From Oscillospiraceae bacterium (GTDB lineage Bacteria > Bacillota > Clostridia > Oscillospirales > Ruminococcaceae): DNA of 52,452 nt. Position 1 is the stretch's first letter, and each line of letters starts with the position of its first letter. Where the stretch lies: NCBI GenBank assembly GCA_009782265.1, contig WRJM01000002.1:1-52452 (forward strand), read 5' to 3'. Positions 1-52,452 of this stretch are shown here, piece after piece. Position numbers and translations under genes: made by a program. The notes beneath the pieces are model-generated. The model was not told where the DNA came from. It made no database searches and was given only the letters and a program-made list of their open reading frames with translations.

Positions 1-1480
1 CTGTATTCCGCATGAAACTGTGTGCCGTCCTGCTGAAATTTTGTCTCTTCGCCGCACCATTATTCCCTGTTTGATCAACATTCCACTTCCTCACATTTTA
101 AAGTTAATGTACTCGTATGTGTGCTATTTGCTGTTTTATGTCCACCGGAATTGGAGTGAGGTCTCATCTGATAAATGTCATTACGATCTTTAGTATATAT
201 CAATGAGTTACGGGGCACGCATTTGCGAAGTTGGTCGAGGCACTGCGCCGCAAGCCGGAATGTCGCGGGTTCGAATCCTGATGGTTTCTTTGGAATTTTT
301 CATTCACATAATCCTTCCGGCCTCATTCTGGCCCTGGGGTCGACTCAGCCTCTAACAGAAATGAGTACCAGTAATATTTGCTGGGGGGTACAGGCGGATC
401 GTAGAGCTGTTATCCTTACCACCTTTATGTGCCGACTGTCTTTAAATCTGGTAAACTTCAGGGCCTGCCCAGGCCTGTACCGGGATTCTTTACCTTTGTG
501 TTTTTACAACACTTAACAAAATGCTTCAGGTTCAAGTCCAGACGCTTGGAAAATAATTTTAAGTACTTTTTTCAAAGAACCTTCTGCTTCCTGGTTCAGG
601 TGGAAGTCTAATCGGAAGGTGGGGATAGTATCTTCTTCCGGCATAAGGATTAGAGTATTTTGGAATGTGACAAACATCACAGTTTTCTTAGATTTTCTCA
701 GTATTTCCGGACAAATGCAGGTGTAGTACCCTGAATTAGGCCATGACCACCTTTTTTCTACATTTTTCCAATTCATTATTCACTAACTAAACTATGTATC
801 AATATTATATGGCCTGGGCAAACATGAAATAAACACTGGGCAAAAAGGTAGAACTTCAAAACACCGTCACACGAACCATCCGTGAGACGTCTTTCCATTG
901 GGTCGGTATATAAGAAACTGAGTCAAATTGCGCCATCATGAGAGATACTGGGTGTTTAAATTGAAGCCATAAATATGGATATGTAATTCTTAAGCATATT
1001 TAATTAGATAATTGTTAATTTGAGGGATATGTTCTTATCGCTTTTACAGTAATATTCCAATAGAATTTTATGTAGGTGGCATTAGAAGATCACGTGTAAA
1101 TACCCAAGTAATAGCTAATCCATATTCTGAAGTACCTGCTGTATATTGGTAAGATTAAGAATTTTTTCAACTTGCTTCTCAGTCTCAAGTTATTGTGCTC
1201 TAAGCCGGTCCTTGTGAAGGTATTGACATCAATACGGATAAAATGACTATAGAAAGGAGAGCAAGGTGAGAATTTTAAAGTAAGATGTGAAATAGCTTCG
1301 AAATCATTAATTAGCGAAATTTGAAAGTATGTGTTCCAGAATGTAGTATATTATTATTTACGGTATTCTGTGAAATTAATTAAGCTAACAGAGCAATAGC
1401 AATAATGGGGGACAAATGAGCAATCTGTCATGCATTATTTAAGCAAAATCTATGAAGAAATCAAGTTCAGACCGCGTTAC
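1..1480. other. Eukaryotic (insect host-like) DNA, probable chimeric contig end
   Basis: No bacterial gene can be supported in this stretch. It has no ribosome-binding sites followed by sustained reading frames, and its open frames are short and look accidental. It contains a tRNA-derived SINE (about 205-515) and, around 650-790, AT-rich repeat-like DNA of a kind I associate with termite and cockroach genomes. Bacterial coding character begins around 1490-1510. I infer host DNA joined to a bacterial contig by misassembly. A bacterial fragment integrated in an insect genome is a less likely alternative, because the bacterial genes that follow are intact. The exact junction cannot be placed from sequence alone. 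Confidence 0.7.
205..515 (+). mobile_element. tRNA-derived SINE (termite/cockroach type)
   Basis: The head has RNA polymerase III internal promoter boxes: an A box around 224-245 (GCGAAGTTGGTCGAGGC) and a perfect B box around 268-280 (GGGTTCGAATCC). They are spaced as in a tRNA gene, but the cloverleaf is degenerate. A tRNA-unrelated body follows (about 312-430). I recognise it as resembling dictyopteran SINEs, but this is from memory, without a database comparison. Such an element is not expected in a bacterial chromosome. Confidence 0.6.
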
Positions 1481-1508
1481 ATTATAACGCAGGACGCAGG
1501 GTTCAAGG

Positions 1509-4500
1509 ATGAAGGCAATGGGTAAAAAAAGCGGTAAAAAAGACATTGAACAACCTTGGCAGACATGGCTGTTTAACGAGAAAGGAAATTTCCTTGTTAT
1601 GGAAAAGGGACAAGAAAAATTAATGAAAACCGGCAGAAAAAGAACCAACCCGTTTGTTTGGCTCTTTAAAGAAAACCCGTTTTATTTTGCGGCGTTTTTA
1701 CTGCCCGCGTTAATTCTGTTAGCGGCATACTTGCTGTTCGGTGTTTATCCGAACGGCGAAAAATCGGTATTAAGCCTTGATTTAAACGCGCAGTACGTTT
1801 ATTACTTCGATTACATGTACGATGTTTTCGCGGGGAAGGAAAGCTTGTTTTATTCATGGAGCAGAAGCCTTTCGGGCGAATTCTTCGGGATTATCGGCTA
1901 TTATTTGGCAAGCCCTTTCAACTTCCTTGTGTGGGTGTTCCCCCGCGAATACATAACCGAGGGTTTATTAGTCATGCTCCTTGCGAAAGCGGGCGCAATC
2001 GGCGTCTGCGCGGCTGTTTATCTCAGAAGAGGGCGCGGGCTTTCCGTCGGAACAACCGTGATTTTCTCCATGATGTACGCGCTTTGCAGTTATTCAATCG
2101 TGCAAACCATGAACCCGATGTGGTTAGACGGCGTTATGGCTTTGCCCTTGGTGGTTTACGGCATTGAATCCTTAGTGCGCTACGGACGTTTCAGATTGCT
2201 GATTTTATCGCTGATTTACAGCTTTATCACTTGTTTCTATATCGGGTACATGGTCGGTATTTTCGCAGGACTGTACTTTATCTGCTATCTCATTTCAAGC
2301 CGGTACACCAGCAAGCTTGACCCCGGCGCGGTTGCGGCGCGGGTGGGGCTGTTCGCCATTTCCGGCGCGACAGCGGTTTTAATTTCAAGCTTTATGCTGA
2401 TTCCGGTTTACAGCTCTTTACAGCTCGGCAAGTTCGCGTTTACAGAACCCGATTATGCCATACAGACGAATTTTTCAATTCTTGATGTCGGCAGAAAATT
2501 GCTCCCGAACAGTTATGACACCGTCAGAATGGAGGGACTGCCGTTCATTTACTGCGGGGTTTTGGCAATCATTTTAGTTCCTTTGTTCTTCTTCGGCGGA
2601 AAAGAAAAAATTATATCATTGAAAAAACGTATAGCCGGCGGAATTTTAGCGGTTTTACTGCTTTTATTCATGTATATCAGACCGGTAGATATGCTGATGC
2701 ACGGCGGGCAGTTCCCCAACTGGCTTCCTTACCGTTACAGCTTTATGCTGTCGCTCCTGCTGATAACGTGGGGCGCGGAAGTATTTGAACGAATCGGAGA
2801 GTATTCAAGACGCGCCATTGCGGCGTCGGCTTTTGCGTTTCTCGCGCTTATGTTTTACTTGGAAAAAACAAACACCTTCGCCGATTATTTAGGCGATTTC
2901 GGCAGAGAGCTGTTCGACAGTGTATCGGTCATTCTGCCGGCTGTCGGATTTGTGGTTATTTTAACCTTGATTTTAGTGAATAATAAAGGCAAAAAATTCA
3001 GCAAGAACGCGCTTTGTATTTTAACCGGAATTGTTGTTGTGGGCGAATTGTTTTTCAATACGTACTACTCGCTTCACAAACAGGATATAGACATCACCTA
3101 TTCAACCCGCGATTCTTATAAGGATTTTATTGTACCCTTACGTGAAAAAACGGATGAAATCATTGCGCAGGACGACGGCTTTTACCGTATGGAAAAAAAC
3201 TTTTTCCGCACGGTGAACGACCCGATTGCGCTTCGTATGTACGGTATGTCGCACAGCGCAAGCACGCTTAACGAACCCCCGATTTCCCTGCTCGGCAAGT
3301 TAGGGCTGACCTCAAGAGGGCATTATACCCGTTACAGCGGTTCTACACCCATGATTGACGACTTATTCGGCGTGAAGTATATATTATCAATCGGCGACCA
3401 GCATTACGGGTACGGCGCAAGCCTTTCCGCCGATAAAATCAACGTTGAGCGCAATTTGGATGCTATGCCGCTTGCGTATCTGACGGACGTCGGTTTCTTG
3501 TACTACGATATTGATGAAGACCCCGAAATTTTCTTTGACCCCGTTTACAAAGCCGTAAAGCTTGACAATGCTTTTGCCGTACAGAACCGCTTGCTTGCGG
3601 CAATCCTCGGAGAACCGGGAAGCGCGGCGAATTATTTCAAGCTTTTAGATACTAACAGTATGATTAAGGAAACCGAAAACGTCACAGAGGGCGGCACATG
3701 GGACGGTCATACTTCTTATTACAGGGCGGACTGGAATAACGCGCAGGTTAAATATTACATGTCGGCAGAAGCGGACGGCGAAATTTTCATGTGGCTTCCG
3801 ACCGAATATGAAAGAAGCCTGAACGTTTGGGTCAATAAAACAGACGAAGAAGGAAACACAAACAGTACATTCATCGGTTATTATTATGAGGGCGACGATT
3901 ATTACGTAATGAGCTTAGGCGAATTCAAAGCAGGCGAGGATTTTGCCGTCACGCTTACGATGAATAAAGAAGACCTTTATTATAAATACGCTTATTTCGC
4001 CTATCTTGACCAAAACGAATACCTGCCGGCTCTGCAAAGGCTGAAAAACATGAACGCGGGTACGGAGGTTATAAAGGCTTCCTCCACGCATATTGCCGTG
4101 CATACGATTTCCGATACGGAAAAGCTGTTATTCACCACCATGCCGGTTGAACCGGGCTGGACAGTCACCATAGACGGCAGAAAGGTTGAATATTCAAAGG
4201 TTTTAGGCGCGCTTATCGGTGTTACCGTTCCCGCAGGAAGCCATGTAATTGAATTTAAATTTGTTCCCGCAGGCTATCCTATTGTTCTTTATTTGACAGG
4301 CGGCGGAATATTAATTTATATCATGCTTTGTATTCTTTACTCAAAAGTAAGGAAAGAAAGTTATGCGACAATACCCGGGGAAGAAAGCCGGAACGATGAT
4401 TTTTCTGAAGAGCAGGAAGAAGAATCGGCGGATTTTGAAGAATTTTCGGAAGAAGAATTTATCCCCGCAAACGAAATTCATTTCGGTGAACCTATTGAAC

Positions 4501-5912
4501 CTGCTCAGTGGCAGGAAGAACAAACACCGGTTTACAGCGAACCCGAACCGGTTCTTGAAACCCCTGCGGAAACACCTGCTGAACAGTTTACCGAACAAGA
4601 ATCCGATGTTATGCAGGATTTTACAGTTCCTATTCCTGTGCCCGTTCCTGAACCGGAACTTCCTGTATTTATCTCCGAATCAGAATCAGAACCCGAACCG
4701 GAATCTGAACCTATTTTTGAATCAGAACCTGAACCTGTTTCTGAGCCTGAACCTGTTTCTGAACCCGAACCGGAATCTGAACCTATTTTTGAATCAGAAC
4801 CGGAAACTGAACTTGAACCTGAATCTGTTTCTGAACCTGAACCTAAACCGGAATCCGAGCCCGAACAGGAATCACTTGTTTTTATTCCTGAATTTGAGCA
4901 TTATATTGATTTGGAAGCCATGCAGGAATATGAGCATGAACACGAGCATGATTCTGAACCTGAGCCTGAACCCGCAGAGGTTATAATCGGAAGCGATGAA
5001 AGCGTAAAAAGCGTTATTGATGATTTTAATGAAATCAATACAGCGGAAATGACTATAGAACCTGAAATTGAGCCGGAAACTACGTTTGAGCCAAAGCCAG
5101 AGCCCGTGTTTGAGCCTGAACCTGAACCTATGTTTGAGCCAGAGCCTGAATCCGTGTTTGAGCCAGAGCCAGAGCCAGAACCCGTGTTTGAGCCAGAGCC
5201 AGAACCCGTGTTTGAGCCAGAACCAGAGCCTGAACCTGTGTTTGAGCCAAAGCTTGAACCCGTATTTGAGCTTGAACCTGTAAAGCAACCCGCTCCTATT
5301 GATTATGCGGCGCGTGTAAAAGCGTTGCAGGCAGAGCTTGCCTTAGAAGCGGAATTGCAAAGCTTCGGCGGCGCGCAAAGCTTTATAGGCGGAACAACGG
5401 TCGGGTTTGAAGAGCCGTTCTTCAAGCAGGAGGAGGAAGAAACCGAAGAAGATTTTATCATCAAACCCATTGTTAAAGAAGAATTTTCTTCTGCTGTTAA
5501 AAAAGAATCGCTTCCCGAACCTAAGCCCGAACCGGTTATCGCAACTGAACCCGCTCCGGTTATTATACCTGAAGAACCTAAACCGGTTATCGCAACTGAA
5601 GAACCCACGCCGGTTATTGCGCCTGAGCCGGTTCAGCAATCCAAACCTGCTGAAGAATTTTTGTCAGAACCGATTTTTGAAGAGAATTTTGATGAGGATA
5701 TTCCTTCAACTTCACGGCAGTATTATTATCACGGGATAGAAAATGATGACGACAATGTTTTTGATGAATTTGAATTTATTGATGAAGAAAGCCATGAGTT
5801 TTTCGAGCCGCTTGATGAATCTGAATCTGAACCGGAAGCGCAGGAAGAAAATCCTCAGCACCACAGACGCGGCGACCCGCAGAATCCGGACGCACCGTTA
5901 AGCTCACTGTAA
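1509..5912 (+). CDS. YfhO-family polytopic membrane protein with long acidic Glu-Pro tail
   Basis: Residues 1-940 look like YfhO-family proteins (GT-C-like membrane proteins; in Bacillus YfhO is linked to lipoteichoic acid glycosylation). There is a basic cytosolic start, a first hydrophobic helix near residue 65, many further membrane helices to about residue 520, a large extracytoplasmic part, and a last helix near 915-935. After it comes a ~520-residue tail made mostly of Glu-Pro repeats broken by Phe or Ser, which is very long for the family. The start is uncertain because the host-DNA junction lies just upstream. ATG 1509 has only a weak AAGG-like site, and internal ATGs at 1599 and 1623 are alternatives. 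Downstream coaX follows after a short palindromic repeat. The membrane family is fairly sure; the tail function is unknown. Confidence 0.75.
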
Positions 5913-5916
5913 ACAT

Positions 5917-5934
5917 GTAGGGGACGGCGTCCCG
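5917..5934. repeat. Short palindromic repeat (GTAGGGG family), minimal copy
   Basis: GTAGGGGACGGCGTCCCG forms a small hairpin between the YfhO-like gene and coaX. It is the shortest member of the palindrome family seen at 6744, 7653, 9009, 16677, 22639, 23194 and 29627. Confidence 0.6.
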
Positions 5935-5952
5935 AATAAAGGAATGTGATGA

Positions 5953-6738
5953 ATGTTATTAACAATTGATGTCGGTAATACCAATATTGTTTTCACGGTT
6001 TTCGACGGGGCAGAACCCGTTTTGGATTCCCGTATGAACACCGATACTTCGCGCATGGCTGACCAGTATGCGATTTTCATAGCGGATATACTGAAGCTTC
6101 GTAAGGTTGACAGAGAAAGCATAAAAGGTGCGATTATTTCTTCTGTCGTGCCGCCCGTTACCGCGCAAATCAAAAAAGCGGCGGAAGAACTTTTCGGCAT
6201 AAAAGCACTATTAGTCGGACCGGGACTTAAAACAGGGCTGAACATCAAAATCGACGACCCGTCCGTTCTCGGCGGCGATTTGGTGTGCGCTGCCGTTGCG
6301 GCTAAAGAATTTTATAAAAACCCCTGCATAATTATAGATATGGGAACTATAACAAAGGTTATGGCTTTAGACGGCGGCGGGGCTTTTATCGGGGTAACAT
6401 TTTCACCCGGCATTGAAATGAGCTTTGAGGTTATGTCGGAGGGGACGGCGTCGCTTCCGCTTGTCGGTTCTGACGAAACCCATAAAATAATCGGTACAAA
6501 CACGGCTGACAGCATACGCTCGGGCGTTCTGAACGGCGCGGGTTGTATGCTGGACGGGCTGACTTCACGCTTTGAAAAAGAACTCGGCGTGCAGAAAGGT
6601 GAATGTTCCGTTGTGGCGACGGGCGGGAACGCCGCGCAAATCAAGCCTTACTGCGAACGGGCGTTTGACGTAAACCTCCACCTTGTTTCGCACGGGCTGA
6701 GGATTATTTACGACAAGAATAAACCTAATTATATTTAA
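5953..6738 (+). CDS. coaX: Type III pantothenate kinase
   Basis: Catalyses ATP-dependent phosphorylation of pantothenate, the first step of coenzyme A synthesis, in the cytoplasm. The 261-residue length is usual for CoaX. The N-terminal phosphate-binding motif DVGNTN lies at residues 6-11, the DPSVLGGD segment around 98-105 holds the conserved Asp, and IDMGTIT near 126-132 is the second ASKHA-fold motif. The Arg usual after GAD in many CoaX proteins is Leu here, a substitution I think also occurs in other Firmicutes. ATG 5953 is preceded by AAGGAATGTG. The next gene encodes an ECF substrate-binding protein that probably imports pantothenate, so the two make a coherent pair. Confidence 0.9.
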   Translation: MLLTIDVGNTNIVFTVFDGAEPVLDSRMNTDTSRMADQYAIFIADILKLRKVDRESIKGAIISSVVPPVTAQIKKAAEELFGIKALLVGPGLKTGLNIKIDDPSVLGGDLVCAAVAAKEFYKNPCIIIDMGTITKVMALDGGGAFIGVTFSPGIEMSFEVMSEGTASLPLVGSDETHKIIGTNTADSIRSGVLNGAGCMLDGLTSRFEKELGVQKGECSVVATGGNAAQIKPYCERAFDVNLHLVSHGLRIIYDKNKPNYI

Positions 6739-6743
6739 CATTT

Positions 6744-6770
6744 GTAGGAGCGGGGTTTACCCCCGCCCGC
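6744..6770. repeat. Short palindromic repeat (GTAGGAGCGGGG type)
   Basis: A GC-rich imperfect palindrome with a GGCGGGGG-like stem, between coaX and the ECF S-component gene. It belongs to the same intergenic palindrome family as the other listed copies and could also form an RNA hairpin. Confidence 0.55.
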
Positions 6771-6824
6771 TAAGAATTGCGACTTACCTATAACGGAAGC
6801 CAGCACAGAAAGGAATTTTTAACA

Positions 6825-7466
6825 ATGGCAAATTCACAAAACGGCAGAGCGATTCAAAACCGAACGCTCATGCTCGTGCAAATGGCGGTACTTACCGCCG
6901 TAATTTTCGTACTTGACGTAACCAAGCTCGGCTACTTGCCGCTAACGCCTCCGGGCGTGTCAATTATGATGATACCTGTTTCAATCGGTGCGATGATTTG
7001 GGGGCGTAAAGGCGGAATTATTCTCGGCGGAATGTTCGGAATATCAAGCATGATACAATGCTTCACGGGAAGCTTTCTCGGAGCGTTGATATTAAGCATT
7101 AATCCGTTTCTTACGGTTTTACTGAATGTCGGGGTTCGCATACTTGTAGGGTTTTTAACAGGGTTAATCTTTGAATTTTTAAGTAAGCGGGATAAAACAA
7201 AGATTTGGTCTTACGGCGCAACAGCCTGCCTTGCTTCAGTTTTAAACTCGGTTATTTACGTACCGTTGCTTGTGTTTTTTTTCGGAACTTCAAATGAATT
7301 TCAAGCGTTATTTTTAGGAGAAGGTGCGGCAAATGAAGCAATGGGTATATTTTTAGGAATAGTTGTAGCAATTCTGCTTGTGAGCATGATTTTTGAAGCG
7401 GTCGCCTGTACCGTTATAGGCGGAACTGTATCTAAAGTTTTAAATAAATATTTAAATAAAACATAG
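6825..7466 (+). CDS. panT: ECF transporter S component, probably pantothenate-specific
   Basis: A 213-residue integral membrane protein with about six hydrophobic helices, of the ECF-type S-component superfamily that binds a vitamin and docks onto a shared EcfA/A'/T energy module (not encoded here). The start at ATG 6825 is chosen because AAAGGA lies 9 bases upstream; the reading frame opens 16 codons earlier without a site. The motif KLGYLPLTPPGVSIMMIPV near the N-terminus is typical of S components that load substrate through helix 1-2. Pantothenate specificity is inferred from the position directly behind coaX; riboflavin or another vitamin cannot be excluded from sequence alone. Confidence 0.75.
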   Translation: MANSQNGRAIQNRTLMLVQMAVLTAVIFVLDVTKLGYLPLTPPGVSIMMIPVSIGAMIWGRKGGIILGGMFGISSMIQCFTGSFLGALILSINPFLTVLLNVGVRILVGFLTGLIFEFLSKRDKTKIWSYGATACLASVLNSVIYVPLLVFFFGTSNEFQALFLGEGAANEAMGIFLGIVVAILLVSMIFEAVACTVIGGTVSKVLNKYLNKT

Positions 7467-7481
7467 ATTTAAAGGATATTA

Positions 7482-10400
7482 ATGAACTTTTTTCGTTCTG
7501 TAGCCATGCAGATTCCTGAATACGGCAATCTGCTGCGGAATATAAACAACAACCTGTTATCAGAGGGAGGAAACCCCCTCCCTGCACTGGTAACAGGGCT
7601 TTCGCATGTGCATAAGGCGCATTTTTTAGCCGCGCTGGCACTGGAAACATCTGTAGGGGACGCCCTGTGTGGCGTCCCGATGAACGGCGTCCGTGACAAT
7701 ATAGGGGACGCCCTGTGTGGCGTCCCGCTAAAAACCGGTGAACTGTATACGGGCGACCACACAGGGTCGCCCCTACTGGTGTTGGTTGAAACCGAAAGCG
7801 AAGCCCTGCGCCTATGCGAGGATATAAATACGTTCACGGGCGGAAATAATGCGGCAGTTTACCCCGCTAAGGACTTAAATTTTAACGACTTTGAAACAAA
7901 TTCCCGCGAATACGAATACAGGCGGCTTAATATTTTAAGCAATATTCACAAAAACGGCGTAAAGCTCGTTTTATCTACGCCGGAAGCGGCGGGTCAGTTC
8001 ACCATCCCGCCCGAAATCTTACGGGAAAAAATGTTTTCAATCCGGCAGGGTGATGAAATTGCGATAAATACTATCACTAAAAAGCTGATTGAAACAGGGT
8101 TTTCCCGTTGTGAGCTTATTGAGGGCGTTTCGCAGTTTTCGGTGCGCGGTTCGATTGTCGATATTTTTTCGCCCAATAACACCATGCCGGTCAGAATTGA
8201 GTTTTGGGGCGATACAGCCGATAATATAGGCTTTTTTGACAAAGAAACGCAAAGGCGCGTTGAATCCGTTTCCGAAGTAATGTTCGCACCTTGTTCGGAA
8301 ATCCTGTACGACAGCGCGGAATTAGCCGGTAAAATCAGTTTAATGCTCAAAAAAACTAGAACCGCCGAGCCGACGGAGGCAAAACAAACGTTCCTGAATG
8401 ATATTGAAAAACTGCAGAATAACGCAAATCCAAAGAACCCCGATAAGTATCTTCCGCTTGTTTATAACAGGCCGGCAAGCCTTTTTGATTATATAAAGCC
8501 TTGCATAATCCTTGAAAACGTCAACTGCACGGAAAGCTACCGCGGTGCTTCAATCAGGCATGAGGAGGATTTAAAGCTACTGTTTGAATCCGGCGCGCTT
8601 TGCCGCGGCTTGGATAAATATATGTTGACCCGCGGGGAGTTCAAAGACGTTTTACAGGAAAGAACTGTTGCGTATATAGACACTTTTATACGGGGAAGCG
8701 GTTTAAAGCTTTCTGAAATCCTGAACGTCCGCGCCGTACAGCTTTCAAGCTGGAGCGGAGAATATAAAACCCTTACCGAAGAGCTCAGAAACTACATCGG
8801 CAAAGGTTATGCCATTGTTGTTTTTGCAGGAACGGAAAAAGCGGCACGGACATTGGCTTTAGATTTAAGGGACGACAATTTTCCGGTTGATTTTTCTTCC
8901 GACCCTAAGAAAATCTACGCGAAACGCGCCTATATTCTCGCCGGAACCATCGGCGCGGGCTACGAATATCCCGACGCTAAATTAGTTATGCTCAGCCTTG
9001 CGAGAATTGTAGGGGCAGACCTTGTGTCTGCCCGAACCGACGGGCGAACACAAGGTTCGCCCCTACACAAGCACAAAAAGCGGCGTAAGGGCGAAGAAAT
9101 CCGTAACCTAACCGACATCAACGCGGGCGATTACGTAGTTCATCAGAATTACGGTATCGGTATTTTCGAGGGCGTCACAAAACTCACAAGTGATGAAATC
9201 AGTAAAGATTATATTAAAATTAAATACGCCGGAACAGATGTTCTGTATGTGCCAGTAACTCAGCTTGATTTCATTTCCCGCTATATCGGCAACACCGATT
9301 CGGGTACTTTAAAACTGAATAAATTACATTCAGACGCATGGCAGAAAACCAAAGCCAAAGCCAAAGCGGCGGCTTCCGAGCTTGCGGAGGAACTAATCGC
9401 GCTGTACTCCAAGCGCGCCAAAAGCGAAGGGCATACATTCCCGAAAGACAACGCCGAGCAGGTGGAATTTGAGGAGCATTTCAGTTATATCGAAACCGAC
9501 GACCAGCTTCGCTGTATTGAAGAAATTAAGGCAGATATGCAGGTTGGCAAACCCATGGACAGACTGCTTTGCGGGGACGTAGGTTTCGGAAAAACCGAAG
9601 TCGCGCTTCGCGGCGCATTCAAATGCGTAATGGACGGGAAGCAATGCGCATTGTTATGTCCCACAACCGTGCTTGCGTGGCAGCATTATCAAACTGCAAT
9701 CAAGCGCATGGATGGCTTTCCGGTCAACATAGAACTGCTTTCCCGTTTTCGCTCAGCGCGGGAAATTAAGCAGGTTTTAGAGAAACTCAAAAAAGGCATT
9801 GTGGATTTAGTTATCGGCACGCACAGGCTTGTACAGGCTGATGTTGAATTTAAAAATTTAGGGCTTGTTATTATAGATGAAGAACAGCGTTTCGGCGTGA
9901 ATCATAAGGAAAAATTCAAAGAAACATTCACGGGTGTGGATGTGCTGACGCTTTCCGCAACGCCGATTCCGCGGACGCTCAATATGGCGATGAGCGGCGT
10001 GCGCGATATGAGCGTGATTAACACGCCGCCGCAGGACAGACAGCCCGTGACAACCTACGTTATTGAACATGATTGGAGCGTAATCGCGCAGGCAATCAAC
10101 AAAGAACTCAGGCGTAACGGGCAGGTTTATTATATTCATAACCGCATAGAAACTATTTTAGATTGCGCGGCGCAGTTACATGAGCTTTGTCCGGAAGCAA
10201 GAATAGGTATAGGTCACGGGAAGCTCAGCGAAGACGAGCTTCTTGAAGTTTGGCGAAAACTTTTAGACGGCGAGATTGATATTTTAATCTGCACTACTAT
10301 TATAGAAACCGGTGTGGACGTGCCTAACGTCAACACGCTTATAATAGAAAACGCCGACCATATGGGATTAGCGCAGTTACATCAGCTCAGAGGGCGTGTA

Positions 10401-11141
10401 GGCAGAACAAACAAACGGGCATACGCTTATTTCGCATTTAAACGCGGAAAAGTTTTAACCGAGATTTCAACCAAAAGGCTGAACGCCGTCCGTGAATTTA
10501 CGCAGTTCGGTTCAGGTTTCAATATCGCTATGCGTGATTTGGAAATACGCGGCGCGGGTTCGATTTTAGGCGCAAGGCAATCGGGGCATTTAAGTTCTGT
10601 CGGGTATGATATGTATATCAGGCTTTTAAATGAAGCGGTTGCGGAAAAGAAAAACGAATCCGGCGCGGAAAAGAGAGATGATACCTCACAGGGGAGAAGC
10701 GATATTGCCACCGTTGGCACAACGGTTGATGTTAAATGTGACGCTTATATCCCTGAAAGTTATATATCAAATGCGGCGCAGAGAATTTCCTGTTATAAGC
10801 GAATCGCAGAAATCGCAAACGCCGACGACGCGCTTGATGTAACCGATGAATTAATTGACCGTTACGGAGAACCGCCCGCGTCGGTCTCCGGATTAATAGA
10901 AGCCGCGGAAGTCCGCAATATGGCGGGCGCGGCGGGGATTCAAGAGATTTTACAGGACGGCGCGGTTTTAAAAATCAAAACCGATAACCCCGATATGGAA
11001 AGCGTAAGCAGAGCGGTTTCCGTTATGGACGGCAGGGTTTCGCTTGATTTTTCGGGTAAAACAGAAATTAACGTAAAATTAATCAAAGGCGAAAATCCGT
11101 TGAAAGCGGCAAGGGTTTTTCTTGATGCTTACAGAAAATAA
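7482..11141 (+). CDS. mfd: Transcription-repair coupling factor Mfd, with in-frame repeat insertions
   Basis: Mfd removes stalled RNA polymerase from damaged DNA and recruits UvrA. The 1219 residues are in family order: UvrB-like N-terminal domains, the RNA-polymerase-interacting domain (GDYVVHQNYGIGIF about 548), then the translocase with Walker A GDVGFGKTE (about 700) and DEEQ box (about 798), and the C-terminal UvrA-contact domain. ATG 7482 follows AAAGGA. Two segments do not belong to the family. Residues about 58-98 are encoded by three copies of the intergenic palindrome (7653-7776), and residues about 510-529 by an inverted pair (9009-9066). Both keep the frame and fall where family members have surface loops or linkers. 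All core motifs are present, so the protein is probably functional. Confidence 0.93.
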   Translation: MNFFRSVAMQIPEYGNLLRNINNNLLSEGGNPLPALVTGLSHVHKAHFLAALALETSVGDALCGVPMNGVRDNIGDALCGVPLKTGELYTGDHTGSPLLVLVETESEALRLCEDINTFTGGNNAAVYPAKDLNFNDFETNSREYEYRRLNILSNIHKNGVKLVLSTPEAAGQFTIPPEILREKMFSIRQGDEIAINTITKKLIETGFSRCELIEGVSQFSVRGSIVDIFSPNNTMPVRIEFWGDTADNIGFFDKETQRRVESVSEVMFAPCSEILYDSAELAGKISLMLKKTRTAEPTEAKQTFLNDIEKLQNNANPKNPDKYLPLVYNRPASLFDYIKPCIILENVNCTESYRGASIRHEEDLKLLFESGALCRGLDKYMLTRGEFKDVLQERTVAYIDTFIRGSGLKLSEILNVRAVQLSSWSGEYKTLTEELRNYIGKGYAIVVFAGTEKAARTLALDLRDDNFPVDFSSDPKKIYAKRAYILAGTIGAGYEYPDAKLVMLSLARIVGADLVSARTDGRTQGSPLHKHKKRRKGEEIRNLTDINAGDYVVHQNYGIGIFEGVTKLTSDEISKDYIKIKYAGTDVLYVPVTQLDFISRYIGNTDSGTLKLNKLHSDAWQKTKAKAKAAASELAEELIALYSKRAKSEGHTFPKDNAEQVEFEEHFSYIETDDQLRCIEEIKADMQVGKPMDRLLCGDVGFGKTEVALRGAFKCVMDGKQCALLCPTTVLAWQHYQTAIKRMDGFPVNIELLSRFRSAREIKQVLEKLKKGIVDLVIGTHRLVQADVEFKNLGLVIIDEEQRFGVNHKEKFKETFTGVDVLTLSATPIPRTLNMAMSGVRDMSVINTPPQDRQPVTTYVIEHDWSVIAQAINKELRRNGQVYYIHNRIETILDCAAQLHELCPEARIGIGHGKLSEDELLEVWRKLLDGEIDILICTTIIETGVDVPNVNTLIIENADHMGLAQLHQLRGRVGRTNKRAYAYFAFKRGKVLTEISTKRLNAVREFTQFGSGFNIAMRDLEIRGAGSILGARQSGHLSSVGYDMYIRLLNEAVAEKKNESGAEKRDDTSQGRSDIATVGTTVDVKCDAYIPESYISNAAQRISCYKRIAEIANADDALDVTDELIDRYGEPPASVSGLIEAAEVRNMAGAAGIQEILQDGAVLKIKTDNPDMESVSRAVSVMDGRVSLDFSGKTEINVKLIKGENPLKAARVFLDAYRK
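7653..7776. repeat. Three palindromic repeats inside mfd
   Basis: Copies lie at 7653-7679 and 7701-7727 (same orientation, 26 of 27 bases identical) and at 7751-7776 (inverse orientation, ending CGCCCCTAC). The first two are read in the same phase (GTA/ATA GGG GAC), giving the peptide GDALCGVP twice. The third gives TGDHTGSPLL. Together they add about 38 residues between two normally adjacent Mfd segments (HFLAALALE and LLVLVETES). Confidence 0.85.
9009..9066. repeat. Inverted pair of palindromic repeats inside mfd
   Basis: A GTAGGGGCAGACC...CTGCCCG unit (9009-9034) and an inverse CGGGCGAACAC...CGCCCCTAC unit (9041-9066) are separated by 6 bases. Together they encode about 20 extra residues between the Mfd N-terminal region and the basic linker KHKKRRKG. 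The forward unit uses the same codon phase as the copies at 7653 and 7701. Confidence 0.85.
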
Positions 11142-11167
11142 AAATTTAAAAAAATTTTAAAAAAGTA

Positions 11168-11215
11168 TTGACAAATAAAACTACATAGTGTAGAATATAA
11201 ACTACAGGGTGTAGT
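11168..11215 (+). promoter_or_regulatory. Sigma-70 promoter overlapped by two dyad operators
   Basis: TTGACA (11168-11173), a 17-base spacer, then TAGAAT (11191-11196). Operator 1, CTACATAGTGTAG (11181-11193), covers the end of the spacer and the start of the -10. Operator 2, ACTACAGGGTGTAGT (11201-11215), covers the likely start site. Both have CTACA/TGTAG arms around a 3-base centre, resembling BlaI/MecI/CopY-type boxes, though the repressor identity is inferred. Repression of the downstream DUF4097 gene is the simplest reading. Confidence 0.7.
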
Positions 11216-11291
11216 TCTAAATAAACGGCATGAAGAATTAATTTAAACAACGCTGTTTGTTTAAGCTAAAAATGAAAAGGAGCGTTTACTT

Positions 11292-12161
11292 ATGAAAAAA
11301 TTATCAGTTATCTTATCCTGCATACTCATCGCATCCGTCTTTTTTGCATTACCGGTGTCATCCGCGGGAAACGAGCCGAAGAATGATTATGATGTTTCAA
11401 AAACATTCGGTGAAAAATATGACTTGATTAAAATCAATGTTGCCTGTTCTCATTTAACGGTGAAAATTTCTCCGGACAATACAACGAGGATTTCTTATAA
11501 AAATAATAATCCTGACAGGGTTGAATTTAAAACAGAAATCAAAGACAACACGCTTATCGTAGAAGAAAAAATCAAGAAAAATACAAACAACCGGAATTTA
11601 AAAATATCTGAAATAAATGTGGAAATTCCGAAAGCGGTTTATAAAAAGATTAATCTTGATACGATAAGCGGGACGGTTATCGCGGATGTTCCGGAAACCG
11701 AAAACCTGTATGTAAACACAATCAGCGGAATAATCACTTTAAACTACAAAGGGAACAACAATCCGGATTATCTGAAAAACACTACCGTAAGCGGCAATGT
11801 TACAGTAAACAATTTTAGCCCTAAAAAATTCGATATTTCATTAACCTCCGGCATTTTAAACGTCAACGGGCTTTCCGGAAGCGGCAGTTTAAAAGTTGTT
11901 TCGGGCACGGCGAATCTTGATTATAAAAAGTGGGACAGCGCGCTCAGTGTTAAAGTTGTAAGCGGAAACGCGAATATAAAAGTTCCCGCCGGAAGCGGCG
12001 CGGATTTAACCCTTTCAAGGATAAGCGGCTCTGTTCAGTATGACATGAACGGTGTTTCCGGTAAATTATCAAAATCCGGTTCGGTTGTTATAAAGGGAAC
12101 AAATATGCAAACCGTTAAAGCAAATATAACCAACGGAAACATCAGCATTAAAACAAAATAA
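11292..12161 (+). CDS. Secreted DUF4097-type beta-repeat protein
   Basis: 289 residues with a Sec signal peptide (basic KK, hydrophobic stretch to about residue 24, SSA-type cleavage). The mature part is made of repeating short beta segments rich in SG and TVSGNV/TSGIL patterns (about 130-285), typical of the DUF4097 putative adhesin/beta-solenoid family. Start ATG 11292 follows AAAAGGAG. The function of the family is not settled; members often sit beside regulators or PspC-like membrane stress genes. Here the gene stands alone behind a tightly controlled-looking promoter. A hairpin at 12180 separates it from the convergent collagen-like gene. Confidence 0.75.
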   Translation: MKKLSVILSCILIASVFFALPVSSAGNEPKNDYDVSKTFGEKYDLIKINVACSHLTVKISPDNTTRISYKNNNPDRVEFKTEIKDNTLIVEEKIKKNTNNRNLKISEINVEIPKAVYKKINLDTISGTVIADVPETENLYVNTISGIITLNYKGNNNPDYLKNTTVSGNVTVNNFSPKKFDISLTSGILNVNGLSGSGSLKVVSGTANLDYKKWDSALSVKVVSGNANIKVPAGSGADLTLSRISGSVQYDMNGVSGKLSKSGSVVIKGTNMQTVKANITNGNISIKTK

Positions 12162-12179
12162 CGGGAAAATCTTATAAAC

Positions 12180-12204
12180 GGGCGGGCTTTTATGCCCGCC
12201 CTTA
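12180..12204. terminator. Bidirectional terminator/palindrome
   Basis: GGGCGGGC-loop-GCCCGCCC lies between two convergent genes, so it can terminate both. Its core resembles the GC-rich palindrome family found between other genes in the window. Confidence 0.6.
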
Positions 12205-12207
12205 CGT

Positions 12208-13098
12208 TTATTCACTGCCCGAATCCGGTGCAATCAAGATTAATGCCTGTGTAAATTTAAACGTCGTGCCGACCGGCAGGTTAGTAAGCTGTGTACTCGG
12301 TCTGAAATAAACGCCGGTTTGGTCAAAACGAATCGGCAAAGAATACACAACGCCCGCCGGTGTTTCAATCCAAAGTGTGCCGATGGTGGTATCGCCCTGA
12401 TAATAAGTTAATTCGGGATACTGCGCGCTTGTGATTAAATAATAAGTCACGCCGTTGACTAAGGTTTGAACATGGTTCAGTGCGCCGATACCCCAGAAAT
12501 TATAGGTATACCCCGAATGAATGACCGCCGCGCCGAGCCCGAGCAAAGCCGCCAGCTCCGAAAAAATTTCGGTTACATCCGACAAATAAATGAATCCCTC
12601 AATGCGCGCAATGATGGTTCTGATTTCGGCAAGTTCATTATAAATCTCCGAAAAATCGCAGTCACATTCCCCCGGCGGTCCGATTGGTCCTTGCGGGCCG
12701 GGCGGTCCTTGCGGACCCTCAGGACCTTCCGGTCCCTCAGGCCCCTCTGGTCCTTCAGGTCCGGGCGGTCCGCCTGCAGGACCCGGTTCACCTTGCGGTC
12801 CTGTTAAACCTATCGGTCCTTCCGGTCCTGTTAAGCCTATCGGACCTTCCGGCCCTGTTAAGCCTATCGGACCTTCCGGCCCTGTTAAGCCTATCGGACC
12901 TTCCGGCCCTGTTAATCCTATCGGACCTTCCGACCCTGTTAAACCCATAAGCCCTTGTTCGCCCTGCGGACCTTGTTCACCACGCGGACCGGGCACACAG
13001 CAAACCGTACCGCAACGGCAACAGCGTCTGCAACAGCCGCAAACACGGCAGGTTATTACGTTTCCGCAGGTACATCTTCTGTTATTGCATGTATTCAT
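12208..13098 (-). CDS. Collagen-like (Gly-X-Y) protein with Cys-rich N-terminus, probable spore surface protein
   Basis: 296 residues in three parts. A Cys-rich leader (about 1-36) carries many CC, CRC and CGC pairs. A collagen-like Gly-X-Y domain (about 37-145) includes six copies of a nine-residue unit, [10 protein letters not shown] roughly 150-residue C-terminal domain follows and could drive trimerisation. The layout recalls BclA-type exosporium glycoproteins of Bacillus and Clostridioides. ATG 13098 is preceded by AAAGGTGA. A second protein with a very similar Cys-rich leader is encoded at 18613-19398. The 27-bp repeats make copy-number variation likely. Spore localisation is inferred from architecture and the spore-forming context, not shown. 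Confidence 0.8.
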
Positions 13099-13166
13099 AG
13101 TTTTTCACCTTTATGTATAATTTATTAATCTATTTTATTCAAAATCATTAATAAATGTGAAAATTA

Positions 13167-13194
13167 AAAACTGTGCGTTTCGCACAGTTTTTTT
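13167..13194 (-). terminator. Rho-independent terminator of lgt
   Basis: The stem AAAACTGTGCG/CGCACAGTTTT with a 3-base loop is followed by a U-run on the minus strand, directly after the lgt stop codon. Confidence 0.8.
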
Positions 13195-13205
13195 ATTTTC
13201 ATTTT

Positions 13206-14015
13206 TTATTTAAAAACGGGCTTTTTTAAATAAGGCATTATAAATATTACAACCGAAACAACCACAACCCCTATGCTGATAATCTGCGATGTTGAAATGC
13301 CTTGATATACCCCTCTGACCAAATCGCCGCGATAAAATTCAAGCACGAACCTTTGGATTCCGTACAGCAAGCCGTACAGCGCGATACTCTGCCCTTCGTG
13401 CTTTTTTCTGCGCCCGAGAAGCAAAACAAGCACCGCGATGATTATATTTCCTATGCTTTCAATCACCGGTACGGCAAGCAAGGGTGTTCCTGCGGGTGCG
13501 GCGACAGCCGCGAAAGCGTCTACCCGTTCGGGGTAAATAATCGCAAACGGGTGAGAAGCGTGTACTTCAACGCCGTAACAGCACCCGCCCAATAAACAGC
13601 CTATCCTCCCTAAAGCGTGACCGGCGGGAATCGCCGGAGCTAAACTATCCGCTGTTTTTAAAAAAGGCACTTTAAAACTGCGGCAGTAAATATAAGCCGC
13701 CAATATGCCGCCGATTAGACCGCCGTAAAACACCGTTTCCGCAAAAGTGCTGTTAATAAATTCCCCTAAGGGCATAATTTCATACTTTTCCCAGTTAATG
13801 ATTATATCGGGAAGTGTAATCAGCGGCTTTAAAAGCTTTGCGCCTATAAACACGCCGACAAAAGCCATACAGCCCGCCAGCATGGGGTCAAGGGTTTTTA
13901 TGCGGTTGATTTTGCAGTTCAAAAGCACAACTAAGCTTCCCGCGCCTATACCTAAAAGCACCATGAAGCCGAAAGCGGGGATTTCTCTTCCGAGAATGTG
14001 AAAATAAGGATGCAT
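13206..14015 (-). CDS. lgt: Prolipoprotein diacylglyceryl transferase
   Basis: Transfers diacylglycerol from phosphatidylglycerol to the lipobox Cys of preprolipoproteins in the membrane. About 269 residues with seven hydrophobic helices. Family features seen: FYGGLIGG (about 103), the GHALGRIGCLLGGCCYG segment (about 140-156) corresponding to the Lgt signature region, and a C-terminal RFVLEFYRGD-RG motif. The start is placed at the Met codon at 14015, because GAGG lies 7 bases upstream; the frame opens 8 codons earlier without a site. A substrate in this window is the lipoprotein at 33394-34281. A perfect 36-bp palindrome lies just upstream. Confidence 0.85.
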   Translation of the reverse strand: MHPYFHILGREIPAFGFMVLLGIGAGSLVVLLNCKINRIKTLDPMLAGCMAFVGVFIGAKLLKPLITLPDIIINWEKYEIMPLGEFINSTFAETVFYGGLIGGILAAYIYCRSFKVPFLKTADSLAPAIPAGHALGRIGCLLGGCCYGVEVHASHPFAIIYPERVDAFAAVAAPAGTPLLAVPVIESIGNIIIAVLVLLLGRRKKHEGQSIALYGLLYGIQRFVLEFYRGDLVRGVYQGISTSQIISIGVVVVSVVIFIMPYLKKPVFK

Positions 14016-14030
14016 GAATAATTCCTCAAA

Positions 14031-14066
14031 AATCAACACTATATTTAACTAAATATAGTGTTGATT
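14031..14066. promoter_or_regulatory. 36-bp near-perfect palindrome upstream of lgt
   Basis: Two 17-base arms (AATCAACACTATATTTA and its complement) are separated by 2 bases. It lies between the zinc-ribbon gene and lgt, without a U-run on either strand. It could be an operator or a processing hairpin; its length and symmetry are unusual. Confidence 0.5.
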
Positions 14067-14085
14067 ATGTAATTTTTTAATTTTA

Positions 14086-14538
14086 TTACCACCATACTGA
14101 AGAAGTTGCCGCACCTGTACAAGCAATACAGCTAATGATACAAATAAGACCCCAAGACAATGAGATAATGCTTAAAACTATACCTGCCATAGCCATTCCC
14201 GTGGGCGCGCCGACTTCCGCGTTCTTTTTCTTACCGATTACACCTAAGATAAGACCGATAATACCAACTACGAATCCGCCGCCGTACCAAGCGTTAGCCG
14301 CCGCAAGTATACCTAAAATCATTGACGCAATACTTAAACCGTGACCCGGAGGATTCGGAGGTTTCTGCTGATACATAGGTTGCTGACCGTACATAGGAGG
14401 AGGCATTTGTTGTTGGGGCATTTGCTGTTGATTGAAAGCGGGGGGCGGTGCTTGCTGCGGAGCGAGATTTTCGCCGCAGTATTTGCATTTTGCTGCGCCC
14501 ATTTCTACAGAAGCGCCGCACTGTGGACATTTATTCAT
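14086..14538 (-). CDS. Zinc-ribbon, Pro/Gln-rich, two-helix membrane protein (DUF4190-like)
   Basis: 150 residues: an N-terminal zinc ribbon (CPQC at 4-7, CKYC at 18-21), a Pro/Gln/Met-rich linker (about 28-65), then two hydrophobic hairpin helices (about 70-100 and 112-143) of the DUF4190-like type with a GIxGLILGxIG core. ATG 14538 follows AAGGAGAATTCG. It lies directly after a related Gln/Pro-rich membrane gene and an SPFH gene in the same direction, suggesting a small membrane-organisation set. No enzymatic function is visible. Confidence 0.7.
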   Translation of the reverse strand: MNKCPQCGASVEMGAAKCKYCGENLAPQQAPPPAFNQQQMPQQQMPPPMYGQQPMYQQKPPNPPGHGLSIASMILGILAAANAWYGGGFVVGIIGLILGVIGKKKNAEVGAPTGMAMAGIVLSIISLSWGLICIISCIACTGAATSSVWW

Positions 14539-14581
14539 TCCGAATTCTCCTTTTTTATTTTTTTATTTTTTTGTTTTATTA

Positions 14582-15199
14582 TTATTTCTTGCCGGAAGAA
14601 ATTTTAATAACCGGTATAATGACGCAAAGATACAGGAATAAAACAATGATTTGATATAACATATAATATTTGCCGTACCAAGTGTTTATGCCGATAAAAA
14701 GCCCGCCGAACTGAAACGCTGTATATAATCCCGTTATAAACCAGAGCTGAATCAATGCCGCGGCGTTTGCCATGCGTACAATCAAACTGCTCGACGCCGC
14801 TAACCCTAATATAATACAGCAGTTGACGGACGATGAAATAATCCGGTACAAGCCGTTTTCGTTTTGGTGCAGTTCAATAATGCCGTACAGCACAAACATG
14901 ATAATCCCGATGAACAAAAAAGTCAATATCGTCGTAAGCAGAGGGAAGCCCGGATTCTGTTTCGGTGCTTCTTCCGGTTTTTGATATTTTAACTTGTTCA
15001 TCTGCGCGTTTGTTAAAGGTTGCTGTTGCTGAAGCTGCGTAACCGGCTGCTGATATTGCTGAGGATACTGTTCTTGAGGCTGTTGGTATTGCGGTTGTAC
15101 AGGTTGTTGATATTGTTCCTGAACCGGTTGTTGCGGTTGATATTGCCGGTTTTGCTGATTCGGGTCTTGACCGGAATATTGATTGTTCAAATCGTTCAT
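14582..15199 (-). CDS. Gln/Pro-rich N-terminus, four-helix membrane protein of unknown function
   Basis: 205 residues. The first ~85 are low complexity (QQPVQ, QYQQP repeats) and probably cytoplasmic. The rest holds about four membrane helices. The start is set at ATG 15199, preceded by GGAGGTGA, seven codons after the frame opens. This start overlaps the stop of the SPFH gene as ATGA, so the two are translationally coupled. No family recognised. Cotranscription with the SPFH protein suggests a role at the same membrane domain. Confidence 0.7.
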   Translation of the reverse strand: MNDLNNQYSGQDPNQQNRQYQPQQPVQEQYQQPVQPQYQQPQEQYPQQYQQPVTQLQQQQPLTNAQMNKLKYQKPEEAPKQNPGFPLLTTILTFLFIGIIMFVLYGIIELHQNENGLYRIISSSVNCCIILGLAASSSLIVRMANAAALIQLWFITGLYTAFQFGGLFIGINTWYGKYYMLYQIIVLFLYLCVIIPVIKISSGKK

Positions 15200-16341
15200 A
15201 AAGTCACCTCCGTACCGCATTGGTTGCAGAATTTTGTACCCGGCGCAAGCAAGTTACTGCAATTTTTACACTTAGGCGGTTCAACACTTTTGCCGCAATG
15301 GTTGCAGAATTTTGCACTTTCCGGCACATCAGAATTGCAGTGCGGGCATTTCGTCGTCATCGCTTCCACTTTGGGTTTCGTCAGGTCGTTTCCGCAGTTG
15401 GAGCAGAATTTCACGCCCGCCGCGTTGTTGGTGTTACACCCCGGGCAAATTACGCCGTTCGGGGCGGTGTTTGCCATCACCTGTGACATTTGACCGCCGA
15501 GCGCGGCGCCCGCGCCGAGTCCTACGCCCCCCGCAACGAAAGCACCCGCAATACCGGAGGAATTCCCTGCCGCCGTTTCATAAACGTCGAAAGAGCGGGC
15601 GGTTGCATAGCGTGCGTCGCCGATAAGGTCGAATTCGGCGCGCTTATGAAGCACTGCGTTAATAGCTTCAAAGTCCTCGTCGGGGAAGTTTATGGATTTT
15701 ATGTAGAAATTGGCGACTTCCATGCCGTACTGGTCGAAATTGTGTTCGATTCTTGTGCGCATGGATTCGGAAATTTCGTCAAGGCGGGGCGTAATTTCAA
15801 GCGCGGAAATTTTTTCGTTTACGATAATATCGGCAATTAAAACCTTAATGCGCTGAACAATGACACCTCTGAAATATTCTAAAATATTATCAAATTGTAT
15901 CATTTCCGACGGCTTCATCACGCCGATAAGCTCACGCAGGAAAACACCGTAATCCTTCAATTTCAAGCCCATCTGCCCGAAAGCGCGGATTCTGAGCCGC
16001 GTCGAATATTTTGGGTCGATAATGGAAACAGGGTCGCTTGTACCCCAATGCACATTCAGCCTTGTTACGGTGTTGAGGTAAAATATTTCAGCGGTGAAAG
16101 GCGTTTTTCCGCCGAAAGGTATATTGACTACCCTTTGCAGAATCGGCAGGTTTTGGGTGCTCAGCGTATGCGTGCCGGGGTCGAATATGTCGCAGATTTG
16201 CCCCTTTTTCATAAAGATGACCGCTTGACCTTCGGCAACCACTAATTGTGAGCCCGTAGTCAGGTTTTCGGACGGGTGCTTGTAAATCAGCCAGTCGCGG
16301 GTCGCTAAGCCGTCAAATTTGATTACGTCTATAAGAGCCAT
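15196..16341 (-). CDS. SPFH-domain protein with C-terminal zinc ribbons (YdjI-like)
   Basis: 381 residues. An SPFH/band-7-like domain fills about residues 30-245. A Gly/Ala-rich segment (about 260-285) is followed by three zinc ribbons with paired CxxC motifs (about 296-315, 331-350 and 354-375). This is the architecture of the YdjI family, once annotated as virion core protein. In Bacillus, YdjI binds the PspA-type protein YdjF in membrane stress; that is family knowledge and no PspA homologue is visible here. It heads a three-gene minus-strand set with two low-complexity membrane proteins, and its stop overlaps the next start by ATGA. Confidence 0.85.
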   Translation of the reverse strand: MALIDVIKFDGLATRDWLIYKHPSENLTTGSQLVVAEGQAVIFMKKGQICDIFDPGTHTLSTQNLPILQRVVNIPFGGKTPFTAEIFYLNTVTRLNVHWGTSDPVSIIDPKYSTRLRIRAFGQMGLKLKDYGVFLRELIGVMKPSEMIQFDNILEYFRGVIVQRIKVLIADIIVNEKISALEITPRLDEISESMRTRIEHNFDQYGMEVANFYIKSINFPDEDFEAINAVLHKRAEFDLIGDARYATARSFDVYETAAGNSSGIAGAFVAGGVGLGAGAALGGQMSQVMANTAPNGVICPGCNTNNAAGVKFCSNCGNDLTKPKVEAMTTKCPHCNSDVPESAKFCNHCGKSVEPPKCKNCSNLLAPGTKFCNQCGTEVTL

Positions 16342-16749
16342 TTCATCCCTTCTTTCTGATTATTACTTTTGAAATAAAAGCAGGATTTTTCTCTGTGTTT
16401 TCCCCGTCTACGGCGGGGGAAACACGAAAACAACTATGCTTGCTGTTTAGTGCTGAAGTAATAATAAAACTTATTCAAATGCAGTATATTACACAGTTTA
16501 TAATAAAATGCGAAATTTTACAAGTATAAAAACAACCTTTATTTATACTTTTAAATTCCTAATAAATTTTATCATATATTACTTGTTATGTCAAGGGTAT
16601 ATTGTAGATATTTGTAAAAAACGCACAGATATAATCGTTTTATTTTGGTATTTATTACTTTTATCAACAGATATACGTAGGGGACGCCCTGCGTGGCGTC
16701 CCGTTGCATTATTCGGGACGCCACACAGGGCGTCCCCTACATTTCACGT
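16342..16749. other. Intergenic region with hairpins, no gene seen
   Basis: About 400 AT-rich bases between the convergently placed yyaL stop and the SPFH start. It holds an imperfect GC-rich hairpin (about 16399-16422, CCCCGTC-TA-CGGCGGGGG) and the inverted palindromic-repeat pair at 16677-16740. No reading frame with a ribosome-binding site is seen. Confidence 0.6.
16677..16740. repeat. Inverted pair of palindromic repeats
   Basis: A forward unit GTAGGGGACGCC...GCGTCCCG (16677-16703) and an inverse unit CGGGACGCC...GCGTCCCCTAC (16714-16740) face each other across about 10 bases, ten bases after the yyaL stop. The forward unit is nearly identical to the copies inside mfd. Confidence 0.85.
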
Positions 16750-18573
16750 TTAGCATTTCCCGTCTTTACAGCCCTGAACCGCGTTATTCAGCGCGGTAAT
16801 CAGCGAAAAACTGCATCCGGTCGGATAATGACGTGCGTAAGGCGCAATGAATTGTTCCTGCTTCCGGTACATTTCAAAATAATGCAGTTCCCCCGTTTCG
16901 CGGCGAAACCTGTCAAGCAGCATGAAAGCCGTTGAATTTCCGCTCGGAAGCGCGTTGTCGAACACCTCCTTAGGGCGCGTAATCAACTGCTCATCGTCAT
17001 CCGCGTAAAGATAAAACCCGCCGTTTTCATTATCGAAGAAATGCTCCGTCATAACCGTAATCATTTGCTGTGCTTTGTTAAAATAATTCACGTCGTTTGC
17101 CGCCGAATAGAGTTCAAGCAGTGCCATTGTATAATTCGCATAATCGTCAAGTTTACCGTTTCCGGTTACTTGGCTGACCGCCCGGTTCGGGTTGTCCCGC
17201 CAGCTGACATATAATCTGCCGTTGAATGATAATTTTTCCGCAATAAACTTTTCGCATTTCTGCGCTGCTTCAAGGTATGACTTATCCCCTAAAATTAAAT
17301 AAGCTTTTATTAAAGCAATCATCATCAGCGCGTTCCATGAGGTTAATATTTTATCGTCGGTATGCAGTTTTACGCGCTGTTTTCTGTAATGATATATACG
17401 ATGATTGCAATCGTCAATCAATTTATTATGCGTTTCAAATTCCGCGTTTTTAATTAGGTTCGGAATACTTTTTCCCGTATCTTCAAAGTTTCCGTTTTTG
17501 GTAATGCCGTAATATTCACGCCAGATTTCACTTTCCCGCTCGTTTAAAACACGGTTTGTTTCATCATACGAAAAAGCGTAATATTTGCCTTCAACACCCT
17601 CGCTGTCGGCGTCCTGACCGCAATAAAAGCCGCCGTCATCGTTTGTAAGCTCCGCGAAAACCCACGAAAAAATTTTCTGTGCCGCTGTTTTATAAATTTC
17701 CTTTTTATATAAGGAATATGCTTCAAGATAAGCCCACGCAAGCAAAGCGTTATCGTAAAGCATTTTTTCAAAGTGCGGAATCAGCCATTTTTCATCGGTT
17801 GAATACCGCGAAAAACCGCCCGCGATATGGTCGTGAATTCCGCCGCGGAACATTGCCTTTAATGTTTCCTGCGCCATATTTCCGGCTTGCTCCGAATTCA
17901 TCACGCGGGCGTATTCAAGCAGGAAAAGTAAATTATGCGCGGCGGGGAATTTCGGCGCAGAGCCGAAGCCGCCGTATTTTTTATCAAACGAAGAAGCAAA
18001 AACGTCAACCGCTTCAGCAACCGTATTTTCATCAACAATATCAAACTGAACCCCGCGCTTTGCTTCTCCGCGTGCGGGAATAAAATTTGCGTTTTCCTGC
18101 AAATGCTTGTGTATTTCATCGCCGGTTTGAATCAATCTGCCGCTTTCCTCCCGCCACATATCGCCGGCGCGTTCAATTAAACTTTTCATGGTGTTCTTCG
18201 GAAAGTAAGTGCCTGCAAAGAAGGGTTTCTTTTCGGGCGTCATCAAAATTGAAAGCGGCCAGCCGCCCGAACCGGTCAATGTTTGGCAGGCGGACATATA
18301 AACGCTGTCAACATCGGGGCGTTCCTCGCGGTCAACCTTTACGGAAATAAAATGTTCGTTTAAAAGCGCGGCGACTTCATTGTCTTCAAAGGATTCGCGC
18401 TCCATCACATGACACCAGTGACAGGTTGAATAACCGATTGAAAGGAAAATCGGTTTATTTTCCGTACGCGCTTTTTCAAAGGCTTCTTCACCCCAAGGAA
18501 ACCAGTCCACGGGGTTTTCAGCGTGCGCGTAAAGATAGGGGGATTTTTCATTGATTAATCTGTTTGTTTTCAT
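16750..18573 (-). CDS. yyaL: YyaL-like thioredoxin-domain protein (DUF255 / SSP411 family)
   Basis: 607 residues, somewhat shorter than the usual ~680. The N-terminal DUF255 thioredoxin-like domain starts with the family signature [17 protein letters not shown] (8-24) and has a CHWC motif at 51-54. The rest is an (alpha/alpha)6-barrel-like region with [14 protein letters not shown] and [10 protein letters not shown] motifs typical of the family. Family members are common in bacteria, and a redox or sugar-related function is suspected but not established. The gene stands alone between a Cys-rich protein gene and a repeat pair. Confidence 0.85.
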
Positions 18574-18612
18574 AATTTGATTATTTGCGGAATTAAAAAG
18601 ATTATGCCTTGT

Positions 18613-19398
18613 TTAATTAAATATTTGAGCAAGTATATCATAAAAAGGGTCGTTTCCGTCCAATAGAAAGGCGGCGTAGTATGTTACACCGTTAAAAACA
18701 AATGTGATATTTGCTTCTGCTATATTATTGAAATCTGCCATTAAGGTAATTAGTTCGCTCGCGTTGGCACCCCTGACAGCCCAACCGTTTGACGAAATCC
18801 AAACATTACTGACCCCGTCGGGAATAGACACCGTATAAAAGCCGTCGAAATGTACATTCGGATTTACAGCCACGTCTATATTATCAATTATAACGGGATA
18901 AAATCCTTCTTTAAATATATACACTAAATACGGATTTCCGTTATCAAAGACGTTAAACCGATTCGGTTGACCTACAGCCGCAGGTGAGGGAAAATATACC
19001 CAGTCATGCTGTGCTATACCGATACTGCTGTCAGTTGTTATACCGGTAACTGTCAACGGAACTACAGGTACAAAAAGTTCATGTACCCCCACCAATTGCT
19101 TCCAACTGGCAAAAAAGAACGTGTAATCCATACCGGCTTTTATCACCCTTATTAAAAGAAAACCCGTAGATTCTGCCAATATTTCTTCGGGTATAATAAA
19201 GCTGCCGTATTCATTAAATATTCCTTCGATTTGTACAAATCCTGTACTGCTGCTGTAATACTGCAATATCACGCCCTCAACGCCCGGGAAGAAAACCGTA
19301 ATTTCCGCAGGACCGATTTGCGGCGGGCGCGGACAGCAGCAGGGTTTGCAGCAGCAAAGACGGCAACAGCGGCACGGACAACAATTACATCTGCACAT
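18613..19398 (-). CDS. Cys-rich-leader secreted or spore-coat-like protein of unknown function
   Basis: About 261 residues. The first ~25 contain more than ten Cys (CRC, CC and CCC clusters) and Arg, ending in a PRPP turn. The remaining ~235 residues are beta-rich and aromatic, with no recognised domain. The start at ATG 19398 is chosen because AAGGAG lies 9 bases upstream; the Met three codons earlier would overlap the site. The leader closely resembles that of the collagen-like protein at 12208-13098, so both may be cross-linked or metal-bound parts of the same spore outer layer. That link is inference. Confidence 0.65.
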   Translation of the reverse strand: MCRCNCCPCRCCRLCCCKPCCCPRPPQIGPAEITVFFPGVEGVILQYYSSSTGFVQIEGIFNEYGSFIIPEEILAESTGFLLIRVIKAGMDYTFFFASWKQLVGVHELFVPVVPLTVTGITTDSSIGIAQHDWVYFPSPAAVGQPNRFNVFDNGNPYLVYIFKEGFYPVIIDNIDVAVNPNVHFDGFYTVSIPDGVSNVWISSNGWAVRGANASELITLMADFNNIAEANITFVFNGVTYYAAFLLDGNDPFYDILAQIFN

Positions 19399-19586
19399 AT
19401 CTAACATCTCCTTATCAAATATTTTAGAACTTGTATTCCATTATATTAACAAACCGCAAAATGTGTGATAATTCGACAAAAAATTAAAATACTTTTACTG
19501 TGAATCATTTTCCCCGCGCTATTGCTTTTTTATAAAATTTATGCTATGATAATTAAAGCAGGAAAAAGATAGAGAGGTGAAAAGCA

Positions 19587-20444
19587 ATGAAGAAGAATCT
19601 TTTGGTTATCGGCGACGGGAAAAATTTTTATTATATCATTGAAGCACTTTTCAGAGGGCGTTACGCTGTGCTTTTCGCTGAAACGGAAGAACAGGCAATC
19701 GCCGCTTTGGAAAAAACACCCGTAAACCTGATTATCCTGCTCCCGAACATGAAAGTGCAGAAGCAAGGCAAACCCCGTGACAGCTTCCGCTTTTTCGAGA
19801 AGCTGAGAAATTCCGAGGTGCGCAGAGCGGACACACCCGCTGTTTTTACCGGTCCGACCATCAATGCAGAGGTAATCGCAAAAGCAAAAAAGTGCAATAT
19901 TTCCGATGTAATCAGACTGCCGGTTGACCCGCTTTTCCTTGAAAGCAAGGTTGACGAGCTTATCCTGAAATACGCGCTCCCGCACGAAAAACCCGACCCT
20001 GTCACCGGTCTGCCCAAACGCAGGCTCGGCGAAGAGCGGATTGCCGACTTGCTCGCCAAAGGCAAAAAAGGCGCGTTAATCTTAATCGACCTTGACCATT
20101 ACAGCTTTTTAAGTACGTCCATCAGCGATAAAACCATGGTTTCCTGCCGCAATATTATTCAGGAGGAAGCGGATGATAAAACCGTGCTTTCAGTAACGAA
20201 GGGCGGGGGATTCCTTATTTTTGTCATGGATTTGCGCGATAAAGAGAAGATTGAAAAATACGGTGAAGCGCTGATTCAAAAAATCCTTGCAAAAATAAAA
20301 GATGAAGCGGTTTTTGTTTCGGTAGGGCTTGCAGTGTCGGACAGGCACGGCAAAAACTACGAGGATTTATACTTCGCATGTGACCGCGGAATCGGCGAAG
20401 CCCGCAGATTAGGTAAAAATGTAGCAAAATTTTATAGTTGGTAA
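19587..20444 (+). CDS. Degenerate receiver-GGDEF two-domain protein
   Basis: 285 residues. An N-terminal receiver-like domain (1-125) has lost the phosphoacceptor Asp: the site reads LIILLPNM. The C-terminal domain (about 135-285) begins with the DPVTGLPKRR motif that starts GGDEF domains, but its active-site loop reads GGGFL instead of GG(D/E)EF. It is therefore unlikely to make cyclic-di-GMP and may be a binding or scaffold protein. ATG 19587 follows GAGAGGTGA. The next gene encodes a second degenerate receiver, suggesting a non-phosphorylated pair. Confidence 0.7.
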   Translation: MKKNLLVIGDGKNFYYIIEALFRGRYAVLFAETEEQAIAALEKTPVNLIILLPNMKVQKQGKPRDSFRFFEKLRNSEVRRADTPAVFTGPTINAEVIAKAKKCNISDVIRLPVDPLFLESKVDELILKYALPHEKPDPVTGLPKRRLGEERIADLLAKGKKGALILIDLDHYSFLSTSISDKTMVSCRNIIQEEADDKTVLSVTKGGGFLIFVMDLRDKEKIEKYGEALIQKILAKIKDEAVFVSVGLAVSDRHGKNYEDLYFACDRGIGEARRLGKNVAKFYSW

Positions 20445-20484
20445 CCGCCGAACCGGCGGTCGTAATTCCGCCTTGCCGGCGGTT
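20443..20484. repeat. Tandem GC-rich hairpins after the GGDEF-like gene
   Basis: CCGCCGAACCGGCGG and CCGCCTTGCCGGCGG hairpins also pair with each other through AACCGCCG/CGGCGGTT. This is a small repeat-derived structure in the gap before the next coding start. It may attenuate or stabilise the mRNA. Confidence 0.5.
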
Positions 20485-20522
20485 GTTGAGCGGTGTTACA
20501 AACAAATATAAAGGAAATTTCT

Positions 20523-20894
20523 ATGAAAAATATATTAATCGTCAGCGACAGCATACAGGAAATTAATAAACTCAGGCGTTATTTCGGAGAGGATTTCAAG
20601 GTCAGTGCGACCAATTCCATTGAAAACGCCGCCGTAATCCTGCAAAAGAAAACAGCCGAAATCGCGCTTTATCATATAGGCGTGAATTTGGCGGGCTTTT
20701 TTGAGTTTTACAAGAACCTGCGCACAAACAAAGCCACGGAAGAACTGCCACTGATTGTAATCGCTGATACTTCTATATTAAAGACGCTCACAGATACGGT
20801 TGCTTTAAAAAAAGGCTCTTTTATCAGCCCCGGCATTACTCCGGATAATTTACAGAATCTTGTGTATTCGGTGCTTGACGAAAACAACGCTTGA
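20523..20894 (+). CDS. Stand-alone degenerate receiver-like protein
   Basis: 123 residues with a CheY-like pattern: ILIVSDS strand at the N-terminus, LPLIVIADTS strand near 74-83, and a conserved-type Lys after VALKKGS. The central phosphoacceptor position reads IALYHIGVN, so no Asp is available. ATG 20523 follows AAAGGAAATTT. Together with the preceding gene it looks like a divergent signalling pair. Target unknown. Confidence 0.6.
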   Translation: MKNILIVSDSIQEINKLRRYFGEDFKVSATNSIENAAVILQKKTAEIALYHIGVNLAGFFEFYKNLRTNKATEELPLIVIADTSILKTLTDTVALKKGSFISPGITPDNLQNLVYSVLDENNA

Positions 20895-20973
20895 CTAAAT
20901 TATCATAAAACAAGCCAAACAAGCATATAATCCAACAATAACATGTACAATTACTGTACGGAGGGTGGATAAT

Positions 20974-22197
20974 ATGTTTGTTTTAACTTTGTCAAGAAAG
21001 CGGGCGCTTCGTACCGCGCTGATTATTTTAGCGGTGCTTATCGGAATCGCAGTCGGAATCGCCGCTGTATTAACTTCTGTCAACACGGGCGCGGCAGAGG
21101 GAAAACTGCCGATTTATTCGGTTGAAAGACCGGATAATAAAATTTCAATTACCTTTGACTGCGCGTGGGGAAATTCCAACACGGACGAACTGCTTGCGGT
21201 TTTAAAAGAACACGGTGTGTATGCCACTTTTTTTGTAACAGGCGAATTTGTTGATAAATTTCCCGACGACATACGAAAAATAGCGGGAGCGGGGCATGAA
21301 ATCGCAAATCATTCCGATAAACACCCGCGCTTGAAAGGAATCAACATTAACAAGCTGATTGACGATACGCGGGAAGCCGAGCGCAAAATTACGATGATAA
21401 CAGGCAAGAAGCCGGTTTTATACCGTGCCCCTTACGGCGAATATGACGTAAACGCAATTACAACAGTCGAAGGCTTAGGATATAAATTCGTGCAGTGGTC
21501 GGTAGACAGCATTGACTGGCAGGAGCCGGACGCCGCAACGATTGTAAAGCGCATTACGGATAAAACCGTTTCGGGTTCAATTCTACTGTTCCATAACGAC
21601 CTTGAAAACACTGCAAAAGCACTGCCCGAAGTATTGACCAAGCTCAGGCAGGCAGGATTTGAATTTGTCAAGACGAGCGATTTAATTTACCAGAATGATT
21701 ATTACATAGACCACGCGGGAAAACAAATCAGAGAGGTTAAAGTCGTTCTGCCCGATTCGGACAGCAGTTATGATAACAGCACTTTAAATGAAGCGTTGAC
21801 GATTATAAGCGCGAAGCTGACCGCGGAAGAAATCGTTTCCTTGAAGAACGGGGTTTCAAGCGAGGTTGCCGCAAAGATTACACCGTATTTATCAACGGAG
21901 CAGATGAAAATGCTTTCAGAGCTTTCGTCAGCGGACATAGACGCGGTGACGGCGGCTTTAACCAACGATTATATTCCCATTGAACCGTATGATGATAACG
22001 AGTATAATGAATACGACGAGTATAACGAAAACCCGCCCGGTACAACCGATGAATATAATACAGGGGACGAATATTCCAAGGATGGTGTCGGTTATCAGGA
22101 ATACACCGAATATACGGAATATGAATATTACGCCGAGAATCCGGAAAGCGTGAGCGAAGAAGAATACGGGGCAGGACATACAAGAGAAGAAAAATAA
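20974..22197 (+). CDS. Polysaccharide deacetylase (NodB domain), PdaB-like
   Basis: 407 residues. An N-terminal signal anchor (about 10-30) is followed by a NodB homology domain (about 50-240): ITFDCAWGN as motif 1, the zinc-binding NHSDKH (His-x3-His) as motif 2, RAPYGEY as motif 3, and a SIDW segment. The FDxxWG form is that of the PdaB/YlxY group, involved in spore cortex or peptidoglycan modification. A C-terminal Glu/Tyr/Asn-rich acidic tail (about 325-407, EYNEYDEY-type repeats) is extra to the family. The start is set at ATG 20974, because GGAGG lies 10 bases before it and a GTG three codons upstream is too close. Confidence 0.8.
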   Translation: MFVLTLSRKRALRTALIILAVLIGIAVGIAAVLTSVNTGAAEGKLPIYSVERPDNKISITFDCAWGNSNTDELLAVLKEHGVYATFFVTGEFVDKFPDDIRKIAGAGHEIANHSDKHPRLKGININKLIDDTREAERKITMITGKKPVLYRAPYGEYDVNAITTVEGLGYKFVQWSVDSIDWQEPDAATIVKRITDKTVSGSILLFHNDLENTAKALPEVLTKLRQAGFEFVKTSDLIYQNDYYIDHAGKQIREVKVVLPDSDSSYDNSTLNEALTIISAKLTAEEIVSLKNGVSSEVAAKITPYLSTEQMKMLSELSSADIDAVTAALTNDYIPIEPYDDNEYNEYDEYNENPPGTTDEYNTGDEYSKDGVGYQEYTEYTEYEYYAENPESVSEEEYGAGHTREEK

Positions 22198-22210
22198 CAG
22201 CATAAAAACG

Positions 22211-22238
22211 AATCCCCGCCTGTAACGGCGGGGATTTT
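22211..22238 (+). terminator. Rho-independent terminator
   Basis: AATCCCCGCC-loop-GGCGGGGATTTT lies 13 bases after the deacetylase stop codon, with a short U-run on the plus strand. Confidence 0.8.
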
Positions 22239-22242
22239 GCGG

Positions 22243-22271
22243 TTGACAGAAATATATTAATATGATATACT
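22243..22271 (+). promoter_or_regulatory. Sigma-70 promoter for the small peptide gene
   Basis: TTGACA (22243-22248) with a TATACT-type -10 (about 22266-22271) at a 17-base spacing, immediately after the preceding terminator. It gives the 22-aa peptide its own transcript with a ~65-base leader. Confidence 0.7.
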
Positions 22272-22337
22272 TAATAAGATGAAGGCAATACCCGAAAAGA
22301 CAGGCGGTTAGCGGAACTTCCGAAAGGAGGTGAAGCC

Positions 22338-22406
22338 GTGGAGTTGATATTTGTATTTTTAATACTGTACGCAGTGTTCTTAATAATCGACAAAATGCAA
22401 AAATAA
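22338..22406 (+). CDS. 22-residue hydrophobic peptide, holin-like/type I toxin candidate
   Basis: GTG start with an optimal AAAGGAGGTG site 7 bases upstream. The 22-residue product is a single hydrophobic helix (residues 2-17) followed by DKMQK. It has its own promoter (22243) and a terminator (22405-22437) that overlaps its stop, so it forms a complete independent ~170-base transcript. This size, the strong site and the monocistronic layout resemble Firmicutes holin-like (TxpA/Hol-Tox) type I toxins. The antisense RNA expected for such systems is not identified here. A small membrane regulator is the alternative. Confidence 0.6.
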   Translation: MELIFVFLILYAVFLIIDKMQK

Positions 22407-22437
22407 CCGCCCCTAAGCAAAGTGTGCGGTTATTTTT
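22405..22437 (+). terminator. Terminator of the small peptide gene
   Basis: AACCGC...GCGGTT stem followed by ATTTTTA; it begins inside the stop codon of the 22-aa gene. Confidence 0.75.
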
Positions 22438-22745
22438 ATAACATAAACACTAAAAGCTAACCGTCTGTAGGGTTTGCCTTTGTCATTTTTATTATACCTT
22501 AAATATCGTCTTTTGTCAATCCTTTTTCAATTATTTCCCTATTTCTTTATCCGCTCTTAATTTTACCTGTATTCAAACGGGCGGAAATTTAATTCTGCCC
22601 ACTGTTTTATTTTTACTTTATAAATAAGATGTCGTTTTGTAGGGGAGACCCTTGCGGTCGCCCGCATTGTAATAAAACGACGTTTAATATATACGGGACG
22701 CCACATAGGGCGTACCCTACCATTGGGCGGGGGCAAGCCCCGCCC
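22438..22745. other. Intergenic region made largely of palindromic repeats
   Basis: An AT-rich stretch (22440-22630) without a gene, then a repeat cluster: 22639-22664, 22694-22720 (inverse) and 22725-22749 (inverse). The first two are bracketed by GTCGTTTT (about 22631) and AAAACGAC (about 22674), which are inverse to each other. Confidence 0.65.
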
Positions 22746-22749
22746 CTAC
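22639..22749. repeat. Cluster of three palindromic repeats
   Basis: Unit 1 GTAGGGGAGACCC...GTCGCCCG (22639-22664); unit 2 CGGGACGCC...CGTACCCTAC (22694-22720); unit 3 GGGCGGGGGCAAGCCCCGCCCCTAC (22725-22749). The outer end of unit 3, read on the minus strand as ATGTAGGGG, supplies the TAG stop codon of the XRE gene. Confidence 0.8.
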
Positions 22750-22991
22750 ATTATTTCCTGCTCTAAAGCATTAAATTCATCGGTATCAAAAAACTCAGCT
22801 AAAGTAATTTCAAGCCCGTCGCATAATATTTTTATCGTTTTAAGTTTTATTTCTTTTCTTCTCCCGTCAAATAAACTGTAAACCGTTGACGGCGTGACCC
22901 CTGATAATGTAGCTAAAGCGTTTGCATTGAGATTTTTTTCTTCACATAATTTTTTAAATCGCTCTACTACTGTGTTTTTTAAAGTGTTCAT
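22746..22991 (-). CDS. XRE-family helix-turn-helix regulator
   Basis: 81 residues, nearly all one HTH domain: FKKLCEEKNLNANALATLSGVTPSTVYSLFDGR is the classic XRE helix set (about 10-43), followed by a short dimerisation tail. The start is taken at ATG 22991, as the first Met giving a typical XRE N-terminus; the ribosome site is weak. The last sense codon is ATG and the stop TAG is the first part of an inserted palindromic repeat. Target unknown. It is transcribed away from the SLOG remnant. Confidence 0.7.
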   Translation of the reverse strand: MNTLKNTVVERFKKLCEEKNLNANALATLSGVTPSTVYSLFDGRRKEIKLKTIKILCDGLEITLAEFFDTDEFNALEQEIM

Positions 22992-23095
22992 AATATTAAT
23001 TATAATATCGTAAACGCATGCGCGTATACGCACTTGCGTATTTATAAAGAATATGATATACTATAAATAAAATCAATATTAGGAGATTTAAAACC

Positions 23096-23193
23096 ATGAA
23101 CAAAAAAATAAAAGCCGTCTGTTTTACCGGACGCCGCCAAATCGGCGAACAAGTCATTAATATGATGCAGACATTGGAAAAAGAAGTTATCAA
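23096..23193 (+). pseudogene. N-terminal fragment of a SLOG/DUF1273-type gene
   Basis: A good AGGAG site precedes ATG 23096. About 32 residues follow, with KAVCFTGRR near the start, matching the CFTGHR opening of DUF1273/YpsA-like SLOG proteins, then a helix LEKEVI. At 23194 the frame runs into a palindromic repeat and then over the end of the convergent pilT gene, so the Gly-rich nucleotide-binding part is missing. A truncated remnant; family assignment is tentative. Confidence 0.45.
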
Positions 23194-23220
23194 TAGGGAC
23201 GCCTTATGCGGCGTCCCTTA
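23194..23220. repeat. Palindromic repeat at the break of the SLOG remnant
   Basis: TAGGGACGCC-TTATG-CGGCGTCCCTTA sits exactly where the SLOG-like coding similarity ends, 13 bases from the stop of the convergent pilT gene. Confidence 0.75.
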
Positions 23221-23233
23221 CAAATATTTAAAT

Positions 23234-24415
23234 TTATTCCAGCATCTGCCGCTGATTCATCTCCGGCGGAATCACGGACGAGTCCAATGTTCTGCGCTTA
23301 TCCATGCTCATGGACATTGACATCTGCCCTGTCCGGACTTGCTGAATCGCCGCGTCAAGGTATCTTGAAAATTCTGTCGGGTCTTGACAGCGGGTAATCG
23401 CTTCGTCCTTTGAAATTCTTGCCTGCGCCGTAAGTCTGGCTAAGTCTTGGTCAAGCGTGAACATACCTTTTGCGCGTCCGGTTGCAATCGCGCTTGGAAT
23501 CTGATACGTTTTGCCCTCACGGATTAGCGACGAAATCGCGTCCGTAGAATTAAGCAGTTCCATCGCCGCCACGCGCCCTTTTCCGTCCGCCGTCGGAATC
23601 AACGTCTGCGACACAACGCCTACAAGGTTATTCGCAAGCTGAGAACGGCACTGCCCCTGCGCGTGCGGGGGGTAGGTGTCTATGATACGGTCTAAGGTTT
23701 CCGCCGCGCCGGTTGTATGTAGGGTGGATAACACAAGGTGTCCGGTTTCCGCCGCCGTTACCGCCGCCGAAATCGTTTCAAAGTCACGCATTTCGCCCAC
23801 GAGAATAACGTCGGGGTCTTCACGGAGCGCGGCGCGCAGTGCCAAGGCGAAGCTTTGCACGTCTACATTGATTTCACGCTGGTTTATCATGGATTGTTTA
23901 TGGCTGTGCAGGTATTCTATGGGGTCTTCCGTCGTGATGATATGGCAGTTTTTGTGACGGTTGATGTGGTCAATCATTGCCGCAAGCGTGGTGGATTTAC
24001 CCGAGCCGGTCGGACCGGTTACAAGAATAAGCCCTCTCGGACGCAGTGAAAAATCAGCCAAAAGCGGCGGGAGCATTAAATCCTGAAGCGTGGGGATTTC
24101 GTTGCGCAGAAGCCTGAATGCAATCGCATGATACCCTCTTTGCCTGTAGACGTTGACACGGTGTCTTTGCCCTGCCGCGCTGACATAAGAAAAGTCAGCG
24201 TCTTCGCCGCGCTGAATGATTTGTTTATGTTTAAGCGTTGTGATTTGGTTGATGACATTGACAATAATCGGTTCTGTGCAGTCCGGATAGCCCATCAGCT
24301 TGCTGATTCGCCCGTGCAGACGAATCATCGGAGGCAAACCTGCCGTAAAATGCAGGTCGGATGCACCCATTTCGCGTGCTTCGTCAAGAATATCATTAAT
24401 TAATACTTCTTTCAT
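23234..24415 (-). CDS. pilT: PilT-family twitching/retraction ATPase
   Basis: 393 residues. The N-terminal domain is followed by a RecA-like core with Walker A GPTGSGKST (134-142), an Asp box (ITTEDPIEY about 160-168), Walker B LVGEMRD (about 204-210) and a His box (STLHTTGAAETLDR). These are the ordered motifs of PilT, which depolymerises type IV pili at the inner membrane face. A Met/Ser-rich tail (SMSMSMDK about 365) is unusual. ATG 24415 follows AAGGAG. No pilin, PilB or PilC gene is in the window, so pili must be encoded elsewhere or this PilT has another role. Confidence 0.88.
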   Translation of the reverse strand: MKEVLINDILDEAREMGASDLHFTAGLPPMIRLHGRISKLMGYPDCTEPIIVNVINQITTLKHKQIIQRGEDADFSYVSAAGQRHRVNVYRQRGYHAIAFRLLRNEIPTLQDLMLPPLLADFSLRPRGLILVTGPTGSGKSTTLAAMIDHINRHKNCHIITTEDPIEYLHSHKQSMINQREINVDVQSFALALRAALREDPDVILVGEMRDFETISAAVTAAETGHLVLSTLHTTGAAETLDRIIDTYPPHAQGQCRSQLANNLVGVVSQTLIPTADGKGRVAAMELLNSTDAISSLIREGKTYQIPSAIATGRAKGMFTLDQDLARLTAQARISKDEAITRCQDPTEFSRYLDAAIQQVRTGQMSMSMSMDKRRTLDSSVIPPEMNQRQMLE

Positions 24416-24450
24416 GGAATCATTCTCCTTTATTAAGGATGTTTGCTACT

Positions 24451-24482
24451 ATTAAACTCTGCTTTTTTTTGCAGAGTTTAAT
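24451..24482 (-). terminator. Hairpin terminator after the phosphoesterase gene
   Basis: ATTAAACTCTGC/GCAGAGTTTAAT arms around an A-rich (minus-strand) loop, between the phosphoesterase stop and the pilT start. Confidence 0.55.
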
Positions 24483-24527
24483 AAAATTCACATTTTTGCA
24501 GTTCTTTGCATAAAATACTCTTGGAAT

Positions 24528-25004
24528 TTATAACTCCACGATGTTCATCTTAATCGTTTTATCGTCCGCAATCTCAATAACGCCGTATGTAGGCGGATTT
24601 TTACCGCGCGGTTCGCTCACGCTGCCCGGGTTCATTACATAGATACCGTCCACAAAATCCGTCTTATAAATATGCGTATGCGCAAAGAGAGCGATTTTAC
24701 ACTCGTGGTACGCCGCGTTGTCAAGAAGCTTTTCCGTTCCCGCCTGCACATCAAGCGTATGCCCGTGCGCACAGAAGACTTTATACCCGCCTACGGTAAT
24801 CACGCGTTCTTCTTTGATGTTGCCGTGGTCGGCATTTCCCTTAACGAAAACGAATTTTTTATTCGGATAAAGATTTGCGACGTCTATCAGTTCATACTGT
24901 CCGTCACCCAGGTGAATGAATAAGTCGGCGTCAAGGTTCGCGTCCACCACGCCTTTCAATTTATGAAAATCCTTATGGGTGTCCGCTATAACCGTTATTT
25001 TCAA
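24528..25004 (-). CDS. YfcE/MJ0936-type metallophosphoesterase
   Basis: About 159 residues with all metal-binding motifs in order: ADTHKD (near 6-11), HLGDG (about 33-37), GNADHG (about 57-62), FCAHGH (about 79-84), FAHTH (about 107-111). Members hydrolyse small phosphodiesters in vitro; the physiological substrate is generally unknown. The start is set at TTG 25004, because GGAG lies 8 bases upstream. The GTG three codons earlier overlaps that site. It lies upstream of pilT on the same strand but is separated from it by a hairpin. Confidence 0.85.
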   Translation of the reverse strand: MKITVIADTHKDFHKLKGVVDANLDADLFIHLGDGQYELIDVANLYPNKKFVFVKGNADHGNIKEERVITVGGYKVFCAHGHTLDVQAGTEKLLDNAAYHECKIALFAHTHIYKTDFVDGIYVMNPGSVSEPRGKNPPTYGVIEIADDKTIKMNIVEL

Positions 25005-25161
25005 ATGAAACACTCCTTCCCCGATTCATTAGACATGGGTCTACTTTTCATTATAACTAAAAAATAATAAAAAGTCAATCCACTTATGAAAAAGTTATGC
25101 AAAACTTACTAAAAATCATAATTCTGATTGTATATTAATAAACTGTAAGGAGGCGAACCAT

Positions 25162-25413
25162 ATGAACGGTATGGAAAAATTATTGCAGACAGCCAGCGCG
25201 AAACTCGGCATGAGCCCTGAAAAACTCATGTCGTCGCTTGAAAAAGGAGACATGAACGACATTTTGGCAAACATGAACGCCGCTGACAAGCAAAAAATCA
25301 AATCGGTTCTCGAAAACGGTACGGCAATGGACGCGCTTGTTAAATCCCCCCAAGCCGCCGCGTTTATGAAGCAAATGAGCGGTAATCCGCAGGTAAAATT
25401 CAATAAAACGTAA
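25162..25413 (+). CDS. Small helical protein of unknown function
   Basis: 83 residues, start ATG 25162 after AAGGAGGCGAACCAT. It is predicted all-helical with two amphipathic repeats (KLGMSPEKLMSSLEKGD and MNAADKQKIKSVLENG) that resemble each other loosely. No family recognised. It is followed after 33 bases by another small helical gene on the same strand, so the two are probably cotranscribed. Confidence 0.65.
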   Translation: MNGMEKLLQTASAKLGMSPEKLMSSLEKGDMNDILANMNAADKQKIKSVLENGTAMDALVKSPQAAAFMKQMSGNPQVKFNKT

Positions 25414-25446
25414 CACCGACACCCCCATAAAAGGAGCGTGAAAATT

Positions 25447-25830
25447 GTGGCACAGACTGGCAATATCGCGGAAATGCTGCAATCGCTTCTTTCGGGCTTG
25501 AATTCGGAAACCTCAGAATCTGCGGGAGAACCGCAAAATAATGCAAACGAAGCTTTCAGCACCGATAACACGCAGGAAAACGCGGGGAACGGCTCATTCG
25601 GCGATTTTTCGAGCTTTTTCGAGAATATCGATATTGATATGATATTGAAAATAGGGGAAATTTTCGCCCGTTTCAACCAGCCCGATAAAAATGCCGACCT
25701 TCTGCGCGCTCTAAAACCGCATATGAGGGAAGAAAACCGCGAAAAAATAGATACCGCCATCAAAATTATGAAAATTACAGCGTTATGGCCCTTTATAAAG
25801 GAAAGCGGTTTCATGGATAAAATATTTTAA
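25447..25830 (+). CDS. Small hypothetical protein with Asn/Glu/Ser-rich linker
   Basis: 127 residues from GTG 25447, chosen because AAAGGAG lies about 10 bases upstream; the GTG at 25438 is too close to the site. An N-terminal helix is followed by a low-complexity Ser/Asn/Glu stretch (20-60) and a C-terminal helical part with the pattern NADLLRALKPHMREENREKIDTA that I recognise as recurring in clostridial hypothetical proteins. Function unknown. Part of the same small-gene cluster as 25162. Confidence 0.6.
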   Translation: MAQTGNIAEMLQSLLSGLNSETSESAGEPQNNANEAFSTDNTQENAGNGSFGDFSSFFENIDIDMILKIGEIFARFNQPDKNADLLRALKPHMREENREKIDTAIKIMKITALWPFIKESGFMDKIF

Positions 25831-25885
25831 AACGCCTGAATCGGCGGGTGTAAATTTGTAATTATATCATTAGGAGGAAAATTTA

Positions 25886-26713
25886 ATGGAATGGAAGCAG
25901 GAGCATATTCCTAAAACCGAGCTTGAAAAAAAGCAGACCGATTATATGAAGGAAGCCATGGACATGGCGAAACGGGCAAAGGTTAATCCCGACATAGCCA
26001 AGGCAAGGGTAAAAGCCAAGCAGGAAGAGCCTCCGGTTTCTGTTCCCGCGCCCGCGCCTGTTTCCGAAGTAATCCAAAAGCCTGAAACAATGCAAAAACC
26101 GGAAAAGCACGAAAAGCATGAAAAACAAGAACTGCCGAAAGCAAAAACGCAACCGCCGCGTAAACCGAGCAAATATCATTCTCCGAAGGTTATCGAAAAA
26201 ATAATCGAGAAGCCCGTTGAGGTTGAAAAAGTGGTTGAGAGGGTAGTCGAGAAGCCGGTTGTTGTAGAAAAAGTGGTTAAAGAACCGGTTATCATCGAAA
26301 AAACAGTTCAGAAAGCCCCCGAAATACATATTACCAACCAAAGCAAGAAAATCGAAATCAACGCCGATGTTGACTTGAACGTAAATGTTCCGCTGATTGT
26401 GAAAGGCGTACGGGAAGAGCAAGCACCCGTGCATGAAATCGAAATCCCCGAGGAAGAACCGGAAATTGAGGAGTTTCCGCAGTTTCCGGAAGAGGAATTC
26501 TGCGATGAAGAGCTGACCGAGCACCCTTTTGAGCATTTTGAGGGCTGTGAGCCCTGCCCGGAACGTCCGCAGCCGCACGGCTGTAAAACCTCAAGACCTC
26601 CGAATTTCAACAACTTTATAAACGAGCATAACAGAGGGCGGCGGGGACCTCAATCGTCCGGCTGTAATGAACGAACGGGCGGATTTTCATGGAAAGATTT
26701 CAAAAAAAACTGA
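25886..26713 (+). CDS. Low-complexity Glu/Lys/Pro-rich protein of unknown function
   Basis: 275 residues, ATG 25886 after TAGGAGGAAAATTTA. A charged helical N-terminus (1-45) is followed by a Pro/Val/Lys-rich section, a run of EKPVEVEKVVERVVEKP-type repeats (about 108-145) likely forming an extended rod, an acidic section (about 185-215) and a Cys-containing tail (CEPCPERPQPHGC). No signal peptide. A structural or coat-like role would fit, but nothing in the sequence proves it. The next small ORF overlaps its 3' end. Confidence 0.6.
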   Translation: MEWKQEHIPKTELEKKQTDYMKEAMDMAKRAKVNPDIAKARVKAKQEEPPVSVPAPAPVSEVIQKPETMQKPEKHEKHEKQELPKAKTQPPRKPSKYHSPKVIEKIIEKPVEVEKVVERVVEKPVVVEKVVKEPVIIEKTVQKAPEIHITNQSKKIEINADVDLNVNVPLIVKGVREEQAPVHEIEIPEEEPEIEEFPQFPEEEFCDEELTEHPFEHFEGCEPCPERPQPHGCKTSRPPNFNNFINEHNRGRRGPQSSGCNERTGGFSWKDFKKN

Positions 26714-26844
26714 ACGGACTAAGCTTAGAAACGATTTTAAACGACAGGGATATGCTGATTCTGGCGGTTTTATTGATTATTCTGATTAGCCAAAAGGCGG
26801 ATTTACCGTTAGTGCTGGCGGTTGCGTACATACTTTTATTTTAG
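26689..26844 (+). CDS. 51-residue single-helix membrane protein
   Basis: A 51-codon frame beginning ATG 26689 inside the last 25 bases of the previous gene, in a different frame. The product has an amphipathic N-terminus with RFQKKL and a hydrophobic C-terminal half interrupted by SQKADLP, probably a membrane hairpin. The overlap suggests translational coupling. A hairpin terminator follows at 26882. Small and unrecognised, hence moderate confidence. Confidence 0.5.
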   Translation: MERFQKKLNGLSLETILNDRDMLILAVLLIILISQKADLPLVLAVAYILLF

Positions 26845-26881
26845 TTTATTACTGCGTATATTTTTATATTTTCTGTCAAAA

Positions 26882-26930
26882 ATAATTACAGGCATTAAGT
26901 TTATTAAACTTTGCCTGTAATTATACTTTT
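26882..26930 (+). terminator. Terminator after the small-gene cluster
   Basis: ATAATTACAGGCA ... TGCCTGTAATTAT arms (13 bases, 17-base loop) are followed by ACTTTTT. It closes the 25162-26844 cluster; the next small gene starts just after. Confidence 0.65.
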
Positions 26931-26944
26931 TAAGGAGAAACGTC

Positions 26945-27085
26945 ATGGGAAAGAAAAACAAAGGCGGCGGAAAAAACAAGGAAACGCCTTCAAACAGCAG
27001 ACCTGCTCCGCAACAAACGAACAGCGCAAACAACATGTCCGAAAAACAAAATACACAAACGCAGTCAAGAGCGAAGGGGAATTAA
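26945..27085 (+). CDS. 46-residue basic Asn/Gln/Lys-rich protein
   Basis: ATG 26945 with AAGGAG 6 bases upstream. The product begins MGKKNKGGGKNK and continues Asn/Gln/Ser/Thr-rich, ending SRAKGN, without hydrophobic segments. The composition recalls minor small acid-soluble spore proteins (SspK/SspO-like), though no specific match can be claimed. Its last codons lie in the stem of a terminator. Confidence 0.5.
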   Translation: MGKKNKGGGKNKETPSNSRPAPQQTNSANNMSEKQNTQTQSRAKGN

Positions 27086-27100
27086 TCCTCTTCGCTTTTT
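27070..27100 (+). terminator. Terminator overlapping the small basic gene
   Basis: AGCGAAGgGGA ... TCCtCTTCGCT stem followed by TTTTT. Confidence 0.7.
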
Positions 27101-27161
27101 AAATTATCAGAATTTTTACTTTTTATCATAAAACAATCCGCTTCAATCCCGTTGCTTCTTT

Positions 27162-27265
27162 ATACTAATCCCGATTATAAAAACTCTTTAAAATTCGTGC
27201 AAAAAGCTTGAATTTATGGGTTTTTGTGCGGATTTTTTAGAAAGCTTTTAAAGAGGGATTAGTAT
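27162..27265 (+). mobile_element. MITE-like element, full copy A
   Basis: 104 bp starting ATACTAATCCCG and ending GGGATTAGTAT, with imperfect ~23-bp terminal inverted repeats and the internal core GGGTTTTTGTGCGGATTTTTTAG. It has no coding capacity. Same length as copies D (38539) and E (45757). Bases around each end are TA-rich, compatible with a TA target. Confidence 0.8.
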
Positions 27266-27336
27266 TAAATTCGCATACCATGTTTAATAACAATATTTAT
27301 TCAAACATCATGTAAATCAATATATGTTTACACCAA

Positions 27337-27370
27337 AACCCCCGGCAACCTTTAAAAGTTGTCGGGGGTT
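27337..27370 (-). terminator. Terminator of tRNA-fMet
   Basis: AACCCCCGACAAC...GTTGCCGGGGGTTTT on the minus strand, just downstream of the tRNA-fMet 3' end. Confidence 0.75.
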
Positions 27371-27388
27371 CCATCAATGGTTCGCCAC

Positions 27389-27462
<74 letters not shown>

Positions 27463-27745
27463 TTATATTTAAACGGAGTGGGTAATCCACATCCGCGATA
27501 TACTGTGTTAATTAAGACGCTTTTATATTTTAGCATAATCAAAAGGTTTTGTCAAGGTTTTTTATTAAAAAACTCTGTATGATGTTGAAACTGCCCGAAA
27601 TTGAGCGGTTTTTGGGTAATTATAAACATTTACAGTGCCTTGTAAAAACCGTTCGGTAAAGAGAGCGGCTTTTTTATAATTTTACAGTTTTAACCTTGAC
27701 AAAAACCTTATTTTATGATAAAATGACAATATTAACGTAAAATCA
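27463..27745. promoter_or_regulatory. Divergent tRNA promoters and leader hairpins
   Basis: Minus strand: TTGACA (27555-27550), 17 bases, TAAAAT (27532-27527) drives tRNA-fMet. Plus strand: TTGACA (27696-27701), 17 bases, TAAAAT (27719-27724) drives the tRNA-Lys-Glu-Val set, starting close to 27731. An AACCG/CGG hairpin with a U-run (about 27645-27675) lies between them. No gene is seen here. Confidence 0.8.
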
Positions 27746-27818
27746 GCACCTTTAGCTCAGTTGGTAGAGCAACTGACTCTTAATCAGTGGGTCCTGGGTT
27801 CGAGTCCCTGAAGGTGTA
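27746..27818 (+). tRNA. tRNA-Lys (CTT)
   Basis: Acceptor GCACCTT/AAGGTGT, D loop AGCTCAGTTGGTAGAGC, anticodon CTT in loop ACTCTTAAT, T arm GGTTCGAGTCC. First gene of a three-tRNA plus-strand set. Confidence 0.95.
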
Positions 27819-27866
27819 GCGGCGAGCCGTGTAGCGAGTTTTTAAGAATTGCGGAACATTTTTTCC

Positions 27867-27938
27867 GGCCCATTGGTCAAGCGGTCAAGACGTCGGCCTC
27901 TCACGCCGGAAACGGGGGTTCGATTCCCCCATGGGTCA
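27867..27938 (+). tRNA. tRNA-Glu (CTC)
   Basis: Acceptor GGCCCAT/ATGGGTC, anticodon CTC in loop CTCTCAC, T arm GGGTTCGATTCCC. Second in the set. Confidence 0.93.
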
Positions 27939-27947
27939 TTTTTATAT

Positions 27948-28021
27948 GGAAGCGTAGCCCAGCTGGTCAGAGCGCTTGCTTGACATGCAAGAGGTCGGTG
28001 GTTCGAGCCCACTCGTTTCCA
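27948..28021 (+). tRNA. tRNA-Val (GAC)
   Basis: Acceptor GGAAGCG/CGTTTCC, anticodon GAC in loop TTGACAT, T arm GGTTCGAGCCC. Last in the set; a truncated MITE end abuts its 3' end at 28022. Confidence 0.93.
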
Positions 28022-28053
28022 TTTTTTAGAAAGTTTTAATGAGGGATTAGTAT
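28022..28053 (+). mobile_element. MITE-like element, truncated copy B (right end only)
   Basis: TTTTTTAGAAAG ... GAGGGATTAGTAT matches the right 32 bases of copies A and E. It begins exactly one base after the tRNA-Val discriminator, and the downstream gene starts 19 bases after it ends. Confidence 0.75.
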
Positions 28054-28071
28054 AAACTACAGGAGGAAAAA

Positions 28072-28791
28072 ATGTCAGACTTAAACAACAATCAGGAAAA
28101 TCAAGGCGGATTCACCCCTAATCCGATTCCCTCGCAAGGTATTCCCCCGCAGGGTATTCCCCCGCAAGGTATTCCCCCGCAGGGTACTCCTCAACAGGAA
28201 ATTCCCCCGCAATTCGCACAGCCCGAACAACCTCAGCCGCAACAACAGCAAATGTACCAGCAACAACCTCAACAACAAATGTACCAGCAACCGCCGCTGC
28301 AACCGCAGCAGCAGACTTATTATCCGCAGGGACAGCAGGTTCAGCCGCAGTATGCTTACGCCGGTGCTCCGATTGCTCCGATAAAAATTAATAAAAAGCT
28401 GATTATAATAGCAGGAGCGGCAATAAGCGGATTGCTTTTGCTTTTAATCCTTATATCCGCAATCAGCGGACCGAGCGGAGAAGCAAAGGTTGCTTTAAAC
28501 TATGTAAAAAACCAAGGTAATGCGTTTAGTTCTTATAGTTTTGCCGGCGCAGGAGTAAAAATTGATTATAAAGTTGTTGCGCAGAACAAATCGCGCTCTT
28601 TGTATGTTGTTGATGTTTCAATGAAAGCTTCTGCTTTCGGGGAATCCATGTCCGGCGGTTATTTCGTAGTTGTTCAAGTTGACGGGAAAAATGCCCGCGA
28701 AAGAAATTCTTATTCTTACGGTGATTTTAGTTTTTGGGGCAATGATTCAAGAGCCGATGTGCTTAAGGACGCTAAAGATTTTATAGAATAA
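28072..28791 (+). CDS. Pro/Gln-rich single-pass membrane protein of unknown function
   Basis: 239 residues, ATG 28072 after CAGGAGGAAAAA. The N-terminal ~100 residues are low complexity (four IPPQG repeats, then QQQ/MYQQ), followed by one membrane helix (about 106-130) and a ~105-residue extracytoplasmic domain of alpha-beta character with no recognised family. The layout resembles the Gln/Pro-rich proteins at 14086 and 14582, a common style in this genome. It may be transcribed from the tRNA promoter or from the MITE end directly upstream. Confidence 0.65.
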   Translation: MSDLNNNQENQGGFTPNPIPSQGIPPQGIPPQGIPPQGTPQQEIPPQFAQPEQPQPQQQQMYQQQPQQQMYQQPPLQPQQQTYYPQGQQVQPQYAYAGAPIAPIKINKKLIIIAGAAISGLLLLLILISAISGPSGEAKVALNYVKNQGNAFSSYSFAGAGVKIDYKVVAQNKSRSLYVVDVSMKASAFGESMSGGYFVVVQVDGKNARERNSYSYGDFSFWGNDSRADVLKDAKDFIE

Positions 28792-28813
28792 ATAGAGTAA
28801 ATAGAGTAAATAA

Positions 28814-28843
28814 TAATTCCCCTCTTTTGAGGGGGATTATTTT
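28814..28843 (+). terminator. Rho-independent terminator
   Basis: AATCCCCCTC-type stem (ATTCCCCTC/GAGGGGGAT) with TTATTTTAT tail, after the Pro/Gln-rich gene. Confidence 0.8.
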
Positions 28844-28932
28844 ATACTAATACCGATTATAAAAGCTCTTAAAAAATCCGTATAAAAAGCTTGCGTTTAT
28901 GGGTTTTTGTGCGGATTTTTTAGAAAGCTTTT
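28844..28932 (+). mobile_element. MITE-like element, truncated copy C (right end missing)
   Basis: Matches the family from ATACTAATACCG through GCGGATTTTTTAGAAAGCTTTT, then diverges; the terminal ~13 bases are lost. It lies between the terminator at 28814 and the eda stop. Confidence 0.75.
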
Positions 28933-28960
28933 CATGCCTGTTTATTGGGCATTTCCTAAG

Positions 28961-29602
28961 TTAATTAACTATAATTTTATTTTTAATTTCAACCGCTTCC
29001 TTGGAAAGCCGTGTGATTTCAGCCCAGTTCTTTTCTTTAATCAGCGTATCAGTCACCATCCAGCTTCCCCCGCACGCAATCACAGGCTTGAATTCAAGAT
29101 AACTTGCCAAATTATCGGGTGAAATCCCGCCCGTCGGCATGAAGCTGGCTTTTCCGTAAGGCGCGGACATGGCTTTAAGCATTTTTAAACCGCCCGCCGC
29201 TTCCGCCGGGAAGAATTTTAATGTACTAAGCCCCATTGATAAACCCATTTCTATATCAGTCGGATTGCATACACCGGGTACAACGGCAATTTTATTGTCA
29301 AGGCAATATTGTACCACAACCGGGTTGAACCCCGGGCTTACAATAAATTCCGCGCCCGCGTTCACGGCTTTTTTCGCGGTTTCAATGTCAAGCACTGTTC
29401 CCGCGCCGAGAAGCATGTCCTTAAATCCTGCTTTTACACGTTTAATTGCTTCTTCCGCCGCGTCGGTTCTGAACGTGATTTCGGCGGCGAAAAGTCCGCC
29501 GTCCGATAAAGCTTTGCACAGCGGCAGGGCGTCGTTGGCGTCATCGATTTTGATGACGGGAATCACCCCGCAGGTTTTAATTTTGTTTAAAATTTCTTGC
29601 AT
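28961..29602 (-). CDS. eda: 2-keto-3-deoxy-6-phosphogluconate (KDPG) aldolase
   Basis: Cleaves KDPG to pyruvate and glyceraldehyde-3-phosphate, the last step of glucuronate breakdown. 213 residues, usual length. Seen: PVIKIDDANDA near the N-terminus, the catalytic Glu in EITFRT (about 41-46), GAEFIVSPGFNP (about 88-99) and the Schiff-base Lys in LKFFPAEAAGG (about 128-138). The start is set at ATG 29602, with GGTGG upstream; the frame opens 20 codons earlier inside a palindromic repeat. Last gene of the uxaC-eda cluster. KDG kinase, needed between UxuA and Eda, is not in the window. Confidence 0.92.
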   Translation of the reverse strand: MQEILNKIKTCGVIPVIKIDDANDALPLCKALSDGGLFAAEITFRTDAAEEAIKRVKAGFKDMLLGAGTVLDIETAKKAVNAGAEFIVSPGFNPVVVQYCLDNKIAVVPGVCNPTDIEMGLSMGLSTLKFFPAEAAGGLKMLKAMSAPYGKASFMPTGGISPDNLASYLEFKPVIACGGSWMVTDTLIKEKNWAEITRLSKEAVEIKNKIIVN

Positions 29603-29626
29603 GTTTACCACCATTCCTGTTTTATT

Positions 29627-29702
29627 GTAGGGGTGAACATTGTTCGCCCGTGAAAATTGCACGGCTTTGTTATATTATGCGGGCGAACGATGTTCGCCCC
29701 TA
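29627..29702. repeat. Inverted pair of palindromic repeats between uxuB and eda
   Basis: GTAGGGGTGAACATTGTTCGCCCG (29627-29650) and CGGGCGAACGATGTTCGCCCCTAC (29679-29702). Read on the minus strand, the second unit begins ATG TAG GGG, so it supplies the TAG stop codon of uxuB. Confidence 0.85.
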
Positions 29703-31346
29703 CATATTAATATACTTCTGTAAAGTCCTGCGCACCGCGCCCGTGCCGCTCATTAATTCCGCAAACAGTTCTTCAACCTTTTCGCCAAGCTCTGCTTCAT
29801 AAAGATTCACGCCAAAGATATTCGCATCTTCCAAAATAGGTTTTAAATAATGACGGAAATCCGGATTTTCTTCATTAAATTTTATATGCCTTAAATGTGA
29901 GTTTAAAACTAACAAAAGCGGGTCAGGGCTAACTTCCATGCTTTTGCCGTTATCGTCAATTCCTAAAAGATACCTGAGCCACCCCGCAAACACAAGCGGA
30001 ATCAATTTTAAGTTTTTAATGTCCAAATCACTGCGGTTTAAATACGCCTTAATTGTTTCACCGAAACGAATCGGTAGCTTCTGTGATGTATCGGTTGCGA
30101 TTCTCTGCGGCGCGTCCGGTAAAAACGGATTCGGCAGACGTATATTGATTACTTCTTCAAGAAATTTTTCAGGGCTGATAATCCCGGGATTGATGACAAC
30201 AGGCAACCCCTCTTTATAACCGATTTTTTCCGCAAGCTTTTTTAAATCCGTATCTTTCATTTCTTCGCTGATTTTGGTAAACCCAAGTAAACAGCCGAAG
30301 ATTGCTAAAGCGGTGTGAAGCGGATTTAAGCAGGTGCAGACTTTCATTTTCTCGGTTTTATCTACCGTTTCGCGGTCGGTGAATATAATACCTGTCTTTC
30401 CTGTTTTATCAAGCGGCGGTCTGCCGTTCGGAAAATTGTCCTCAATAATTAAATATTCCGCCTCTTCCGCATTGACAAAAGGCGCGGCGTAGGAATTTTT
30501 AGAAGTTACAATGGGTTCCATGCCGTAAAGCCCTGCTTCTTCCAAGCTTTTTTTCACGTCCTTGTGCGGGCCGGGTGTGATTTTATCAATCATGCTCCAC
30601 GGGAAAGAAACTTTTGTGTTTAGGTAATCAACGAACCCTTTTTGAACCAACCCTGCCGCTTCCCACTTTTCGGCAAAAGCAAATACCGCCGCTTTCAGCT
30701 TATCGCCGTTATGCGAACAATTATCCATACTGACAAGCGCAAGAGCCGAGCCGGCGCGGGCTGTATTTGCAAAATGCTTATAACGCTCATAAACGAGTGC
30801 CGTTACCCTGCCCATATAACTGCGGGGTTTTTCCGCGCCGTTTTCAAAGTCGTATAAAATATCGGGCGGGGTTTCCTTTGCAGAATTTTGCAGTAAATAC
30901 CCTTTTTCAGTAATGGTAAAACTTGCCATCTGCAAGGATTCAGCGCGGAAAATCTCACGTAACCTTGTAAAATCCTCATGTTCTGAATTAGCTTTCAATG
31001 CCTCGGTTATGCTTGCAACAGCGGTTTTTTCGACGTTACCGTCACTTTTAAGCGTTACAAGTATAAACAAATTATCATAAGGTGTAAACGCTTTATCAAT
31101 AATTTCGTAATCGAAACCTTCGGCGGCAATTACGCCGGTGTCCGAAACGCCCTGCTCGAGCATTTCCTGACAGGCGCGCGCTAAAAATGCGCGGAAAATA
31201 TTCCCCGCACCGAAATGAACCCATGTCGGGGCTTTTTTTGTGCGCTCAATCACTGCAAACCTATCATAGTTGACAGGTTTAATGCCCGCTGAATTCAGCT
31301 TCTGCATGTTTTCGGGGTTGAAGAGTTCTTGGTTGTTTAAGTACAT
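29700..31346 (-). CDS. uxuB: Fructuronate reductase / D-mannonate oxidoreductase
   Basis: NAD-dependent interconversion of D-fructuronate and D-mannonate. 548 residues, the longer form of the polyol-specific long-chain dehydrogenase family. The N-terminal nucleotide-binding motif VHFGAGNIFRAF lies at about 43-54, followed by VSMDNCSHNGDK (about 207) and the catalytic-region DKITPGPH (about 257). ATG 31346 follows GAAAGGAGC. It sits in the glucuronate cluster after the dockerin-CBM gene. Its stop codon comes from an inserted palindromic repeat, so the original C-terminus may have been changed. Confidence 0.9.
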   Translation of the reverse strand: MYLNNQELFNPENMQKLNSAGIKPVNYDRFAVIERTKKAPTWVHFGAGNIFRAFLARACQEMLEQGVSDTGVIAAEGFDYEIIDKAFTPYDNLFILVTLKSDGNVEKTAVASITEALKANSEHEDFTRLREIFRAESLQMASFTITEKGYLLQNSAKETPPDILYDFENGAEKPRSYMGRVTALVYERYKHFANTARAGSALALVSMDNCSHNGDKLKAAVFAFAEKWEAAGLVQKGFVDYLNTKVSFPWSMIDKITPGPHKDVKKSLEEAGLYGMEPIVTSKNSYAAPFVNAEEAEYLIIEDNFPNGRPPLDKTGKTGIIFTDRETVDKTEKMKVCTCLNPLHTALAIFGCLLGFTKISEEMKDTDLKKLAEKIGYKEGLPVVINPGIISPEKFLEEVINIRLPNPFLPDAPQRIATDTSQKLPIRFGETIKAYLNRSDLDIKNLKLIPLVFAGWLRYLLGIDDNGKSMEVSPDPLLLVLNSHLRHIKFNEENPDFRHYLKPILEDANIFGVNLYEAELGEKVEELFAELMSGTGAVRRTLQKYINM

Positions 31347-31396
31347 GGTTTTGCTCCTTTCGTGTATTTATTCATCATCTTCTTCAATATAGAAAA

Positions 31397-32308
31397 TTAT
31401 TCAGTATCTGAACCGCCTCTTTCAATGCTCAGATTTTCAATTATATCCCCTCTGAGCAAAACAAAATCATCAATATAATAATCATCGTAAATATTATCAA
31501 AATTATGAGAGGTATCGAAATGGACATAAACTTTCTTATAAAACGGTGCAAAAAACCACATTTCGCCGTGAAGCAAAACCCAGCCGTCATCAGAAAAATA
31601 ATCTTCGTGGTATCTTACCGCCCAGTCTTCGGATTCAGGGTCGTAAAGGCTTGCGGGGAGTCTGTATTTTGACAGTTTATCATTTTCATAATCGTAATCA
31701 TCCCATGTACCATATAGATTACTCTCTATGCCGTCAATTATTTCTACTATTTGATAAGAAAGCCGAATGATGGTTGGATTTGCGCCTTCGGGGACTTTCA
31801 CCCACACCATTACTTCATATTCTAATACATCATCACGAAGATAATCCGTAATATCAATAACAGTGCCTTGCCAGTAATTCTTCCGGTCGGAAACCTTTAA
31901 GCTTTGTTTGCCGCTGTGTGATTCTTCTTTGGTCAGCTCTACGTTCGCCTCATATTCAACGTATCCGGTATCGCCATTTTTCGGACTGTGTACCGCCCAC
32001 CCGTCAAGCCCGTTTTCAAAATCTGTGAAATAAAGCAGTCTGCCGCCGTAACCGTCGTCAAGCCCGACAATATACTTCAATATTGTAAGCGCGTCAGCCG
32101 TATCAACCACGCCGTCACCGTTAAAATCAGCCGCTTTTAAAGCATCGCCTTTAAGCAATTCTTCCCCTGTGATATGCCTTAGAACTGCGAGCGCGTCGTT
32201 TGTGGTAATTTTACCATCACCGTCCGCGTCGCCTCTTAATTGACCGTTGCTCATTGTGAAGCCCGTAAACAAACACAATACTAAAAATAACGCTGTAATT
32301 CTTTTCAT
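31397..32308 (-). CDS. Secreted dockerin-CBM protein without catalytic domain
   Basis: 303 residues. Signal peptide (1-20), then an N-terminal type I dockerin (about 24-86) with two calcium-loop repeats (DADGDGKITTNDALAVLRHI and DFNGDGVVDTADALTILKYI), then a ~200-residue beta-sandwich that looks like a CBM4/9/22-type xylan-binding module (opening FENGLDGWAVHS, with a GKQSLKVSDR motif). No glycoside hydrolase domain is visible. Its ATG overlaps the uxuA stop as ATGA, so it is translationally coupled to glucuronate catabolism genes. It probably docks on a cohesin scaffold and binds glucuronoxylan. Confidence 0.8.
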   Translation of the reverse strand: MKRITALFLVLCLFTGFTMSNGQLRGDADGDGKITTNDALAVLRHITGEELLKGDALKAADFNGDGVVDTADALTILKYIVGLDDGYGGRLLYFTDFENGLDGWAVHSPKNGDTGYVEYEANVELTKEESHSGKQSLKVSDRKNYWQGTVIDITDYLRDDVLEYEVMVWVKVPEGANPTIIRLSYQIVEIIDGIESNLYGTWDDYDYENDKLSKYRLPASLYDPESEDWAVRYHEDYFSDDGWVLLHGEMWFFAPFYKKVYVHFDTSHNFDNIYDDYYIDDFVLLRGDIIENLSIERGGSDTE

Positions 32309-33375
32309 TTCTTTCCGCCTTTCCTAATCGCCTCCAACAACCCATTCAAATAACAAATCCCCATTGCTCTGTCATACAGTCCGTACCCGGGCATACTCTT
32401 CTCCCCCCACACCATTCGTCCGTGGTCGGGGCGAACCGCGCCGTTAAAACCTATATCCACAAACGCTTTTATAATCTCATACATATCAAGCGAACCGTCC
32501 TCCGATAAATGCGCCGCTTCATCAAATTTTCTGTCCCCTAAATATTTAACGTTCCGAATATGCGCGAAATGGATTTTACCTTTCAAACTGCGGATAATTT
32601 CAGGTAAGTCATTGTCGGGGTTAGAACCGAGCGAGCCCGTGCATAACGTCACGCCGTTGCAAGGAGAATCCACAAGGTCGCAAAGCGCGTGCAAGTCTTC
32701 TTTGTTTTTAACAATCCGCGGCAGCCCGAATACGCTCCACGCAGGGTCATCGGGGTGAATTGCCATTTTAATATTATATTTTTCACAAGTCGGCATAATC
32801 GCTTTCAAAAAATAACCGAGATTTTCACGCAGTTTAGCTTCATCTATATCCGCGTAGGTTTCAAAAAGCTCTTTATTCCGCGCCATTCTTTCCGGTTCCC
32901 AGCCGGGCAGAATGAAGCCCTCGCTTTTACTGCCGAGCGACTCTAACATATCCTCAAAGTTCATATTTTCGACAATCGCCGCGTCATAAGAAAGCACGTT
33001 TGAGCCGTCCGGACGGGGTTTTGCCAAATCCGAACGCGTCCAGTCAAACACGGGCATAAAATTATAACAAACTAGCTCTATTTTTTCTTCGCCAAGACGT
33101 TCAAGGCATTTAATATAGTTTTCTATGTACATGTCGCGGTCGGGCGTTGCCGCTTTAATCGCGTCATGGATATTCACGCTTTCAATACCCGAAATTTCTA
33201 AACCCGCGCTTTCTACGCGGCTTTTTATTTTCTGAATGGCGGCAACGTCCCAAACTTCGCCCGGCATGGTGTCGTAAAGGGTGGTGATTACGCCTTTTAC
33301 GGCGGGGATTTGCCGGATTTGCTCCGGTGTAATGGTGTCGAAGTTATCTCCGAACCAGCGGAAGGTCATTTTCAT
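32305..33375 (-). CDS. uxuA: Mannonate dehydratase
   Basis: Dehydrates D-mannonate to 2-keto-3-deoxygluconate. 356 residues, normal for UxuA. The N-terminus MTFRWFGDNFDTITPEQIRQ is diagnostic, and HPDDPAW (about 203-209) and an HIRNVK segment (about 273) carry metal ligands. ATG 33375 follows AAGGAG. In the cluster order uxaC, lipoprotein, uxuA, dockerin-CBM, uxuB, eda. Confidence 0.93.
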   Translation of the reverse strand: MKMTFRWFGDNFDTITPEQIRQIPAVKGVITTLYDTMPGEVWDVAAIQKIKSRVESAGLEISGIESVNIHDAIKAATPDRDMYIENYIKCLERLGEEKIELVCYNFMPVFDWTRSDLAKPRPDGSNVLSYDAAIVENMNFEDMLESLGSKSEGFILPGWEPERMARNKELFETYADIDEAKLRENLGYFLKAIMPTCEKYNIKMAIHPDDPAWSVFGLPRIVKNKEDLHALCDLVDSPCNGVTLCTGSLGSNPDNDLPEIIRSLKGKIHFAHIRNVKYLGDRKFDEAAHLSEDGSLDMYEIIKAFVDIGFNGAVRPDHGRMVWGEKSMPGYGLYDRAMGICYLNGLLEAIRKGGKK

Positions 33376-33393
33376 GGTTTTTCTCCTTATAAT

Positions 33394-34281
33394 TTAGTTA
33401 TATGATAAATTAAATTCATAATTATCAAGTTTTAATGTTTCGCCGTCAAATATTACGTCCGCTGTTATTCCGCCAAAATCAGTCGGTAAACCAGATTCTT
33501 CAATTAAATAAAAAAGCATTATACCTACTTTAATTATACCATCATTAAAAGAAAAACCGACCACATTTCCGTAGTATAATTCACCCGTAAATGTAAATTC
33601 ATCATTTTTAACCGTATAATCTTCACCCATGAAATTTATAACAAGCGAGCCGTCTTTTGAAATGTTTGTTAATATAGGTTCAAGCAACCATTCTTCAATA
33701 TTCTCTGCTAATAAAGAATATTCTGTGTATGTATGGCTTCCCCATCTTTCTTCGGGTTCGTTTATTTGCAATATACGTAAATCACTCATTGACCTCATAT
33801 TTCCTGAACCTGTATGAAAAACCAAAATTAATTCTTCCTTGCCGTCACCGTTAAAATCGTGATAAGTCAGTTGAGGAGGAGCTCTTTGCGGAGTTGTCCA
33901 CGACCAATCAAAATATGTACCGTTTCCATTATGATAAAGAACTACACCCGGATATTTAATCCCGTATAGGTACATATCTTCTTCCGGAATCATTCCGATA
34001 AGCGTAAAAAATTTTTCACCTCCCCCTTCAAAAATATATGTACCCTCCGGGTCTTTGAACTGTTCGAGCGATATTCCTCCGCTGTCGATATTCGCTGTGG
34101 TTTCAGGCGCAGATGTAGGTTCGGGCGGTGCGGGTTCAGATTCGATTGAGGGAGTAAACTCGGTTGTTATTTCATCAGCCGTTAATACATCCGATTCTTC
34201 AACAGGGTCGATTTCTAATTGCTCACCGCCGCACGCTGTAAGTATTAATGCGATTAATAAAAATAATATAACTCTTTTCAT
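33394..34281 (-). CDS. Lipoprotein with Glu/Pro/Thr-rich linker
   Basis: 295 residues from ATG 34281, whose A is shared with the uxaC stop (TAATG), giving tight coupling. The signal peptide ends in lipobox LTAC (Cys about residue 17). A Glu/Ser/Pro/Thr linker (about 20-60) is followed by a beta-rich domain with YHDFNGDGKEELILVFH, an FG-GAP/integrin-like calcium motif. It is a substrate for Lgt. The position inside the glucuronate operon suggests a surface role in sugar capture or sensing; direct evidence is lacking. Confidence 0.7.
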   Translation of the reverse strand: MKRVILFLLIALILTACGGEQLEIDPVEESDVLTADEITTEFTPSIESEPAPPEPTSAPETTANIDSGGISLEQFKDPEGTYIFEGGGEKFFTLIGMIPEEDMYLYGIKYPGVVLYHNGNGTYFDWSWTTPQRAPPQLTYHDFNGDGKEELILVFHTGSGNMRSMSDLRILQINEPEERWGSHTYTEYSLLAENIEEWLLEPILTNISKDGSLVINFMGEDYTVKNDEFTFTGELYYGNVVGFSFNDGIIKVGIMLFYLIEESGLPTDFGGITADVIFDGETLKLDNYEFNLSYN

Positions 34282-35690
34282 TAACAAAAATACCCCCTCG
34301 CATTATAATACGATATATTTTTAACAATTTCCTCCAACTTCTCAAAATCCGCCGGATACTCCCCGTTTTCGACCCAATTCCCCACTAAGTTGCACAAAAT
34401 CCGCCGGAAATACTCATGCCTTGTATACGATAAAAAGCTTCTCGAATCCGTCAGCATACCCGCGAACAAAGAAAGCACACTGTTATTCGCCATGGCAATC
34501 ATCTGCTTCTCCATGCCGTCCTTGTTGTCGTTGAACCACCAGCCCGAGCCGATTTGAACCTTGCCTTTCGGTAAGTTATCATCGCCGACAGATAGGTGCG
34601 CAGAGAAGCAACCCGATATGGTTGTCAGCATATCGGTGTCTTTCGGGTTAAGGCAGAACAGGATTGTACGCGGTAAGCTGTCGGCGGTTTCAAGCCTGTC
34701 AAGAAGCCGCAGAAGCGAATCGCCGTAATCCGCGCCCGACATGCAGTCGTAACCCGTATTCGCGCCGAGCAATGCGGTCATGGAGGAATTGACGCTTCTT
34801 GCCGCGCCCATATGAAGCTGCATTGTCCAGTTCCTGCGGCAGTATTCTTTGCCGAGGTCAACCATCAGCTCAGTCTTGAACGCATGGATTTCTTCAAATG
34901 AAAGCATTTCCCCCACCAATGCTTTTGCAATAATCTCATTTAACTTTTTTTCGTCCGCGCCGATGTAAACGGGCGGGTCAAGCGCGTGGTCAGACATGTT
35001 ACAACCCGCGCTTTCAAAAAATTCAATGCGTTTATAAGCGGCTTCTTTCAGGTTTTCGTAGTTTTTAATTTGAATCTGTGCAATACCGCTCAGTTTTTCT
35101 ATGTAAAGAGCCCAGCCGGATTCTTCTATATTTAATAAATCGGACGGTCTGAAAGTAGGCTTAACTATAGTTTTGAAGCTGTTTTGCTTAATTGCCTTAT
35201 GATGTTCCAAGCTGTCAATGGGATTATCGGACGTGCAAATCATCTCAACTTTGAATTTTTCGGTGATTTGGCTGACCTTCAACCCTTTATTCAAAAAAGC
35301 CGCGCAGTGCTCCCAGATTTGCTTTGCAGTTTTTTTAGAAAGCGGAAGTTCGCAGTCAAATACGCGCTTTAACTCTAAGTGCGTCCAGTGATAAAGCGGG
35401 TTTCCTATGCAGTTCTCGATTGTTTCCGCCCACTTTTCAAATTTTTCATAATCGGGCGCGCTTCCTGTGATATGTTCTTCGTCTACGCCGCAGGCACGCA
35501 TAGCGCGCCATTTATAATGGTCGCCGCCAAGCCAAAGCTCGGTTAAATTCCCGAATGTTTTATCATCGGCGATTTCCTTCGGGTCAAGGTGACAGTGCCA
35601 GTCGATTATCGGTAAATCCTTAACAGATTCGTAAAGCCGCTGTGCTGTTTTTGTCTGTAAAAGAAAGCTTTCATCCATAAAATTTTTCAT
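34281..35690 (-). CDS. uxaC: Glucuronate isomerase
   Basis: Isomerises D-glucuronate to D-fructuronate (and galacturonate to tagaturonate), the first step of the Ashwell pathway. 469 residues, family length. The motif IIDWHCHLDP (about 28-37) carries the metal-binding His pair, LWLGGDHYKWRAMRACG (about 52-68) is a UxaC hallmark, and QLHMGAARS (about 293) is present. First gene of the minus-strand cluster; dpaA is divergent 111 bases away. Confidence 0.93.
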   Translation of the reverse strand: MKNFMDESFLLQTKTAQRLYESVKDLPIIDWHCHLDPKEIADDKTFGNLTELWLGGDHYKWRAMRACGVDEEHITGSAPDYEKFEKWAETIENCIGNPLYHWTHLELKRVFDCELPLSKKTAKQIWEHCAAFLNKGLKVSQITEKFKVEMICTSDNPIDSLEHHKAIKQNSFKTIVKPTFRPSDLLNIEESGWALYIEKLSGIAQIQIKNYENLKEAAYKRIEFFESAGCNMSDHALDPPVYIGADEKKLNEIIAKALVGEMLSFEEIHAFKTELMVDLGKEYCRRNWTMQLHMGAARSVNSSMTALLGANTGYDCMSGADYGDSLLRLLDRLETADSLPRTILFCLNPKDTDMLTTISGCFSAHLSVGDDNLPKGKVQIGSGWWFNDNKDGMEKQMIAMANNSVLSLFAGMLTDSRSFLSYTRHEYFRRILCNLVGNWVENGEYPADFEKLEEIVKNISYYNARGYFC

Positions 35691-35768
35691 TATACGCCTC
35701 CGAAATTATATGTTTTATTTATTTTACCATGATTTAGGCAAAAACGCAAGCAAAAAACGATTAGTTGT

Positions 35769-35777
35769 CATAAAATA
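35769..35777 (+). promoter_or_regulatory. Candidate mother-cell sigma (E/K) -10 element before dpaA
   Basis: CATAAAATA matches the sigma-K/sigma-E -10 pattern CATANNNTA, 24 bases before the dpaA start. The -35 is not clear. In Bacillus, spoVFAB is sigma-K-dependent, so the fit is biologically sensible but weak on its own. Confidence 0.35.
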
Positions 35778-35801
35778 TATAAACAGAAACGAGGGCATTC
35801 C

Positions 35802-36764
35802 ATGAACAACTTTTTATTCTTAGGCGGAGATAAGCGTATGATTAGCGCGGCAAAGCGGTTAAGTGAAAATTACGACTGCTTTATTTACGGATTTGACCGT
35901 CATTGCTTCAGCGATAACGGCGGCAGTCCGCACGGCGAATCCATTGAAACCTGCGAACCGGAAATAACCGTTCTGCGCGAAATCACCAAATGCAAAAGCC
36001 TTGTGCTTCCTCTGCCCGCGTCCTCAGACGGCGTTCATATAAACGCACCTTTTTTTAAAGAACCGCTCCCGGTAAAATTAATTCCGGAAGCCGTTTATAC
36101 GGGAGGCGTTGTTTACTGCGGAAAAACGTGCCCTGCTATTCAAGCCGTCTGTGAAGAAAATAATTTAAAGACTGTGGATTATTTCGAGCGTGAAGAGCTT
36201 ATTGTAATGAACGCGCTTGTTACAGCGGAGGGCGCGCTTGAAATTATAATGAATAAGCTCCCGATGACGATTTTCGGCACTGAAATTTTAATCACAGGGT
36301 TCGGGAGAATCGCTAAAATTTTAGCAAGATTATTAATCGCAATGGGCGCGAAAGTAACGGTTACAGCAAGGAAATATGCAGACCTTGCGTGGGCGGAAGC
36401 CGCAGGGTGCAAAACTGTGCACATTTCATGGCTGACCGATACGCTTCCGAAATACGATGTAGCGGTAAATACCGTACCGGCGGCAATTTTTGACAGTTCC
36501 CGTATTAAAAAGTTCAAAACCGGCTGTCTGATTGTTGACCTTGCGTCAAAACCGGCAATATCAGACAACGATACAGAGCTGGCAACCCAAAAAGGTTTGC
36601 ATGTAATCCGGGCATTATCCCTGCCGGGAAAAACCGCACCGGTTACGGCGGGAACGGTAATTGCCGACACCATTATGAACATACTCGCAGAAAATGCGGA
36701 AATTTCAGAAAATCAAAAAAATATAAAAATAACAAAAAACACAGGAGGGTTAGAAAATGCTTGA
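35802..36764 (+). CDS. dpaA: Dipicolinate synthase subunit A
   Basis: The Rossmann-type oxidoreductase subunit of the enzyme that makes dipicolinic acid in the mother cell for spore cores. 320 residues. The N-terminal FLGGDKRMISAAKRL segment and LPLPASSDGVHINAPF (about 70-85) are typical, with a second nucleotide-binding motif ILITGFGRIAKILARLL (about 163-180). ATG 35802 follows GAGG. It overlaps the dpaB start by 8 bases, so the pair is normally coupled, but dpaB is interrupted here. Confidence 0.93.
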   Translation: MNNFLFLGGDKRMISAAKRLSENYDCFIYGFDRHCFSDNGGSPHGESIETCEPEITVLREITKCKSLVLPLPASSDGVHINAPFFKEPLPVKLIPEAVYTGGVVYCGKTCPAIQAVCEENNLKTVDYFEREELIVMNALVTAEGALEIIMNKLPMTIFGTEILITGFGRIAKILARLLIAMGAKVTVTARKYADLAWAEAAGCKTVHISWLTDTLPKYDVAVNTVPAAIFDSSRIKKFKTGCLIVDLASKPAISDNDTELATQKGLHVIRALSLPGKTAPVTAGTVIADTIMNILAENAEISENQKNIKITKNTGGLENA

Positions 36765-37098
36765 TTTATCGGGAAAAACCCTAGGGTTTGCCGTGACGGG
36801 TTCATTCTGTACATTTGACGCGGCGTTTGCGCAGGCGCGGATTCTGCGGGCGATGGGAGCAGAGCTTGTTCCGATTATGTCAAAAAACGCTTTTCATACA
36901 GATACACGTTTCGGGGACGCGAAGAAACGCGCAGAAGAATTGGCTGATATTTGCGGTACGGACATTATCAACACTATTGCGGGGGCAGAACCGCTCGGTC
37001 CTTCAAAAAGGCTTGATGTAATGTTAGTTTGCCCTTGCACAGGAAATACAATGGCGAAGCTTGCGGGGTCGATTACCGATACAGCAGTATCGGTTTAA
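36757..37098 (+). CDS. dpaB: Dipicolinate synthase subunit B, 5' half (interrupted)
   Basis: 113 codons encoding the flavoprotein-like N-terminal part of DpaB: GKTLGFAVTGSFCTFDAA near residues 5-22, PLGPSKRLDVMLVCPCTGNTMAKLAG (about 79-104). Family members continue after ITDT with PV.M and about 85 more residues. Here the frame leaves DpaB similarity after Ile-Thr-Asp-Thr and stops 5 codons later (TAA 37096). The missing part lies at 45843-46119 on the opposite strand. As it stands, the product should be inactive. Confidence 0.93.
   Translation: MLDLSGKTLGFAVTGSFCTFDAAFAQARILRAMGAELVPIMSKNAFHTDTRFGDAKKRAEELADICGTDIINTIAGAEPLGPSKRLDVMLVCPCTGNTMAKLAGSITDTAVSV
37074..37094. other. Left recombination site (attL-like) in dpaB
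   Basis: TACCGATAC (37074-37082) is shared, in inverse orientation, with the right break at 46111-46119. On the non-dpaB side the site extends to a palindrome, ACCGATAC-AGCA-GTATCGGT (37075-37094). The crossover must lie within the 9 shared bases, because the flanks differ on both sides. Confidence 0.75.
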
Positions 37099-37157
37099 TG
37101 GAAACAAGAACAGATGCTGATTGGCGAATCCAAGCAGGAGCAAGTTGTTTTTATTTA

Positions 37158-38411
37158 TTACAATCCCTTCAGCATTATCATCGCTTTTATAATCCACCGC
37201 GCCGCGCCGTTAAACCGATAACCCGTAAATCCGGTTTCTTTTAAAATAGCTTTAATATCGGCTTCGTTTAAATTTAAATTCAACAAGCCGTCCAAGCCGC
37301 CTCGTTCTGCTGAAATTTCCCGCACATAATCCCAATAAATTCCGCTGTAACCAAAAGTAGTAGCATAGGTCGCAGGGTCAGCAACGGCTTGTTCAACCAT
37401 TTCTTCGGTGTCCTCATAAAAAAGACTGCGCCCGTTATCATAAAGCGGATAGAACGATTCGCCGCCGTTTAATTTTTTAATCGCTATATTAGATAAATGG
37501 CGGTCATCCTGCCGCGTGATAAAATCTAACAGAATCATACGGGCAATGTCGTCTTTATACTGCGGGCGGGCAGCAATCAGGTTTTGATATTCATTATCAG
37601 AACGCGCACCGTCGAAAAGCCTGCGGAAATGAACGATATACTCTTTCGAAAAATCGTACAGGAATGCGGAAAACACTGTGTTTTTGTCTGTGCGGTATGC
37701 GGGACAGCAGGGAACACCAAGTTTCTGCGCCAATAAATACACAGCTACTTCAGATTCTACATCTGTTGTCAATGGGCTGATTCGCTGTTTATATATGCCG
37801 TACTGCCCGTTGTAAACGCCGTATCGTTTAATATTATAACCTTCCGGCGTATCAATACTGTCGCCTGTTAAATCTATGCGCTGATGAAACACCGAATCAA
37901 ATACAACGGTAATCACGAACTCAAAACGTTCATCTTCAGTATTGGCAACCCATAATAAATCTTTAGGATGTATGCCGCGGGTTATTTCAACGATTCGCAG
38001 AACATCATAATGGGATAAACCGCAACGGAATAAAATTCGCTCGATATCGCGTCGGTCACGGCTTACTACACGCTCGGATAAAAACTCGGTAAATTGTTCC
38101 GGCGACCATGAATCATTCCCGTGCGTATATGTCGCAACAACTTCATTAAAGTTTGGCTGACTAAATACAACAGAATTAGCGGCGTTAATCGCACCTATAA
38201 CTTCATTTTCCCATTTTAAAAACCGAACGGCAACTTCTACCGTTTTTTTCTTTTCTCGTCCGTCGGCAGGTTTTACAGCATTTGAGGGTATTTTATACGA
38301 TTTACCATCCTTAAAAGCTCCGGGGATTTTACCTTCCTCGCAAAGCACACGCACACGGCGGTCGGATATTCCCCATTTATCTGACGCTTGTCTGGCAGTT
38401 ATATATTCCAT
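37158..38411 (-). CDS. HTH-HipA-like kinase fusion protein
   Basis: About 417 residues from the Met at 38411 (MEYITARQASDKW; the frame opens 4 codons earlier). The N-terminal MerR/excisionase-type winged HTH (about 1-48) reads GISDRRVRVLCEEGKIPGA. The C-terminal part is a HipA/CtkA-like Ser/Thr kinase: an ATP-site Lys in YGIYKQ (about 208), catalytic loop RQDDRHLSN (about 300-308) and metal-binding YDNG (about 324-327). HipA kinases are usually toxins paired with a separate HTH antitoxin; here both functions appear in one chain. It lies 60 bases from the left recombination site, so the HTH could also act as a recombination directionality factor. That role is speculative. Confidence 0.75.
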   Translation of the reverse strand: MEYITARQASDKWGISDRRVRVLCEEGKIPGAFKDGKSYKIPSNAVKPADGREKKKTVEVAVRFLKWENEVIGAINAANSVVFSQPNFNEVVATYTHGNDSWSPEQFTEFLSERVVSRDRRDIERILFRCGLSHYDVLRIVEITRGIHPKDLLWVANTEDERFEFVITVVFDSVFHQRIDLTGDSIDTPEGYNIKRYGVYNGQYGIYKQRISPLTTDVESEVAVYLLAQKLGVPCCPAYRTDKNTVFSAFLYDFSKEYIVHFRRLFDGARSDNEYQNLIAARPQYKDDIARMILLDFITRQDDRHLSNIAIKKLNGGESFYPLYDNGRSLFYEDTEEMVEQAVADPATYATTFGYSGIYWDYVREISAERGGLDGLLNLNLNEADIKAILKETGFTGYRFNGAARWIIKAMIMLKGL

Positions 38412-38423
38412 ATTCAAAAGCAT

Positions 38424-38653
38424 ATCCTCCTCGTATAATTATAATAACACGATTCGGAATAAATGTCAAACGCATTATTCCGAACAGCGCAATTTATAAT
38501 CCGAAAAAACTAACCCCGCTGTTTAAAACAGCGAGGTTATACTAATCCCTCATTAAAAGCTTTCTAAAAAATCCCTACAAAAACCCATAAACGCAAGCTT
38601 TTTATACGGATTTTTAAGAGCTTTTATAATCGGTATTAGTATTAAATTATTCA
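38424..38653. other. Intergenic segment occupied mainly by MITE copy D
   Basis: It contains a small AACCCCGCTGTTTAAAACAGCGAGGTT hairpin (about 38511-38537) directly followed by MITE copy D. No gene is seen. Confidence 0.55.
38539..38642 (-). mobile_element. MITE-like element, full copy D (inverse orientation)
   Basis: 104 bp, ATACTAATCCCTC ... CGGTATTAGTAT, the reverse complement of copies A, C and E. It forms a large inverted repeat with copy E (45757-45860) around the 7.1 kb between them, giving a possible second route of inversion by homologous recombination. Confidence 0.82.
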
Positions 38654-39322
38654 TTATTGAGATTGCAATTGATACACGCGCTCCAATGATAACTTTGTAT
38701 GTTTTGCGACTTCTTCGGGCGACATTCCCGCCTGTAGCAATGAAACTGCTGTTTCTAATTTGTTTTCTTCGCGACCCTCTTGGCGACCCTCTTGACGACC
38801 CTCTTGGCGACCCTCCTGACGACCCTCTTCACGACCTTCAGTTTTCATAACTCTTCCGTAATCTTCCATATTGAACTCTGTGAATAACATATTTAACACT
38901 TCCGAACTGTTTTCTTTCAGGAATTGGGGCAGAATGTTCTGACTGATGCAATTCTTGATTGCATTTGTCATAGCTTCCTCAAGCGGTATCCCGTTCGCTT
39001 GGTTTTTACGGATTTCAGCGATAAACGCTGCGTATCCGGCAAGGTCTGTGTTTTTACGAACAATCTCGTCGTTGTGACCTTTGTTGATGTTCAGAACTTT
39101 AACCTCCAACTCCGCACGACAGCCAAGCGGGGAGGTTGTATAAACGTCTTTAAAAGCGTCGGACAGTTTTAGCGTTTTTTCATCGGGGAAGTCATTTTTG
39201 CCGTTATAAAGCACAATAAACTCCGGACGGGGAATTTTAACCAATTTTGTAGCGTAAATGCTTGTGTCTTCAATAATCGACTCATAAACGCGCGCAAGGT
39301 AGATAAACAGGCGCAAAGGCAT
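38654..39322 (-). pseudogene. Rpn/PD-(D/E)XK transposase-like protein, 5'-truncated
   Basis: 222 residues corresponding to the middle and C-terminal part of the Rpn family of PD-(D/E)XK nuclease/transposase proteins: NENMPLRLFIYLARVYE at the start (family form HQ-x-x-NxNMPLR), PEFIVLYNG, LEVKVLNIN, and a C-terminal helical tail with five EGRQ/EGRE repeats. The frame upstream meets a stop 9 codons before the Met, right where family similarity begins, so the N-terminal nuclease residues are lost. Probably inactive. It is divergent from the tyrosine integrase gene. Confidence 0.7.
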
Positions 39323-39428
39323 ATTCTCATTTACAGATGCTTGGTTTTATTATAGCACGTTTCCGCGTTATTGTCAATTATTATACAAACGGAAAAATAT
39401 ACGGAGGATAATAAAGCTTTATCTATTC

Positions 39429-39457
39429 TTGACAAATTTGGTTATAATAGCTATAAT
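39429..39457 (+). promoter_or_regulatory. Strong sigma-70 promoter of the tyrosine integrase
   Basis: TTGACA (39429-39434), a 17-base spacer, TATAAT (39452-39457). A second TATAAT lies 8 bases earlier. The distance to the integrase start is about 75 bases. Confidence 0.8.
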
Positions 39458-39531
39458 ATATAAAGTTGTAACGAGCAGAATGTATATATTTACATGCAAT
39501 TGTTACAGAAAAAATCGGAGGATTCAAAAAT

Positions 39532-40638
39532 ATGGCAGGAAAACGGGCAAACGGCGAGGGCTCTGTCCGCCTGCGTCCCGAAGGACGCTGGGAAGTTACA
39601 ATGATGATAGGTTATTATGATGACGGTAAACCGAAACGCCACAGCATATACGGCAGAACGCAAAAATCAGCAATTGAAAAAGCCGCCGAATACCGCCGGC
39701 AGATTGAAAACGGAAAAATAATCGACAAACGGCTCACACTCTCCGAATATGCCGAACGGTGGTATAAAGAATATAAAGGGCAGGTTAAGTTATCGACTTA
39801 TGCGGGATATAGATTTACGCTGATGATTATTAATCAAACATGGGGTAAAAAGCGGCTGTGTGACATTAAACCGTCAGATGTCGAAAACGGCTTGAAAAAA
39901 ATGGTGGAAGAAGACCGTAGCCGCTCTGTTGTTACAAAGGTCAAAGCAATGCTTCATCAGATTTTACGCAAGGCAGAAGCGAACGGCATTATTGACAAAA
40001 ACCCTGTTCCGCTTACGCAGAAAACTAAGATGAAAACGCCACCGAGCAAAAAAGACAGCCTTAGTTTAACCGAAGTGGGCATATTATATCAAGAGTTGCC
40101 GGATACCCGCGCAGGGCATGCAATCAGGCTTTCGATTGCCTGCGGTATAAGAACGCAGGAGCTTCTTGCATTAACACCGGAGCATATTGATTTGGAGAAC
40201 GGCGAGCTTTGTATTGAACAGGCTATTTTTATGGTCAGAGGTTCGGTTCATCTCGGCGAAACCAAATCAGCGGCGGGTGTGAGAAAAATCCCTATTCCGC
40301 CGATTGCAAAAGAGAGCGCGGTGTTCCTGAAAAACAACGGTAAAAAGTTTATTTTTCAAGGGAGAAACGAGAAACCGATGAATCCGAGCACGTACCGTAA
40401 TCATTATAACGCGGCGTTTGAAATGGTTAAAGACGTAAGGCTTTTACCCCCTCATTGTATGCGGCATACCTATATCACGCTCATGCAGGCGTCCGGCGTC
40501 CCGGTTGAAACCATAAAAACTTTAGCGGGGCACTCGGATAAAACCACCACGCTCGGGTATATGCACATCAAGGACGAAGTGACTGCACAAGCGGCGGTTG
40601 CGCTGTCGAAAACCTTGGAGCAGGCGAGTAAAAAATAG
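39532..40638 (+). CDS. int: Tyrosine recombinase (phage/ICE-type integrase)
   Basis: 368 residues. A short beta-rich arm-binding N-terminus (to about 60), a SAM-like core-binding domain (about 62-160) and the catalytic domain with the full set of residues: Arg in GIRTQEL (about 207), HCMRH (about 308-312), GHSD His (about 333) and nucleophile Tyr in TLGYMHI (about 343). ATG 39532 follows CGGAGG. Integrates or excises an element by tyrosine chemistry. No neighbouring excisionase is obvious. This second recombinase in the segment between the dpaB halves could belong to an older inserted element. Confidence 0.9.
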   Translation: MAGKRANGEGSVRLRPEGRWEVTMMIGYYDDGKPKRHSIYGRTQKSAIEKAAEYRRQIENGKIIDKRLTLSEYAERWYKEYKGQVKLSTYAGYRFTLMIINQTWGKKRLCDIKPSDVENGLKKMVEEDRSRSVVTKVKAMLHQILRKAEANGIIDKNPVPLTQKTKMKTPPSKKDSLSLTEVGILYQELPDTRAGHAIRLSIACGIRTQELLALTPEHIDLENGELCIEQAIFMVRGSVHLGETKSAAGVRKIPIPPIAKESAVFLKNNGKKFIFQGRNEKPMNPSTYRNHYNAAFEMVKDVRLLPPHCMRHTYITLMQASGVPVETIKTLAGHSDKTTTLGYMHIKDEVTAQAAVALSKTLEQASKK

Positions 40639-40669
40639 CTGGATGCAATCAGAGCTTTTTCACAAAAAT

Positions 40670-40702
40670 AAGCAAGATTGTTAATTTCAACCTTGCTTTT
40701 AT
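40670..40702. terminator. Bidirectional terminator
   Basis: AAGCAAG ... CTTGCTTTT hairpin between the convergent integrase and retropepsin-like genes. Confidence 0.65.
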
Positions 40703-40719
40703 CGTTATTAAATCATATT

Positions 40720-41199
40720 TTATCCCTGTTCAAGCGAATATATCTGAATAGGCACTTCGCCCGTGGACAGTTCCGGTGTACTTTTACGTTCCGTTAAACT
40801 CAATTCGCCCGAATCGTAGTCAATACTTCTGTTAAAGTATTTCAGAATATCGCTCCCGAAAAAGCTACGGAGTGTTGTACCCAATGCGAAGAATACACGG
40901 CAGTGCTGTAATTCGCGGTCGCCGAACTTGATTGATACATTTTTAATGTACTGCAACGGCGTTCTGTTCTCGTCCATCGCCAATGTCGCACCGCCTTCAT
41001 GGTGCGGACAGGATTTCAAGTATTCTTCTGTAAAACCAAGACGTTCTAAATCATCACAACTTAATGTTGTAAAGTCCGAACCTGAATCATATTTGAAACG
41101 AACACTATCAAGTGATTTTCTGTCACCTGTCATAACATAACATTCAAACTCAACACGTCCCAAACCGTTTGGCGGAAAATCAATGGTTATTGGCAACAT
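40720..41199 (-). CDS. Retropepsin-like aspartic protease
   Basis: 159 residues. The single Asp motif is DSGSDFTTL (about 38-46; DSG in place of DTG), followed by the hydrophobic FFGSDILKYFN segment (about 112-122) that matches the second conserved strand of retropepsin-like folds. One lobe per chain implies an active dimer. It overlaps its upstream partner by 13 bases, so the two are coupled. Substrate unknown; bacterial members of this group are poorly characterised. Confidence 0.65.
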   Translation of the reverse strand: MLPITIDFPPNGLGRVEFECYVMTGDRKSLDSVRFKYDSGSDFTTLSCDDLERLGFTEEYLKSCPHHEGGATLAMDENRTPLQYIKNVSIKFGDRELQHCRVFFALGTTLRSFFGSDILKYFNRSIDYDSGELSLTERKSTPELSTGEVPIQIYSLEQG

Positions 41200-41426
41200 A
41201 TTTCAAGACCTCCGATTTGCGGAGTATCGTTGAATCCCTCAAAAACTAATTTGCCACCCATGCTATCGCCGATTTCTTTGGCTTTTGCATACGCTTCTGT
41301 TTTGTTTGGCGTTACTAAAATAATATCACCCATTGTCCGATTATTAGGTACTGTGCTGATATTTACCATAACAATCCACTGTTTCGGATACTTCATACTG
41401 GCTTCGCCACTCCACATTCTTTCCAT
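41187..41426 (-). CDS. Small partner protein of the retropepsin-like protease
   Basis: 79 residues, starting at 41426 with GGAGGG upstream on the minus strand. It contains KQWIVMVN, GDIILVTPNKTEAYAKAKEIGDS and KLVFEGF segments: an alpha/beta small domain reminiscent of DUF5678-like proteins that often accompany aspartyl proteases. The family match is tentative. Its overlap with the protease gene implies a joint function, possibly as inhibitor, targeting factor or substrate. Confidence 0.55.
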   Translation of the reverse strand: MERMWSGEASMKYPKQWIVMVNISTVPNNRTMGDIILVTPNKTEAYAKAKEIGDSMGGKLVFEGFNDTPQIGGLEICCQ

Positions 41427-41796
41427 TACAATCCCTCCGATTATATATTTACTTTTATTATCAATATTATAGCATAATTGAAGATTTAAGTCAATGAATT
41501 TTTAAGTAAAACCGTGGCAGAAAATGATTTTATAACCGAGCTTTATTTGTAAAAAATAATTAGTTACAGTCAAAATTACAGTCAGTTTGAACAAGGCTCA
41601 AACGTTGTTACAATGCGGTTTTTCCATATTCTGGAAATTGCTTTTTCAAAGCTGGTTACAGTCACAGTTACAGTCAGACCCTATCATCAAAAATACGACA
41701 TACGCTTGAAACCGCTGTGTTTTCGGGCGTTTTTCGTGTTTATTCGACAGATGTTTAAACGAAAACCTGTAGAAAAGAATTCTATCTGTATTTTTA
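41427..41796. other. Intergenic region with four TTACAGTC repeats
   Basis: TTACAGTC occurs at 41564-41571, 41576-41583, 41656-41663 and 41668-41675, as two pairs with 12-base spacing and about 80 bases between pairs. This is iteron- or arm-site-like. No gene start with a ribosome site is seen. The region ends at the damaged start of the dockerin gene. Confidence 0.5.
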
Positions 41797-44769
41797 GTGG
41801 TTGCTATTTGCTTATCCTTTGCAAACATAACCGCTTTTGCCGCAGATGAAGACATGAAAGCCGTTTTGAAAGCATACTACGACAAATTTTCGTCATCGTG
41901 GATGGCTTCTTCGGCAGCTGACACCGCAATCGCCGGTTATCCCGAAAAGCTCGGCGGTTTAATGAGCTATGGTAACAAAGGAATACAAATTTTCCAAGAT
42001 GCTCATACGTACGCAGGACTTGTTCTTCAAAAGAACGAAGAATTAGTTGACGAAAGCGAATACACAGCTTCTTACTTAATGCTTAAAGACGCATTTGAAG
42101 ATAAGCTGGTTAAAAGGAGCAGAAAAGACCTTGAAGACCTTATCACTTCTGTAGCGCATATTCTCAGGGTTGACGCTAACGGAAACCAAAACGCGCTCAA
42201 CGCGGACAATGACCCAAAATACAACCGCGACGCTTTTGATAAGCTTGTAGGCGCGGAATGGGACGCAAAATCTTATTTACAGTCAGAGGGAACAGACACC
42301 CGCTATATCACCAACTTGTATGATGATTTAGACGCGGTTAAATCTCCCACTGAATTAGAAACAGTTACGAAAGCAATGTTCAGAGCGACTTTCAACGAAT
42401 ATTCAAAATTAGTCGAAACACGCGGAAAATACACAGACGAACGCCGCGGCGCTAACGGAGAATACTCGTGGGGTCAAACATGGTACGACATTGACTCCGC
42501 CGGTGGTCTTGACGGTGCGCGCGGAGCTAAATATGACACTTTCGAGCAGTACAGAGATTTAATAAACGCCCGTTCTTCCGAAAACACATCTATTAAAGAA
42601 TTTGTTGATGCTCGTAAAGACATGCAGACATGTATTGATAATGTTAAAGGTTTCACACCTGACGCAACCGGCGGTCTTGCATTATCAAGCACCCGTGCAA
42701 ATCTTGCAAATATCCATAACCAAATCGTATGGACATTAAACGTAAACGGTACACTTGCGGCTCAAAATTATAAGCTGAACGGTACTACCATTACCGGTGT
42801 AGACGACGGCGATAAAATAGACCCGACGCAAGGAACAGGACCTCTCACTGTGCTTTACGCACTAATCGCCGCAGACCTCGGAAAGAGTGTAAAAAACACT
42901 CCCGCAATAAGCGACCCTGCAATAGGTACCTGCCCGAACGCTTCAAGTACAACTATTGGAACAGGCTGTCACCTTGCCGCCGATTGTAATTCAACCCAAG
43001 GACCAAATATGAAACAATACTGCTCCCCTACGGGAATGACCAACCACAAAGACACTTGGACTTACGAATGTATTGGTGAAAATGTAACCTTGGTTGGTTG
43101 CGGTGTTGCTGGTTGTACAAACGAAACTGACACGAGCGCGACAGCGAGCGACCCTTGTGGAGGTACTGTTACCGTTACCGCCACTTGCGTCAATGCGAGT
43201 GCAAACTTTTGGGAACCCTGCGACCCTGCTGACGCGACGCACTGCGGCGCTGACAATACTGACGCCATCCACTGCGGCGGGCACGGCGATTTATCAATCG
43301 CGGCAGTAACAGACGGACTTTTCACAAGTGATAACAGAATCACAAACGGAAACGGTTTCACCGTATATTACAACACGCTTGTAAACAACGGAACAAACAA
43401 CTATATCTACCTCGGCGCTTTGAAATCTAACGCAAATGCCACCGAAAGAAAAGCTTACGAAGACAGCCTGACCGGTTTCTGGAAAGGCACAAGAACGCTG
43501 ACCTTTACAGCTAACGTAGACCTCGGAATGAGATTGGCACAGTTCGTAACTATCCTTCCCGACGGATATGCCTTTACAGCAGAAAAAGCGCAAGCGGAAG
43601 CTCCCGCAGCTTTTGACGGTGCGAACCCTGTAATCGTAAGCGGTATGGACGTAAACAGAAGATTTACAGCTTATAATAACCCTGTGGGCAACATAACGAA
43701 TGACGGACATAAAAGCCAAACCGATAAACCTTTAATTTCTTTCCTGCTTGACTTTTATGCGGACGCAATGGATAAAGACGCTTCCGACATTCTCATTGAT
43801 GAGGGTGTAGGTACCCCGAAATACTGGGATAAGGCTGTCACCGCATACAATGCACGTTACACAGGCGACCTCGGATTTTATGAACTTCCGACTTCTCCTC
43901 AATCTCAGGCACGTGAAAAATTAGCTTTTGCAGGACGTATTATTCTGTATACGATTAATGACTGCAAGCTTGAAGGAACAGGAAGCTGGAAAACTTTACT
44001 TGAGCTTAGGAATTTAATCGCCAGCGCACAGCTTGAGTATGAACGCGGCAAGGGTATTCCTTTCTTCGCACTCGGAACATTTGACGTTACGACTGCTTTA
44101 CTCGCTGCAACTGACGCGGCAATCGTTACAAGCAGAAATAACGAAAGAGACGGCGAAACTATAACCAACAGATGGAACGCTTTAAACACAGCTTTAGTTA
44201 AATATACAAAGACACTTAACGCGTTCCCTGTAAGCGTACAGGAAGCTTATGAACTGATTCAGGAAGCTTATGACGCGGAAGATGACGACCTTTTAGAACT
44301 CGCTGAAAAATTAGCGGCTACGATTCTTACCGTAGACCCTGACCAAACAGGACTTGTTTGGGAAGCAGGCGACATTCTCCTCAACGGACGTTTCTACAAG
44401 GGCGGATTAACGACAACAGATTTCCCTGCTGTTACTGCAACTGATTACACTAAGATTAGTAGCGGAAACATCACAGACATTGAGGGCACACTCGCGGCTT
44501 ATAACGCTTACAATGCGCTTAATACGGCACTTAATCCCCCCGAACCTGAAAAACCTGACTTCCTCCTCGGCGACGTAGACGGCGACGGCAAAGTTACCGC
44601 AACAGACGCACTTTGGATTCTCCAGTATGTAGTAGGTTCAAGAGAATTCGACGAAGACCAGGAAGCGGCGGCTGACGTAAACGAAGACGGCGAAATTAAT
44701 GCAACAGACGCACTTTGGGTTCTGCAACTCGTTGTCGGCACAAGAGAATCTTTAGGCAAAGCAGACTAA
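41797..44769 (+). CDS. Large secreted protein with C-terminal type I dockerin; start codon damaged
   Basis: 990 residues from GTG 41797. Upstream codons AAA AGA ATT CTA TCT GTA TTT TTA (from 41773) continue a perfect signal peptide (KRILSVFLVVAICLSF...AFAA), but the codon before AAA is TAG, where ATG would be expected, and there is no ribosome site. The mature part is mostly helical (about 20-370) with a Cys-rich segment (about 378-500; at least 14 Cys) and no recognised enzyme domain. The C-terminus (about 925-985) is a clear dockerin: DVDGDGKVTATDALWILQYV and DVNEDGEINATDALWVLQLV. The next gene encodes a cohesin-like anchored protein. Probably a structural or adhesive cellulosome-type component. 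Confidence 0.8.
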   Translation: MVAICLSFANITAFAADEDMKAVLKAYYDKFSSSWMASSAADTAIAGYPEKLGGLMSYGNKGIQIFQDAHTYAGLVLQKNEELVDESEYTASYLMLKDAFEDKLVKRSRKDLEDLITSVAHILRVDANGNQNALNADNDPKYNRDAFDKLVGAEWDAKSYLQSEGTDTRYITNLYDDLDAVKSPTELETVTKAMFRATFNEYSKLVETRGKYTDERRGANGEYSWGQTWYDIDSAGGLDGARGAKYDTFEQYRDLINARSSENTSIKEFVDARKDMQTCIDNVKGFTPDATGGLALSSTRANLANIHNQIVWTLNVNGTLAAQNYKLNGTTITGVDDGDKIDPTQGTGPLTVLYALIAADLGKSVKNTPAISDPAIGTCPNASSTTIGTGCHLAADCNSTQGPNMKQYCSPTGMTNHKDTWTYECIGENVTLVGCGVAGCTNETDTSATASDPCGGTVTVTATCVNASANFWEPCDPADATHCGADNTDAIHCGGHGDLSIAAVTDGLFTSDNRITNGNGFTVYYNTLVNNGTNNYIYLGALKSNANATERKAYEDSLTGFWKGTRTLTFTANVDLGMRLAQFVTILPDGYAFTAEKAQAEAPAAFDGANPVIVSGMDVNRRFTAYNNPVGNITNDGHKSQTDKPLISFLLDFYADAMDKDASDILIDEGVGTPKYWDKAVTAYNARYTGDLGFYELPTSPQSQAREKLAFAGRIILYTINDCKLEGTGSWKTLLELRNLIASAQLEYERGKGIPFFALGTFDVTTALLAATDAAIVTSRNNERDGETITNRWNALNTALVKYTKTLNAFPVSVQEAYELIQEAYDAEDDDLLELAEKLAATILTVDPDQTGLVWEAGDILLNGRFYKGGLTTTDFPAVTATDYTKISSGNITDIEGTLAAYNAYNALNTALNPPEPEKPDFLLGDVDGDGKVTATDALWILQYVVGSREFDEDQEAAADVNEDGEINATDALWVLQLVVGTRESLGKAD

Positions 44770-44873
44770 TCCTAAACTAACAAAAATCTAAGAACAATCA
44801 AAAAAATTCCGAGCGGGGCGCTCGTCAAGAGTGCCCCGTAATCAGGAAAAAATACTTTGGAGGTATTTAAACA

Positions 44874-45569
44874 ATGAAGAAAATTTTATCAATTTTGGTA
44901 ATCGTGGCTTTAGCGGCTATGTTTACAATCAGCGTTTCCGCACTTACATCTGATGTGGAAGTAGACGGCGATACAGTAAAAGTTTACTTTTACGCTGATG
45001 AAGACGGCGACATCTCAGGTTCTTTTGAAGTTGCTTACGGCGACGGACTTGCATTTGATTTCGTTGACACTAACAGCCGTGCAGGCGACCCCGGCATGAA
45101 CCTTTGGGCTTTCAATGAAGCAACCGGACTTCTTGCAGTAGCAGGAACGGGCTTTGAAGAAGGCGACCTTTTAGCAACATTTGAACTTGAAATTATCGAC
45201 GCTGACGGCGACATTTTCATCTCTTTCGTAGGTTTAGACGGCAATTTTGACGGCATTGAAATCGAATACGACGAAAAAGACATAGACCTCGAACCCGGCG
45301 AATTAGTTGACCCCGGAACAACTGACCCCGGAACAACCGACCCCGGAACAACTGACCCCGGAACAACGCCCGAAATCGAAGACGACTGCGAATGTGAACT
45401 CTGCGACACATGCGGCGGATGCATTGACGCTGATTGCGATTGCACAGCAGCAGGTCACTTCATTTGCGAATTCGGCGGAGACCACAACCCTCCTTCCGGC
45501 GTAGTATTTGCTGTAATCCCTGCACTTATGGCAGCAGGCGCGGCAGTAGTTACCCGTAAAAGAAAGTAA
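44874..45569 (+). CDS. Cohesin-like surface-anchored protein
   Basis: 231 residues, ATG 44874 after TTGGAGGTATTTAAAC. Signal peptide (1-24), then a ~120-residue beta-sandwich resembling a cohesin (GSFEVAYGDGLAFDFVD, GDLLATFELEI, ISFVGLDGNFDG). Four PGTTD repeats (about 142-160) and a Cys cluster (CECELCDTCGGCIDADCDC) follow, with a C-terminal NPPSG-like motif, hydrophobic helix and RKRK tail that would anchor it to membrane or wall. It lies 100 bases downstream of the dockerin protein gene, making them a plausible binding pair. Cohesin identity is by pattern only. Confidence 0.6.
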   Translation: MKKILSILVIVALAAMFTISVSALTSDVEVDGDTVKVYFYADEDGDISGSFEVAYGDGLAFDFVDTNSRAGDPGMNLWAFNEATGLLAVAGTGFEEGDLLATFELEIIDADGDIFISFVGLDGNFDGIEIEYDEKDIDLEPGELVDPGTTDPGTTDPGTTDPGTTPEIEDDCECELCDTCGGCIDADCDCTAAGHFICEFGGDHNPPSGVVFAVIPALMAAGAAVVTRKRK

Positions 45570-45597
45570 TTTAAACAATCGTTTGAATTTACACATA

Positions 45598-45628
45598 AAG
45601 AACCCCCTTTAAAGGGGGTTCTTTTTTG
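45598..45628 (+). terminator. Strong rho-independent terminator
   Basis: AAGAACCCCCTTT/AAAGGGGGTTCTT perfect 13-base stem followed by TTTTT. Confidence 0.9.
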
Positions 45629-45756
45629 TTTAATTATTCTCTTTGCTTTATGATTATCGCGCCGCTTATGGCAATTACTGCCGCCGGCAGAAGTGGTAAA
45701 CCTCATAAACGGTCAGGCACGGAAACCCGACCCTATTGAAAATACGGGTTTATTTT

Positions 45757-45860
45757 ATACTAATACCGATTATAAAAGCTCTTAAAAATTTGTACAAAAA
45801 GCTTACGTTTATGGGTTTTTGTGCGGATTTTTCAGAAAGCTTTTAATGAGGGATTAGTAT
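45757..45860 (+). mobile_element. MITE-like element, full copy E, at the 3' end of the dpaB fragment
   Basis: 104 bp, ATACTAATACCG ... GGGATTAGTAT. On the minus strand the dpaB 3' half runs into its terminal repeat, so the last codons and the stop of that frame are MITE sequence. Confidence 0.85.
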
Positions 45861-46119
45861 TAATATAGGCTCAATCTGCCGTCCTTCAAGTGCCGCGTTC
45901 ACTGTTTCCGGCACAAGCGAAAAATCGCAGACGAGCGATGTAGGCTTCTGTTCATAATCGTCTTGCTTAAAAGGGACAAAGTAATAAGGTTTATAATTCA
46001 TCAGCGCACCTATATTCTTCGCTGAACCCGCAAGCGCATCGTTCGTGGCGATACAAAGAACAACAGGGCGGTTGTTACGGATATGGGATTTTACTGCCAT
46101 GGTGACGGGGGTATCGGTA
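45843..46119 (-). CDS. dpaB: Dipicolinate synthase subunit B, 3' half (inverted, interrupted)
   Basis: From the shared site at 46119 the minus strand encodes TDTPVTMAVKSHIRNN and continues ALAGSAKNIGALMNYKPYYFVPFKQDD, KPTSLVCDF and PETVNAALEGRQIEPIL, the complete C-terminal part of DpaB. The first in-frame Met is at 46100, but it lies inside the conserved ITDTPVxM motif, so this is not a real start. Joined to the half at 36757, it gives about 195 residues, the normal DpaB length, with no gap or duplication. The last ~6 codons come from MITE copy E. Confidence 0.93.
46111..46119. other. Right recombination site (attR-like)
   Basis: GTATCGGTA, the inverse of TACCGATAC at 37074. The left flank is dpaB sequence; the right flank leads into GC-rich hairpins (about 46141-46190) and the recombinase stop at 46208. 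Confidence 0.75.
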
Positions 46120-46207
46120 GGTAGATTGCGGAAACAAAATCCCGCCGGAGTGCATCCGGAGGAAATTCACCGCTTTCGCGGCGGAGGGAGCGTATTCCGA
46201 TGCTGTA

Positions 46208-47860
46208 TTAAACCGCTCCCATGAGAAAAATATGTGCTTCCTCCCCGTCCCATTCAATCCGCTCTATACAGCGTTTTATGAAATTTCGCTTATTAATGAC
46301 CGATAACTCTCCGGCGTTTTCTTTAAGGTATCGTAAGCCCTTTTCGATTTCAAAAACCGCAGTGCCTGCGGACGCAAGACCGCCTTCGGAGGCGTTTCTC
46401 TCCATTAAATTCAATTCAACCGTTAGTTCTTTTATTTGGGAGCTTAATTGTGAAATTTCAATATTAATTCGTTTGTGGGTTTCGTCATCAACTCCCTTTG
46501 ATAAAGCATTAATCAGCTTTTGGATTGAAGTTTCTTTCTCGGTGATTCGCTTATTAATCGCGGAGCAGTTCTCCGAAAAGACGGTGTTGATGTCGTTGAT
46601 TTTCTTCCGAAGCTCTTCTAACTGAGCGTTTACTGCCGATTTAGGGACATCATAATTAAGTAATAAGCCAAAGATTTTTTCGTCGATTAAAAGCCCGTTC
46701 AGGTTTTCACAACCGCACAATTGCTTTTTACTTCGTTCCTTGTTTTCGCACATGTATGAAAAAGAACGTGTTTCAAGGGAAGAAATTTTGCCGTCGGCGG
46801 TTCGCCGGTGGTATTTAGGGCGCATATAAGCACCGCATTTGCATTTAATTACCCCCGACAACAGAGCGGTGGAGTTATAAACCTTTCTGAAACCTTTCCG
46901 AGCGTTGGTTTGGAGGATTTCCTGAATCTCGACCCATTGCTTTCCTGAAACGATACCTTTGTGCTTTCCTATGGTGACAATCCACTTGTCCATAGGGTTT
47001 TTATTTCTCTGCTTGTCCCCCTGCGTCTTATTATAAACGATAAAAGCGGATTTTCCATCGGCTTCCGAATCGTCACAGCATAAATCGCTGCCGTTTGACA
47101 GGAAATAATGATAAGATTCTTTGTCGGCAATGCAGTAGACAGGATTCCCGAGAATCTGTCTTATTGTGGCAGATGTAAATTTTTTGCCTTTTTTTGAAGT
47201 TATACCGCTATTGAGCAGGTATGTTTCAAGTTTATTAAGACTCTCAAATTCTAAAAATTTATTAAATATAGCCTGAACAGTCGGGAATTCTTCTTTGTTT
47301 ACTTCAAGACGATAAGAAGTGCGCACCTTATCGCCCATATCACCCAAACAAATAACTTCGTCTTTAACCGAATCATACCCGGTCGGGGTTGTCCCGCCGA
47401 GCCAGCGTCCTGTTCGTGCAAGCATGTGCATATTATCCCTGACGCGCTCGGCAATGGTTTCGCGTTCAAGCTGGGCGAATACCGAAGCGATGTACATCAT
47501 CGCCCTGCCCATCGGGTTAGATGTGTCGAACTGCTCTTTTATACAGATAAATGATATATCTTTGACGTTCAGCTCTTCTATAAGCGTTGAAAAATCGCTG
47601 ACGTTTCTGCTGATTCGGTCAAGGCGGTAAACGACGATATAATCGAATTTTCGGTCGGCGTTGTCCTTCATCATTTGGATGAAACGCGGGCGGTTCATAT
47701 CCTTGGCGGAGAAGCCTTCGTCCTCGTAGATTGAAATGTCCGCTTCTTCAACATCTTGGAAATGCTTTTTAATGTAATCGGTACACATTTCAATTTGATT
47801 ATCGATTGATTCGCCCTTGCCGGTGAACTTGGATTTACGCGAGTAGATAGCAAACCTCAT
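46208..47860 (-). CDS. Large serine recombinase
   Basis: 550 residues, TndX/TnpX-like. Catalytic resolvase domain with Ser7 (AIYSRKS), the YRLDRISRN motif (about 79-87) and FAQLERE (about 129-135). It continues through a recombinase domain (about 165-270), a zinc ribbon (CKCGAYMRP about 343, then a CGC pair about 384) and a coiled coil (about 405-480). Such enzymes join attP and attB through a 2-bp crossover and need a directionality factor for the reverse reaction. The gene ends about 90 bases from the right dpaB break, the usual place for the integrase of an element inserted in a gene. It is the best candidate for cutting and rejoining dpaB. Confidence 0.93.
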   Translation of the reverse strand: MRFAIYSRKSKFTGKGESIDNQIEMCTDYIKKHFQDVEEADISIYEDEGFSAKDMNRPRFIQMMKDNADRKFDYIVVYRLDRISRNVSDFSTLIEELNVKDISFICIKEQFDTSNPMGRAMMYIASVFAQLERETIAERVRDNMHMLARTGRWLGGTTPTGYDSVKDEVICLGDMGDKVRTSYRLEVNKEEFPTVQAIFNKFLEFESLNKLETYLLNSGITSKKGKKFTSATIRQILGNPVYCIADKESYHYFLSNGSDLCCDDSEADGKSAFIVYNKTQGDKQRNKNPMDKWIVTIGKHKGIVSGKQWVEIQEILQTNARKGFRKVYNSTALLSGVIKCKCGAYMRPKYHRRTADGKISSLETRSFSYMCENKERSKKQLCGCENLNGLLIDEKIFGLLLNYDVPKSAVNAQLEELRKKINDINTVFSENCSAINKRITEKETSIQKLINALSKGVDDETHKRINIEISQLSSQIKELTVELNLMERNASEGGLASAGTAVFEIEKGLRYLKENAGELSVINKRNFIKRCIERIEWDGEEAHIFLMGAV

Positions 47861-47965
47861 TTAAACAGTCCTTTCTGTATTCAATCACCGTATATAAATT
47901 TCACCCTCATTTTACTTTTACATTATAATATCACTTTGTATCATTGTTGTCAAGTGAAAAGATAA

Positions 47966-48091
47966 TTATTTCGGTTTGGTCAAGAGGGCTTCAATAAGCC
48001 TGATTAATTCTTCGCTTAATACAGATGTAAACTTGTCTGCGTTTTCAGGTTTTGGTTTATGTATAATAATATTAATATCTTTTTTTCGCAT
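47966..48091 (-). CDS. 41-residue protein upstream of the recombinase
   Basis: ATG 48091 with GGGGGAGGG about 9 bases upstream. The product begins MRKKDINIIIHKPKP and ends in an amphipathic helix (SEELIRLIEALLTK). Small ORFs of this kind are common next to large serine recombinases in clostridial elements. A directionality factor or regulator is possible; no proof is visible. Confidence 0.5.
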   Translation of the reverse strand: MRKKDINIIIHKPKPENADKFTSVLSEELIRLIEALLTKPK

Positions 48092-48171
48092 TATAAAAGC
48101 CCTCCCCCTTAATCATTTTATTGTATGTTTAAGTGATAATATACCTTTGTATGATTATAAAAATACTTTTA

Positions 48172-48520
48172 TTACCCGATTTCGAGCTCTTGTTTCTTTT
48201 CGTGAAGGAACTCTTTCCCCTTTTCAATTTCTTTATTACGCTCAGTAATCGCCCTGTTTTCATTACCGCGCTCAGTCGGTATTCCTTTGCGTTCAAGCGC
48301 CGTTATATTTTTTCCCAGATGCTTAGTCGGTATCCGTTCAGCCGCACACTCCATATCCTGAATCTTATAGCTCTCATGTGAAAACCTTTCAGGCAATCCT
48401 TTTCTTTCAAACTCGCGGTTTAAGCTATCAGCCCATTTTTCGCGCCATAAAGTAACATTCTCTCGTTTGTCCAAATCACGGTTCTTTGCCTTAAACCCCT
48501 CACTGTCTACATTCCACTTG
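48172..48520 (-). pseudogene. MobA/MobL-type relaxase, C-terminal fragment
   Basis: The frame encodes NVDSEGFKAKNRDLDKRENVTLWREKW, NREFERKGLPERFSHESY, ERIPTKHLG, ALERKGIPTERGNENR: the segment following the catalytic domain of MobL-type relaxases. The catalytic N-terminal part (Tyr and His triad) is absent because the reading frame joins a truncated coupling-protein gene near 48515. A remnant of conjugative DNA processing. Confidence 0.7.
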
Positions 48521-49300
48521 AAGTTTTATGCTTAGAGCCATTTTATTATCAGAAAAATCTTTTATTTCTATAAGTTGGCTCATATAAATTTTTGCTGTTT
48601 CATCTTTATCATCAACAATATTCTTCATTAACACCGCAAGCGGCGTTGTTTGGATTTTATTCAGTGAATCGATGAAACCAGAATCGGTATTATAATAGTA
48701 AATAAGCGCGCCTGTAAGGATGTTTTGTGCTGATTCTATCCAAAATTCGTTTTCTCCGTTTTTGTCCGGCGGCATTGGTATTAATATATGTACCAACTCT
48801 TTTATCATCGGTATAACATATTCATCGGGAGCTTGCCGAATCATATAAAACGGGTCATATGTAAAGACATTTTCTGCTCCGTTCATAAAATTCAATACTT
48901 TGAAAGGACGCTTTGACCTTTCCAACGACTTATAATATTTCTCTGCGGAACCTTCCAAATCGATTACAACCATTGTATCCCGCCACGTTTCCATGGTCGG
49001 ATTGACAAAACAGGTTGATTTTCCGTCTCCGGTTCTTCCGAGAACGCAGATGTTTCCGTTCTGTGTTGATGATTTCAATACTTTTTCGTAATACTTCTCA
49101 CCTAAGTAGAAACCCTCATCGGACGAAAGAACAGCCCACGGGACATTGTTGCCTTTTCTTATGTCGCGCTGGTCTTGAAGCGATTGTTTTTGCGGATTTT
49201 TTCCTCTTAATTTTTTAGTTTTTCTGAAGATTATTGCACCGTTATTTATTATATCAAGAAAGACGCCTGAAATATTTTCAAAATCTTTTAGTTTTCCCAT
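48500..49300 (-). pseudogene. TraG/VirD4 coupling protein, N-terminal fragment
   Basis: 266 residues, about half of a type IV coupling ATPase. Walker A GRTGDGKST (about 88-96), VVIDLEGSAEKYYKS (about 111-125; Walker B-like), then FTYDPFYMIRQAPDE and WIESAQNILTGALIYYY, all TraG-like. It ends abruptly after KMALSIKLQ, running into relaxase sequence in another frame, so a deletion fused the two genes. ATG 49300 lacks a strong site. Marks a decayed integrative conjugative element. Confidence 0.75.
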
Positions 49301-49342
49301 GATTTTTTTCCTTTGTATTTTTTGGGGGGGTGCGGGGGCAGC

Positions 49343-49510
49343 TTATTCGCTGCCCTCCAAAAGATTTACCATGATGCAAACCGCAGTAATCACGTTTACC
49401 GCAATACATGTCGCAGTTTTTACGTTCTTCAGAAGTTTTTTTGTTTTCTTTTTCTTCTTTTTAGATTTTTCTTCATGGGTATCCTTGTTTTTACCTTCGT
49501 GTTTATCCAT
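49343..49510 (-). CDS. 55-residue Lys-rich small membrane protein
   Basis: ATG 49510 with AAAGGAGG 10 bases upstream. A charged Lys/Glu N-terminus (1-25, including a run of Lys) is followed by one hydrophobic segment (about 31-50) and LLEGSE. Small membrane ORFs like this are frequent in clostridial conjugative elements. Function unknown. Confidence 0.6.
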   Translation of the reverse strand: MDKHEGKNKDTHEEKSKKKKKKTKKLLKNVKTATCIAVNVITAVCIMVNLLEGSE

Positions 49511-49589
49511 TATTGCTAACCTCCTTTCAACTTAGGCGGTGTCGGGGGCTTGTGACCCGTTCTGCCGCATTACCAAGGCATTTGCCCTG

Positions 49590-49794
49590 TCACTCTACGT
49601 TATTTCTTTTTGCTTTTGGCGGTGCTAAAATTAAAATTTCATTGCAATTATTACAACTAAAATTTACATCACGTGTTACGCGTACGCTGGCTTCGCATGA
49701 GGGGTAAAAATTCAGCATTGAATTTTGAGTGCAAATCCTCAAGACCGCTTATAACGGGAGCGAGGCTGATTTCGGTATTGGCTAATTCTTTCAT
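49590..49794 (-). pseudogene. Small zinc-ribbon protein with a frameshift
   Basis: ATG 49794 follows AGAGGAATTT. About 31 codons run MKELANTEISLAPVISGLED... to EFLP. In the +1-shifted frame the sequence continues SCEASVRVTRDVNFSCNNCNE to a stop at 49590, giving a Cys-x(n)-CxxC zinc ribbon. The shift falls at a run of five A on the plus strand (49706-49710), so it is either a point deletion/insertion or a sequencing error. The intact form would be a ~67-residue element-encoded protein. Confidence 0.5.
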
Positions 49795-49828
49795 AAAAAT
49801 TCCTCTTTTTTATTATTTGTTAAAATCC

Positions 49829-49856
49829 TTGACAAGAAAATTTAAAGTGTTATAAT
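49829..49856 (+). promoter_or_regulatory. Strong sigma-70 promoter
   Basis: TTGACA (49829-49834), a 16-base spacer, TATAAT (49851-49856), reading toward the AT-rich genes at 50011. Confidence 0.75.
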
Positions 49857-49937
49857 AAAAATAATGTTAAAAATATTTCGTTATAATTTTTAAATATGAT
49901 ATGATTATGAAGTACATAAAGTATAACGTCAATACTT

Positions 49938-49982
49938 TTTTTAGTAAGTAAAAATATTTTTACTTTTTTTACTTACTAAAAA
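49938..49982. promoter_or_regulatory. Nested palindrome in the leader of the 50011 gene
   Basis: Perfect 17-base arms TTTTTAGTAAGTAAAAA (49938-49954) and TTTTTACTTACTAAAAA (49966-49982). The left arm also takes part in a smaller palindrome, GTAAAAATATTTTTAC. It could form alternative hairpins or an operator, about 80 bases after the promoter and 28 before the start codon. Confidence 0.6.
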
Positions 49983-50010
49983 TAAATAAATTATACAAAA
50001 AAGGTACATA

Positions 50011-50445
50011 ATGAAAGAAAAAGTTATTTTAAAAGCAAATAATGAAACAGAATATAAACCGGTTTTATGCTTCGGTACATTTTTCATTTTAATTTGCCAA
50101 TCACGAAAAGGACTTAATTCCGGTAAAAAATTTAAAGGCACTGAAGCTGATTTATTTAATGCACTCATGCATATCGCTTTTGGAAATGATGAATATTCAG
50201 TTAACCCGCATTATTTAGATTCTTATAAAAGTTGTAAATCAAATCAAAAAGTCCCTTGCCAAAACGCAGAGGTACTTAGAGACTTTAATTTAAAATACAA
50301 AGATAGCAACCATTATGAAAAATTAATAAAAAATATTTACGATAAATTACTTCCACTCCTTGATATTTCTGAGGATAACAGACTTGTAAAGAGGATTATT
50401 GTTCTTATCAATTCGGATGTTTATGACGATTATAATGAAATATGA
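50011..50445 (+). CDS. Unknown protein, first of three frames in one register
   Basis: 144 residues, ATG 50011 after AAAAAAGGTACATA. Mixed alpha/beta, with LCFGTFFILICQSRKGLNSG near residues 19-38 and a helical C-terminus. No family recognised. It is AT-rich compared with neighbours, suggesting transfer. The TGA stop (50443-50445) is followed immediately, in the same reading frame, by the ATG of the next gene. Confidence 0.6.
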   Translation: MKEKVILKANNETEYKPVLCFGTFFILICQSRKGLNSGKKFKGTEADLFNALMHIAFGNDEYSVNPHYLDSYKSCKSNQKVPCQNAEVLRDFNLKYKDSNHYEKLIKNIYDKLLPLLDISEDNRLVKRIIVLINSDVYDDYNEI

Positions 50446-50850
50446 ATGAATAGTAAAACTAAATTTAAAATCTCAGCAACACAAGAGTTTACAAAAAATG
50501 AATTATTAAATAAAATAAGTGATATTAATCAACCGCATTTTCTGTTAGATGTTTATCAGTATATCCTTAATAACCGTCCGGATAACAGAGTTGGGAGAGC
50601 CACTTATGAAGATTGGTGTCCTGTAGTTGCAGGAGCAAAATCTAATTCAAAGCGCCCGTTTACCAATGGTCCGGATATTTCATTAATCCACCGCGAAATA
50701 AACATTACACGGGATATTAATGAAATCAATTCGATATATCAAGAGAACAAAATAGTACGTATTTCCGAAAATAATTATACAAAAAAAGGATTATTAGATA
50801 TAATTAACGCTTTTTATGACGATTGGAAAAAAGCAGAAATTGAATTATAA
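50446..50850 (+). CDS. Unknown protein, second of three frames in one register
   Basis: 134 residues from ATG 50446, directly after the previous TGA and in the same frame, without its own ribosome site. Features: helical start, FLLDVYQYILNNRPDNRVGRATYEDWCPV (about 32-60), and a long charged C-terminal helix region. Unrecognised. It ends with TAA at 50848, after which the same frame stays open. Confidence 0.55.
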   Translation: MNSKTKFKISATQEFTKNELLNKISDINQPHFLLDVYQYILNNRPDNRVGRATYEDWCPVVAGAKSNSKRPFTNGPDISLIHREINITRDINEINSIYQENKIVRISENNYTKKGLLDIINAFYDDWKKAEIEL

Positions 50851-51240
50851 AAAATAAAACACCCTATTAGTACGATTGACGATATTGATGCTTTAGATAT
50901 AGATTTAATCGACAATATCCGTGAGCGTTTTTGCGGATATATTGATAATATCCTTGAAATATCTAACATTATCCAAAAGAACATTGTTAAAAGACAGCTA
51001 TTTTATGACGGATTAAAATTACGTATTGAAACATCTTATAATGATTTGGAAAATCTCGGAGAAGAATATTGGTTTTTTGAAGAATTATTTTCAAAAGATG
51101 CCATGGATTTTGATTGTGATAATATTGATGAAGTATCTGAAGAAGATTTTGCTTTATGGAATAGAAAATTTACAATTTTTAAGAAATTACGTTTATTCAT
51201 AAAAAATTATATAGACGAAACAAAGGAATTGTTTGATTGA
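50851..51240 (+). CDS. Third open segment in the same register, no canonical start
   Basis: The frame is open from 50851 to the TGA at 51238, 129 codons. It encodes an acidic helical protein (STIDDIDALDIDLIDNIRERF, then SNIIQKNIVKRQ, and a Glu/Asp-rich C-terminus). The first ATG is only at 51046, but similarity of composition begins at 50860, so the real start may be ATA/ATT (50854-50866) or it is read as part of the preceding gene. Function unknown. Confidence 0.5.
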   Translation, partial: KIKHPISTIDDIDALDIDLIDNIRERFCGYIDNILEISNIIQKNIVKRQLFYDGLKLRIETSYNDLENLGEEYWFFEELFSKDAMDFDCDNIDEVSEEDFALWNRKFTIFKKLRLFIKNYIDETKELFD

Positions 51241-51380
51241 ATATAATAAAACACAAAACACATTGCAAAATATTGGTCAACAACAATTAAACACGTCGAA
51301 CAAAATGTTATAAATCATGCAAAACACCTTGCATATTTTGTATTTACATGATATACTATAAACAACGAGGAGGAGTTTAT

Positions 51381-51458
51381 ATGTATAGGAACGTAATTAA
51401 ACTGCTATATAACTGGAAATTACGTAAAAATAAAAAGCCGCTTATTATAGTTGATTAA
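51381..51458 (+). pseudogene. N-terminal fragment of an AAA/DUF4143-type ATPase
   Basis: An excellent AGGAGGAG site precedes ATG 51381, then 25 codons: MYRNVIKLLYNWKLRK and NKKPLIIVD. Proteins of the AAA_14/DUF4143 group start this way and continue LII-x-GARQVGKT. Here the frame ends just before the Walker A motif, where a perfect 16-base inverted repeat begins. A truncated remnant or a short leader peptide; the family link rests on few residues. Confidence 0.4.
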
Positions 51459-51480
51459 CTTAAAAAGTTAATCAACTATA
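51446..51480. repeat. Perfect 16-bp inverted repeat
   Basis: TATAGTTGATTAACTT and its complement around a 3-base loop, covering the last codons and stop of the 25-aa frame, about 48 bases before the RNase Y start. No U-run follows, so it is an operator or truncation scar rather than a classic terminator. Confidence 0.6.
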
Positions 51481-51527
51481 TAGTCTCAAATATCTGTTAG
51501 TTCATATAAAAAAGAAAGAGGAAAACA

Positions 51528-52452
51528 ATGCAACAGACTATTATCATGGCTGTGCTTAGCTTTGGTTCGTTTGTTTTGGGTTCTGTGGTGCTTGGCATCA
51601 TCATGTTTAAGCGTGGTGTCAAAAGCCGTATGGAGTTTGCCGAAACTCATATTGGTTCAGCCGAAAAAGAAGCTCAAAGAATAATTAGCGAAGCCGAAGA
51701 AAAAGCACTTGCCGAAAAGAAAAATGCCTTAGTGGAAGCTAAAGACGAAATCTACAAACTAAAAGAAACGTCGGAAAAAGAACGCAATCGACTAAAAAGC
51801 GAAACTGATAGGGAATTAAAAGAACGCCGTGCAGAAGTAACAAGGGCGGAAAAACGACTTCAACAAAAAGAAGAAAATCTCGACAAAAAGGGTGAAAAGT
51901 TCGAGAAAATGGAAGAAACACTTTTAGCGAAACATAAAAAAGCTGATGAACATTTGCAAGAAGCTGAAGACCAAAAACAAATCCAAATCGAAGTTCTTCA
52001 ACGTATTTCAGGGTTCTCTGACCAAGAAGCTAAGGCTCATATCTTAGAGATTCTCGATTCTAAGTTGGACCATGAAAAAGCCGTAAAAATCAAAGCGTAT
52101 GAACAGCGTTTGAAAGATGAGTGTGATACTAAAGCCAGAAGCCACATCGCATTAGCGATTTCGAGGTTAGCATCAGAAACCACGTCTGAACTCACTATTT
52201 CGGTGGTTCCGTTGCCTACTGATGAGCTAAAAGGTAGAATCATCGGGCGTGAGGGCAGAAATATCCGCACACTCGAGCAATTGACTGGAGTTGACTTGAT
52301 TGTCGATGACACACCTGAAGCGATTACGTTATCAAGCCATGACAAAGTTCGTCGTGAAATCGCACGAATTTCGCTTGAGCGGCTAATTCAAGATGGGCGA
52401 ATCCACCCTACTCGTATAGAAGAAATGGTAGAACGTGCAAGGCGCGATGTTG
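51528..52452 (+). CDS. rny: Ribonuclease Y, 5' part (runs off the contig)
   Basis: Membrane-anchored endoribonuclease that starts mRNA decay. 308 codons are present: an N-terminal membrane helix (about 5-26), a long coiled coil (about 40-150; [13 protein letters not shown]), an RNY-type continuation, and a KH domain with [31 protein letters not shown] (about 230-260) and [20 protein letters not shown]. The HD catalytic domain lies beyond the window. ATG 51528 follows AAAGAGGAAAAC. Vertical housekeeping gene, probably outside the mobile element. Confidence 0.93.

Follow-up and report, generated by a model that had tools for sequence, protein, structure and literature searches.

A putative sporulation gene-intervening element in dpaB of an Oscillospiraceae genome, with the two gene halves in inverted order

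What broke dpaB, a gene needed for making tough spores, into two halves that lie in inverted order on one contig, and could the gene be made whole again? We addressed these questions in a window that comprises the whole contig (Table 1). Read on the contig, the break is in frame at Ile-Thr-Asp-Thr: the N-terminal half ends with these residues, the C-terminal half starts Thr-Asp-Thr-Pro-Val-Thr-Met, and the codons for Thr-Asp-Thr are common to both (open reading frames 36757-37098 on the plus strand and 46100-45843 on the minus strand). Both junctions thus agree with a preliminary description of this DNA, according to which the halves are broken at the same codons and no residue is lost or duplicated. 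A second intact dpaB, which that description named as evidence against its reading, was not found; the organism's own genome bin (1.84 Mb, 155 contigs, 88.5% complete) contains only the two halves, and an intact copy may lie in the missing part of this incomplete bin.

Table 1. Features of the window and the basis of their assignment
Feature	Position	Strand	Basis or remark
Window, contig C2 (WRJM01000002.1)	52,452 nt		Whole contig
dpaA, dipicolinate synthase subunit A, intact	35802..36764	+	NF006162, 237 bits; TIGR02853, 179 bits
dpaB N-terminal half	36757..37082	+	dpaB frame stops at break; TIGR02852 positions 1-105
attL, made up of TACCGATAC and an outer arm that ends GGAAAC	37074..37105	+	Arm likeness to relatives; dyad with attR arm
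First gene inside left junction, HTH and kinase-like	37158..38423	-	HTH_17 and PI3/4-kinase models, both under Pfam cut-off
MITE copy 1	38539..38658	-	TTA at both sides
Rpn-family gene	38654..39322	-	TIGR01784, below cut-off
Tyrosine integrase	39532..40638	+	Phage_integrase PF00589
Dockerin-bearing protein	41797-44769	+	Dockerin_1
Second protein, secreted-looking	44874-45569	+	Without family match
MITE copy 2	45741..45860	+	Overlaps dpaB stop; TAA at both sides
dpaB C-terminal half	45843..46110	-	TIGR02852 positions 107-187
attR, made up of TACCGATAC and an outer arm that begins GTTTCC	46111..46135	-	Arm likeness to relatives; dyad with attL arm
Large serine recombinase	46208..47860	-	PF00239, PF07508, PF13408 (Resolvase, Recombinase, zinc-ribbon domains)
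Vegetative-type promoter-like site, TTGACA-17-TATTAT	47922..47953	-	By eye, spacing computed; consensus match only
Relaxase fragment	48172-48474	-	Partial match to TraA/MobQ models
VirD4-like coupling protein fragment	48500-49300	-	Partial match to conju_CD1115

The search of related genomes for dpaB at the same codons, which had been proposed as a check, revealed the gene to be broken at the same place in 8 of 71 genomes of the genus. Each of the eight interrupted genes has an orthologous large serine recombinase beside it, oriented with its 3' end toward the C-terminal half, and the same-genus cases (G148, G173, G154, and others) share with the window both the codons of the break and similar junction arms. 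Six relatives (G150, G190, G155, G191, G151, and G159) carry an intact dpaB at these codons (i.e., an empty site) and keep the upstream uronate-gene neighbors. The C-terminal half of the window clusters with the host lineage and not with G154. The in-frame split, the paired att sites, and the dpaB-linked recombinase in all eight interrupted genes therefore place the locus, as judged from its sequence, with skin and vfbin among the sporulation gene-intervening elements. No description of dpaB elements in this lineage was found in the literature searched.

The junctions themselves point in the same direction. The 9-mer TACCGATAC occupies 37074-37082, with its inverse at 46111-46119, as previously noted; it occurs four times in the window, counting both strands, and is weak evidence alone. 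The outer arms form a dyad around a central AC, in which 14 of 25 positions pair (a value equalled by 2 of 2,000 random window positions). The attL arm resembles the arms beyond the N-terminal half in G172 and G173, with a looser likeness to G148 and G192, and in these four genomes attL and attR have no bases in common except AC. Because the outer arms resemble those of relatives and form the AC-centered dyad, we regard both junctions as genuine recombinase sites on sequence grounds, with the AC as the likely crossover point. The same two observations support the earlier proposal that the outer flanks are parts of one attP-like site. The sites of the window are inverted, but as an attL and an attR, whose arms differ from each other. 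A search of a viral collection for second assemblies of the junctions yielded no match to the exact attL and attR patterns.

The large serine recombinase, reported earlier beside the right break, was recovered with all three domains; the 550-residue protein ends approximately 100 bp from that break, outside the segment that would invert. In a midpoint-rooted FastTree phylogeny, it falls in a clade of 11 recombinases located at dpaB (support, 0.709). The enzyme in the window is not a small invertase of the type that runs Hin/Mpi-like invertible switches (27.9 bits against the Mpi model; cut-off, 272). Its relatives also occur at genes without a sporulation role (e.g., feoB), and a sporulation-gene target alone is thus no proof of regulation. 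A scan of 12 recombinase upstream regions detected no sigma-E or sigma-K promoter at the window recombinase and two sigma-K-like strings elsewhere (L152 and L157). Recombination directionality factors are diverse, and gene clustering revealed no small gene common to most of 13 sampled element regions.

These features suggest a route by which the gene may have been interrupted and could be restored. A large serine recombinase would have recognized a site midway through dpaB as attB, leaving attL and attR inside the gene. Expressed from its putative vegetative-type promoter, the recombinase would keep the integrated state, and a putative mother-cell directionality factor would reverse the integration, as in the skin element of Clostridioides difficile. 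In this genome only, the reverse reaction would be an inversion, since attL and attR face each other: recombination between them would invert 37083-46110 (9,028 bp) and rebuild dpaB, placing attP beside a recombinase that stays in position, with zero loss of DNA. We give this reading as a whole, i.e., a gene-intervening element, mother-cell reversal, and inversion in this genome, an even chance. The preliminary description had proposed that a flip of the segment restores dpaB; the geometry for such a flip is supported, and its role as an evolved route is not. That a reversible, recombinase-driven 9-kb inversion restores the gene in place of excision appears unlikely to us; in that reading, the recombinase would by itself establish the broken state during growth, and a directionality factor of the mother cell would invert the segment and rebuild dpaB without loss of DNA.

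The orientation is where the relatives diverge from the window. All three relatives that have both halves on one contig (G148, G173, and G032) show them in direct order, including both same-genus cases whose halves share a contig (G148 and G173). The recombinase between them is of the same kind, and halves in direct order around an excisable element are what the preliminary description had named as evidence against its inversion proposal. Inverted halves are particular to this lineage and were seen once; they may reflect an ordinary insertion rearranged later or a one-step attP-by-attB reaction within the chromosome. The organism itself may have this order, the basis being one contig of a metagenome bin and one assembly of the species.

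The locus might instead be an ordinary excisable element whose dpaB halves have direct order in the organism; the C-terminal side would then have been reversed by an assembly error somewhere from 37.1 to 45.8 kb, with MITE copy 1 as the most likely point. We consider such a misassembly somewhat unlikely. The direct order in the three relatives is in its favor, as are the 46 matches of the MITE repeat in the genome, the exact matches of 67 and 60 bp between copy 1 and two others (30 copies compared), and the chimeric- or foreign-looking right end of the contig, where a second rny, from another lineage, is located. However, MITE copy 1 has identical TTA flanks, and a right-hand TTA was found in only 1 of 17 other copies parsed. 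These uncommon flanks mildly favor continuous sequence at copy 1, although that single copy is itself one of the two long-match copies and has TTA at both sides. The longest identity of MITE copy 2 with the copies compared is ≤39 bases, and the base composition between the dpaB halves is within the host range, both of which argue against a false join.

The rearrangement may also be real but without a switch, an ordinary insertion having undergone later inversion or decay that leaves dpaB beyond restoration; in our view this is quite improbable. The fragmentary relaxase and VirD4 genes, the lack of a recognized directionality factor in the 13 regions, and the single occurrence of the inverted order are consistent with this reading. 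The open state of the recombinase, the two att sites, and the two halves of dpaB, and their similarity to relatives, speak against it. The dN/dS values of the halves also resemble those of three intact pairs, a weak comparison because dS is saturated and 2 of 12 values are not computable, and the gin element of Bacillus cereus excises although it lacks phage genes, according to the cited account (PMC5595907). Two further ideas were rejected. A MITE-driven event as the origin of the inversion finds no MITE match to the right of the recombinase on the contig, and inversion between the two copies of the segment would leave the orientation of the C-terminal half unchanged. Delivery of attP near dpaB by the tyrosine integrase was likewise rejected, the repeats shared by 40580-41800 and 48000-51530 being no better than chance (best repeat, 12 bp; 50 shuffles gave an average of 11.4 and a maximum of 14).

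Among known systems, the gene-intervening reading has a close counterpart in vfbin, described in citing papers as a recombinase-bearing element that interrupts spoVFB (the dpaB gene) in Bacillus weihenstephanensis KBAB4 (PMC4191935, PMC10747680, and PMC5595907). The earlier claim that a recombinase-bearing element interrupts dpaB is supported, with vfbin as a parallel (PMC4191935); vfbin differs, as far as those descriptions go, in its lineage and in the direct order implied by its excision. The skin element of C. difficile also uses a large serine recombinase, whose promoter is constitutive where the window has a consensus match to a vegetative-type one, but lies in sigK, is in direct order and excised, and has a known directionality factor. 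On a plasmid, the skin recombinase is reported to invert the DNA that lies between attP and attB in opposed orientation (PMC5025042), a point in favor of the reading proposed here. The non-phage gin element in gerE of B. cereus ATCC10987 is described with a 9-bp common junction sequence and a central dinucleotide within an inverted repeat, both as in the window, whereas it is 28.6 kb long, in direct order, and carries three recombinases (PMC5595907).

The spore-former developmental rearrangements that we found described in the literature searched remove DNA, a loss that is affordable for a mother cell about to die. An inversion, if true, would be a reversible change, one that cells returning to growth could in principle undergo. 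Orientation aside, the data place a recombinase clade at dpaB in a gut-bacterial genus sampled here largely via metagenome bins. In the same genome, another recombinase of this family interrupts an spmA-like gene, an arrangement that may represent a second, related rearrangement. The dpaB clade and this second interrupted sporulation-type gene therefore suggest that programmed rearrangement in Clostridia may exceed the few described cases.

Other genes of the segment and of related genomes gave minor observations. The first gene inside the left junction, previously called HipA, has no HipA family match and no NCBIfam match at all, which leaves only the sub-cut-off hits in Table 1. A relative of the Rpn-family gene adjoins the recombinase in G154 (46% identity; L081). 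The dpaB gene is cut by contig ends in G064 and G066, and G016 has the C-terminal half only. Among the matches listed in the order-wide table, those of G265 (two matches; best E value, 1.1e-27) and G444 (one match; 2.6e-16) look partial, and G431 and G485 are low-scoring. L315 has a weak dpaA-like match (21%).

Dipicolinate synthase subunit B (dpaB) is present on the contig (C2, the entire window) as two inverted halves, as the preliminary description had stated: they lie on opposite strands and match positions 1 to 105 (dpaB-N) and 107 to 187 (dpaB-C) of profile TIGR02852. The dpaB frame of the N-terminal half ends after Ile-Thr-Asp-Thr. No further dpaB copy was found in the genome bin (1.84 Mb; 155 contigs; 88.5% complete). 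The observation of a split dpaB is correct, and the interrupting element is genuine and belongs to a recognisable kind.

Positions of the features discussed in the window
Feature	Position	Strand	Remarks
MITE copies (~102 bp)	27159-27265, 28833-28936, 38539-38658 (copy 1), 45741-45860		46 matches in genome; usually TAA at both ends
dpaA	35802-36764		Directly before dpaB-N
dpaB-N	to 37082	+	
Segment proposed to invert	37083-46110		9,028 bp
dpaB-C	46110 (break) down to 45843	-	
Large serine recombinase	46208-47860	-	
Low-GC stretch	about 49.5-51.2 kb		28-29% GC
Second rny	51528-52451		Right contig end

Among 71 genomes of the genus searched for dpaB, 57 gave a match, and in 8 (including that of the window) the gene is broken at the same place. 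All eight carry an orthologous large serine recombinase whose 3' end adjoins the C half, those of the other seven genomes being 42 to 74% identical to the window's. At E 1e-50, the recombinase was detected in 9 of the 71 genomes, i.e., these eight and G159, in which dpaB is intact and the recombinase sits in an spmA-like gene; one additional match each is present in the window's genome and in G172. Both halves lie on one contig and strand in G148 (~40 kb apart) and G173 (7.3 kb apart) and on separate contigs in G172 and G192; G154, G157, and G174 have the C half only. In the family sample (148 genomes), G032 contains a 2.7-kb direct-order element at dpaB with a shorter recombinase, which was placed outside the dpaB clade in the tree, and G016 has a C half starting at the window's break place. 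Split dpaB appears rare in the order sample (394 genomes), where, besides the window, G265 and G444 score as partial-looking.

The matching 9-bp site reported at the breaks, TACCGATAC, is present at both but is not decisive alone, because the window contains this 9-mer four times. The recombinase sites at the N-half and C-half breaks (attL and attR) were compared in G148, G172, G173, and G192, where both are readable; the dinucleotide AC comprises the only bases common to attL and attR across all four. Around AC, 14 of 25 positions of the window's outer arms pair as a dyad, a value equaled at 2 of 2,000 random positions, and the arm on the dpaB-N side, AGCAGTATCGGTTTAATGGAAAC, is similar to its counterparts in G172 and G173 and, less closely, in G148 and G192. 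The flank at the recombinase and the outer flank at the N half are therefore parts of one attP, in line with the attP-like site originally proposed, and the limits originally given for the segment agree with a crossover at AC.

A species-genome scan, of which the best 80 of 308 recombinase loci were kept, placed the recombinase in a wider context. Ten of these 80 loci adjoin dpaB (9 at the C half and 1, L157, at the N half); seven represent genomes already counted, and the other three (L156, L157, and L188) are additions. The L157 element is turned round, with the recombinase at the N half (L157:3516-5511); its C half, on a different contig (L240), has the opposite arm. As the two arms hardly differ, direction may be set by the central dinucleotide. 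A larger cluster of 29 loci (such as L192) adjoins feoB (one representative checked; FeoB_C above its cut-off, TIGR00437 below), and 8 adjoin birA (one checked). Other clusters, with genes named by eye only, comprise 20 loci at ABC-transporter-like genes and 7 mixed loci. In the tree, 11 dpaB-adjoining recombinases form one clade (support, 0.709), and two recombinases at the spmA-like gene fall inside the feoB group; both feoB and the spmA-like gene encode members of membrane families with a Gate-like region. Given these varied target genes and the tree grouping, members of the recombinase family are, in general, gene-specific integrases. By analogy with vfbin and its kin, those adjoining dpaB may have a developmental role.

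The window's genome also encodes a second related recombinase (44% identical), which splits the spmA-like gene into an N part on C92 and a C part on C70 (the split was located at L153:4190-6380 and L279:2360-2527). We call this gene spmA-like; the domain searches give it a Gate domain only, with no match in NCBIfam. In G159 (L152), it is split in direct order, with the parts 5.9 kb apart on one strand. This second recombinase-split gene in the same genome counts as support for a sporulation role. In the viral collection, contig L362 (431-3124) carries a dpaB-N broken at the usual codons, with phage-type holin and amidase genes further on and, just upstream, the dpaA C part, which immediately follows another serine recombinase. 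In L292 (8001-10170), also from the viral collection, a dpaA C part likewise stands immediately after a recombinase of the window's family.

The proposal that inverted sites act as a sporulation switch finds no support in the relatives, as the halves are in direct order in all three that have both on one contig (G148, G173, and G032) and inverted in the window alone. The inversion, a peculiarity of the window's assembly, is unproved. Because MITE copy 1 contains stretches of 67 and 60 bases identical to those in two of the 30 copies compared, a misjoin there is conceivable. TTA, an uncommon flank type, borders copy 1 on either side; flanks match in 15 of 18 copies parsed, and TTA occurs on the right in 1 of the 17 others, namely in one of the two copies with long exact matches to copy 1. 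The TTA flanks thus favor continuous sequence there, only mildly. The second rny is 67% identical to that on C5, which goes with close relatives (G151, 87%; G155, 85%; G190, 84%). The window's copy groups with G154 (0.978), not with those relatives, and has an unusual tetranucleotide pattern (only 1 of 38 host segments lower), which points to a chimeric contig end or a transfer. All four segments tested at 46.2 to 49.9 kb are consistent with the host, whose lineage is also the one with which dpaB-C groups. Situated >3 kb past the recombinase, the foreign-looking rny does not settle how the halves are ordered, but it lowers trust in the contig.

The published accounts, as far as accessible, name excision elements in sigK, spsM, spoVFB, spoVR, gerE, and yabG (PMC4191935, PMC10747680, PMC5595907, PMC5025042); the accessible parts of the open-licence literature yielded no description of a sporulation gene restored by inversion in nature or of an interrupted dpaB in the window's lineage. 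A promoter-like site (TTGACA-17-TATTAT; read by eye, spacing computed) lies ~60 bp before the start of the window's recombinase, and TTGACA-17-TATAAT was read by eye upstream of those of L082 and L157. This resembles the skin element of Clostridioides difficile, for which the available portion of the source describes a constitutive recombinase, which by itself inverts plasmid DNA lying between opposed attP and attB, and a directionality factor made in sporulation (PMC5025042). Should the order in the window be real, dpaB would be kept broken by the recombinase alone, and inversion of the segment, driven by a directionality factor, would rebuild the gene; the recombinase would stay in place afterward because its gene lies outside that segment. 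Comparison of the genes in the sampled element regions revealed no directionality factor. An ordinary insertion followed by inversion would require two further breakpoints, which could not be located, and the present map would arise in one step from a single intrachromosomal attP x attB event. Elsewhere in the window (12208-13098), a protein with collagen-like Gly-X-Y repeats and a Cys-rich start was recognized by eye from its translation.
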